A DNA stretch of 64,000 nucleotides from Antedon mediterranea (taxonomy: Eukaryota > Echinodermata > Crinoidea > Comatulida > Antedonidae): contig NC_092671.1 of assembly GCF_964355755.1 (NCBI RefSeq), positions 40,747,804 to 40,811,803 on the forward strand. Direction: 5' to 3'. Positions 1-64,000 of this stretch are shown piece after piece. The position numbers and the translations under genes are program-made. Position 1 is the first letter of the stretch. Each line of letters starts with the position of its first letter. The notes below the pieces were generated by a model. It saw only the letters and a list, made by a program, of their open reading frames with translations. It ran no database searches and was not told the DNA's origin.

Positions 1-108
1 ACGAGTAGGGGGTTACCCCGGTGTATTAGTACATCACAGCCACTGATCACCAACTGGGCCCTCTGGGAGACCAGTCTTTGACTGAAGAGGTTACCCAGTA
101 TAAATATA
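1..108 (+). mobile_element. 3' part of a tRNA-derived SINE (family A, tail type 1), cut by the window edge
   Basis: The first 100 or so bases are nearly identical to 25965-26068, where a fuller copy has a tRNA-like head. Shared landmarks are the GGGGGTTACCCCGG palindrome, a run through CATCACAGCCACTGATCACC and CCCTCTGGGAGACCAGTC, and the end GTATAAA. The element lies in an intron of the ALDH16A1-like gene; its head would be upstream of the window. Confidence 0.75.
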
Positions 109-406
109 TATTTCAATTAATCAAGCAATTTAAGGTGCATAGACCAGCCAGTACATAACTCACAGGTGTTCTCAGTGATGTGGATATTTAGCAAAACAAA
201 TTAAAATCTAACAAATTGCCAAAAGCAGCCTACAGCAGATGTGTCTTAAGCGCACTCTTGAAAACATCAGTAGACTTATAAATTATAATGTTCATTTTTC
301 CTTTAAATAAAGCATCAATCTTAATTTTTAAATAATTTTTTCAAAATTTATTAGTAAAGGAAGAATTAAAATATCAGATTTAATAACAAACTTTGAATGC
401 CAATAG

Positions 407-3400
407 ATATTTGGTCCTGTGCTTGTGGTTCTGGCTTTTAGGACTGCCAAAGAGGCCATTGCATTGGGAAACAATACAAATTATGGACTGGCGGCAAGTG
501 TATGGACAGAAAATGTGTCATTAGCTATGGAGGTGGCACTTAGCCTTAAAGCAGGAGCAGTCTGGATTAATGCTCACAATATGTTTGATGCTGCAGCTGG
601 ATTTGGAGGCTACAAACACAGTGGATATGGTAGAGATGGAGGAAAAGAGGTATGTCTTCAATAAATTATTTATTACAATGTATCTTGGTATACAAAAAAA
701 ACCAGTGATCACTTAGTTTATGATTGTATTGATAATTGAATTATTAAATTAGCGGTATACCATGTAATTTGTAAAAAATATCAGTTAATGTCACCAAATA
801 AAAATCTGTAAAATTGTCATGTAGTAGGTGTGGTTTTACCAACCAAGTCTGATAATGAAAGCAGTATGTTTGACAATGTTAATAGCATTATTTGTATTCT
901 TAGGGTTTATATGAATATGTTAGTCCAGCTTGGCAAGATCGACCTTGTCCACAACCAGTTGAAGATGATTTAAAGACATTTGGAGTCACCGTACCATCCA
1001 CCCCAAGCAATTCATCTTTAACAGATTTTATCACAGTTGATGGGGTTAGCGTACCAAGGTAATCTCAACATAATTTTCGATAGTTAAATGGAGTTTTAAA
1101 AACTTTTTTTAGACATTTTGATTGAATATTAAATCACACATACAAATTGTACTTGACAGTATTGATCACACATACACATTGTACTTGACAGTATTGATCA
1201 CACATACACATTGTACTTGGCAGTATTGATCACACATACACATTGTACTTGACAGTATTGATCACACATACAAATTGTACTTGACAGTACTGATCACACA
1301 TACACATTATACTTGACAGTATTGATCACACATACAAATTGTACTTGACAGTATTGATCACACATACAAATTGTACTTGACAGTATTTATTGATCACACA
1401 TACCCATTGTACTTGACAGTATTGATCACACATACACATTGTACTTGACAGTATTGATCACCCATACACATTATACTTGACAGTATTGATCACACATACA
1501 AATTGTACTTGACAGTATTGATCACACATACACATTGTACTTGACAGTATTGATTGCACATACAAATTGTACTTGACAGTATTGATCACACATACAAATT
1601 GTACTTGACAGTATTGATCACACATACCTATTGTACTTGACAGTATTGATCACACATACACATTGTACTTGACAGTATTGATCACCCATACACATTATAC
1701 TTGACAGTATTGATCACACATACACATTGTACTTGACAGTATTGATCACCCATACACATTGTACTTGACAGTATTGATCACACATACACATTATACTTGA
1801 CAGTATTGATCACACATACAAATTGTACTTGACAGTATTGATCACACATACAAATTGTACTTGACAGTATTGATCACACATACCCATTGTACTTGACAGT
1901 ATTGATCACACATACACATTGTACTTGACAGTATTGATCACACATACACATTGTACTTGACAGTATTGATCACACATACAAATTGTACTTGACAGTATTG
2001 ATCACACATACACATTGTACTTGACAGTATTGATCACACATACCCATTATACTTGACAGTATTGATCACACATACACATTGTACTTGACAGTATTGATCA
2101 CACATACACATTGTACTTGACAGTATTGAACCCCCCTACACATTATACTTGACAGTATTGATCACACATACACATTATACTTGACAGTATTGATCACACA
2201 TACACATTGTACTTGACACTATTGATCACCCATACACATTGTACTTGACAGTATTGATCACACATACACATTATACTTGACAGTATTGATCACACATACA
2301 CATTGTACTTGACAGTATTGATCACCCATACACATTGTACTTGACAGTATTGATCACACATACACATTATACTTGACAGTATTGATCACACATACAAATT
2401 GTACTTGACAGTATTGATCACACATACACATTGTACTTGACAGTATTGATCACACATACCCATTGTACTTGACAGTATTGATCACACATACACATTGTAC
2501 TTGACAGTATTGATCACACATACACATTGTACTTGACAGTATTGATCACATATACACATTGTACTTGACAGTATTGATCACCCATACACATTATACTTGA
2601 CAGTATTGATCACACATACACATTATACTTGACAGTATTGATCACACATACAAATTGTACTTGACAGTATTGATCACACATACAAATTGTACTATGGAGG
2701 AGCTCAGAAAAGACCAGATGGGAACTACTCAAGATCAGTAAGGAATGTTTCTGGTGGATTAGTAACACTTGTTGCAGATGGAAACAGAAAAGATATCAGA
2801 AATGCAGTAGAAGCAGCTCACAAAGCTGCCCCAGGGTATGGACATGTATTTACTCTGTTCAAGTTTAAGATGACACAATTCAGATTCTCACATTAACAAT
2901 TGCCCAGAAATAGTTCTTTACACAAAGGTCTTAGTTTTTTTTAAATGTGTAAACAATCTAACTACTTCAATAATAGGACCAGAAAACTCAATTTTCTTGA
3001 TAAAGAAAATAAAGTACACATTTTAGAAAGATTTAATAGAAATGTTATTAAACATGTAAAATACAAATAAAATCATAAATTACATTGTTATAACAATATT
3101 TGTTAACAGGTGGGGAAAACGAGCCGCTCACAACCGGGCTCAAATTGTTTACTACATGGCTGAAAATCTAGAACTAAGACGAGATGAGGTTGCAAAGAGA
3201 ATGTCTCTTGCAAGAGGTAGAACTCTAGAAGAAACTCTTAAGGAAGTGGACTTGGCCATTAGGAGGCTGTTTTACTGGGGAGCATATGCAGACAAATTTG
3301 GTGGTACAGTTCAAGTAGGTAACCTGCCATTCGCTTAGAAAAAAACAAGATTTTAAGCTACGATATGGAACATATCATTTGAGATAAGATAAAGATAAGA

Positions 3401-6020
3401 TAATAAGATTTATAAAGCACACATATCCACAAAGTGCTCAAGGTTCTTATACTCAAGGCGAGTATACTTTATCCTGAAGGTACAATTGATTGATTGTATC
3501 CGGATATTGACGCATACTAATTTGAATAATACATTATTTTACAGGAAACTTTACTTTATGGTGCCACAGTAAAGATCCATGAACCTGTTGGCGTTATAGG
3601 TATCGCATGTCCTTCCCAGAATCCTCTGCTGTCTTTTGTCTCCTTGTTTGCACCAGCTGTTGTCAGAGGAAACACAGTTGTTGTCATACCTAGTGATGAG
3701 TACCCAGTTGCTGCCTTGGATTTCTATCAGGTAATCCTTTTTTGAAATATTTCTAATATATTCCTGGTGGAGCCTGTGTTAAAGCTCTTTGAGCTTATTT
3801 TGTCTCTCCAGACACAATAAATAATTTACTGCATTATGTTTATCGTACCTATGAATATTGCTTTGTGTGAATAAAAATAATTCTTAGTGTTTAGCAGGCT
3901 TTTTTGGAACTTCGTTTTTTAGCACTTAATTTAGAACCATAATAATAATGTAGTACAGTAGGCTGATTCTTTCTCTGGAACTTAATTTAGAACCATAATA
4001 ATAATGTTTAGTAGGCTGATTCTTTCTCTGGAACTTAATTTAGAACCATAATAATAATGTTTAGTAGGCTGATTCTTTCTCTGGAACTTAATTTAGAACC
4101 ATAATAATAATGTTTAGTAGGCTGATTCTTTCTCTGGAACTTAATTTAGAACCATAATAATAATGTTTAGTAGGCTGATTCTTTCTCTGGAACTTAATTT
4201 AGAACCATAATAATAATGTTTAGTAGGCTGATTCTTTCTCTGGAACTTAATTTAGAACCATAATAATAATGTTTAGTAGGCTGATTCTTTCTCTGGAACT
4301 TAATTTAGAACCATAATAATAATGTTCAGTAGGCTGATTCTTTCTCTGGAACTTAATTTAGAACCATAATAATAATGTTTAGTAGGCTGATTCTTTCTCT
4401 GGAACTTAATTTAGAACCATAATAATAATGTTTAGTAGGCTGATTCTTTCTCTGGAACTTAATTTAGAACCATAATAATAATGTTTAGTAGGCTGATTCT
4501 TTCTCTGGAACTTAATTTAGAACCATAATAATAATGTTTAGTAGGCTGATTCTTTCTCTGGAACTTAATTTAGAACCATAATAATAATGTTTAGTAGACT
4601 GATTCTTTCTCTGGAACTTAATTTAGAACCATAATAATAATGTTTAGTAGGCTGATTCTTTCTCTGGAACTTAATTTAGAACCATAATAATAATGTTTAG
4701 TAGGCTGATTCTTTCTCTGGAACTTAATTTAGAACCATAATAATAATGTTTAGTAGACTGATTCTTTCTCTGGAACTTAATTTAGAACCATAATAATAAT
4801 GTTTAGTAGGCTGATTCTTTCTCTGGAACTTAATTTAGAACCATAATAATAATGTTTAGTAGGCTGATTCTTTCTCTGGAACTAAATTTAGAACCATAAT
4901 AATAATGTTTAGTAGACTGATTCTTTCTCTGGAACTTAATTTAGAACCATAATAATAATGTTTAGTAGGCTGATTCTTTCTCTGGAACTTAATTTAGAAC
5001 CATAATAATAATGTTTAGTAGACTGATTCTTTCTCTGGAACTTAATTTAGAACCATAATAATAATGTTTAGTAGGCTGATTCTTTCTCTGGAACTTAATT
5101 TAGAACCATAATAATAATGTTTAGTAGGCTGATTCTTTCTCTGGAACTAAATTTAGAACCATAATAATAATGTTTAGTAGACTGATTCTTTCTCTGGAAC
5201 TTAATTTAGAACCATAATAATAATGTTCAGTAGGCTGATTCTTTCTCTGGAACTTAATTTAGAACCATAATAATAATGTTTAGTAGGCTGATTCTTTCTC
5301 TGGAACTTAATTTAGAACCATAATAATAATGTTCAGTAGGCTGATTCTTTCTCTGGAACTTAATTTAGAACCATAATAATAATGTTTAGTAGGCTGATTC
5401 TTTCTCTGGAACTTAATTTAGAACCATAATAATAATGTTTAGTAGGCTGATTCTTTCTCTGGAACTTAATTTAGAACCATAATAATAATGTTCAGTAGGC
5501 TGATTCTTTCTCTGGAACTTAATTTAGAACCATACTTTTAGAATGTAAGGTCTTGCCAGGAGTAAAAAATAAAAACTTAAACAATCTTTATTCTTCTCCT
5601 TTATGTATAATTTTCCTTACACATTTCAATCCATTGCACAGTTTCAGGTCAAAACCATACATTTTAATATACTGTAGCTTCTCATATTTTATAAAAAAAC
5701 TAATTTATTTTTCTAATAAGGTATTTGAAACATCAGATCTACCAGCTGGTGTAGTGAATATTATAACAGGAGACCACGCCCATCTTACTAAGTACCTAGC
5801 TGAGCATCAAGACATACAAGCTATGTGGTATTTTGGTACAGCCTTTGGGTCAAAATATGTAGAACATATCTCTGCTGAAAACTTAAAACGTACATGGGTT
5901 GATTATGGTTTAGTTCGTGATTGGACATGTAAAGAACAAGGACAGGGTGAAGAATTCTTATATCAGTCAACACAGGTGAAAAATGTATGGATTCCAATGG
6001 GTGAAACATTTGCTAATTAG
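407..6020 (+). CDS. ALDH16A1: Aldehyde dehydrogenase family 16 member A1-like protein, C-terminal 418 residues (six exons, 5' partial)
   Basis: Exons: 407-649, 904-1058, 2668-2835, 3110-3314, 3545-3730 and 5721-6020 (stop TAG 6018-6020); phases agree at every junction. The first exon opens with the ALDH motif IFGPVLVV and ends with a typical HSGYGRDGGKE block, the end of a first ALDH domain. After a linker (exon 2), exons 3-6 start a second ALDH-like domain (YYGGAQ, then a KIHEPVGVIGIACP block, TVVVIPS, DLPAGVVNIITGD and QAMWYFG) that stops early, as in ALDH16A1, which carries a truncated second domain. No catalytic cysteine segment is present in this second domain, in keeping with a non-catalytic C-terminal half. 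Two introns consist largely of minisatellite. The exon 3 start at 2668 is inferred, because it lies inside the last unit of the repeat. Family call is firm from motif order; orthology is untested. Confidence 0.9.
1132..2690 (+). repeat. 32-bp minisatellite, about 48 units, each carrying a copy of the ALDH16A1 exon 3 splice acceptor
   Basis: The unit reads TTGACAG, then TATTGATCACACATACACAT, then TGTAC. It runs without a break into exon 3 of the ALDH16A1-like gene. The last CAG (2665-2667) is the acceptor that keeps frame with exon 2 (phase 2), so the coding sequence begins inside the final unit. Repeat spacing is 32 except for a 4-base insertion near 1387. Variants include a unit with AACCCCCC near 2128 and one that lost its AG (GACACT near 2215). 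Confidence 0.93.
3385..3500. repeat. Possible interspersed-repeat fragment in an ALDH16A1 intron
   Basis: The text AAGATTTATAAAGCACACAT, ATCCACAAAGTGCTCAAGG and a GATAAGATAAGATAA run resembles the ends of short interspersed repeats common in marine invertebrates. No second copy lies in this window, so the call rests on resemblance only. Confidence 0.3.
3905..5536 (+). repeat. 53-bp minisatellite, about 30 units, in the last intron of ALDH16A1
   Basis: The unit runs TTAGTAGGCTGATTCTTTCT, CTGGAACTTAATTTAGAACC, ATAATAATAATGT. Units are almost identical, differing at a few positions such as TTCAGTAGG or GTAGACTG. The array fills most of the intron 3731-5720 and stops about 185 bases before the last exon. 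Each unit holds a pyrimidine-rich stretch followed by AATTTAG, so each contains a weak acceptor-like site, but the array does not overlap an exon. Confidence 0.95.
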
Positions 6021-6050
6021 ACTACAGTTTTTGTTTTTGGGTGTTTTTTT

Positions 6051-6056
6051 AATAAA
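6051..6056 (+). promoter_or_regulatory. Polyadenylation signal of the ALDH16A1-like gene
   Basis: AATAAA lies 31 bases after the stop codon, followed by T-rich DNA. Confidence 0.55.
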
Positions 6057-6933
6057 TTTTTCTTTTTGAAACTATTTGTGGAAAAACAGGAATTTTAATT
6101 TAAAATGGTGAAAATATATATAGTGAGTAGATTATTTTGCTGAATTTATCCCATTATCACCCTCGTTTGATATTGTATATATGAATAAAATCTTGATTTG
6201 GATGTTCTTCCACAAGCCTCTACTAAAAGATAGTAACGTAAAACACAAACAAATTGCAACAGAACTACAGCTTGAAATAGAGAAATTAGAATAAACATAA
6301 AAATCATAATTTACAATGTTCTGTACAAAATACAAATATAACAATGGTACAGTTCTGTTTGATGGTGGGAAAAGTAAACCAAAAATGAATCATGAGAAGC
6401 TTTAGCAGAGCACTACGATATTATTATGATAAAAACATACCCTGTGTGTAAACCCACAAATGCTGCATTGGCTCAGCAGGCAATGCAACCAGTTCAAACA
6501 CAAGTATTTTTTATCAATGCGATATAAATCGGATTTAGGATTTCTTGGTATACTACAATACCAGTATGTATAAATGTATTTAGAAAAGTGTATAACCATC
6601 AAACATAAAATAAAAACCATGGTTTAACAAAATGATTGGATTGTGTGTCGTTTATATTGTCTTTTGTTCACAAGAGAATATTGTATAAAAAAATCAAATA
6701 TTGTGTAGTTTTTGATAACATCAAAATTTCCTTCATCCATGGAGTTATGCTTCATCAAATCAAAACCGACACGAGAAAAAACGACATGCATCATGAGCTT
6801 CTTTTAGAATGCATAAATGGCACTCCATAGACCAACCAACAGATTTACCGTATCTATAACTTAAATCTGGTAAGGGGGCCCCTTTCGGCATAGGCCTAGA
6901 AACTATGCTTTATTCAAGTTAAGCAATTGTATA
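6057..6933. other. Intergenic spacer between ALDH16A1 and ABCB8
   Basis: About 0.9 kb of AT-rich DNA between two co-directional genes. It must hold the ABCB8 promoter. I see no TATA box near 6900 and no conserved coding sequence; the short open frames here have no recognisable motifs. The TAGGCCTA palindrome occurs near 6890. Confidence 0.5.
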
Positions 6934-9900
6934 ATGTTTCCTACAGTTTACGCAGCCAGACGGCTTTTGTTTGGTTCAAGAATTGTGTTGAGAAATGTTA
7001 GCCAATTTAAGCCTAGGCCTAGTGGTAGTAGGTCTGGGCTATCATTTTGTCAAAATACATCGCTTGGTGAGTGGTGGTTGTTGACACATGGATCGACCGG
7101 CTCGAGACGCAGAGTGGGCCTAGGATTCCCATGTGTACATTTATTTAATTCTAACTGTATGAAAATCATCATCCGAAGTTACATACGAAGCCGAAGGTAA
7201 GGATTACATAGAGGTGGGGGTTGGACGTATTGTTGAATTTTGTTGTATGATTTATTTTTATTTTTTTTTCGAAATATTCTATAAACCAACTTTGATTTCG
7301 GCTACCGGGTATGGAACGCCCAATTACATGGTGCGCCACGCTCGCCAAACGTTATCCTCATTTCTCTGCCGCCAGCGAATGTAATTGAATGCTGTGATTG
7401 ATGTATGGTGTTGGTGCATCAGGTTAACCCATTGTGCATTAAGATTATTTTCTATTTTGATATTGAGAAAAAGCAATTGAAATATATTAGAAATAGTAGT
7501 ATTCTTATGAAATAACCTGTGTGTACAATTTCTGTAGATTCTTTATTACGAGTATGTTGAGAAGTCCCGTGAGAAGTTCAAGACAGTTCAGTAGATTGCA
7601 GACATCAGCTACAAAACGACCAAAATGTGTGATGTTTATCCTGGGGTCAGCAGTCGGGATTTCAAAACTAAATGTTGCTGAATGTGGAATTAATACAAAA
7701 GGTAGCACTCGTCTCCTAGTCTCTACAGACGCCAAAGAAAAAACGACACAAGCGAGATTTCATTTACAAGAATTCTTCAAGTTGCTATACCCTGAAATTT
7801 TCTCATTGATACTGGCAGTTATAGTAAGTATAAATGTCAAAACTAAATATTTGTTAATTCATTTCAAGAAAAAAAGTTTTTTTATGACATAAAAAAAAAA
7901 TAACTAGATAACATGAAAAAATGAATTATTTAGAACGAAAAAATGACAAAATCAGAAGAAAAAATGATTAAGGTTTCTGTTTAAATATTTTTGTTCTCTC
8001 TTTTGTTATTTTTAAATTGAGAATGTATTATTGTAAGTTGATCATGGCCTAGTAGAAGAACATCTTTATGACACAAGCTTTTCCGTGTTAAAATAAAGTA
8101 TTTTTTATTATTATATTACAATATGTTTTATCTGAACATAGACTGCCATTGGTGCTGCAATAGTGAATGTTCAAATTCCTATACTACTTGGTGAACTAAT
8201 ACAAGTTGTGTCAAAGTTCACTGTAGAAACCGAAGCAAATTTTATGAGTGAAATATACACGCCAGCAATTAAACTGTTAACAGCTTATGGTCTTCAGTCC
8301 ATTGCCACGTTTGGCTATATCACATTGTTGTCTAGCATTGGAGAGCATGTTGCATCACACATGAGGAAAGACTTATTTAATTCTTTAATCCAACAAGACA
8401 TACAGTTCTTTGATACACACAAAACAGGAGAATTAATTAACAGGTATATTTACTTCTTTTTCTTGAATGAAACTTTTGACTAGGAAGCTAATACTACTAC
8501 AATGAATAGCTGTAATTGTGCTGTAAATAAATTGAAGTAATCTAATACTTAACTTACATAAGCATGTTATTTTTCCAGGTTAACTGCTGATGTTCAGGAT
8601 TTTAAAAGTTCTTTTAAATTATGCATTTCACAAGGCGTTCGTAGTTCAACTCAGGTAAGCAAACTGCACCAAGGATTACAACACTGTAGTAAACCAAGAT
8701 TGGGAAAAGCAAGACTCATTACATTGAATTCATGTATTTTAGAGTATATTCTTTAATAATTATGATATTTATTGAACAGATAGTTGGTTGTGTTGTTTCA
8801 TTGTATTGGATCTCACCTCAGTTAACCGGTGTAATGGTTGTTGTTATGCCGTGTCTCGTGCTTGGTGGTGCTATTGTTGGCGTGGTTTTAAGGAAACTCT
8901 CAAAAACTGTACAAGAGCAGGTAGGTCTATTACTATTGTAATAATCAGTAAATCCTAAATCCGGAGAGAAAACTAAAACCAGATGACATTTTAAAATGTA
9001 TTTTTCTAGATTGCCATAGCAACATCGGTAGCTGATGAAGCCCTTGGTAATGTACGTACTGTACGTGCATTCGCTATGGAAACTAAAGAGGCCCAGTTGT
9101 ATGCGACAGAGGTTGACAAGTGTAGCAAACTGAATGAACAACTTGGATTTGGTATAGGTGTCTTTCAAGGCCTTACTAACTTTGTTCTTAATGGTAATAT
9201 TTTTAGATTCTCTGATATGTTATTATAAATAAAGCAGTCAATATGTCAATTTATGAAATTGCTTTGTGTTTGTGAAGATGACAAATGTTAAGCTAATCAA
9301 TGTTAAGCTGCTAATCATTTGTGACAAATGTTAAGCTGCTAATCATTTGTGACAAATGTTAAGCTGCTAATCATTTGTGACAAATGTTAAGCTGCTAATC
9401 ATTTGTGACAAATGTTAAGCTGCTAATCATTTGTCTTGCTGGAATGTACTACTTATAGTACTAGAGCATGAATGACTTAGTATATTCTTGTCATTTTATT
9501 TTCATTTCATTTTATCCTTTAATTTTTCACCCATTGTTACAATTGAATGTACTATAGCATAATCAACTTAAGCCTGAATATTATGCGATGTGAAACCCTC
9601 ACCAAATACCAGAGTATTTTTCATGAGTTGAAAGCCTGACTGTTCTTATACACCTAGGAAAAGCCAAATCGTTTTTCAGTCTTTCAAATGTTGATCAACC
9701 ATTATTTGTATATTGTTCACTACTCGCAACATTTGTTATTTATCAGGGGTTGTTCTTGGTGTGCTTTACTGTGGAGGATTTCTAATGGCCAATAAGAAGC
9801 TGGAGCCAGGTGACCTCATGTCATTTCTTGTAGCTTCTCAAACAGTGCAGCGGTCAATGGCTAGCATGTCGATTCTGTTTGGTCAAGCAGTTCGTGGTAT

Positions 9901-12900
9901 TAGTGCTGGAACAAGAGTTTTTGAGGTAATAGTTTAAGTAATTATTCAATAATTAGATGGTTTCTATTTCAGTTTAATTGCAGTTTACTTGTAATTATGA
10001 AGCTGACACAGCAATAGTTAGACCCAGAAACCACACAATAATAGATTGTAATTATGAAGCTGATACAGCATTAGTTAGACCCAGAAACCACACAATAATA
10101 GATTGGAATTATGAAGCTGACACAGCATGACCCAGAAACCACACAATAATAGATTGTAATTATGAAGCTGACACAGCAATAGTTAGACCCAGAAACCACA
10201 CAATAATAGATTGGAATTATGAAGCTGACACAGCAATAGTTAGACCCAGAAACCACACAATAATAATAGATTGGAATTATGAAGCTGACACAGCAATAGT
10301 TAGACCCAGAAACCACACAATAATAGATTGGAATTATGAAGCTGACACAGCAATAGTTAGACCCAGAAACCACACAATAATAGATTGGAATTATGAAGCT
10401 GACACAGCAATAGTTAGACCCAGAAACCACACAATAATAGATTGGAATTATGAAGCTGACACAGCAATAGTTAGACCCAGAAACCACACAATAATAGATT
10501 GTAATTATGAAGCTGACACAGCAATAGTTAGACCCAGAAACCACACAATAATAGATTGGAATTATGAAGCTGACACAGTATTATATTAGACCCAGAAACC
10601 ACACAATAATAGATTGGAATTATGAAGCTGACACAGCATTAGTTAGACCCAGAAACCACACAATAATAGATTGGAATTATGAAGCTGACACAGCAATAGT
10701 TAGACCCAGAAACCACACAATAATAGATTGGAATTATGAAGCTGACACAGCAATAGTTAGACCCAGAAACCACACAATAATAGATTGGAATTATGAAGCT
10801 GACACAGCATTAGTTAGACCCAGAAACCACACAATAATAGATTGGAATTATGAAGCTGACACAGCATTAGTTAGACCCAGAAACCACACAATAATAGATT
10901 GGAATTATGAAGCTGACACAGCAATAGTTAGACCCAGAAACCACACAATAATAGATTGGAATTATGAAGCTGACACAGCATTAGTTAGACCCAGAAACCA
11001 CACAATAATAGATTGTAATTATGAAGCTGACACAGCATTAGTTAGACCCAGAAACCACACAATAATAGATTGGAATTATGAAGCTGACACAGCAATAGTT
11101 AGACCCAGAAACCACACAATAATAGATTGGAATTATGAAGCTGACACAGCAATAGTTAGACCCAGAAACCACACAATAATAGATTGTAATTATGAAGCTG
11201 ACACAGCAATAGTTAGACCCAGAAACCACACAATAATAGATTGGAATTATGAAGCTGACACAGCATTATATTAGACCCAGAAACCACACAATAATAGATT
11301 GGAATTATGAAGCTGACACAGCATTAGTTAGACCCAGAAACCACACAATAATAGATTGGAATTATGAAGCTGACACAGCAATAGTTAGACCCAGAAACCA
11401 CACAATAATAGATTGGAATTATGAAGCTGACACAGCAATAGTTAGACCCAGAAACCACACAATAATAGATTGGAATTATGAAGCTGACACAGCATTAGTT
11501 AGACCCAGAAACCACACAATAATAGATTGGAATTATGAAGCTGACACAGCATTAGTTAGACCCAGAAACCACACAATAATAGATTGGAATTATGAAGCTG
11601 ACACAGCAATAGTTAGACCCAGAAACCACACAATAATAGATTGGAATTATGAAGCTGACACAGCATTAGTTAGACCCAGAAACCACACAATAATAGATTG
11701 TAATTATGAAGCTGACACAGCATTAGTTAGACCCAGAAACCACACAATAATAGAATGGAATTATGAAGCTGACACAGCAATAGTTAGACCCAGAAACCAC
11801 ACAATAATAGATTGGAATTATGAAGCTGACACAGCATTAGTTAGACCCAGAAACCACAGAATAATAGATTGGAATTATGAAGCTGACACAGCAATAGTTA
11901 GACCCAGAAACCACACAATAATAGATTGGAATTATGAAGCTGACACAGCAATAGTTAGACCCAGAAACCACACAATAATAGATTGGAATTATGAAGCTGA
12001 CACAGCAATAGTTAGACCCAGAAACCACACAATAATAGATTGGAATTATGAAGCTGACACAGCATTAGTTAGACCCAGAAACCACACAATAATAGATTGG
12101 AATTATGAAGCTGACACAGCAATAGTTAGACCCAGAAACCACACAATAATAGATTGTACAATGTATATGTTAATTAATCTTTAATATTTTAGTACATACT
12201 TCACACACCATCAATACCTATTACTGGAGGAAAGAAGATAGCTTACCATAGCTTAAGAGGAGAAATTGAATTCAGAGACATTTGCTTTAGGTATCCCACA
12301 CGACCAGACCAGGTAGGAACATAATCATTTCAAATTAATTACTTCATTTAACATTTTTTATTTCAGCTTTCATATGAAAATCTTAGTTTGTTTTGGTTAT
12401 TTCTACTGCTACATCGAAGTCTTGTTTTTGTTTTTCAGGAAATATTAACACATCTTGATTTGAAAATTAAGCCAGGTGAAGTTATTGCATTGTGTGGTCC
12501 TTCAGGAGGAGGTAGGGCAACGTGTCTTACATTATTTTCATAAAATTAAGCCCAGTGAAGTTATTACATTGTGTTGAAAGAGTATTAGATAATGTTGAAA
12601 GAGTATTAGATAATGTTGAAAGAGTATTAGATAATGTTAAATGAAGAGTACGCATAATGATTTATTTGTATGTAAACACTATTGACATAATTTCATCCAC
12701 ATACAACTCTTTATAACAAAATGTTTCTATCTTCTTTCAACTAAAAGTTGTGGTTAATCTAGGGTCACATTCTATAGTCAGATAGGCTGCTTGCTATATC
12801 AGTGTACTAATGAATGGATGAATGGCTGCTATATCAGTGTACTTATGAATGGATGAATGGCTGCTATATCAGTGTACTTATGAATGGATGACTAGTTGGT

Positions 12901-15900
12901 CATACCCAGTAATGTTTTTATTTTACGATCATTCGGGAAACCACTGTAATTATATATTAAAATTGCGGTATATGATTCATTTTATTGTTATAAAAATACT
13001 GACTATATATGTTTTGTAGGTAAATCAACGATAGCATCACTGCTTGAGAGATTTTATGATGCGGATAATGGAACAATTACTATCGATGGGTATGATATAA
13101 AGCTGTTTGATCCCACCTGGCTGAGGGGCAGAGCAATTGGATTTATAAATCAGGTATATCATTCTTAAATAATATATATTTATTTTATGGAATTACCTTC
13201 AAGATTATATTATCTGCATGCATTAATGTATACTTTTGGGTATTATCATATTGGTATTGTTTTTATTTTTTATCAGGAACCAGTTTTGTTTGCTAGTAGT
13301 GTAATGGAAAACATTAGGTATGGCAAACCAGAAGCAACAGATCAAGAGGTAAGAAAAGAATGAAATGTAGATTGATTTAGTACATAATAAAGATGAAAAA
13401 AAATGAGTAAATTAATAAATAGTTAAATATAAAATACATAATATAGAAAGTCTTATCTTATTTGTATTCTAGGTCATAGAAGCTGCTATTCTTGAATTAT
13501 ATTTAACGTCTCTATCATATTTTAATGTCCTATTTGTATTATAGGTCATAGAAGCTGCTATTCTTGATTTATATTCAATGTCTCTATCATATTTTAATGT
13601 CCTATTTGTATTATACAGTAGGTCATAGAAGCTGCTATTCTTGATTTATATTCAACATCTCTATCATATTTTAATGTCCTATTTGTATTATAGGTCATAA
13701 AAGCTGCTATTCTTGATTTATATTCAACGTCTCTATCATATTTTAATGTCCTATTTGTATTCTAGGTCATAGAAGCTGCTATTCTTGATTTATATTCAAC
13801 GTCTCTATCATATTTTAATGTCCTATTTGTATTATAGGTCATAGAAGCTGCTATTCTTGATTTATATTCAATGTCTCTATCATATTTTAATGTCCTATTT
13901 GTATTATAGGTCATAAAAGCTGCTATTCTTGATTTATATTCAATGTCTCTATCATATTTTAATGTTCTATTTGTATTATAGGTCATAGAAGCTGCTATTC
14001 TTGATTTATATTCAATGTCTCTATCATATTTCAATGTCCTATTTGTATTATAGGTCATAGAAGCTGCTATTCTTGATTTATATTCAATGTCTCTATCATA
14101 TTTCAATGTCCTATTTGTATTATAGGTCATAGAAGCTGCTATTCTTGATTTATATTCAATGTCTCTATAATATTTTAATGTCCTATTTGTATTATAGGTC
14201 ATAGAAGCTGCTATTCTTGATTTATATTCAATGTCTCTATCATATTTCAATGTCCTATTTGTATTATAGGCCATAGAAGCAGCTATTCTTGATTTATATT
14301 CAATGTCTCTATCATATTTTAATGTCCTATTTGTATTATAGGTCATAGAAGCTGCTATTCTTGATTTATATTCAACGTCTCTATCATATTTTAATGTCCT
14401 ATTTGTATTATAGATCATAGAAGCTGCTATTCTTGATTTATATTCAATGTCTCTATCATATTTTAATGTCCTATTTGTATTATAGATCATAGAAGCTGCT
14501 ATTCTTGATTTATATTCAATGTCTCTATCATATTTTAATGTCCTATTTGTATTATAGGTCATAGAAGCTGCTATTCTTGATTTATATTCAATGTCTCTAT
14601 CATATTTTAATGTTCTATTTGTATTATAGGTCATAGAAGCTGCTATTCTTGATTTATATTCAATGTCTCTATCATATTTTAATGTCCTATTTGTATTATA
14701 GATCATAGAAGCTGCTATTCTTGATTTATATTCAATGTCTCTATCATATTTTAATGTTCTATTTGTATTATAGGTCATAGAAGCTGCTATTCTTGATTTA
14801 TATTCAACGTCTCTATCATATTTTAATGTCCTATTTGTATTATAGATCATAGAAGCTGCTATTCTTGATTTATATTCAATGTCTCTATCATATTTTAATG
14901 TCCTATTTGTATTATAGGTCATAGAAGCTGCTATTCTTGATTTATATTCAATGTCTCTATCATATTTTAATGTCCTATTTGTATTCTAGGTCATAGAAGC
15001 TGCTATTCTTGATTTATATTCAATGTCTCTATCATATTTTAATGTCCTATTTGTATTCTAGGTCATAGAAGCTGCTATTCTTGATTTATATTCAATGTCT
15101 CTATCATATTTTAATGTCCTATTTGTATTCTAGGTCATAGAAGCTGCTATTCTTGATTTATATTCAATGTCTCTATCATATTTCAATGTCCTATTTGTAT
15201 TATAGGTCATAGAAGCTGCTATTCTTGATTTATATTCAATGTCTCTATCATATTTTAATGTCCTATTTGTATTCTAGATCATAGAAGCTGCTATTCTTGA
15301 TTTATATTCAACGTCTCTATCATATTTTAATGTCCTATTTGTATTCTAGGTCATAGAAGCTGCTATTCTTGATTTATATTCAATGTCTCTATCATATTTT
15401 AATGTCCTATTTGTATTCTAGTTCATAGAAGCTGCTATTCTTGATTTATATTCAATGTCTCTATCATATTTTAATGTCCTATTTGTATTATAGGTCATAG
15501 AAGCTGCTATTCTTGATTTATATTCAATGTCTCTATGATATTTTAATGTCCTATTTGTATTCTAGGTCATAGAAGCTGCTATTCTTGATTTATATTCAAC
15601 GTCTCTATCATATTTTAATGTCCTATTTGTATTATAGGCCATAGAAGCTGCTATTCTTGAGTTATATTCAATGTCTCTATCATATTTTAATGTCCTATTT
15701 GTATTCTAGGTCATAGAAGCTGCTATTCTTGATTTATATTCAACGTCTCTATCATATTTTAATGTCCTATTTGTATTCTAGGTCATAGAAGCTGCTATTC
15801 TTGATTTATATTCAATGTCTCTATCATATTTTAATGTTCTATTTGTATTATAGGTCATAGAAGCTGCTATTCTTGATTTATATTCAATGTCTCTATCATA

Positions 15901-17038
15901 TTTTAATGTCCTATTTGTATTATAGGTCATAGAAGCTGCTATTCTTGATTTATATTCAATGTCTCTATCATATTTTAATGTCCTATTTGTATTATAGGTC
16001 ATAGAAGCTGCTATTCTTGATTTATATTCAATGTCTCTATCATATTTTAATGTCCTATTCGTATTATAGGTCATAGAAGCTGCTATTCTTGATTTATATT
16101 CAATGTCTCTATCATATTTTAATGTCCTATTTGTATTCTAGGTCATAGAAGCTGCTATTCTTGATTTATATTCAACGTCTCTATCATATTTTAATGTCCT
16201 ATTTGTATTCTAGGTCATAGAAGCTGCTATTCTTGCAAATGCTCATGACTTTATAGAAAAATTCCCTGAAGGATATAACACTATTGTTGGTGAAAGAGGT
16301 GTAACAGTTTCTGGGGGACAAAAACAGAGGTAATGCATATTTTGACACAGTTGAAATATTATATATATTGTATTGTACTGTATATTTCATTTAAAATAAG
16401 TTTGTTTTGTTTGTTTAGAATTGCAATAGCCCGAGCACTGTTAAAAGATCCATGTATATTGATATTAGATGAAGCAACAAGCGCCCTCGATGCAGAGTCT
16501 GAGCGCTTGGTTCAGGACGCATTGGATCGGGTTTCAAAAGGTATTTTTACTGATTGTCAATAATTGTTTTTATATAATTACAATTAAAAGTTTATGTTTT
16601 TACAAGAGCAATGATTTGAATGATTGTTGGCATTATAGGTCGTACAGTTCTCGTCATAGCTCATCGGTTAAGTACTATACGTAAAGCTGATGTCATTGCT
16701 GTCTTAGTTAATGGAATAATCAAAGAGGTAAGCTATGTTACAAATCAACTAAGTATGTGTACAAATACGTATTCAAATAATTAAAGCTATTACAGATCAA
16801 GTAATATGTGTACAAGTACATATTCAAGTAAAAATGTTTGAAATATATTAAAATAAAATATCATTTTTATCTACTGTACAGCAATTAATGTATTAATTTA
16901 ATTATTAGATTAATGATTAAAATCATTTATAATCTAATAATCGTTTATGATTCGTTTTAGATGGGAAATCATGATGAGCTTCTAACGAGAAAAGGAATAT
17001 ATAAAGAACTTATACAACAACAAAGAATTGAAGAATAA
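6934..17038 (+). CDS. ABCB8: Mitochondrial half-ABC transporter, ABCB8-like (complete, 15 exons, 744 residues)
   Basis: Exons: 6934-7196, 7538-7823, 8142-8443, 8579-8654, 8780-8920, 9010-9193, 9747-9925, 12193-12312, 12439-12511, 13020-13153, 13277-13348, 16214-16329, 16419-16540, 16639-16727, 16961-17038; all phases agree. An Arg-rich, acid-poor N-terminus ([16 protein letters not shown]) suits a mitochondrial presequence. The membrane domain spans residues about 170-460, with [24 protein letters not shown] and [16 protein letters not shown] typical of ABCB8. The ATPase domain has Walker A GPSGGGKST (split by the intron after GPSGGG), Q-loop INQEPVLF, signature SGGQKQR (VSGGQ here, not LSGGQ), Walker [15 protein letters not shown] and the H-loop AHRLS. 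ABCB8 is an inner-membrane half-transporter; a mito-KATP role has been proposed. The start ATG at 6934 is the first in frame; an ATG at 7554 would remove the presequence. Length is close to the vertebrate protein (about 735). Confidence 0.93.
9270..9435 (+). repeat. 28-bp minisatellite, five to six units, in ABCB8 intron 6
   Basis: The unit is GACAAATGTTAAGCTGCTAA plus TCATTTGT, lying between exons 6 and 7. The first copies are degenerate. Confidence 0.9.
9993..12156 (+). repeat. 57-bp minisatellite, about 38 units, in ABCB8 intron 7
   Basis: The unit runs AATTATGAAGCTGACACAGC, AATAGTTAGACCCAGAAACC, ACACAATAATAGATTGG. It begins about 67 bases after the donor and ends 36 bases before the exon 8 acceptor, so the intron is almost pure satellite. 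Because 57 is a multiple of three, long open frames appear on both strands; they are an artefact of the period. A block of units recurs with an offset of 685 bases (see findings). Confidence 0.96.
12542..12577 (+). repeat. Intronic partial duplicate of ABCB8 exon 9
   Basis: About 33 bases starting AAAATTAAGCCCAGTGAAG match exon 9 at 12463-12497 with three or four differences. The copy lies 31 bases after the exon 9 donor and lacks splice sites. It is followed by a 21-bp triplicate (GTTGAAAGAGTATTAGATAAT, 12573-12640) that starts within it. Confidence 0.8.
12573..12640 (+). repeat. 21-bp tandem triplicate in ABCB8 intron 9
   Basis: GTTGAAAGAGTATTAGATAA plus T is repeated three times with almost no change. 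Confidence 0.85.
12788..12892 (+). repeat. 35-bp tandem triplicate in ABCB8 intron 9
   Basis: GCTGCTATATCAGTGTACTT followed by ATGAATGGATGAATG occurs three times; the first copy is slightly changed. Confidence 0.85.
13455..16235 (+). repeat. 72-bp minisatellite with 39 copies of the ABCB8 exon 12 splice acceptor and exon start
   Basis: Each unit consists of an acceptor (TTTGTATTCTAG or TTTGTATTATAG), 22 bases matching the start of exon 12 (GTCATAGAAGCTGCTATTCT TG), then about 50 intron-like bases. Exon-like starts fall at 13473, 13545, 13622, then every 72 bases from 13694 to the true one at 16214. Only the last copy continues into real coding sequence (GCAAATGCTCATG). Long open frames on the minus strand with a 24-residue period are artefacts of 72 being a multiple of three. 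Confidence 0.97.
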
Positions 17039-17089
17039 TACAAAGTAAATATGAAGAATAATACAAAGTAAATATGAAGAATAATACAA

Positions 17090-17095
17090 AATAAA
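17090..17095 (+). promoter_or_regulatory. Candidate polyadenylation signal of ABCB8
   Basis: AATAAA lies 52 bases after the stop codon, at the end of a short 22-bp tandem triplicate (17036-17095) built on AATATGAAGAATAATACAAA. Confidence 0.4.
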
Positions 17096-17377
17096 TGAGT
17101 ACTGGATCTCAAAATGAATATCAAATAAGTGATAGCGTGATCCTTTGTGAAGCAGAATAGGCTACTGTTGTTCCTATATATTATTTGTTAATACTGTAAT
17201 TGTTAAAACTACAAATATTTGTATTTAAGAAAACAAATTTGTGGCGTTTTGTTTTGCAGTATCAAGTTTTCTTGGAAATATGGGGTGATGTGATTAAAAT
17301 ACCTTGGTAACTATTACTCAGGTGATGGCTTATGAAGCAGATGTCCAAGCAATCATTTTGTCAGTAAAAACAAATAT

Positions 17378-17482
17378 AATAAGTAGGTGACATAACCCTA
17401 ACCCTTTGAATTCATCAAATATAATAAGTAGGTGACATAACCCTAACCCTTTGAATTCATCAAATATATTAAGTAGGTGACA
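17378..17482 (+). repeat. 45-bp minisatellite, about 2.4 units, containing a telomere-like CCCTAACCCT
   Basis: The unit contains AATAAGTAGGTGACATAACC, CTAACCCTTTGAATTCATC. It lies in the spacer after ABCB8. The rest of 17100-17836 shows nothing recognisable. Confidence 0.8.
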
Positions 17483-17836
17483 TGCTCAGTTTTGTTGAGA
17501 AACATTGCTTAATACAAATGCACTTCTCGTTTAGCATTCAACATTCATATTTTATTCGCAATTTTTAAATACAATTAAACATAATATAAACTAACTTTAA
17601 ATGATGTAATTGTTTAAACCACAAAGAAAACAAACAAATATTCTTTGTAATTATCAATAATTAACCACTATTGTTTATAAAACGCATTTTTAGACACTAT
17701 GTACCGGTATATAATAATTTGTGACCATTACATGACCGGGTTTGAAGCCTTATAAAATTAATAATTACTTTTAGAATGAATACATATCATATCTATTTTA
17801 CTTGTTGTTTAATAAATAGCATGTAATTGTGTAACC

Positions 17837-18070
17837 ATGGTCAGGGTTACTGTTACCAGAAATGCCCAAAGGTATGCATTTGCACCAATTTGGATTTTGA
17901 TTTCTAGTGCATTGGTTTCCGTCGGTGTAATTTTATGCATTTTTCAAGCTATCAATTCTGATCATGGACGTATGGTACCGTATTTGGTGATACTGATTAT
18001 AGGGCTGACGTCATTGGTTTGCAGTGTCGTTTGTGCAAAGGTTGCTGCATCTTACGAGTCAAAAAAATGA
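17837..18070 (+). CDS. Possible small two-helix membrane protein, 77 residues, unidentified
   Basis: A single uninterrupted frame starts at an ATG in a good context (AACCATGG) and ends at TGA 18068-18070. It encodes two clear hydrophobic segments, residues about 15-38 (PIWILISSALVSVGVILCIF) and about 48-70 (YLVILIIGLTSLVCSVVCAK), joined by a short polar loop, with a basic N-terminus and a KK end. I do not recognise the family. Codon use looks coding-like and the helices are more regular than expected by chance, but there is no homology evidence and it could be an exon of a larger gene or a chance frame. Confidence 0.45.
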   Translation: MVRVTVTRNAQRYAFAPIWILISSALVSVGVILCIFQAINSDHGRMVPYLVILIIGLTSLVCSVVCAKVAASYESKK

Positions 18071-18430
18071 AGTAATATCGAGTCACCTGATAACCAGGGA
18101 TAAACATAATCTGAACACGCATTATTGATAGCTGTCATCGGGAATTTACCGTCTGGACACGCACTTATAACCCGTCTTTCAATATGGGTCAAAACAGCAA
18201 CCAGCGTGAGCAGTCTGGACACACATTTATAACCCGTCTATCAATGTACAGGAGTGTAGTAATGGGTCAGAATAGGATCCAGCGTGGGCAGTCTGGACAC
18301 ACATTACAAGCGCCCTGTTTCCTTTGAAATTTCTATGAACTCTACGTTTAAATCATTCTAATATGTATTCAGATGTAATTTTATTGGATATTAATAATAT
18401 TACCCGAATCATGGAGGATTTCGTGCTTCA
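18071..18430. other. Spacer with a degenerate direct repeat
   Basis: Contains two or three diverged copies of a segment built on AGTCTGGACACACATTTATA ACCCGTCT (near 18150, 18213 and 18291). No gene recognised. Confidence 0.5.
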
Positions 18431-18716
18431 ATAGAACAATAGGCCTACAGTAGGCCTATTCACAATTCAAATGATTTTATTATGCCACTAAAAGGTATCA
18501 CTGGAATAGAGCAATAGGCCTACAGTATTCACAATTCAAATGATTTTATTATGCCACTAAAAGGTATCACTGGAATAGAACAATAGGCCTACAGTATTCA
18601 CAATTCAAATGATTTTATTATGCCACTAAAAGGTATCACTGGAATAGAACAATAGGCCTACAGTATTCACAATTCAAATGATTTTATTATGCCACTAAAA
18701 GGTATCACTGGATTAT
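18431..18716 (+). repeat. 69-bp tandem repeat, four units, intergenic
   Basis: The unit is CAATAGGCCTACAGTATTCA, CAATTCAAATGATTTTATTA, TGCCACTAAAAGGTATCACT, GGAATAGAA. The first unit has an extra TAGGCCTA. It lies just downstream of the 3' end of the minus-strand gene. Confidence 0.93.
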
Positions 18717-18895
18717 ATAGACTTACTGTACAGTATTTAATGTAAAAACTCTAAAGTCTAGGTCTACTTATTAATTTAAACGGTTAAATACGATTAAGAA
18801 ATAGGCTACTCCGTCCGACGGTACCCAACCCATACTATTGTTGAGAACCACAATGTTTACAGTACCGTCGCAGGTTCTACTACACGAATGATTCT

Positions 18896-21800
18896 TCAAT
18901 AAGGACGTACGCATGCTGCAGATTTACCATCAAATATACACACATCAATAACACCTTCATTAAGACCACTAATGGTTGTACAGGGAGGATACTTCATCAT
19001 AGAGATGGGATCTTTAAAATCACGCATAACAATGAATCTACTCTTTTTCGATATAACTCTTTTCGCAAAGAATTTATGCAAGTCTAATGTTACACTATTT
19101 TTATCCTCAGAGTCTACCATTACAGGGGTGCTCTCTTTCCCAAAATCATAAACTTTAAACATTTTATACAGCTTATCATATTTCTCCTGGAAAATAAGTT
19201 GCGCCATATTTTGGAGTGTTGATTGAAGCTGTTTTTTATTGGTTTCACCTATAACAAGCATCATTTTACCTGTCGCTGATGGCAATTTTATCTGCAACGA
19301 AATTACAAAATCTATGTTAATACCATATGTTGATTCAATAATGTGTAGGCGTGTGGGCGTGTGGCGCAGTGTGTTGGACGTCGGACTACTGATCGTGAGA
19401 CCGAGGTTCGAATCCAACTCTCGCCGCATTGCTTGTATCCTTAGGCAAGATACTTACTTGCGGTTGCCGCTCTCCACCCAGGTGTATAAATGGGTACCCG
19501 GTTAGATCAAGACACAACTTTGCGCTGATTACTAGCTGCATTATGGAAGTATGTTTCCATACGTGTTTGATCCCAAAAAAATGACTGGGGTAATAATGTT
19601 CAGCGCTTAGAGGTTTCATTACATTAGGCGCTATATAAATCCAGGATATTATTATTATTATTATTAGGCCTACATTAGTATAGTTATAACATACAAGTCA
19701 AACTTACCTCGTGGTTAAAATCCACTTTCATTTTGAAATTGTTTTCTTTTGTTGGGGATACTATGTGAACAGTTACATCGCCGGCTGGAAATTGCAATAC
19801 GGTATATAACATACATTAACAATACGGTATATAACATACATTAACAATACGGTATATAATACATTAACAATACGGTATATAACATACATTAACAATACGG
19901 TATATAATACATTAACAATACGATAGACCTTTACATTAACAATACGGCATATAATACATTAAGAATACGATAGACCTTTACATTAACAATACGGCATATA
20001 ATACATTAAGAATACGATAGACCTTTACATTAACAATACGGTATATAATACATTAACAAGCATAATTGAATTAGACTTTTTTATTGAACGTGAATCGTTT
20101 TCATACTTTTTTTGTCACCTTGATAATTCCTATAAAACTTTGTTTGCTGTCAATCGTAGGCCTATTTGTTTCCACAAACACAATTATTTGAATCACATTT
20201 TAAATTTAAAATTGCAATGCACTTTGGCATTTTTAAGGAAAAGATGTGTTAACTCAATTGTTTGTTCATCATACCTATAATTAATAAATTAGAAACCAGT
20301 GGAAAAAAGTTACTTCGTCATTCTAGCTGCTTGACACGTACGTTTTACATTGGTTAATAATTTATGAACTATTCCCACATTGAAACTAACCAGTTCACAC
20401 GCCATATTGGTCATTCACCGTACCGTATGTATTTAATGCCTACTCCTTTATTCAACCTCTCTCACAGCAAACCTTTACTTATTTTTACGGGGCGTCGTTC
20501 GGTGAATACGATTCGATTGAAACCAGAAGTGAAAAAAATACCAAAATCACGTTTGTACTTACAGTATATTTTAAAGTCGATACATTGTTGCCGACTCATA
20601 AACCTAAAAAAAAAAAAACCATTTGAAATATACAGTATTTATTAGACCTATTCTTGAGAAATGATTCGGTCATTCTATGAGGCCTACTGACATCTAAACC
20701 AGTATAACGTTGATTAAAGATCACCCATCTCTCATAGTAAACAAATATACGTACCCATCACTCGTAGTGCTGACAAAACATACTGGATGAGTACCAGGAA
20801 TAACATATCTTCCTGGCCATCTAAATTCCAGTTCGTAAACATGTTTGCCATATCCATCCACTGTGTTTCTTTGTCTAAGTGTCATTCCTGTTGGCATGAT
20901 TGATTCTACTTCTATTAGGCTGGAAAAAAACCGTAACGAGTTTTGTTTTAATATTAGTAAAAAAATAAAATAAATATTTGTGCCCATATTTGAGCTTGGA
21001 TCCTAAAAAAATGGTAAAGCAGATATTGTTCAAGTGTTTGGTTAATTTTTGTATAACATAATAATATTCAATCGACGTTTTATTTTTACGTCATATCATA
21101 ACCCAGGGAGAGCTAAGAAAGCTAGATCTTTCATATAATAATAATTGTTTTTGTATTGGAAGCCCAGTGGTCGGAAAAATAATTGCGCGTACGCCATCTA
21201 TAATAGATTTATGGCCATGCAGTCAACACCACATGCCCAAGCACCTCAGCTCTATTTATTTAGTTGGCGGTAATTTTAAACGGTATAGACATAATGCTTG
21301 AAGTGGATATCGGACACACCTTGCAGTTGCAGGCCACTTATGCCATTCGGTGTTTTGAAACAGACATGAATCAACCGGCTATGCTGCTGTCGTCAGTGTG
21401 TTAATGTGCCGCCTGGCCTAATGTATCGGAGTCCAGCCGCAACAAGGCTATATTCTAACTGCACAGTATGAATCGTTCACCAGCATGAATGAAGAAATCT
21501 TTATGACTGCAGCGATTATTTAAAGATCCGGGACTAGCTGGTGTCATCGGGCATTCGAAACAAACAAACTAGGTAAGTTCATGCTTTATACACATTTTAG
21601 CGGTTTGTTTTTGTAGGAGAAATCCCCCTCACCTCCTCCACCCAGGGAGGTGGGGGAGGGTGGAATTGGTCATATACATATAGTATAGTTTACTACATAA
21701 ATACATTGAACACGTAATGAAGAATGAGATGCATGGATATTAAATTCAGAAGTGTATCCATCAGTGAGTCTAGTATAGAGTATTACCTTCTACTATTAAT

Positions 21801-24800
21801 GATATTCTTACCTTTGACCTCTGACCGCTTTCATGGTCACATTTTCTGTAATTGGTTGTCCGCTTTGGCGATTATATTTGCAATGGTCTTCGTGTACATT
21901 AAATGATGGTTCTGAGGAACAATGTGATTTTTTAGTTGGTATTATTTCAACCCTGAATTGTACTGGGACTTTACTTTGAAATTGTCCTTCTTTTCTTGCT
22001 TCTATCATAACGGTTAGTTGATGATTTCCTTTATTCGTTCCATCAAACTTCAGTTTACATTTTGTCTGTAAAATATCATTTTATTAAAGGCTTTAGGCGA
22101 CCTACTAGGACACTTAAAAAACTGAGGCAGAAAATCGTCTATAACAGGTACATACTTATGTTGTGCCTGTTTTGGTCTGTTAGTAATTCATAATATTGAT
22201 TGATCATCTTGGTCTTGGTCAGTCTTTTTTTTTTAGGTTTGTCTGAAATATATCATCAGACCTGATATATGTTTGTCTTAATCTCAATGTTAAGAAACTA
22301 ATGTTATCAATAACATTTGATTGATATGTCAACATGTAGGCCTATTCATAGTTTAGTAGAATTATTTTCATTGTTTTCCTTTCGCTTACCAATGTTGCAC
22401 CTCTTGGAGGTTCACACGATGGCAGGACATTCGCAAACATATCATTGCTAGGAACGCATTCCCCGTGTGTTAGAGAAGGCCATCGACATTCGAAGTCATG
22501 GTCATCGTCATGAACTAATAATGATTGAAATAATGCATTTTAGTTTAAAAATCGTCTTTAAAAAAACCCAGACAATGATACAATGATGAATAGGAATAAT
22601 CTGTATTTAGGGTATTTTGTGAGATTCAAGAAACTTTATCCTGAATTTTTCACTCAATAAGTATAGTAGAGGCTTAACTAACAAATCGTTATTTCAACAA
22701 GTGGTTGTTGGTTCATGATTTTATGCAACGCGACTCTACAGCTCACTATGTCGGTCGGTTGGTCGGTAAACACTAACTTGAGCACGTGACTGCAGCCATG
22801 TATATGGCCTGGTTCTGAAGCAAGACTACTAGTATTAGATCAGAATTTTATTTAAAGTATAACGTTGGCCTGCATTACAGTCATAATTAAGATATAAAGC
22901 AAAATGTACAAAACGTACTTGGTATATCAATGTTTCGATGGCAGCTCGGGCGAAAAGGTACAACTGGGTTCATGTAAGACACTGGTGAATGGTTGCCAGA
23001 TGAAGATGTAACATTGCCGGATATATACACTGCCCATTTAGACATTTGTGGCTCCTTCAATCTCTTGAATGGACTCATGCACCTTTCCGCTAAACTAAAA
23101 TAAAATACGTTCAACAGAGACAGACAGATGTCTAATCAGGAAGAGTGAAAGTAAGTGTAATCTCACTCTTCCCTGGTCTAATAAAGCATCGTAACTAAAA
23201 TCATTGATTTTTGCTTATTTCCTATACCTCATTGTAATGTTTTTATCCCAAAAGGATGTATCTATTAACTTTGGTTATTTATCATGATTGTATGCCTATT
23301 GGTGTTAAATATTATATGGTTAGTGTGCCACTTTTTTCAAAAGTGTACCTTCCAAATAAATTATTATTAAATTATTATCATATTCACGGTGGTCAGACAC
23401 GATCAGTACTGACAGGTGTTTTAACTATAACGGTGTCCACTTTAATTTTAGTTGTTAAATTCAGCGTACAAGTGTAATACTGTATTGTTATATTTCGGAA
23501 GTATCTGATAATTGAGCAGGTAATGACACAACTCGTTACGGACTTTGAACAAAAGCCAGTTATCACTGATATTGTAATTTGATTATGATAGAATTAAAAG
23601 CTTCTAATTCCCATGTTAACATATTTAGTATTTGGGAGCCTAAACAAAATGACAAAATGATGAGTTATTGTTTAAACCAAGATGAAAACATTGATGGCTA
23701 ATGGACGCTAAAATAGATTAAGAAATTAGAACCATTTTACTCCTCGTGTTCGTGGGGTAACACCCACCAGTTTTCATAAGTTGTCATTAATTAATGTAAT
23801 CATGTTTATCACGTTTAGTTTTTTAAATTAGAATGTTAAGACCCAGTGAACATAGAACCAAATCCTATTTAATTTGAGAAGTTTCGCATGGTGAACCATT
23901 ATTAATGTGCAATATCTTTAGTATTCCTGCAGTGGTTTAAACGATTTTGTGATTGAAATAATTGTAACTTACTAAAAATGGAATTCCAATTTCTTAAGTG
24001 AAACCTTGGTGGCTCCCTGTCCCACTGTCCATTCTCTGTATGGATTGTACTTGAGATTTTGAAACTGCAACACAGCTATTTGTTTTGATGTTTTAAAATC
24101 ACACACATAAATGTCGCCTTCTTGACGTTTAGTTCCCTTTCCTGAAAAGTCTTGTTTCGTACTTCCACCTTCCCATTGTAAACGGTACATTATTTTTACC
24201 TGTTGTGTTGAAAGAGAACATTCTTTCACTTTATACACTAACACGGTTTAATTTATAGAAACATAACATCGTATTGGAAGCTAATTAAATTATTATTTAA
24301 ATTAATATAATAAAAGATGAAAAACAAAAACATAATTAAAACGTTACTTAATAATACAAATACAATGAATTTAAATAGATCAGGGAGAGTTAAGACCACC
24401 ACGATCAAATAATAATAATAATAATAGATCAGGGAGAGTTAAGACCATCACGATCAAATAATTCACGTTCCAAATGCTATTCATATTTTTAATTCACGAT
24501 TTAAGAGAAGTTTGTAATTCCGATGCCTTCACTATTCATACCTGGACAGTATATTATAAATTTTGTGTGTAATTTGTTTTATAAGTATTTTAAATATGTT
24601 TTATATGGTCTTTTTATATTTATATTCTTTCTATTCTATTTTAGACAATTTACATAATGTAATTTTACTTATTTTATGACGAATAAAATGTTATCTATCT
24701 ATCTACATAATTAACTATACCTTTTTGTTGGCTATTTGTTTCCAATAAACATGTGCTCCAACTATTTCACTTGTAATACAGCTAACGTACACCATTACAG

Positions 24801-24846
24801 TAAGAAATGCTAAATAAAAAACCGCTCCACTCCATTTATTTGCCAT
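18896..24846 (-). CDS. Secreted protein with an unnamed module shared with the neighbouring EGF/ZP gene (nine exons, about 528 residues)
   Basis: Exons in transcript order: 24846-24721, 24199-23973, 23094-22919, 22514-22390, 22065-21812, 20929 region as 20919-20755, 20603-20563, 19784-19708, 19291-18896 (stop TGA 18898-18896); all phases agree. Residues about 7-28 (GAVFYLAFLTVMVYVSCITS) form a signal peptide or anchor. The middle matches the N-terminal module of the downstream paralogue exon by exon: ECRWPSLTHGEC against [19 protein letters not shown] against [14 protein letters not shown] against TISPVGM, and a 41-base microexon in both. There is no EGF, ZP or second membrane helix. The final 131 residues are basic, probably a diverged equivalent of the paralogue's exon 10 region. 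A SINE sits in the last intron. Function unknown; likely extracellular. The microexon was found from phase, size and paralogue, so it is the least certain exon. Confidence 0.8.
19344..19668 (+). mobile_element. tRNA-derived SINE (family B) in the last intron of the 18896-24846 gene
   Basis: Shows a pol III A box (GTGGCGCAGTGTGTTGG, about 19359) and a perfect B box (GGTTCGAATCC, about 19404), a tRNA-unrelated body, and the tail GGCGCTATATAAATCCAGG followed by ATT repeats. Tails of this GCGCTATATAAAT type with ATT repeats are shared by many metazoan SINEs. It is inserted opposite to the host gene's orientation. Confidence 0.88.
19793..20058 (+). repeat. About 24-bp tandem repeat abutting a splice acceptor
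   Basis: The unit is built on AACAATACGGTATATAACATACATT, with a second unit type AACAATACGATAGACCTTTA C in the later half. Roughly eleven units. On the minus strand the array ends eight bases before the acceptor of exon 8 (19784), so it supplies that intron's branch and pyrimidine region. Confidence 0.9.
22718..22815. repeat. Copy 1 of a roughly 95-bp dispersed repeat
   Basis: Shares TGCAACGCGACTCTACAGCT, CACTATGTCGGTCGGTTGGT and AACACTAACTTGAGCACG with 26967-27060. It lies in an intron of the shorter minus-strand gene (between exons 3 and 4). Confidence 0.85.
24378..24462. repeat. Direct duplicate around an (AAT)n run
   Basis: TAGATCAGGGAGAGTTAAGA CC, then A[C/T]CACGATCAAATAAT, occurs twice with a short AAT microsatellite between. 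Confidence 0.8.
24590..24712 (+). mobile_element. Possible 3' end of a non-LTR retroelement
   Basis: The text TTTTATGACGAATAAAATGT TATCTATCTATCTA, an AATAAA followed by a short tandem tetramer, resembles the 3' ends of some LINE elements. No coding remnant is visible, so confidence is low. Confidence 0.25.
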
Positions 24847-25752
24847 GATTTTTATTTTATCGAATGTAGTAAATCCTATGAAATAAAAACTTGTATACGC
24901 TTAACTATGATGAGTCCTTATAATGGTTTCAGTCGCATCGACGCGCGAGGTTCACTTCAACACTGTTGTGACGTCATTGAATGTTTAAACTTTAATTGGC
25001 TAATGTACGTTAGTTTCCACAGATTCACCAGAGACAACAATACTCTATACTATATTTTAAATATATTTAACCGTATGATCCTCAACTTAAAGCAATTATT
25101 TGTCGATCCATTGTTTTACAAGAAAGAAGGTATACTAAAATAGTTAGTTTTGTTTTGTGCAATATTTTAGTTTGTGTACATTAATATTATTAAAGTTCAG
25201 CTCCATATTGCAAAAATATGAAATTAAATGTTTAATTCTGTCGAATATAAAAAGTAACATAATAATAGGTGTATAAAAGTGACGGGTTTTGATAAAACAG
25301 ATATGAAATTAAATAGAATAATATTATGTACAAATAGTAGGGCCTAATAAATATGATATTAAGTAGGAGACGGTATGGCTAAACGACTTAGATCACCGCA
25401 TTAAAATAGATTATAAATTGTATATACTCCATGGATTCCCTTCGGACTTGGAATAAATGGAAAAGTTGGTTTTAATGGAGATTGTGGTTTAATTCAAATT
25501 CATGATAACGCGGGTTAACATTTTGAGATAATTTTGATATTTTAATTTTTTGGTACGATATCTTTTTTTTTTATCTTTGTACTAGATAGACTAGATAGTC
25601 ACATACTATATACATTAATTGCAATGAGTTGGATAATAAAATTTAAATTACTTGAAAACCGTAAGCTATAACAATATTAAGATTCGGGTAGAAACCCCTC
25701 TTTGGGATACTTTAACACTACGAGGAACCTATAAAATATTTCTCCATCACAT
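24847..25752. other. Spacer upstream of the shorter minus-strand gene
   Basis: About 0.9 kb of AT-rich DNA that should hold this gene's promoter. I see no convincing TATA box and no coding sequence. The open frame at 24907-25143 has no recognisable motif. Confidence 0.4.
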
Positions 25753-26075
25753 TAGTGAGTGAGTGGCCGAGCGGTTAGTGAGTGAGTGGCCGAGCGGTTA
25801 AGACAGTGGAACCGTAATTACGTAGCCATAACATCGGCAAGGGTCCGTGGCTCACTCACTCCATTGTTCTGGTGGTAGAACGAGTCTTCTCGGATAAGGA
25901 CTATAAACCGTAGGTCCAGTGTACCTCGTGTTTAAAGAACCCAGTAGACCTTTCGAGACGAGACGAGGGGGTTACCCCGGTGTATTAGTACATCACAGCC
26001 ACTGATCACCAACTGGGCCCTCTGGGAGACCAGTCTTTGACTGAAGAGGTCGCCCCGTATAAAATTAAACAAACA
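25753..26075 (+). mobile_element. tRNA-derived SINE (family A, tail type 1), nearly full length, with a duplicated head
   Basis: The head is tRNA-Leu/Ser-like: GAGTGGCCGAGCGGTTAAGA carries the A box, and GCAAGGGTCCGTGGCTCAC is a decayed B box. The first 22 bases (GTGAGTGAGTGGCCGAGCGG TT) occur twice in tandem. The body (TTCTCGGATAAGGACTATAA ACCGTAGGTCCAGTGTAC) is shared with 57390-57750; the 3' tail matches 1-108. It lies between the two paralogous genes. Confidence 0.88.
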
Positions 26076-26310
26076 CAAAAAGACCAAAATAAGTTTAATA
26101 ATAATTATTATGGTAATATAATTTTGTTTAAATGGATCTTCAATACGATACTGTAACAATATAGATAACACCCTTGTACCAATCAGTAACCGATTCAGAG
26201 TTTCAAATAAGGGGACTGAGCCTAAAAATTAAAGTGCTAAAGTTAACAATCATCAACCCCACATCGGCCTATCTCAAAAATGTTTCAAATCTGACCACAT
26301 GTATATTTTG

Positions 26311-26602
26311 TCCGGTCTGTTGAATTATAGACCTAGAGGTAATGGACTGACCAATGTAACCGGTCTGTTGAATTATAGACCTAGAGGTAATGGACTGACC
26401 AATGTAACCGGTCTGTTGAATTATAGACCTAGAGGTAATGGACTGACCAATGTAACCGGTCTGTTGAATTATAGACCTAGAGGTAATGGACTGACCAATG
26501 TAACCGGTCTGTTGAATTATAGACCTAGAGGTAATGGACTGACCAATGTAACCGGTCTGTTGAATTATAGACCTAGAGGTAATGGACTGACCAATGTAAC
26601 CG
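26311..26602 (+). repeat. 48-bp minisatellite, six units, intergenic
   Basis: The unit is GGTCTGTTGAATTATAGACC, TAGAGGTAATGGACTGACCA, ATGTAACC, with all six copies identical. Because 48 is a multiple of three it makes false open frames with a 16-residue period on both strands. Each unit contains the short palindrome GGTCTG..ATAGACC. Confidence 0.97.
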
Positions 26603-28077
26603 CAACAAGTTTTTTTTTTCAATTACAGGTATTTTTCATTTTGTTACATTCATTTTTGTTTTTCCCGTGGAAACACCTATTCAGGGAACATTACTCTTAA
26701 GGGGACAATTTGTTGTACTTTATCGTCATTCACTTTACCACTATGAACATTAATCATGATTTTAATTAGGTGCTTTAGGAGAGGGAGTTTTGAATTTAGT
26801 TGATTTGGCAAAGGTGTGCTATATTTTTTAAATTTTATTTCCAAACCAAACCAACAGCAAAAAGAAATTCGCCAATAACAGGAGGGTAAATATAGTAATA
26901 ATTTAAACAAGTAAAGGCCTCATTCTGAAGTACCAAAATGTACCATAATCAACAATCCGTTTTTAGTCGCGTGCGTGCAACGCGACTCTACAGCTCACTA
27001 TGTCGGTCGGTTGGTCAGTCAACACTAACTTGAGCACGCGACTGAAGCCATGTATACTGCCTTGTTTAGAATAATTAAGGTCATATCATGTCAGGTCGTG
27101 AAATATCAAAACACATCATTGTCTAATTCTGCTTGACTTAGGCTATATACATTATTTTATTTATTAATACAACAATGGAATAATATTAAACTATACATAT
27201 TTAATGTAAAATTACCGATCAACCTGATTGTAATAAAAATATTTTATAATAAAATCGTATAATAAAGTTGTTGGCATAACATATTTTGTTAAAAAATATT
27301 ATTATTAAATAAATTAATGAACTTCGTAGTACGTTATGTAAGCTAACGATATTTGTTTTTCTGGCATAAGATTACTCGGTTCTAATGCAGTCAAAAGTGG
27401 ATCTCCTGCATAATACACATGTAATTACGATATATCTTTTAATTAACTTTTAACCAACTTTCCTTTATAATGATTGACACTCTACTGCTGCAGCTCTCAC
27501 TGTATTATGCTCGTCTGTCACGTTAAACCTACCCAATAAATTAGCGATGATCACAGGCCCTCATGGGATTGTAACATATGCTTTGTTCCCGGTTTATACC
27601 CAATGTATAGGACGTGTCCATGTTCATCATCATGTTTTATATACATCGATTATGTCAATATTTCAAACGTTTTTTTAAATCCACTTTTGGTATTTATACG
27701 CATGGTTTATACAATGTTCTACATTAAGATAAAGCCATTATAAAAAAAGCATAACTTATTCATACAAAACTTAGTATGTCTATTAATTAACTTAGGTTTG
27801 CCAATTACTGCCATCAATGTATCAAACAGTATTCTAAATAGACATCTGAACAACAATCCTTCGTGTATTAAAACAATTTATATTTTATTACACACTTTGA
27901 CTAATGGAACACAGTTATGACGACACACTTGACGTAATCTGTATGTATTTCATAGAAGGCACATGTTATCATCTATTAATATCTCATATCAACTAGTTTC
28001 CCTTTGGGAATCAATATAACAATATACACATATTATAAATAACTATTATAAAACAACATTGCCTCATGTACTCATAC
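26603..28077. other. Spacer between the two minus-strand paralogues
   Basis: About 1.5 kb of AT-rich DNA. Apart from the dispersed repeat at 26967-27066 I see no gene or element. Confidence 0.5.
26967..27066. repeat. Copy 2 of the roughly 95-bp dispersed repeat
   Basis: About 90 percent identical to 22718-22815 by eye, in the same orientation, with unrelated flanks. No terminal inverted repeat is seen. Confidence 0.85.
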
Positions 28078-28083
28078 TTTATT
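28078..28083 (-). promoter_or_regulatory. Polyadenylation signal of the EGF/ZP gene
   Basis: On the minus strand AATAAA lies 23 bases beyond the stop codon. Confidence 0.55.
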
Positions 28084-28105
28084 ATTACGTATTGTCTTTT
28101 CATTT

Positions 28106-31100
28106 TCATGATTTGTCGCTTTCGACATATTTCATTGTCGATTTTCTAATGTAAACATTACCAATTAAAAGTAATCCAACGATGACAGCAACGAGGAATA
28201 CAATTGTGAGCGAGAGACCAAACACAACTGCACTACTGGATGAGTCTTTAGTATCTGCAATGAAAACAAAATACAAATTAGTCATATTGTTTTAATGTAC
28301 AAACTATTTCTCTCTCATAATTCGGTAGCGCGAATCGCGTTCCAATGTCACTTTTTTCATTCATCAACATTTTCTCTGTCCAGAGCTGATGTGTTAATAC
28401 ATAAAATACACGAATCAGCGTCACATTTTATACAAATGATAAAAATATTCAAAATTAAATTTTAAAATTAAAATGTAGCACAAAACTCTGATAGCAAATT
28501 CCAAAAGAAACGTATTCCCATTGGGATCCTGCTCAATGATAAAATTGCACAAACAAAAACATTATACAAATTCAAAGTTATCAAAAAACATTAATTATTA
28601 AATTCATTATAATAATGTAACAAAATGTACCCACAGTAATTCAGAATTGTCAAGAACATTTGGAATCTTTTTTTATAATATTATAGGCCTAAATCATTAT
28701 TTATCAATTAAATACATTGTTTTACCTTTAATATTTCTCTTGAGCCTTATACCTCCTCTTGATTTCAGTGTTTTATCTGTATCCAGTTGTACTGACCGTT
28801 TCTGTATTTTAGGTCCAGTATTCTCTTGACCTGAACAGTCTGGTACGCATGTGCTACTAACATTCTTCATATCACATAGTTTTACTTGGCAGTGTATGTA
28901 CACCTATTTTCATTAGATAATTAAAACATAAGATATTAAATATGAAATAAGATAGCTAATACAATGTAAAATTCATTTTAAATATTGCATTATTAATGCT
29001 TGGTTCCCACTAGAGACGCAACACAACGACGTAACGCAATGTAAGGGATTTGACCAATCACAAGCGATGGATTTATTCGACTGTCATTTTGTCAACTCGT
29101 TTGCGTCCTTGCGTTACGTCCTAGTGGGAACCAAGCATCAAGCATAGCCAAGTAAACATGTACATACCATAGCTTCTACATCGAAGTCTACAAACGATAG
29201 TGCTTCGATTGAGAAACGGACTTCTGTTGTTGAAGGTGATGTATGAAACTGTAACGTTGGATCAAGGCTGCATCTGAAATTGTATAATTTAAATCATTAT
29301 AACTTTGCGTTACCTACCAACGCATTCTCTTAATTTGAATACCATACGTGTTATTGCCTTGTGACATGAAATTCGCAATAATAACGACACAAAGTTAATA
29401 TATGCGCGCGGATGACAGTGAAATTCATTCTGCATTGCCATTATTAATACATTTCAAACTTACCCATTTGAATTTTAATGTGAATAAAAGTGGTGTTTAC
29501 GCCACAAAAGAGAAGAAAAAACATACCCATTTTCAATGAAAGTGTATGTTGCAGATGCTTCTTTAGTAGACGATGGGCACGCTACACATGTTTCAATAAA
29601 CAGCTGTAACTGTGGTCGAGAGAATAATCGGGTTCCAAAATATATCCGATCATTGACTGCGATATCTGCCGGAAATTCATCTTTGGTATATCGGTATGAA
29701 GAATCGCGGTACATATTCAAGCCAAAATCTAAGTTTCCATAACCTCTCTCGTTAACAATTACATTATCTACTTGCGGAATGTAATTGACTGATATGTCTG
29801 CATTGCTTCCCATAATGCACTCGATATGGATTGCACTCGGCAGTGAAATTCCGTTTTTCTTAGGTTCGTGTCGCAGATGAACTTCATTTCGGAATATGAC
29901 ATGTGTTCCCTTTTCCTGTAGATTAAATAATTTATAAACATTTTATATTTGTAATGTTCTCAGAAAGTGCACTTCATTAAAACTGGTAAAGCGTGGTTCC
30001 CACTAGAACGCAACGCAGTGACGTATTGACGCAACGTGATGTATTGCGTAATCAGAAGTGGGAACCGACGACGCAACAGTGCTGCAAAAATCGCAGGTTT
30101 TATTTCACGCAGGCGGGGACAAACACAATTATTGGAAGAGCATTGTTTACGTTGCGTAGGTTGTGTTACGTTGCGTCGCTAGTGGGAACCACGTTAGAAT
30201 CCAACTTACATCAGCTACTGTTCCACACTTCCCATATGCTGTTCCGATACTGATGTGCGTCGCATTGTGACGCGTTCCAACGCAACTTAAGTCCGTGAGC
30301 GTGACCTCTTGAGGGATTAAATCACCAACAAATATCTTTGAAATATAAATAATCATATACGTCTCCATACAATGAGCTTCAGCAGCATGAACCTCGCCAC
30401 TAGGTGGAGTTGCATGTACCACTCCAGGCTCCTGTAGTTCTGCAGCCAGTACGTCTCCATAACCAGTGATTACATCTAGTAAGAAATGTGTAAAGCGTTA
30501 GTGTCCAATAATCTACTATTGTTATAGGCGTGTTTTAACAGTATTTATAATATTATACCTAAAGCATTGAATATAATGTGTAGGTGTACTTACAGGATTC
30601 ACAATGTCGACCAGTGCGGTAGTATGGGCAAATACATTCAAATCCATTCGGCCTATCTTTACATACTCCTTCATACATACATGGGTTAGACAAACATTCA
30701 TCAAGGTCTAAAACGAAAAGACAAACATAATGTGTTATTGTCACTCCTATTCTATACAATAACAATGATTGTTCATCCTAAACTCTTTATTCAAATAGGC
30801 CTCTTCAAATGTCTACGCTACGCACAATCAGTGAATAATAATCAAAGCATTACCAGTTTCACAGTTTGGTCCCTCAAATCCAGGTGCACATACACAGGAA
30901 TATGAATGTACTTGGTTTACACAAATAGCTCCATTTTGACACGGTTCAGACGTACATTCATCAACATCTGTAATAATACAAGTATGTTTAGATTCATACA
31001 GTAGAATCATTAGCTGTATAGGTGATTTCATTTAAGTTTTTTGTGAAGCACTTTTTGTTCAATAACCAAGCACTTACCAGTCTCGCATGCAGCTCCAGTG

Positions 31101-34100
31101 TACCCCATCATACAGTGACATACAAAACCATTGACCAGGTCCGTACACGTCCCTCCATGCTTACACACATTGTTAGAACATTCGTTAATATCTACAAAAA
31201 TAACTTTATTTAATATCGATATCCGTATATCAAAATGGGAAGTCTATTGATTTTATCTGAATTAAAGGATGGCGAGGCATTTTCCCCTTTTCTACAATTA
31301 AGGCTTCCTCTTTTCAACATTCATAATTGAATACAGTAAACACTGTGCGTCACGTACGTGTATCAGCATTATTGCGTCATTCCCGTTCAATTTACGCAAG
31401 TGGCCATCTATGGAGTTTCATTACATGGTATCCCTTCCTTTTATGAGTATATGCGAAAATCTATCCATGGTTTTATGCAACGTATGTTGAATAGTTGTAA
31501 TATTCTTGTTGCTTGTGTTTGCAAACATGTGCTCCATAACTCAAAAATGTATTGTAGATAAAGAAGTATCCTATATTTTTAAGCTTAGAGTTTGCGAATT
31601 TTCTTTTTCTTTTCCGCTTGTACGTTTATTGATATATGGATGAATTTTCCGAAATAAATTAAATTACCTGATTCACAAAATTCTCCCTCGTAACCCGCGC
31701 CACACTCGCAAGTGACGCCACCAATCTTATCTGTGCAGGTAGCACCATTTAAGCAAGGAGTGGATACGCAGTCGTCTTCATCTGGAAAATCAATGAACAT
31801 TTTTGTCAATTAACTCAAATGTGTATAATATAATTATTTGTTTATATAATGTGATTTCCTTCTACCGTTTCTATAAAAGTATGTTGTACTTACTTAATTC
31901 ACAATTCTTTCCAGTGAACCCAGAGTGACAGTTACACTCATAACTTCCAAACGTATTGACACATGTACCTCCATGTTCACATGGTGATAAGTAACATTCA
32001 TTTCGATCTGTTGATAAAACAATATCCATTGTTTAAAGTCGGTTGTTATGCTATAATACAGTTTGACAATTTATTGTTCAAAACCATTTAATTACACAAG
32101 AGTGTGGATGACCAGATCCACTACAGTTATTATTGCCTTACGACATCCATTACATTTGTCCCATCTTTAAGCAGTCAATATCTGTACAACAGTTAGTATC
32201 TATAAAACATCGACTTACCATTCTGGCACAGCTTGCCTTTAAATCCATAATCACATTTGCATTTGAAAGAGTTCAATTTATCAATGCACTGCCCTGAGTT
32301 CTGACAAGGATTTGATTCACACTCATTGATTTCTATAAAATTTACATATAGATACTTTAATACATATAAAATGAATACACATAAATACTTGTATCGTACA
32401 TTTTGTTGTGATATGGAATAAATATATGTATATACAGTATTAAACCTTGTATTTACCTATTTCGCAGTTAGGCTGGGCATATCCTTTAATACACTGACAA
32501 AAAAATCCATTAATTTCGTCTGAACATTTACCTCCATTCAGGCATGGAGAAGAATCGCACTCATTTATATCTGTTAATTTTGAGAATAAAACGTTCATGT
32601 TTAGGGAAAACACCATAGTACTTAACTTGTAGGATGTTTAAAATAACGAGCTTTGGTTAACTTTAATTCAACATCAAGGCAATGTAATTTACAGTAATCA
32701 TGTTCTTACTTGTTTCGCAATGGTAACCGCTAAATCCAGGTACACATTGACATTGGTAGTGATATTCCTTGTCGATACAACTAGCCCCATTTTTACACGG
32801 TGCTGAAGCGCATTCATCAACGTCTAAACGAAATTAAAACACAAACTTTTGTAACCTAAATAGATTCTATATAATTTGTCATGCACTTAGACTTTCAATC
32901 GCTTCTTTTAAAAATTGACTTTAACTTTAATACGGTAATTAATGAGTAATATTAACAAAAGTGTTTTTCTTCTGTAGGCGTTATATAACAAACATTCCAA
33001 TATACAGTATTGGTATCATGTCATTCAAGTGTTTAACAAGACACACGCTTGTTTGCCGTCTAAGAGGCGGCACCTTTTATTCAGTGAAGCAAACACAAAA
33101 CGCTGGATAGCGTACTGTTGAAGAGAAATGGACCTGAACGAATCCCTTGGTTGTAATTGTATTGATGTATGACAAACTATTCCGACAATTGTCAATATTA
33201 ATTACAGTATTATATTAATTATTTCAGTAAAAAATTTATAATTTCTGTTATTATTTGTATTTGGCCCACGTATTTAGCACTTTCGGTTACTCTCTAGATT
33301 TGATTCATAATACTATAAATAAAAACACAAATACTAACCAATTTCACACAAATCTCCGTCATACCCGGCATTGCAAAAACACATAAAAGCTCCCGGAAGA
33401 TCCACGCAATAACCATTTTCACATGGACTTGAGTCACATTCGTTCACTTCTGATTTGAGAAAAAAATTATTTATTAATGATTTCTTTTTTTCAATTTAAA
33501 TCCTTTAATGGCATGGTCCATATTGTTTTATCAAAAACATTTGGAAATACAGTTATTTCACAGTCTTTCTAACGTAATATGACTCTTCCCCCACATGATT
33601 ACTTCATTGCATTTATTATCCTGTATGTATGTTATTATTGTGGAAATAAATGAAATTAAATTGAAAATTTAAATTATATAAATATAAAAATGATTACAAA
33701 CCAGATTCACAGAGTGGGCCAATAAATCCGTCAGTGCATTTACATTCAAAGCTATCAACTCGATCAATACAACTAGCTCCATGTAAACACGGAAGTGACC
33801 AACATTCGTCATTTTCTAAAAGAACAACAATCAATACCTTATGTTAAAAGTATTCAACGATAAAGTTCATAACCTATTTAATATAATTGTAAATAGATTT
33901 AATTGTAAACATATTGTATAATGTACTTTTATTTTGCTTTGGCGGTTTCGAACTTGGTAAATTTATTTTTTTTTTAAAGAACAAGCAAGTAACGTACAGT
34001 ATTTAGGTTTATAGCTTATCTTTGGTTGTCCTCACCTGTACAGTATTTAGTTTATAGCTTATCTTTGGTTGTCCTTACCTGTACAGTATTTAGTTTATAG

Positions 34101-37100
34101 CTTATCTTTGGTTGTCCTTACCTGTACAGTATTTAGGTTTATAGATTATCTTTGGTTGTCCTTACCTGTACAGTATTTAGGTTTATAGCTTATCTTTGGT
34201 TGTCCTTACCTGTCTCACAATTGCCACCAGTGAAGCCTGGTAAACAGGAGCAAGAATAGGAATCGATGTTGTCAGAACATTCACCTCCATTCAGACACGG
34301 AGAAGACTCGCATTCATTGATTTCTAGAGATGCCATTAAATTAAAATATTTATTTGTTTCATTATTATAACTTGGTCATTTGTGAGTGCATCGAAAAGAC
34401 CCCGAAACTGCACGAAACCGGCGACAGATCCACCACCATGGCTGACATTAAAAACAATCCTAGTTCGTCACATGATGATGGTTTTACCGTATTAATCTAG
34501 AATCCATTTTCAATCATTTAAAATAACCAAGACTGCTACTATTACGACTATTACTAATAAGTCAAAATCAAGTAAAGAAGGTTTAAGTTAAGGTAAAGAT
34601 TATAATTTGTAGTTACCTTCTTCACAGTTGTTACCCTGGTAACCAGGTACGCACTCACATTCATAACCATCTTCTAACTCAACGCAGATAGCTTCGTTTT
34701 GACAAGGGCTTTTTAAGCAGTATTCAGGTCCTATTAAAAGAAGGGTTTATTTCTGATAAAACCGTCAATAACTAAATTCCTGAATCCATTAAAATAATGA
34801 AAACAGATTAAGTACGTCGCTTTCTGTAATATTTATAAATTGTGCATGCTTTCAATATAATAAGTAGGCTTACTATACTTACTGTACAATACTGTGATTA
34901 GGGATTAAACATAATATATCTCCTCACAATAACAACAAAATTGACTGTTTTGAGCCCCATAAAAATGGCAATCAATACCGAAAGTATTGTTTACACTTTC
35001 ACTCAATTATTCTCTTTTTTTTTGCAGTAAATACAGATATTATTATTATTTGGAAGATGCAGTTCTCGATATAAGAAAAAAATAGTTTGGCCATTCTAAA
35101 GTAAGAACGTATCTTGTCAGGCTTTTGCTACTGTTGCATCTCCTTCATCACGTTTCATTATCTTGTTAACTTTGAGACAATTTATTTGGACTTAAAGTTT
35201 ATTGTATTGTAAGCATGTACTTAATGTGTGTACGTACCTGTGTAGAACATCCAAGACCAAGTACCAACCGCTACACATTTACTGTTAATTCTGCTATAAC
35301 GACTCGCAGTTGGAAACACTTGTACAAAGTATTTCTTGTTTCCTCTAAACTCGACTCCTTCAGTTGAGATAATCATGGCTTTAGGATTATCAATTGGAAA
35401 TCTTACTAAGTCGGATGTCGCTGGTTCAATATCTAATAAATATTTTCCAGAACGTTTAAAGATTTTCACGGCAGCCGGAGCTGTATCAGTTGTTATCTGT
35501 TGATAAAATTGAAATGTGTCTTATGTTTAGAATTGTGTCAACACATTTATTTTAGTAAGTTATAACCAATGAATTATTTTAAAACTACTGTACTTACATT
35601 TTCGTTAAAGGTAATTGTAATTTCACTCTTTCTTGCTGATATTGTTGAAAGCGGGGATGGGTCTGATAACATCGGGTTTACTTCTACCATTTCACCTATT
35701 TATGAATAATACATCATTACTAATATTTGTCTGGTATATAACATAACGATCGTTTAATATTGCGTACTATTGCACGCAATGTGATCCACATTCGTCCAAT
35801 CAAATTTATTTAGGTGTTATATAATATAAACTATATAACGAGTTTTTGGAGTCAGTTTTATGTTATTTAAACATAATCAGTGCATCTATTGGTAGTAGGC
35901 TATCATGTCTCAATGTTTAAATTAGGCCAAACGTATAAACATACTTACTTATAATTACTAGAGACATACACGTTTGGTCACTTGACATTCTGAAAATAGT
36001 TAAATTGAGATATAATAATGATGCCAATCCAGAGTGTAGCGTTCATGTTTTCACAAAACGACGATTCACAAAACGACGAATTAAGTTTTGATAGGTATGT
36101 ATGTCTCCCTCATCACTGTCGGGTAATTTTAAATAGGTCAGAATTTAAAGCTTAAGTACTAAATCCTCTTTCATATACCGGTGGTATTCGGCATCTTTTG
36201 TGTGTCAAACAATGATATTATTGAGCTATTACTTTGCTAAAAAACAGTTAGAGAAAATGCCGTATTAGTTGTTTGTTTCGCGATTTCCATGTAAAACAAT
36301 GTCGTTCACTATATTTCAAACGAAAGCACAAATTTAATGGGGCATACCAGATTAATCTGTAATTACTTTCATTGCATGGCCAACTCTCAGATATTATTGT
36401 GGATTAGTTGAATTACAGTAATGAAATATTTATCACATTATTGATTTCAATGAATATTATTGAATGTAATAACTTACTTCTTGCTGTCTGTGGCATAATA
36501 ACATAGAATCTTCTCTCCTACTTGGTCTGGGCTCGGTGTCCACGTCACATTCACAAAATAGTCGGTTTTAGATCCGGGTAGTTTTGCTAAAGAAGATTTC
36601 CTCATTCCAACAGGAGAGATGGTTTGAATCTCCTTAATGCTACACAAGTTTAATATTACGAAACACATAAATGAAACCAGTATTTGTTTTACTTATTTGA
36701 ACTTGTTGACAATTCTATAATGATTATGGTCCATTGGTATTAACTACCGTGTCTATCAATTCAACACCATCAGTATGCACGGCACGATGCATTAAAACAT
36801 TAAAACGCCCCAAAAATGTACTTAGTTTAGGAACACTTGTTATTTTGTCTCTATCCAAATAATAATACTGATATTTCTCACCTTATATCAGGCCTACTAC
36901 TTCGTGCAATAAGCTGGGTACTAAAAGTCTCCCCTACTGAAACAACATAGCAGGCACTGAGGGCATTTGGCTCGATGAACACTGGAAATACATCACAGTT
37001 TGATTCTGAAAATAGAACTCATTATTAGATTGATGATGCCGAAAAGGCCAAGTACAGTATACAAGTTTAGAAAGTACCATCGTTAAGCAGATGTAGGGCT

Positions 37101-40100
37101 TTAGGTTTGTAGTGACAGTTTGACAGTCTTTTGGTTCGTTGGGGTCTAGGTGAATTTGAACCATTATAAACATTTAGCAGGAATAACACATACATGTTTA
37201 TTTTACTTTAAACTATATAAACTATAAAAAAATAGAATAAAAACCTAACATTTATCATTTGGTTAGTGAATTGGCCTACTGGTTGTTCTAATAAACGCCA
37301 TAATAAAATAAGTCATACGTGATCACAAATTAATATATTGATTTTGTTGTATTGAACCTCCTTTCAAGGGTTATGCTGTTAACGGCTTTCAAGAATTCTT
37401 GGCAAGTTGATTTAGCTGCCACGTCTCAATAGTTTACGACTGGCACACCAATTATGAAGTCACGTACATGTAAACCTTCCAATAGGGCCCCTGGTTATGG
37501 CTTAGTAAATCACGCTGTCAAAAGTTTCCCAAATAAAGGAAGCCACTTGGAATGTTATCTTTTATTCTTACCACGTGAAAAAAAGTTTTTACTTTATTTT
37601 ATTGAACCGTAAGAGAAAATATTCGTTATCAGTGTTCACATCGTAATTTGAACAATGTATGTATACACATTGATTATTATAAATAGAAAATTATAGCAAT
37701 AATAGCACATCATGATTTCAATCATAGAAGAATCACTGATCGGTGGTTAGTATAGTCACTTCATAATTATAACCAATGTCAATGTCAAACTATCCAGTTA
37801 TTAAAAATGATTACCCACCAATAATTTGTAACAATTGGCGATGACAACGAATGTATAAATTAGAAATGGACAAGAATTCAACCACATTTCATGTTCATTT
37901 GGCTAATAAACATTACGGAAAGTTGACATGGTTTAGCTATGCTTTGAGAAAGATTTGTATAGATATAACTAAAACAGTCTTATAAGATAATTTTACATTT
38001 TATCTTTATAAACCCGATCAATTCATTAAGAAATTCAGCGATCCATGCAACATGTCTGGCAAACGCTTTTGTACGATAAATAAATCAGGTAATTGATGAT
38101 ACAGCGCGAAGGAGTTATGTTGATGAAGGAAATTATTTTATTATGCGACGACACAACACCAAAAAAATCATCGTTTAACAATTATTCACAAGCATTTGCT
38201 ACGGCATAATGTGTCATTTGTAAACATACATAAACATCAGTATCCTCAGTTTCGATTTCATTTTGACCTACTGTACAGTAATAGGGCCTAGATCATACGG
38301 ACGTAACGGATAAACATCATCATGTCATCTACGCAATGAAAAGGAAGGAAATACATATTGCCATGATGCAGTAATTGTCTTATGAAGTTGTATGATCCAT
38401 GTAACATAATGTTCTTCGTGTAACCAATTGAAAGTTGTATGATCCATGTAACATATAATGTTCTTCGTGTAACCAATTGAATGTAACCAATTGAATGTAA
38501 CCGTTTAATATTTTCAATAGTTACGTGATGGAGTGAAGAGTACAGCGCTGTACGCTAGCGTCACGTTCCATCTATAATGTTAAAAAAATAGAGATTTGTA
38601 TCTCGCCGCTGTATTCATGGCTTCTCTACTAATTTCTTGTTGATTGAAACTTGTTTAAAAAAAATTATTATCACACAATCAGTTTCTCTCTCATAAATTC
38701 CTATACGTGACTACTCCTCACCGGGTGTTCAGTTTGTAATGGACTTGTGTTGATATATATAGAGAGTGATCGACCTTTCAAAATCAACCCTTAAACTATA
38801 CTCCTACTACTCATAAACTCAACAATATTATGAGTTATAATAATTTGTTTTTCATCACATTTTTTATTCAAAATAATAAAAAAATTGAGTATGAATCGGA
38901 GCCTACCTGAATCAAAAACGTTGACGAGGAATTGTAGAGGAACAGCACTGAGAGCATCATCCGGGTAATCTACGGCAAAGTCTTCAATCATGACAGCAGC
39001 AGCGTACCATCCTATATCACCTGATGCATCGAAAGTTAGTTTACATCGCATCTATAAAAAACATACAAAGGAAATTACTTTTACTTCATTTATTTGAAAT
39101 ATACACACAATTACATATCTCTTTATTTAAAAAATACTGATGGATTTAACAGATTGACAGATTGTGTGAAAATTACAAGTAAAAATAAACATTTTAAAAA
39201 ATAAATACAAAATTCAAACGACGATTAACCCCCATCCCGCCCCACAAAAAAAAAAGAAAAAAAATAAGAAAAGGCAAGAGGGTCATCAGAACAATACATG
39301 ATGCCTAATAATAACATTACAATTAAACAATTGTTGTATGTTTATCTGGAACAGACCATTTATGTCGATTACGTGTGGTTTGTCACTAGACATATTTTTA
39401 CGATTACATTTAAATCAATTAACATTAGACAATTCAGAGTTGTATCGAAAATATCCCCTTGATGCAAATAATAAAGCAGCGACATCACTTGATTTCCCCT
39501 TTGTATTGCACAAAATATAGATGGTAGTCTAATTCAATACATATAAATACACAATGCATTTTATTAAATGAATTGCTTTACTAAAAGTCTATTATTAAAA
39601 TGTAATTTTACCGCATACCTTTGATTAGAATGAAGAATAGGAAAATACAGTACATGTATCCTCAATTTCATATACTTGAATTGTTGAAACCAACAAAGAC
39701 GGTTGATACGGCACTCTAACAATGATCATTATAACTATTTTGTGCATTGGAATTTTAGATAAAGCTTGAACTTATGGAATACGTTAAACCTAAACCATGG
39801 TACTTTATTATTAGCCAGGGAAATATCTTGATTCAAAAAAAAAATTTGTAATTAACCGAAATATTAACATCAGTAATTTTTAGTTCGGAATGGTTACATT
39901 TACTTTCTATAAAGTGTATGTGGCATCAAGCACTGTATCGTTTCATTATTAAGTATATGTATTTTTAGATGAATGACTTTATCTCGTGCATAGAATATGC
40001 ATGGTTGCCTGTTATATAATTTGCAGTCGGGCAGCAAAGTGGTTGACCTCGCGAATTATTACCAAATCAAAATTTGAATTGCCGCCATCTTGGAATCGCG

Positions 40101-43100
40101 ATAAAGCAAGTAGTGCGGAATTACAAAATGCAGCAAAAAAATGTTCAATAACATTTAAATAGCATATTCATACAATTAAATTTATATTAATAAAATTCAA
40201 CTAAGGAGTTTACGAAAGATAGGCTACTTAAGAAATACTGCCGAGATCGGTTCCCCCACACGGCGTAGGGTACCGCAGTGCTAAGGGGCCTAGGTAGGAA
40301 AAAATCTGATTTTACCCGTTAAACATGCTTGAACCAAGGCCATTTTAATATATATTATCCAGATTATATATCAAAACAAACTGATAAAAGGATTTGTTGA
40401 TTTGCTTCTGATGAGAAAAGTGCCGGATTCATTTCGCTGACGGCGAATGAATACACGAATTTTCGCCATTTTCTAGCACTAGCCTTGGGTACCCAGACAG
40501 CTGATAACGATTATATTCGATTGTCCAGACGTCTCTGCTACTGGTGCTCAATACTACAGTATGTATTACCATGGACCTATAGATCCATGGTATTACTGTA
40601 CATATAGTACTGTATGTTTAGTTTTTGCTTTCTTTATGGCAAAATAAATATTTAATTTTTATTATTGCTTATTTTCCTTTAACTTTATCCAAGAAGTACA
40701 TATTATTATATATATGCATATTACAGTCAAGTTGCAACTGCCACGAATCCACTCCACTTTGGTTACTAACTAAATAATTAATACAGTAGTATAACATCAT
40801 ATAACTAACAAACAAATTAAAAAGTTAATAAATTAACCACCATTAAATAATTTTATTTACACAAAAGTATTTTACATACAGTATAACATGTAATATCTTG
40901 TTTACATCGAAGTAAAATATGCCTATCAAACTATCTTGCTCAGGCTAAAATATCAAGTTATATGTCAATATTTGAGTTAAATCATCGCGATAATAAACAT
41001 TTTTATTTATTTTTTTATTTTTAAAGACATCTGTTACGTACATCAATTTACAAATATCAAAATAGGATTGTTTTTGCAGCACAAGATGAATCACAAGTCG
41101 GATAGTTTATTCTTAGAAACCTGAAAGAAAAAAAACACCAATAATGAGCTATTCATAGTTAAATAATTTTAATGTCAACTTTAGTCATCCTAAATTGTGT
41201 CGCCATGATCACTACTACTATACTGTATATATAAATATCATACTATGTACGACCATCCAAATTACCTCATCCTACCTACAGTCCTTCCTAGCCTAGGCTA
41301 CATTATTGTCATTACAAACCTCCAACAGCCACAACATATTTTCTTTTCTTTGGCAAAGAATTTCCCGTAATATAGTCCTAAATTAATTAAATAAATTAAA
41401 AGGTCTAGGCCTAGGACTTTCTTTAAATATCCGACGATATATATCCATAATTCAGTGGATATAGATTCAACATTTTAAACATAATATGGCTTCACATTGA
41501 TTATAATAAGTCGGCGGTATGCCACTAAAAACTAGCCTGCGGCCCTCTCTATCCCTCTACAAATAGCACTGGGTTTCCGTCAAATGGGCTAGCCTAGGCC
41601 TAGATAATACAAGTTGGGTACATTTTTTTACAACCAAATAATCTACAATTATATTGCAATATTTACCAAACTAGCACCAAATCCAAAATAATAAAGCTAC
41701 TAATAACATATTTTGGTATATTAACTGGTTTAAAAACGGATTGCACATAGTGATTTTGAAGGATTGAAATTACTCAACCACACGGCCTGTACTAAACATA
41801 AGAATCCAAGATGGAGTCTGCTTAGAATATATCCCCAGCTTTGAACGGATATTGAATCCGTCCCACAAGCTGAACCAAGCTTAAACTTTCAGAAAAGATA
41901 GATTAATAACCTAATAACCAACCACTAAGTTTTTATAAAGGTTCCGTGCTGATGAGAAAAGTGCCGGATTCCCTACGAAACCAAACAAATAAATCATGTA
42001 GCCTACCTCAACCAACACCTCCATCTGCACTTTTTTCTTCAATAAGCTCTGTCGTCATTTCCTGGGCTATTTATACCAAAATTTTGTGGCGGGAATAATC
42101 TTCCATATTAGGAGTAACAATTTCCAAATATAGAAAGATATAATTTAACCCGGATGGTGGAAATTGCAGCAGATTTGTAAGGGTATTCCCATGCAAAATG
42201 CTTGCCGCGAAGTGAAAAGCGAACCGGAAGTCACTATAACTTGGCGACGCTCAGTGACCTGCGCAGTTAAAAAACAGCGTTTTAACGGTTAAATGAGCAC
42301 TTTGCTGCTCGACTGTTTGTGTATACTTCTTGACTGTAAAATATGCGGTGATTTGAACTTGTTACTGACCTACTCGTGGTCAATGTAAACAGTTTGATAA
42401 ATGGCTATATATTGGCGTTTATTGGTAAACAGTTTCAGACCTCCAAATCCAGAGTTTAATTTCACTGTGACATCATCCTCGGATAGTAATATTGATCATT
42501 TTTATATGAATCAATAACTTGTGCCATTTTGGAATGTACGTCGAAGCCTCTTAGATACCAACATTAGAAATGTATCATTCCCTTAATTATTTGTCATTGG
42601 ATAACCCTCATTTCATTTTTACTTCATTATTTATTCGGTCTATTTCAGTATAATTATACATAACAAACAAAATGAAATTGGGGAGATTAGGCTAAGTGAA
42701 CTATTATTATTACTGTAGCTGAGCCGGTTGACCCAACCCCAAAGTCAGTTTACACACAAAAGACACAAAATACAGTTAAAGCGAATCAAAATGAATGTGA
42801 ACTTTTCTAATGAAGGCTGATGGGCTTCTCCGCTATGCGTGTTATTCAAAGGAAGGATTATGATATACTTTATGGTCTTGTGCGTCTATTTAGTGCATTA
42901 TTATACAAGGAAGGATTATGATATACTTTATGGTCTTGTGCGTCTATTTAGTGCATTATTATACAAGGAAGGATTATGATATACTTATGGTCTTGTGCGT
43001 CTATTTAGTGCATTATTATACAAGGAAGGATTATGATATACTTATGGTCTTGTGCGTCTATTTAGTGCATTATTATACTCCATAATTGAATACAATATAA

Positions 43101-46100
43101 AATGCACCTCGATCCCTGTCAATTATTACAATTTTAACCACAGGTTTGTCACCTATATTCTCTTCGGGCCATAAAGTATGCTTAGTAAATATCACTTAAT
43201 ACCTTTTTAAATAATTTAAAATATTCTTTAGTAAATCAATCTGCTATCAATATATCTAGTAATAATAGTTAATACGGTGTGTCGTATTTTGAATAATGTA
43301 TTAATAATTAATACTGTCGTAATGGAGTAAACTGAAGTAATTTTTCACAAAATAATTGCAATTCTCTATATGAATGATAACATTTTATATTTTACCTCGT
43401 CAAGTTGAAATTTGTCAGGTTGATCACAAGCAACCTCATCTTGTCGTCTGTTATTTTTTGGTATACATTCACCTAATGCCTCTTTTGGCCAACGACATCG
43501 TACATCATCTTCATTAGGATCAATTACTGAATTTATTAAAAACAAAAACAGTATAATTATCGAAATAATCTAAATTAAAATGTAAATGAATTTCAAACAT
43601 GAAAATAAATGTAGGCATATTACCTGGGACAGTGATTTGTCTGTCACAACCCTTCGGAATCCTTATTATTGGCAGCATAGACGTCACGGGAGAGGAGTTT
43701 AGTAAACCATTGTCCGGTCGTGGATTCAGATTTATACGTGGTACAATTGACCAGCCTATTGCATCACCGAAATTCTCAAGTTCAATCCAACAGCAATCAA
43801 CGAACCTGAATAAGTTAAATGATCAAAATGTAAATTTACCATATGTGCAAATGACATTGAATGTATGCATCATCTTACAGAAGTTAATGTAATTATTGCC
43901 TTGGTTTAAACGTCACGAGAATCTCTATTCAATGGAAAGAATTAGGATTCAATTGGTATATCTGTTGTTGTTGTGTGTTAAATTCAAAATATTCAGGAAA
44001 CTGTCAGCAGTTTTTATATTAATAATACAGACTTTGCTACAGGTAATTTGGTCGTGTGTCATTGTGTGTGACTGGTCAAGTTATCAATGTCGGTCTAATG
44101 GGTCCCAAATATCAAATACCATCAAGTATTCTTTAACAGATAAAAGCAAAACTTAGAAATCAGTGGACTTTATCAAAGTAAATAGGCTTAGACAATACTG
44201 CTTTTGTCCGTGAACTTTCGGGAAGAGACTGTAAGGTTGTCTTTTGAAACAAACAAATCGGAAGTAACAAAAAAGTATTTACAAATTAAATACATATAGG
44301 CCAATGTTCCTAGATGAACAGGGTTAGGAAAACGTTTTATTTAAAAGAACAACAAAACCCAGGCGGGAGGCCTACGGCCTGGTGTTAGAAGTTAACACGC
44401 GATAGGTTGTTTTGTTTCGCTTATTCACAAGTTATTAGACGCAGGTAGTGTAAAAGGTAAGCCGCCGCAAGGGGTTTGTCTCAACTCTGCTACATGATGG
44501 AATGTCATACAAGTGATGTAGCAGACATACAGGCATGAATCAAGAATGGGTCTATTCATTTCAACTATTTCTAACTACCTGTCAGCACGCTGTTTTCGTC
44601 ACTACTGTTTCGACAAAATTATGCATGGACAAGTTATGGAATACTTTGTGGCCTGTTGTAATAAACAAGATATAACGAAAATAGTCCATTGGTAGTCCTA
44701 ATGTAATAATATGAAAACCGATTTAAATTTTCTTTCATATTAGGCTTGGATTATTATAAATCAATGGGCTTGGCTGATATAACATAATTCGAATACAATA
44801 AACTTATAGAGACTTATTTAACAGTCTGGTACAAACTCTCACAGCCAAATTTCTTTTGTGAAGTGCTGCATCAGGCAAAGCACATAATATTTTAGTATAA
44901 CCAAATCGTAATTTTCTTACTACAGTAATAATTACCCTCGGTATTGCGTTTAAGTTCCAAGAGAATGCATTGAAATAAATATTTCTTGTAAAATTTCTGA
45001 TGGATTATAGGCCCCCTTGTTCGAATCACATTTGTTTTAATATAGTTACTCGTATATAGGCCTATTAACACATTTTTAATGTTAAAACATTCTCTTATGT
45101 TCACTAAACTTTTAATACCATGACAACCCAAACATTTATATTAAAATCGGATGTTGCAATTATGCGCGAACTACTAAAAGCACCCCAGAGTCTTTTGAAA
45201 AGCGCCCCATGGTCATTAAAAGACGCCCTTGGGTTGAGGTTGTATTACAAATGCCAACGGGACGCCGCACACAAAATGTACCAAAAAATCCAAACAAACA
45301 ATGGTCGATGATCTTAAATATAAAGAAAGCAATATTTGTGCACGTGTGTAAATCCAGTATCTTGTGAACACACTTTATGTACAATACCATTACTACTTTA
45401 ATTAGCGATTCTACGTAGACTAGGATTAGCCAATAGTAACAAGATTGCCAAAACACATTCTTTTAATTTTTCTCCGAGAGAATAAAAAAACACATTCTAC
45501 ATCCTCCTTGATGCAAAATTCCAATATATTGAAAAAAGATGTTTTTTGGATATCCATAAATTATTACAATTTAACAACAAACCTTTAAAAAATTAGTTAT
45601 TGAGTAGTAAAAAGTAGGGTAGTGCAGTAAGTAGTGAAACTGATGGAGTTTGTAAGGTGAGTAGTTCTACTTATCGAAAGTTGATCACCATCCCTGGGGT
45701 AAGACTTTGATTCGTATTGTCTGCCCTTTCGTTGGGGTTCATAATTACTTGGGAGGTCTTACTCTGATTTTCAATTAGACCAAATGTAAATTCCCAGAAC
45801 ACATTTATGTTCATAAACTTTAAATGAGATTACAGTATAAAATATTTGAAAACAACAGCATAATTAACTAATAATTTTAAAAAGAGAGGAATAAGTTGCC
45901 AAATTAGGTATATCTTATCAAGATTAAACATTTGTAAATCATCACTATACAGTTTTGTGGGTTTAATACTAATATAGACTTGGAAACTGTGTCTTTTTTT
46001 TTAGGAAATCAGGTAATATCTGCTTTTCCACCAGGCAATCTTTCGTTTTAAGTGTGCTCTTAATTTGTTTCCTTCCTATTAAGTTATCTATCTAATGAAA

Positions 46101-49100
46101 CATTTTAATGTCATTTTTTCATGATTAGTTACAGATTTGTTAACTAGTCTTGAGACAAGTCCAAGTTCCATTATTGTCATACCGTAATATGTTGAATGTC
46201 GAATAGTACATTACTGATAAGGGTAATTGCGGGATGTTTCTGATTGATCTAGACTTTTACAGTTTCTGAAAGTCAACTTGTTATATAGTAGGATCTTTCA
46301 GCTTGTCGGTTGAGTTTTTGTGTCAGGGAGTTGAGTAATTATCAGATGTTTTGCCCTACTCTGACGTATTTGTACTTTATACTAAGTAATTTGAGAATAA
46401 TCGTTTAATAATAAATATGTTTAACTTACTTCATTTGAAAGGATTTATCCATTCCTTTTTTTAATTTAAATGTATGTGTACCGATTCCTGTAATCCAGTT
46501 TTCTTCCAAACTCAAATCCGTACATTGGTATTTTAATCGAATCTTTGCTTCAGTACATGTTTCACATTCTAAATAAGATTCTCCCCAAAGTTTTGTTCGT
46601 GAATCAATTGCCTCTTGTGTACACTCGTCGTGTGGTCGGTTGTCTCTTCGCCACGAAACACGATACGAAACTCGAATCTGTCAAAATATAAGATTAGTGA
46701 AACTTATTTATAGGCCTATTATTATTGTTTTTAAATTAATTACACATATTTGTATATGGGGTGTAGAGGAAAAGCAAAAGTTAAAAAAAAACCACCCTGT
46801 CATGCAACAAACTACAATACAAATTTTAAAATAGTATATTGTAATTGTCTATAATAAATAAGTTAAGTAAAAACGTTCATTGTAAAATGTCATGTTATGT
46901 CATGTCATGTCATGTCATGTCATGTTAAAAAACAATAGTGATTCAAATATTCATACAGTCGTCATCATATTGATTCCAGTCATTAAAAATCAATACAAGA
47001 TTATTTATAATCATACACATAGCTATAACTAAAACATACAGTTTGTCTTGATTTTATTATAAAGTTTATATAGAAATAACCACTAGGCCTAATATTGTTT
47101 AACATTTAAATAAATAAACATTTTATTTGGCGAAATAGAATAATTTCTACGCTTAATATTGAAATGTAGGCCTATGTATTGGTCACGCTAGTATTATTTT
47201 ACATATTATATGAAATGTCAACTTTTAGTAAATTTGAAATAAACAGAATACCACCTGTTGAGATGGAAACGCCTGTTTGTGGTGACAAAATGGTATTATA
47301 TACACGGCCCTCGCAGTGGTTAGTTAATCATCATAATTCATGTGTATGTAGCTCTTCCATTAAATAATTACATTATAATAAGACAAAATCACTACTTTCA
47401 ATAAACTTGTCATCTGGACGTAATTAACGCAGGGGCCGATATATTTTATAAAATGCAATATTAACGTGTATATAGCATATTCGATTAGTAATATGTGATT
47501 TGGTAATTATCCGTAACAGGTATCCTATGGTGCTACATCGCATTGCATACTATGATTGTGGTGAGATTCAATCATCTACTTAATATCCATTCCACTTTTC
47601 AGACCAAAAACTATATTATAAACTATATTGACAAAGACCAAGCATCGGACTTACCAATATTAGCCATAATACTATATTGCAAGACCACGCATTACTAATA
47701 TTAGACATACTATAGGCAAGTTATGAATTGGGATGTTTACACATTTGTACTGTATAATAATTAATAAGTAATGTTTTAAAATTCGATATTGATTGATGAT
47801 AAATTCATGTTTGCATTCATATGTAGATCTGTTAATCTAATGATCTAAAATAATGTTTACCTTATATGGATCTTGAATAATAAAATAGGATTGGTAAATA
47901 CCGTGCTAAATGTCAGTCTATATGCAAACTATGCAATTAAGTTAACGTACTAAACGATATGAATTCATTAAAATTAATTGAAGTAGATTCCAAAGATCAA
48001 GAAAGATAAATTATCTTTGTCTTGATATAAATGGCTGTTTTAATCTTGATTGCGGTTTATGTACTGGTTTCAAACTATTATGCCTCAACATACATTGGTC
48101 ATGCAAAGATGAAATTGGATTCTTTGTCTACTACAGCAGCCATTTTATGGAAACTTTAATTACAACAGAGGTTATTAGATGAGTAAGCGTACATCTTTTT
48201 TGGCGAAGGTTTTAAACCTTGAGAACTTTAGATAAGTTGTTTCCTTTTAGCCTAATCATTCATCTAACATCATATAGTAAAGTTAAAGTTCACCGTACTT
48301 CGTAGTAAAAGGATTCTCATCGTATACAAAGAGTTTTTACATTTTTTTATCAATAGATAGTAGCTTTAATGTGTTGCCAACATTTATCCCGGTTGTCTAA
48401 ACACCAATAATAACTCATAATTTAAACAAAATGACTAATTAATGAAATGATAATAATATATAAAATTAAAGCCGTAATTCTCTACCTCTACGTCCACATA
48501 GTTTCCGTTTAATGGAAACAGAAGACGAAGCAATGTACAAGATTTTTTCTTCGTCTTCCGTTCCGTGAAACAGAAGACAAAGCAATGTACAAGATTTATT
48601 CTTCGTCTTCCGTTCCGTGAAACAGAAGACAAAGCAATGTACAAGATTTTTTCTTCGTCTTCCGTTCCGTGAAACGGAACAGTGAATGTAGCTTAATAAT
48701 CGCAAAAACTATGATAGAGTAGTAATATTAAATGATAGGCCTGATTAACATACCGATATAAATAGATGATATGAATACTTATAATAGGATATGTTCGAAT
48801 GGAAACATTTTTTAAAACATTCATACACATAATTAACGGGATACTCTGTCTCGGTATTAATAGTTCAACAATATATTATTGACAGACATTATGTCAAGTA
48901 GGTCTAGCCGTTTGTATTATTAAGTTGGAAGGAATATAAATAAAGCGTATACTCTGTTTGTTTGAGGTAAAACATCGAATCAAACATGCCTGTCTTCTTG
49001 ATTATTTCGAAACAAATTTACGTTAACCTCATACCGATATAGTGCTATTTTTTCTTCATTTATTATAAATATTTGCAATACTACCTAGATCTTGAATCAT

Positions 49101-49312
49101 GAATTATTTATTAAGTCGGATTGATTGATTGATTTTATACGATATTCATACAAGAAAGTTAAAATATACAATGTACAAAAATAATACCAGGATAACCCAT
49201 TAAGTCGACAAATAAAAGTAAACTTATTTCCAATGGGGTCCAATCCGTATTAACTTAAGAAGGATAGTGATTGAATTTGCTTATGGTTATCCTTGGCAAT
49301 TTGCCTAAATAT

Positions 49313-49349
<37 letters not shown>

Positions 49350-50226
49350 AAAAAAGTGAGTGGTTGGGCCTAAGTACAATATATCATTAAGTTGGACGCA
49401 GTAAAAATGGAAAAACAAGAAAATACATATAAGACAAGATAACATCAAAAAACAATATTAAAAAATATCTTAATTAAACTGATATTCCAAGCTGTTCATT
49501 ATTAAAATATTCTTTAAGTTTTATTTTGAAGGTTGCATTATTTTGTATTGATTTGAGTGAATTGGATAAGAAATATATAAAAAAATCGTATACTCTGTCA
49601 GACTGTAGGCAGTTATAGTTTGAGGTAAAACATCGAAACCGTGCGGGCCGTGGCATATACATTAAGTGATCTCATCTTGCCATCACTTAATTCACTATTC
49701 ACCTGAATAAATCTTGATTAATTCATATAGTTAGTAATACAGTAAGCGAATGCGTAATTGTATACAACGATACAACGGCCATGTTAATTTGAATTATATA
49801 TAAGTATACACAAGATACTTTTTAATAGAAAACAGAATACGATTAACTAAGATACGGCCAATGTTCCAACAAATAGTGTAAATAAAACAGTTACTCATAT
49901 TGCAAGTAATAAAAAATGCAGTCATTATACCTGTGTAAATAGTTAGTAGGGGTTTTTAATATAAAAAGAATACAATAAAAATAAATGATCTGCTTAAACT
50001 TATAATAATGAATGCATCGATCTAGGTCTTTAAAGTTTGTATCTCGAAAATACTCATAGCAGTACATTGGACGTCACAATAGTTGTAGTTAGCAGCGATT
50101 ATTATTACTTACCTCATCAGGATTATTCCCTGGTTCATAGGTAATGTATGCCCCACGAAAATGTGATGCGTGACAACTTAACACAATAATGTGTAAGAAC
50201 AATAATCCTTTTGTGTAAGCCTGCAT
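28106..50226 (-). CDS. Membrane-anchored multi-EGF, ZP-domain protein with an N-terminal unnamed module (27 exons, about 1318 residues)
   Basis: Transcript order: 50226-50113, 46677-46430, 43805-43624, 43526-43396, 39051-38907, 37005-36882, 36639-36478, 35989-35949, 35695-35598, 35496-35238; EGF exons 34730-34617, 34323-34210, 33815-33702, 33449-33339, 32823-32710, 32570-32457, 32332-32219, 32007-31894, 31781-31668, 31191-31078, 30967-30854, 30707-30594; ZP exons 30475-30210, 29915-29527, 29273-29168, 28903-28726; last exon 28254-28106. All phases agree. The N-terminus ([19 protein letters not shown]) is a signal peptide followed by SHFRGA. Residues about 20-500 form the unnamed module, about 500-955 twelve EGF-like domains, about 955-1270 a ZP domain, then a membrane helix and a short tail. 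ZP proteins polymerise outside the cell after cleavage near a basic site; RLKR before the helix could be it. Function unknown; likely a cell-surface or matrix protein. Confidence 0.9.
28996..29138. mobile_element. MITE 1 with GGTTCCCACTAG-type terminal inverted repeats
   Basis: ATGCTTGGTTCCCACTAG at 28996-29013 is the exact reverse complement of 29121-29138. The inner part holds more inverted material (GACGTAACGCAA type). It sits in the intron between the last two ZP-coding exons. About 143 bp and non-coding. Confidence 0.88.
29992..30193. mobile_element. MITE 2 of the same family
   Basis: CGTGGTTCCCACTAG at 29992-30006 is the exact reverse complement of 30179-30193. It also has an internal AGTGGGAACC near 30047 and several ACGCAACG motifs. 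About 202 bp, filling most of the intron between the first two ZP exons and ending 17 bases from the exon edge at 30210. Confidence 0.88.
30594..34730 (-). other. Twelve EGF-like domains, one per exon
   Basis: Eleven exons are exactly 114 bases and one (33449-33339) is 111; all are bounded by phase 1 introns, so each can be added or removed without shifting the frame. Each encodes six cysteines. Most begin with the calcium-binding EGF pattern (D/E)-(I/V/L)-(N/D)-E-C, for example [18 protein letters not shown], and end CETG or CESG. The first ([18 protein letters not shown]) and the ninth ([10 protein letters not shown]) depart from the calcium motif. The short exon lacks one residue in the loop ENGYC. 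Confidence 0.93.
33993..34216 (+). repeat. 43/44-bp minisatellite, five units, each with a copy of an EGF exon's splice donor
   Basis: The unit (plus strand) is CCTTACCTGTACAGTATTTA, GGTTTATAGCTTATCTTTGG, TTGT. On the minus strand each unit gives ACAG/GTAAGG, identical to the true donor of exon 34323-34210; the copy furthest from the exon (near 34033) reads ACAG/GTGAGG. The array starts exactly at the exon end, sharing the last four exon bases. Confidence 0.92.
37006..38906. other. Intron 5 of the EGF/ZP gene
   Basis: AT-rich intron. A direct duplicate of about 47 bases (AGTTGTATGATCCATGTAAC, then ATAATGTTCTTCGTGTAACC, AATTGAA) lies at 38376-38482, followed by short echoes of its end. Nothing else recognised. 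Confidence 0.5.
42007..42075 (-). promoter_or_regulatory. Candidate internal promoter and alternative first exon of the EGF/ZP gene
   Basis: On the minus strand TATAAATAG (42075-42067) is followed about 43 bases later by an ATG (42024) opening six codons (MEVLVE) that end at a good donor (GAG/GTAGGC) in phase 0. Phase 0 fits the next downstream exon at 39051. The spacing of TATA to ATG is close to that at the gene's main start. It would give a protein without a signal peptide, so it may instead start a non-coding transcript. Confidence 0.3.
42849..43078 (+). repeat. 58-bp tandem repeat, four units, in intron 4 of the EGF/ZP gene
   Basis: The unit is AAGGAAGGATTATGATATAC, TTTATGGTCTTGTGCGTCTA, TTTAGTGCATTATTATAC; the later two units lack two bases of the TTT run. 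Confidence 0.94.
43806..46429. other. Intron 2 of the EGF/ZP gene (2.6 kb)
   Basis: AT-rich, no element or exon recognised. The GC-richer part at 44340-44560 (CAGGCGGGAGGCCTACGGCC) may be an old repeat, but no second copy is present here. Confidence 0.4.
46889..46926 (+). repeat. Pentanucleotide microsatellite (ATGTC)n
   Basis: TGTCATG units repeat with period five, about seven copies with one change. Confidence 0.9.
48511..48680 (+). repeat. 51-bp tandem triplicate with internal dyad symmetry
   Basis: The unit is GAAACAGAAGACAAAGCAAT, GTACAAGATTTTTTCTTCGT, CTTCCGTTCCGT. The start GGAAACAGAAGACGAAG and the end CTTCGTCTTCCGTTCC are near reverse complements, so each unit can form a hairpin. 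Confidence 0.9.
49110..49352 (+). mobile_element. Retroelement 3' end with a 30-base A run (related to SINE family A, tail type 2)
   Basis: GGTTATCCTTGGCAATTTGC CTAAATATATTTAAAA closely resembles the 3' end of the SINE at 57390-57750 (GGTAATCCTTGGCCACATTG CCTAAAGACATG). The sequence before it differs from the SINE, so this may be a fragment of the partner LINE or another SINE. It ends in about 30 A residues. Confidence 0.6.
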
Positions 50227-50271
50227 CGTGTTATTTATTCAGCTACAAAGTAAGGTTCCTTTCTAATGCTA

Positions 50272-50279
50272 TATTTATA
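50272..50279 (-). promoter_or_regulatory. TATA box of the EGF/ZP gene
   Basis: On the minus strand TATAAATA lies 46-53 bases before the ATG at 50226, in a TA-rich stretch. This would imply a 5' UTR of only about 20 bases. Confidence 0.4.
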
Positions 50280-50286
50280 TATATAA

Positions 50287-50894
50287 TATAATCTTCCTCG
50301 TGGTATGTCAGTATATCCCTCTTTCTTCCAGTTTAGGTGTTTACCTTGAGTTCACACTGTTACTAGTGTACACATACCGTGGTTGGATTTATATATACTA
50401 CTCACAACACTGTTCCGCTTTGATGGTTTGAATATTACTACGCTTCACGCCCCCACCGTCTGTTGTATGATACGTACTTTCCATTATTTCCTCGGGATAT
50501 CGCCGGGATATCCTCAGTTTGCCCTCTAAGCGGTAATTCAACCGCATCCACACCCTGAACACCCATTCATCCTCCAATATACCAATTTCGTAAACATAAT
50601 AATCTATTTGAAATTAATATTATGTATGTTACAATGGTCGGATACTGTAGTACACATGGTAAAAATAAATAAAATCAAAGGTGCCTGCTATTATTCTTCA
50701 TTTTAAAATGTTGGACCGAAAGCTCACCGTAAAGAACATCGATATATTTTCCCCTCTCAATTGTACATAAATAATACTTAAATGTTCTACCCTTTTCTTG
50801 TTTAAAACTCACTATTCTCTTGTCTTTATTTGTAAGATAAAATACAACCAAATAATATATATATATATATATATAGGCTATATTTCTTATGGTT
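50287..50894. other. Region between the EGF/ZP gene start and the upstream minisatellite
   Basis: Probable proximal promoter of the EGF/ZP gene. Includes a (TA)n microsatellite at 50855-50873. No coding sequence seen. Confidence 0.4.
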
Positions 50895-53800
50895 ATTTCT
50901 AAACAAATTAGTTACCCTAACCCCAGACCGGTATAGTGTTATTTCTAAACAAATTAGTTACCCTAACCCCAGACCGGTATAGTGTTATTTCTAAACAAAT
51001 TAGTTACCCTAACCCCAGACCGGTATAGTGTTATTTCTAAACAAATTAGTTACCCTAACCCCAGACCGGTATAGTGTTATTTCTAAACAAATTAGTTACC
51101 CTGACCCCTAACCGGTATAGTGTTATTTCTAAACAAATTAGTTACCCTAACCCCAGACCGGTATAGTGTTATTTCTAAACAAATTAGTTACCCTAACCCC
51201 AGACCGATATAGTGTTATTTCTAAACAAATTAGTTACCCTAACCCCAGACCGGTATAGTGTTATTTCTAAACAAATTAGTTACCCTAACCCCAGACCGGT
51301 ATAGTGTTATTTCTAAACAAATTAGTTACCCTAACCCCAGACCGGTATAGTGTTATTTCTAAACAAATTAGTTACCCTAACCCCTAACCGGTATAGTGTT
51401 ATTTCTAAACAAATTAGTTACCCTAACCCCAGACCGGTATAGTGTTATTTCTAAACAAATTAGTTACCCTAACCCCAGACCGGTATAGTGTTATTTCTAA
51501 ACAAATTAGTTACCCTAACCCCAGACCGGTATACTGTTATTTCTAAACAAATTAGTTACCCTAACCCCAGACCGGTATAGTGTTATTTCTAAACAAATTA
51601 GTTACCTTAACCCCAGACCGGTATAGTGTTATTTCTAAACAAATTAGTTACCCTAACCCCAGACCGGTATAGTGTTATTTCTAAACAAATTAGTTACCCT
51701 AACTCCAGACCGGTATAGTGTTATTTCTAAACAAATTAGTTACCCTAACCCCAGACCGGTATAGTGTTATTTCTAAACAAATTAGTTACCCTAACCCCAG
51801 ACCGGTATAGTGTTATTTCTAAACAAATTAGTTACCCTAACCCCAGACCGGTATAGTGTTATTTCTAAACAAATTAGTTACCCTAACCCCAGACCGGTAT
51901 AGTGTTATTTCTAAACAAATTAGTTACCCTAACCCCAGACCGGTATAGTGTTATTTCTAAACAAATTAGTTACCCTAACCCCAGACCGGTATAGTGTTAT
52001 TTCTAAACAAATTAGTTACCCTAACCCCAGACCGGTATAGTGTTATTTCTAAACAAATTAGTTACCCTAACCCCAGACCGGTATAGTGTTATTTCTAAAC
52101 AAATTAGTTACCCTGACCCCTAACCGGTATAGTGTTATTTCTAAACAAATTAGTTACCCTAACCCCAGACCGGTATAGTGTTATTTCTAAACAAATTAGT
52201 TACCCTAACCCCAGACCGGTATAGTGTTATTTCTAAACAAATTAGTTACCCTAACCCCAGACCGGTATAGTGTTATTTCTAAACAAATTAGTTACCCTAA
52301 CCCCAGACCGGTATAGTGTTATTTCTAAACAAATTAGTTACCCTAACCCCAGACCGGTATAGTGTTATTTCTAAACAAATTAGTTACCCTAACCCCTAAC
52401 CGGTATAGTGTTATTTCTAAACAAATTAGTTACCCTAACCCCAGACCGGTATAGTGTTATTTCTAAACAAATTAGTTACCCTAACCCCAGACCGGTATAG
52501 TGTTATTTCTAAACAAATTAGTTACCCTAACCCCAGACCGGTATACTGTTATTTCTAAACAAATTAGTTACCCTAACCCCAGACCGGTATAGTGTTATTT
52601 CTAAACAAATTAGTTACCTTAACCCCAGACCGGTATAGTGTTATTTCTAAACAAATTAGTTACCCTAACCCCAGACCGGTATAGTGTTATTTCTAAACAA
52701 ATTAGTTACCCTAACCACAGACCGGTATAGTGTTATTTCTAAACAAATTAGTTACCCTAACCCCAGACCGGTATAGTGTTATTTCTAAACAAATTAGTTA
52801 CCCTAACCCCAGACCGGTATAGTGTTATTTCTAAACAAATTAGTTACCCTAACCCCAGACCGGTATAGTGTTATTTCTAAACAAATTAGTTACCCTAACC
52901 CCAGACCGGTATACTGTTATTTCTAAACAAATTAGTTACCCTAACCCCAGACCGGTATAGTGTTATTTCTAAACAAATTAGTTACCTTAACCCCAGACCG
53001 GTATAGTGTTATTTCTAAACAAATTAGTTACCCTAACCCCAGACCGGTATAGTGTTATTTCTAAACAAATTAGTTACCCTAACTCCAGACCGGTATAGTG
53101 TTATTTCTAAACAAATTAGTTACCCTAACCCCAGACCGGTATAGTGTTATTTCTAAACAAATTAGTTACCCTAACCCCAGACCGGTATAGTGTTATTTCT
53201 AAACAAATTAGTTACCCTAACCCCAGACCGGTATAGTGTTATTTCTAAACAAATTAGTTACCCTAACCCCAGACCGGTATAGTGTTATTTCTAAACAAAT
53301 TAGTTACCCTAACCCCAGACCGGTATAGTGTTATTTCTAAACAAATTAGTTACCCTAACCCCAGACCGGTATAGTGTTATTTCTAAACAAATTAGTTACC
53401 CTAACCCCAGACCGGTATAGTGTTATTTCTAAACAAATTAGTTACCCTAACCCCAGACCGGTATAGTGTTATTTCTAAACAAATTAGTTACCCTGACCCC
53501 TAACCGGTATAGTGTTATTTCTAAACAAATTAGTTACCCTAACCCCAGACCGGTATAGTGTTATTTCTAAACAAATTAGTTACCCTAACCCCAGACCGGT
53601 ATAGTGTTATTTCTAAACAAATTAGTTACCCTAACCCCAGACCGGTATAGTGTTATTTCTAAACAAATTAGTTACCCTAACCCCAGACCGGTATAGTGTT
53701 ATTTCTAAACAAATTAGTTACCCTAACCCCAGACCGGTATAGTGTTATTTCTAAACAAATTAGTTACCCTAACCCCTAACCGGTATAGTGTTATTTCTAA

Positions 53801-54303
53801 ACAAATTAGTTACCCTAACCCCAGACCGGTATAGTGTTATTTCTAAACAAATTAGTTACCCTAACCCCAGACCGGTATAGTGTTATTTCTAAACAAATTA
53901 GTTACCCTAACCCCAGACCGGTATACTGTTATTTCTAAACAAATTAGTTACCCTAACCCCAGACCGGTATAGTGTTATTTCTAAACAAATTAGTTACCTT
54001 AACCCCAGACCGGTATAGTGTTATTTCTAAACAAATTAGTTACCCTAACCCCAGACCGGTATAGTGTTATTTCTAAACAAATTAGTTACCCTAACCCCAG
54101 ACCGGTATAGTGTTATTTCTAAACAAATTAGTTACCCTAACCCCAGACCGGTATAGTGTTATTTCTAAACAAATTAGTTACCCTAACCCCAGACCAGTAT
54201 AGTGTTATTTCTAAACAAATTAGTTACCCTAACCCCAGACCGGTATAGTGTTATTTCTAAACAAATTAGTTACCCTAACCCCAGATCGGTATAGTGTTAT
54301 TTT
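50895..54303 (+). repeat. 46-bp minisatellite, about 74 units, upstream of the EGF/ZP gene
   Basis: The unit is TTATTTCTAAACAAATTAGT, TACCCTAACCCCAGACCGGT, ATAGTG. Marked variant units (CTGACCCCTAACC, CCCCTAACCGG, ATACTG, ACCTTAACC, AACTCCAG) recur at fixed distances of 1012 and 1380 bases, showing higher-order structure. Each unit has one TTAGGG (minus strand) and one CCGG. The array begins 669 bases upstream of the gene's ATG. Confidence 0.98.
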
Positions 54304-57300
54304 TGTCTTCATTTTTTTAAATATTTGGAATACCCTTCATCCATCCCATCCTAAACCAATTGTTATGCTTGCTTAATGTGACTTGAATGATAAGTATCGT
54401 ATTTTCGGCATGGGTGATTGAGTACCTGGAGCAATAAACTTTATTCTTTATTCTTATCAATGAACTTGAGAATGGACTTAAACCTTTTTCTTCACAGATA
54501 AGCGGATTACTGGTGGTTATTTGTTTCAGTGCAGAATACCATTTTTTCTGTCTATTATTTTAATACGATTGAAGTTACTTTGGCGGTCATGGTCGAGGTG
54601 ATTTGGAAGGTTGACGTATAGAAATGATTCTTATGCATGTTTGAATTCCTATGAGTTGGTTCATACACCTGTTGACGTCAAGGAATTCCAATCTCTCTAC
54701 ATAAACAAAAACTTATTTATAATTTGAAATGACATTATTGATGGTGTGGGATGGAGCAGGTTACATATTTCCTGTTTCAGTCGTTTTGGTGGTACTGGTG
54801 GTACTGCGCATTAAAACGTCACTTCCGAATACATATACTCAGTCGCCATAAAGGAAAAAAAGGAATAAACATTGCAAAAAAATATTAATAAGAAGAGTTA
54901 TTGAACTATAACAACCTAACTTCCGAAAAGGGTAATGTTATATTATAAAACAATTTGTATAGAACTGGCACAAAAATTAATTAAATATCAATTATTTCAA
55001 CATCTAAAGTAAGTAATAAATTAGGTCACTCCGAGTAACCTTCATGCCTTACGGTACCACAGTCAGGAGGAAGTATATTTGATTATGTTTCAATCACCGT
55101 GATTTCGTCGTCAACACAATGTATACATTCGCTGGATCTATTTTATGAAATCACATTGTACAATAATCGTTTAAAATTGCATTTTAGAACACGCAGGCTC
55201 ATACCAGCTAAAATAAACATTATTCATGAATTCTGATTGGTTGTGCCTTTTTCACGTCACAAAAAACACTTCCGATTCCGCGAATAAATTCGCTTAGTGG
55301 AAAGCAGGCTGAAGTCTGATATAATAATTATTGGTCCTTATATAATGTATGTAGTTTAGTGTGTGGCTTCTTCAACGTTGCACGTTTAAAAAATTAATAT
55401 TAGTAAAGGTATACCGACGCTTTTTTCACGTCACCAAAAAAAAAAAAAAATCTATTCCGCGCATAAATTCGCTTAGTAGAAAGCAGGCTGAAGTCTGATA
55501 TAATCATTAGTGGTCCTTATAGAATGTATGTAGTTTAGTGTGTGGCTTCAAAATTGCACGTTTAAAAAATTGATATTAATAAAGGTATACCGACGCTTTT
55601 TTCACGTCACAAAAAACACTTTCGATTCCGCGAATAAATTCGCAAAACAGGTTGAAGTCTGATATAATAATTAGTGGTCCTTATTGTATAGAATGTATGT
55701 AGATTTAGTTTGTGGCTTCAAAATTGCATCTCTTTAAAAAGTTTATATTAGTAGGCCTAAAGGTAATACCGACGCGTCCCATTAATGTATTGGATTACAT
55801 GTACTGTACTATTCTATAGTTTCGGTTGACTAAAAATTAATATCATTAGTCCTATATTGTTTAATGCGTAGGCCAGATGCCGTCTATTGTTCTTGCTAAT
55901 AGAGAATAGATTCGTTTCTATATCTAAATCTGAGGACACGAACCGTACGGTGTCTCATCATTTTCTTTAAACATTAGACGTATAGGCTATTATTTGTAAG
56001 GCGTGTATAGTTTCCGCGTTTGGTATGCTGAAATAGTGTTGTATGAGTTAATTGAGAACTAGAAAGGAACTGATTAAATACTTTTAAATCAAGTTTAGAT
56101 CAAATTAGCAATATTGTTTTTAAAGTAAAACACGCACAACTGTGTTTAACTACTTATTCTAGGCTTAATGATATTTTGTTACCTTCAGCTTTAGTACAGT
56201 GTATTTAAATATTACAATGCACTACGAGTAAAGATCAGGCATGCATGACGCAACGCAAGATAACACACACCTATCACTTAATAAAAAGAGGGAATCGATA
56301 TATGAAAATGTCTGCAATTTCCTCCTTTTAATTGTCTGTACTTCTAGTCTTAGTGTTTAATTGCTTATATTATAGATCACAGAGTTAATAAACAATACAA
56401 TCGCAGGGTGACAGATATTGTATGAAACAGGTGATATTCAATTTGTTCGTAGAAAATAGTAAAACGGGAAAATGACTAATAAACAAGAAAGCTATGAAGG
56501 TCACACAAAAACTAGAGTATAGTGAAATTGTGCATATATCATCACACGAAGTTCAAAAGAAAACAAAAAAAAATCGTTCTTTAATCCCTCTTAAAATGTA
56601 GGGCACATCTTAAAAATAAATACTATAACACTGAAATAAAAGAATAAGGTAACTTAACTTAACTTATTAAAGAAAGAGAGACTTTCGATAAAATTCATCC
56701 ATTGAGTTACTCCATGATACATCAGACTACCGACATGTAACATTCCTGTTGTCTTTCGATACTCTGTTCAAATATTCAGAACAGGACATAAAATGACTGC
56801 AACTATTGGATACATTAGTTTGCATTAATTTAATTAGAAACATTCAAAATACCAACATGTTATGTATTTGTGCTCTCACATACAAGATACTATTCAAATA
56901 TGTCACTGAACTTCGGTAATTATGGAGGTTCCTAAAATAATTGTTCATCGAAGGCCAAGCTGTCATTGTATACGCACTGTAACTTGTTTTACTCATCAAG
57001 ATGTACAGCAGAAAATTATCAAAGGAAAATACATATTAATTAAGAAAGGTTAACCTTGTAACCTATATATATATATAAGTCAGGCTTTACTAAGGTTTAT
57101 TTGCGTAAACCAGGCTGTGCTTTTTATTTCGGTATATTCTCTAAACTCTACCCATCCTTTACCTACTCACAGGAAGCAGTTGTACGCTATTGAGTGATGC
57201 CTGCTTTTGTACAGACCTTGACCATTCAACCTATCGAGTCGATTGCAATACTGGGAATTAGACGGAACAAAATCACACTGGACACAAACCATACATCCAC

Positions 57301-57389
57301 TCTCACCTTTACTTGCAGATAATGTATTAATGAAAATATAACGAGGGCAGTGGAAAAATAAGGCATATTATTATAGAAGGAAAGTATTC
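54304..57389. other. Intergenic region with a triplicated segment
   Basis: No gene recognised. The only clear structure is the triplicate at 55245-55780. Confidence 0.5.
55245..55780 (+). repeat. Three tandem copies of a roughly 175-bp segment
   Basis: Copies start at about 55245, 55421 and 55595. Shared landmarks are TTTTTTCACGTCAC, CGAATAAATTCGCTTAGT, GCTGAAGTCTGATATAATAA, GGTCCTTAT, TGTATGTAGTTTAGTGTGTG and GGTATACCGACGC. Copies differ by about 10 percent plus small indels, so this is older than the minisatellites. Confidence 0.92.
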
Positions 57390-57750
57390 GGCGAGTCATA
57401 TGGCCGAGCGGTTAAGGCAGGGGCGCCGTTTACCGTACCTAAAGAGCCAACAACAACATCGGCAAGGGTTCGAGGCCGACTCGCTCCTAGTTCTGGTGGT
57501 GGAACAAGTCTTCTCGGATAAGGACTATAAACCGTAGGTCCAGTGTACACAGTTATAACCTGTGTGTACTTTAAAGAACCCATTCATTATTCGAAAAAGA
57601 GTAGGGGGTTACCCCGATGAACTGGTTCACACAATAGCCCCTGTATCAGGGGGATTACCACCTATCTTATAGGACAGTGATTAATTCACTATTGGTAATC
57701 CTTGGCCACATTGCCTAAAGACATGAAATAAAATAAAATAATAAAATATT
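57390..57750 (+). mobile_element. tRNA-derived SINE (family A, tail type 2), full length
   Basis: The head resembles a class II tRNA (Leu/Ser): a GGCGAGT/ACTCGCT acceptor-like pair, A box TGGCCGAGCGGTTAAGG and B box GGGTTCGAGGCC. The T stem does not pair well, so it is not a functional tRNA. The body is shared with 25753-26075 up to GGGGGTTACCCCG, after which the 3' part differs and ends with CCTTGGCCACATTGCCTAAA and an (AAAT)n tail. Confidence 0.9.
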
Positions 57751-58265
57751 CATTCTGAAAGATGATAAAAATATAAAATGATGAAATGCATATTTGATTA
57801 TAATGTAAGCATTTGTTAGTAAGACTAATCACTAGTCCATGACCATGACCATGATAATCAATTGGATAACAAAATATCATAATGGTATGCATGTATTTTA
57901 AGTAAAGGACATGAGATTGAATGAGTGATATATCGTATATATGACAACTGACTAGAAGTATAGGCCTATTATTATAGAAGAATATTTTGATAAATTTAAC
58001 ATGTTTAGGCTACAGCTTTTATATAAACAAATAAGTAACACTACCGTACGTACTTTAATCATGGGCCAAAGGGGTCGAAAGATCGAATCATAATATTTTT
58101 TTAGTGTTTATAGTTATTGTGTTTGAGGAAATATTAAAATTTTTTTGATCATTAATTTATCTATAGTTGTAGTGAACTCAAGATCATAGCAAGGTTGAGT
58201 GAGTCCTAAATATTGTAACAGGTTTCTTGTAAGGCTAGGTCAAATAGTAAACAATCATGAGAAAT

Positions 58266-58427
58266 ACAGGGATAAATACCTTAAAAGAGGTGTTATTAAG
58301 GATGATGTCAACATTCAATTAACATGGGCATCCCTTGAAGCAAAAGACAGGAATAAATACCTAAAGAGGTGTTATTATGATGATGTCAACGTGCAATTAA
58401 CATGGGCATCCATTGAAGCAAAAGACA
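58266..58427 (+). repeat. Tandem duplicate of about 80 bases
   Basis: Both copies contain GGTGTTATTA, GATGATGTCAACA and CAATTAACATGGGCATCC followed by TTGAAGCAAAAGACAGG. Identity is about 90 percent. Confidence 0.88.
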
Positions 58428-59045
58428 GGAACATTGGGTTTCAATAAGCAAACTAAAGGGAAAATCTAAAGTAAAATTTACTGGATGAGCTAAATGACAC
58501 CGGTACTTTGCGATAGGTTGGAGCCACATGAACCAAACCGATTAGCTTGAATCCTCATGAGAAATTCACTCAGCAACATTGACGATTGTACTTTGTACAC
58601 CTGTTGGCAAAACAACTCCGTCACACGAAATGGGCACCAAAAAAAAGTAAAATAGTTTACAGTAGTAACAATTCTTATTCAGAATTCAACTTTCTTCACG
58701 ATATGTTGTATTGAATTTATGGAGAGATATATGACTAATTATGCCTATTATAATTAACAACACACCTGCTTAAGCTTCCATAGTGCACTCATAACAAAAG
58801 TAGTGCCTATTTTACCGAGTATATCTCCCATGTGTGTAATTAAGACAGGCATTAGGACATGTTATGGTAAATCGTTACGTAAAGCTATATATAAACCATG
58901 CTTTACCTTCATTAAGTTAATTGATTAAAAAAACAATATCAATTTAGAAGTCAATGTATAGAGGATAGCAGGAGGTAGCAGGAATATAAAAGAGATTCGA
59001 ATATATTGGTGATAGTCAGAGGATGACAACAAACACCAATGCTGA

Positions 59046-59215
59046 AGAATGATATCAAATGGGAGGTTACAGAATAACTGATGAATACGGTACATAATGC
59101 CAGAATGATATCAAATGGGAGGTTAAAGAATAACTGATCAATACGGTACATAATTCCAGAATGATATCAAATGTGAGGTTAAAGAATAACCGATCAATAC
59201 ATAATGCAAAGATGA
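59046..59215 (+). repeat. 56-bp tandem triplicate
   Basis: The unit is AGAATGATATCAAATGGGAG, GTTAAAGAATAACTGATCAA, TACGGTACATAATGCC. Confidence 0.9.
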
Positions 59216-60285
59216 TAGATACACCAAAGAAGATGCCATTATTTAAGAGTGCGTTTAGATTAGAAAGATAATAAATCAGGGATGATGGTAGATAAGAGCA
59301 CTCAGCCGACACTCAAGAATAAAAGGCTGATTAGCGATAGTGAATGTGGTATTAGGTTTTTGAAGTAATGTCCAAGCTATCATTCGATAACATCGAATGA
59401 AAAAAGTGTAATTTGGTATCTATTAATTATATCACTGTTACTTTAGTGAAAGCTTGCTTAATGTTCTTTAAGCAAGGCTTCTCTCTCCTTCTTGTCATAA
59501 AATATGTTTAGCACTTAATAATATTTAATACACGCCAAATCGTTCGTTTCCGCCTCAAATATAGCCGTGATGTACACGATACCGTCATCAGATAACTTTA
59601 TCAAGGACATCTTGCTAATGATATCTTACATGCATTAAAGATGTAGGCCTAGATCAATACTACATTATACAACATTCGATGTGCGTAGGTTTTATTTAGA
59701 GGAGAATTTGCATTTTATTTTATTATCAACATCGGTAATAAAATAACCATTATAAATACCGGTTTATTAATTATAGGCCAAAATGTATTTTATTTATTTA
59801 TGTTTTTCGTAAACCAATGTACATAAAATATACAGTTTATGAAAAACATTGATTAAAAACACATTATTTTATTATTGCACAGGAAACACGCTACACAACT
59901 GTTTTTGATGTTTAAGAATAATGATATTTTGAGCAGCGGTATGTTGAAAATTATAGATACATTCTGATTTCACCATTTCGTTGAAAAGTGAACACATAAT
60001 ATGTAGACCTGTTACATTGTCATTCATCATGTTATTTTAGGCAAAATGTCTCCCTAAATCAGATTATAAAATGATTTTTTATAACAGAAACTTGTTTAAA
60101 AGTTAAGCAAGCCAACTTTCCTGTTAGCGTGACAAAAGAGCATTCAGCTTGTTTAAAAATATGATTGACATGAGAAACTTTAAAGATCCAACATTTCCGG
60201 ATTCATGCATGTGTGCCTTCAGTATCTTGGGTGAATATCCTAGCCACTGAATACAACGTTTTGACGATTATGGTATGGTAAGTAT

Positions 60286-60622
60286 GTCCACTAAGTGGAG
60301 TGGAGCTGTGGCTTGGTGGTTATGATGCTTGGCTACCAATCAAAGGGTCCTGGGTTCAAGTCCTGTCATATGTCAGGGTTTTTTTCTCATGACAATTTAC
60401 AACTCCACTCCCAAAGACTTAATAATAAGTCTTTGTCTATGTAGAGCATCTTGTGTATATGTTTGTCTTATATGTTCTAGTGCAGTATATGGAGAGCCAT
60501 CTCGATAGTGCTTTGCACTCATGGCAATCCTCAGGGTGCTGCACCGCTGTATTGTCATGTATTGTTGTGCCTGAAAATTGAATAAAAAATAAAAAAAAAA
60601 AAAAATAATAATAATATAATAG
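60286..60622 (+). mobile_element. tRNA-derived SINE (family C)
   Basis: A-box-like TGTGGCTTGGTGGTTATGAT GC and a B box GGGTTCAAGTCC are followed by an unrelated body, a 3' end TATTGTCATGTATTGTTGTG CCTGAAAATTGAAT and an A-rich AATAAAAAAT tail. Confidence 0.82.
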
Positions 60623-60751
60623 ATGTCTATATAGACTTCCTATACATTACTATGTACCATAGTAGTTTTTACGTATACGTATAATAACTATTATTAATTA
60701 TGTGGTCTCATAACAATGTCAATGTATTATTACACATTAATGAATAGATTC

Positions 60752-61040
60752 TTAGTAGTAGAAAAAAAACAAGCATGTGCTCAGGCCGTGACGGGTTATA
60801 GAATACTTAATGGTCAATACAAAAACATCCCACTTTGAATCTCTTAGATATAGAACATACTGCATAACATTACTTGCAAAATGTATTGCTGCTCAATATG
60901 ATTTTAATTTAAGAATAACAATTACAACGTTTAGGTTGAACATTTCATAAACGTAGGAAAGAGAGTAGAGGGGTTTTATTTATAACTGTAAAATAAAACC
61001 CCTCGGCCTGAGCACATGCTTGTTTTTTTTCTACTACTAA
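60752..61040. mobile_element. MITE with perfect 37-bp terminal inverted repeats
   Basis: 60752-60788 (starts TTAGTAGTAGAAAAAAAACA) is the exact reverse complement of 61004-61040. A second nested hairpin (GAGGGGTTTTATTT against AAATAAAACCCCTC) lies at about 60968-61004, against the right end. The outermost TA on each side could be a TA target duplication, which would point to a Tc1/mariner-type parent. Non-coding, 289 bp. Confidence 0.9.
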
Positions 61041-61985
61041 ATACATACATGGGTTTCCGTAGGGTTCATTAATCATAATCTGGTCAAGGTTAGTAATGAT
61101 GTTACTAAATAATTATGTCCTCAATCGATCGATAATTCAACTTTCAATTCAATTCGAAATAAATTGTTATCTCTCAATGTAAACACAGTGACATCTTCTT
61201 CAATGATAAACACAATAAATACAACTCTTGGGAAAAAAAAGTACTCGACTGTAAGTAAAGCTTATCCAACAAAAACACTAACAATAGAATTAATGTTTAT
61301 GTTCAAGGGCATATGCTCATTGAATGAATGTTATTGACACCATAAGCCCCGAATATTAGATTGCAGTGACGAACAATCAAAAAACAGTTACAATACAATA
61401 ATTGTGTTTTATTCAATCAACATGAATGTTATGATTTGATAGTTTACACACGTCTATACCAAACAAAATCTACGACCAATAATATTACAAATGAAATCTG
61501 TACCATCTTGACTGTTGCAACAGACGACAGTAAATTCACCTCCTAATAATAATGTTAGGCTCCATGGCAAATTCAAATGCATCATCAAACTACTGAATTA
61601 TGTAGAACAGGTGAACATATTATCATTGAAGTGGGATAAACGCCAACAAGTTGCTATAACTTATGCTGACCATAGAATAATAATTGACCGATTGTGTAAA
61701 GTACGTTTTATTTGTTACTGGTGAATTAAAACAATGAAGATTATGCTCTCTTAAAATAATTAATGGAACAAACACAGTATTTAGCGTGATTTTAGATACG
61801 TTAAACACTGAAGTCAAATAAAAAATAAATCAGCTTTTTATTTCGTGATTTGATTTCTATACCATGTATAGGCCTAGTAGGGCTACTACCTGTGGAATTT
61901 AAAGTAACAACGCAGATGTGAGCTGACTCACTCTTTAAAAATTGTTATTTAATTTTCTTTTTACACTAGAATTGGGTCAAGTGCA
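61041..61985. other. Intergenic, nothing recognised
   Basis: AT-rich DNA without a clear gene, element or repeat. Short open frames have no motifs. Confidence 0.4.
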
Positions 61986-61989
61986 GATA

Positions 61990-62590
61990 GATTTATATCA
62001 CTTGTATGGGAATGTTGTACCTTAACGGAGTACCTCAGGTTAAAAACATGGTTTATATCACCCGTCCGTAATAATAGGATTTATACTAGGTTTACGGAGT
62101 ACCTCCGGTTAAAAACATGGTTTATACAGGGAGTTGTAACAACTCCCTGGTTTATATCACCCGTACTATAGGTTTTATACTCGGGTTTACGGGAATGTTG
62201 TACCGTACAGAGTACCTTCGGCTAAAAACGTGGTTTATATCACCCTTATAACTATAGGTTTTATACTCGGGTGTGCGAGAATGTTGTACCGTAACGGAGT
62301 ACCTCAGTTTAAAAACATGGTTTATATCACCCGTACTATAGGTTTTATACTCGGGTGTACGAAAATGTTGTACCGTAACGGAGTACCTCAGGTTTAAAAA
62401 CATGGTTTATATCACCCGTAATATAGGCCTATAAGGTTTTATACTCGGGTGTACGAGAATGTTGTACCGTAACGGCCCGTACCTCAGGTTTAAAAAACAT
62501 GGTTTATATCACCCGTAAAAATAGTGGTATTATACTCGGATTTACGAGAATGTTGTACTGTAACGGAGTACCTCAGGTTTAAAAAATGGT
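61990..62590 (+). repeat. Degenerate tandem repeat of about 85-90 bases, about seven units
   Basis: Each unit contains GAATGTTGTACCGTAACGGA, GTACCTCAGGTT, AAAAACATGGTTTATATCAC CCGTA and GGTTTTATACTCGGGTGTAC. Units vary in length by small indels, so the array is older or less homogenised than those at 50895 or 13455. Confidence 0.92.
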
Positions 62591-64000
62591 CAAATCGCTG
62601 TTTGAAGTTGGTTAATATGTAAATAATCGACCTGATTAATTTTAGTCATGGTCCAGCCAAACGAAATACCAGACATACCTTTACCACCGATTTAGAATAA
62701 GTAAAGTGGGAGTAATCTTCTAATAATTCTGTGTTTGATCTTTTATTTTATTTTTGTTATATTTTTTCCGTGATTCTATCTAGGAGCATGTAGCGATACA
62801 TTTCATAAGCTTTAGTTATTTGTATTTGCCAGTTTATTGTTTAATATTGTCCTTCAGCTAACCCTACACTCTAAAATCACTAAAGAATGAACAGTTAATA
62901 TTATATTTTTTACCGTTTCGTTAAGTGCTGTAATTTCGTTTGTCAATTAGGAATGTTTTGTCAGTTAGTACAACCCAAGAAAAAGTAATTTTTCTGTCAA
63001 AATCCAATAAAGATGTTTGTAATAAATATAAATGGGAAACCAAAATATACGGAAGTTCAAAAAAGGAAATGTATGTTTGTCCAGAACTTTTTTAATTTTA
63101 TCTGGTGACAGAATTACTAGACAAAATATGACAATTGTCCGTGAGGCGGAACCAATTCGTGGTACCGAATCTCCAAATGCGTATGGATATGACGAGTAAT
63201 GCCCATATCCAGGAAATATTTTTCCAGGTACCATCCATCCGTATAAATTACATTATTACCTTCCAAGTGACCTTCTATGTCGTATGACTATGAGCATATT
63301 TATTTCCCAATCCCAATTATAAATATCAGTTAATTGGCACATTAATAAAAGCGAAATGCATTAAAACTGAATTTTTTTCAATCTTCAAAATTGATTATTC
63401 GATTTGATTTTTTCCTTTAAGTTTCTCTGTTTTGATAGTGGTTTAAATTTGATTCATTGTCTAACATTCTTCACAAAACTGGCGGCAAGAACTCTTCCAA
63501 AAAACATAAACCCACACAAAAGTACACTGCAAACTACATTACTTATTAATAACAATTCCAATGACCTCATTCTCTAACAATTTTATTTTCACTTTACAAA
63601 AACATTCAGTGTACTGTAAAACCGAGGGTGCGTGATTTCGAACACTCATCAGTTGTTTGTTAAAAAAAGAAATTTGTCTGTGTAGTAGTTTTTATTTCAG
63701 TTGTAAAGCCATGCAGTACCGTTGCCTCCATGTATGGTTCTCTGACTCCGGAATTAATTAGGGGAATTTTATTTGCGAATTCAGGAAAGGGAAAAGATTG
63801 TCCGAGTTCAAATCGAGGCAGGTTGTGGGAAGAATGCACAATTATTGGAAATGACATCACGGCATAATTACACGAATCTAATAGGGAAAGTTTATCTGAG
63901 GTCGATTGTTAACTGTGAGGTCAACAGATAAAGATGAAAGTTGAATTTTTGCAGTTAATATAAAGTAAAGATCAAGGAGTAAGCCGGTATACCATAAATC
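62591..64000. other. Intergenic to window end, nothing recognised
   Basis: No tandem repeat, SINE or conserved coding sequence found. Open frames at 62965-63234 and 63660-63860 (minus) lack recognisable motifs. Confidence 0.4.

Follow-up and report, generated by a model that had tools for sequence, protein, structure and literature searches.

The 3' splice site of one intron in the crinoid Antedon mediterranea, in a gene that its predicted protein identifies as the mitochondrial transporter ABCB8, is present in 39 tandem copies, and only the last of these leads into a real exon. Each 72-bp unit consists of 50 nt of intron end and 22 nt of exon start, equal to the true intron end and exon start. 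On the features compared, the array fits the class of the "mirages", tandem repeats lying across intron/exon boundaries that were named in the lancelet Adh3 gene (passages of PMC3087553 and PMC3902484). With a confidence slightly above even, we take it to be a passively formed mirage minisatellite, the last copy of which is selected by exon definition. The features concerned are collected in Table 1; the window is the whole stretch of 64,000 nucleotides that was analysed.

Table 1. Coordinates of the ABCB8 array, its host gene and two sister arrays in the window
Feature	Position	Strand	Details
Sister acceptor array, aldehyde dehydrogenase gene	1133..2693	+	32-bp unit, CAG + exon start, 47 copies; true exon from 2668
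ABCB8 gene	7554..17038	+	14 modelled coding exons, 651 aa; match to human ABCB8
ABCB8 exon 5' of the array, 72 nt	13277..13348	+	open frame, exon model, human ABCB8 match; donor GAG/GTAAGA at 13349
Array-bearing intron, 2,865 nt	13349..16213	+	longest of 13 introns in the ABCB8 model
72-bp tandem array	13459..16235	+	TRF: period 72, 38.5 copies, 96% matches
First decoy exon start	13473..13494	+	acceptor would give a 124-nt intron; top rough score of 39 (13.1)
Sole irregular step	13545..13626	+	77 bp; extra ACAGT ahead of copy 3
True exon, 116 nt	16214..16329	+	first 22 nt = last array copy; donor AG/GTAATG at 16330
Small donor sister array	33994..34213	-	44-bp unit, ACAG/GTAAGG, 5 copies, one of them the real donor; follows an EGF exon

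With 14 exons spliced across GT..AG introns, the model has an intact frame of 651 aa, which is open only via the last copy (16214); the start ATG at 7554 is our own choice, and earlier exons are possible. Among the best 60 of 590 PDB matches of this protein, the two highest are ABCB8 chains (5och, 749.7 bits; 7ehl, 749.1 bits), full-length ABCB1-type chains reach 689 bits as the sum of two stretches, and the half-transporter ABCB10 reaches 469.5 bits. The match to human ABCB8 spans 584 residues. These results bear out the initial annotation, which had named the gene ABCB8 and had held that only the last copy leads into real exon. Since the ABCB8-matching protein stretch crosses the junction 13348/16214, homology identifies the last copy as the true acceptor. 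The exon behind it had been called exon 12: it is indeed a real exon of the 651-aa ABCB8, but the 11th of the 14-exon model, and the former label would require one more 5' exon that is absent from this model. Seven of the 13 introns in the model measure at most 135 nt, and the next intron 3' of the true exon measures 89 nt.

The 22-nt exon start occurs 39 times on the + strand (13473-16214) with 0-2 mismatches each, and has no copies on the - strand of the window. The acceptor AG is intact in 39/39 copies, in agreement with the 39 tandem copies of AG and 22 exon nucleotides counted earlier, and is followed by GT in 31 copies, AT in 5, GC in 2 and TT in 1. Thirty-seven of the 38 intervals between copies are exactly 72 bp, the exception being a single 77-bp interval from 13545 to 13622. 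The earlier description of 35 exact intervals from 13694 is thus right, the regular run in fact starting at 13622 (36 intervals); of the extent given for the array, 13455-16235, the end stands and the TRF start lies a few bases later, at 13459. Such an array far exceeds what chance would produce. Nineteen types, intermixed along the array, make up the 37 exact units. Relative to the consensus these units show 48 changes in all, of which 11 affect exon positions (1.35% per site) and 37 intron positions (2.0% per site). Neighbouring units differ by a mean of 1.89, against 2.18 over all pairs; a value this low arose in 36 of 5,000 shuffles of the unit order. This is a weak likeness of the kind expected from local duplication. 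There is no evidence of selection on the decoy AGs: if they changed at the rate of the array itself, they would remain unaltered in all 37 units with a probability of 0.26. A 407-aa antisense frame across the array (13762-14985) is taken as a chance reading, because a 24-codon unit that is open in one frame remains open on repetition.

A two-unit probe of 144 bp yielded 18 matches in the 354-Mb assembly (354,431,138 bases in 18 contigs), all of them within the ABCB8 array, and the notion of a dispersed family is rejected, the unit having no matches elsewhere in the assembly. The GC content of the window is 33%; that of Branchiostoma is about 41%. The assembly contains let-7. It gave no match to COX1, and none to mir-2 at E 0.001 with 60 of 132,004 candidates scored; the GFP and GH6 families likewise had no match, in searches that lacked a positive in the control genomes and thus do not imply absence.

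Local sequence leaves the true site unmarked. Copies 5, 27 and 33 are identical to it over -50..+22, and 9 of the 38 decoys are identical over -20..+22. On a rough acceptor matrix, built from 14 other acceptors of two genes that are its own training set (range 4.7-16.0), the true site scores 7.0 (rank 6 of 39, ten tied) versus 13.1 for the first decoy. The RNA of the last 360 nt folds no better than shuffled sequence (z 0.88; 79/100 shuffles fold at least as well). As neither the local sequence nor the RNA fold sets the true site apart, position must decide. Here two published rules, both from passages of PMC9225289, come into conflict: in short introns the upstream acceptor is predicted, whereas with long flanking introns the sites closest across the exon are preferred. 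Short-intron pairing would choose the first decoy, 124 nt from the donor, and pairing across the 116-nt exon the last copy, 2,865 nt from it. The view of the array as a natural test of distance rules is therefore upheld, the more so since the first decoy offers an ordinary 124-nt intron and scores better.

Choice of a wrong acceptor has a uniform consequence. When the upstream exons are joined to each decoy in turn, a stop follows 42-81 nt past the junction in 38/38 cases, indicating that misuse is unable to yield whole ABCB8. In 35 of the 38 the distance is 69 nt, the acceptor TAG of the following unit being in frame there; copy 2 (81 nt) and copies 10 and 29 (42 nt) are the exceptions. It had been proposed that the final acceptor must be picked or all others ignored. 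As only the last acceptor keeps the frame open, the 38 decoys must indeed be ignored, or else their products must be discarded.

The discarding of products leads to a different account of the array, in which acceptor choice is noisy: the decoys, above all the first, would be used, the stop-bearing products degraded, and array length would set the amount of ABCB8. The closeness of the first decoy to the donor and its top score, the early stop in all 38 misjoinings and the published preference for upstream acceptors in short introns (passages of PMC9225289) are consistent with this idea. Most of the message of a cell-essential gene would be lost in this way, however, and lancelet mirages examined by RT-PCR are reported to be spliced normally; we regard such a noisy choice as unlikely. 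Sequential splicing, in which the donor joins an early copy and the AG/GT junction then serves as a new donor for stepwise removal of the array, appears extremely improbable. AG/GT is present in 31 of the 39 copies, and a GAG/GTCATA site could be rebuilt by the first joining, yet on a rough matrix this rebuilt donor scores 4.0, under all 16 real donors (4.4-13.2), and the top GT site within the array scores 0.4. The copies are also unlikely to be recursive splice sites, that is, acceptors directly followed by a usable donor, the rebuilt donor being too weak.

Masking of the 38 decoys by RNA structure is scarcely credible: the repeats could pair with one another, but the unremarkable fold of the last 360 nt and the identity in sequence of true acceptor and decoys argue against it. 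That the length of the array is an assembly artefact, or that the gene is no longer in use, is very improbable. Tandem arrays are difficult to assemble, and the exact copy number of the ABCB8 array is provisional; nevertheless, the mixture of 19 unit types among 37, together with one irregular step, speaks against an artefact, as do comparable arrays in other genes and contigs. Disuse is at odds with an intact 651-aa frame that matches human ABCB8 over most of its length.

The passive mirage with exon definition would come about as follows. A 72-bp piece straddling the intron end and exon start, located in a repeat-rich region close to a chromosome end, would have been copied in tandem and the copies partly homogenised, with the exon-side copy alone remaining joined to the exon body. 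The acceptor complex on this last copy may then pair across the exon with the downstream donor, and the other 38 acceptors would be excised along with the intron; residual misuse would run into stop codons and, presumably, message decay. In each of the nine boundary arrays found, acceptor or donor, the open-frame copy is the exon-side one, which is partly so by definition. The stops behind 38/38 decoys, the unmarked true site, the published long-intron rule, the lancelet mirages and the seeding estimate given below speak for the reading as a whole, which on balance we hold to be somewhat more probable than its negation. The short introns of ABCB8, including that downstream of the true exon, and the better-scoring first decoy count against exon definition. 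If ABCB8 is used, we infer that exon definition is more likely than short-intron pairing to prevail.

The initial annotation had treated the array as exceptional, a view that the same genome does not support, given that mirages are a described class and that sister arrays exist. The gene just upstream of ABCB8 matches Pfam Aldedh and, in our reading, is ALDH16A1. Its array contains 47 acceptor copies within 4 mismatches, with AG in 46; a stop follows each of the 46 upstream copies, leaving 2668 as the sole open one. Behind the EGF exon, the donors on the - strand are spaced 43-44 bp apart, and the unit holds only 4 exon bases. Among 22 ABC-family loci, one carries an acceptor array of 7 copies (L014) and another a donor array of 33 exon-end copies, each then followed by GTAAGT (L052+L004, contig C8, about 28.3475-28.3499 Mb), the first copy being joined to the exon according to a by-eye reading of the frame. 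Further donor arrays have 12 copies (L003+L053) and 12 copies (L021). Of two small donor arrays in L004 (1295-1394 and 3400-3465), one comprises three exon-end copies, of which two precede a GTAAGT; the other, situated where the locus ends, shows 3 copies within it. The names ABCA and ABCB10-like (L014) are our putative readings of frames beside a PF00005 match. Among 16 ALDH loci, the window's own gene alone has a boundary array.

On contig C2, the window is 110-175 kb away from the contig end; for the remaining boundary arrays the distances to contig ends are about 96-99 kb (C3), 260 kb (C1) and 229-256 kb (C8). In the survey of 38 loci (22 ABC + 16 ALDH), which overlap and are clustered, a boundary array was defined by a unit of at least 18 bp, at least 2 copies and at least 85% matches, and was judged by eye; the small array of L006 was counted as none, and L032/L041 (C11) were taken as interior. 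Such arrays occur in 7 of 11 loci within 300 kb of a contig end versus 0 of 27 others (Fisher p 2.6e-5) and, counted by clusters with the window removed, in 3/4 versus 0/15 (p 0.004). The subtelomere idea is post hoc, having been formed after the data were seen. A fresh sample agrees with it weakly: in six 10-kb pieces situated 150-160 kb from ends, minisatellites with 20-100 bp units make up 7.6% of the sequence, compared with 2.3% in ten interior pieces (one-sided p 0.037; none in 1/6 and 5/10 pieces, respectively); in the window they make up 21%. There is a hint, new relative to the lancelet reports, that mirages are common near chromosome ends. The window also holds a minisatellite at 50892-54302 (46 bp x 74) and two intronic ones that end short of exons, at 9989-12156 (57 bp x 38) and 3924-5534 (53 bp x 30). 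In L046, a satellite of 192-bp units (5175-10000) extends up to the limit of the sequence sampled. A dispersed element that bears a 21-bp direct repeat (GTGATATGCCCAAATATGGTA type), found beside genes in L005, L007, L009, L028 and L035, looks like a short inverted-repeat transposon.

If arrays were seeded at random over the two genes, 1.19 of 8 would be expected at boundaries, and 2 are seen (probability of 2 or more, 0.34); this estimate is rough, using our own 20-exon model of the two genes with 36 splice sites and partly by-eye placement, and excludes a weaker array at 7915-7967 (81% matches). It further predicts that 21-33% of seeds fall wholly within exons, and none was seen there, as selection would give. 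Because random seeding predicts about as many boundary arrays as are seen, no special splice-site mechanism is needed, nor one that targets boundaries.

The ABCB8 array offers a ready-made experiment on acceptor choice: its 38 decoys stand at graded distances, and three match the true site exactly across 72 nt. An early stop and 72-nt steps in transcript length flag each wrong choice, and intron definition and exon definition make opposite predictions about which end of the array is used; the donor sister arrays provide the mirror-image test within the same cells. The survey suggests that, beyond the few published genes, mirages may reach a large size and be rather frequent close to chromosome ends. 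A bolder proposal, which we consider distinctly unlikely, is that genes close to chromosome ends in this species bear as many as about 47 acceptors or donors in tandem, and that their expression depends entirely on exon definition prevailing over short-intron pairing. The arrays would then act as length-variable dials: with each added decoy misuse and decay would rise slightly, so that individuals would differ in their dose of ABCB8, of the aldehyde dehydrogenase and of several ABC genes. The arrays would also be a lasting source of new introns.

Among the literature matches listed, in which subscription papers are thinly covered, no report on boundary arrays, whether subtelomeric or not, or on acceptor arrays came closer than the work cited here, and the phrase "mirage minisatellite" found no paper. 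The minisatellite of human G1P3 (IFI6) is said to have a shorter unit than the ABCB8 array and to supply donor sites of which several are used. It resembles the arrays described here in supplying multiple splice donor sites (Nucleic Acids Res 1995). Passages of PMC2812944 describe internal tandem repeats in human segmental-duplication genes that lie at exon-intron boundaries and can alter splicing. They too are minisatellites touching such boundaries, but have units of about 30 bp and a mean of 4 copies, several create introns in recent paralogs, and these passages contain no array of tens of acceptors. The lancelet mirages are the nearest system. According to passages of PMC3087553 and PMC3902484, they also occur in the globins BflGb6 and BflGb9, TnC and PGBD5, show length and somatic instability, have units of 10-160 bp, seemingly leave splicing undisturbed, and were proposed by their authors as an intron source. 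Like them, the ABCB8 array has a unit that spans the boundary and falls, at 72 bp, within the reported range, with an authentic copy on the exon side and partial homogenisation, as seen in the weak likeness of neighbours. In both systems acceptors or donors are involved, AG or GT is kept in many copies and the authentic copy stands at the edge. They differ in that the published mirage hosts, in these passages, are cephalochordates and the genes are others, and in that 39 copies in ABCB8, with 47 and 33 in its sisters, compare with 6 and 3 in two BflGb6 haplotypes. What is new relative to the lancelet mirages is the scale and the genes.
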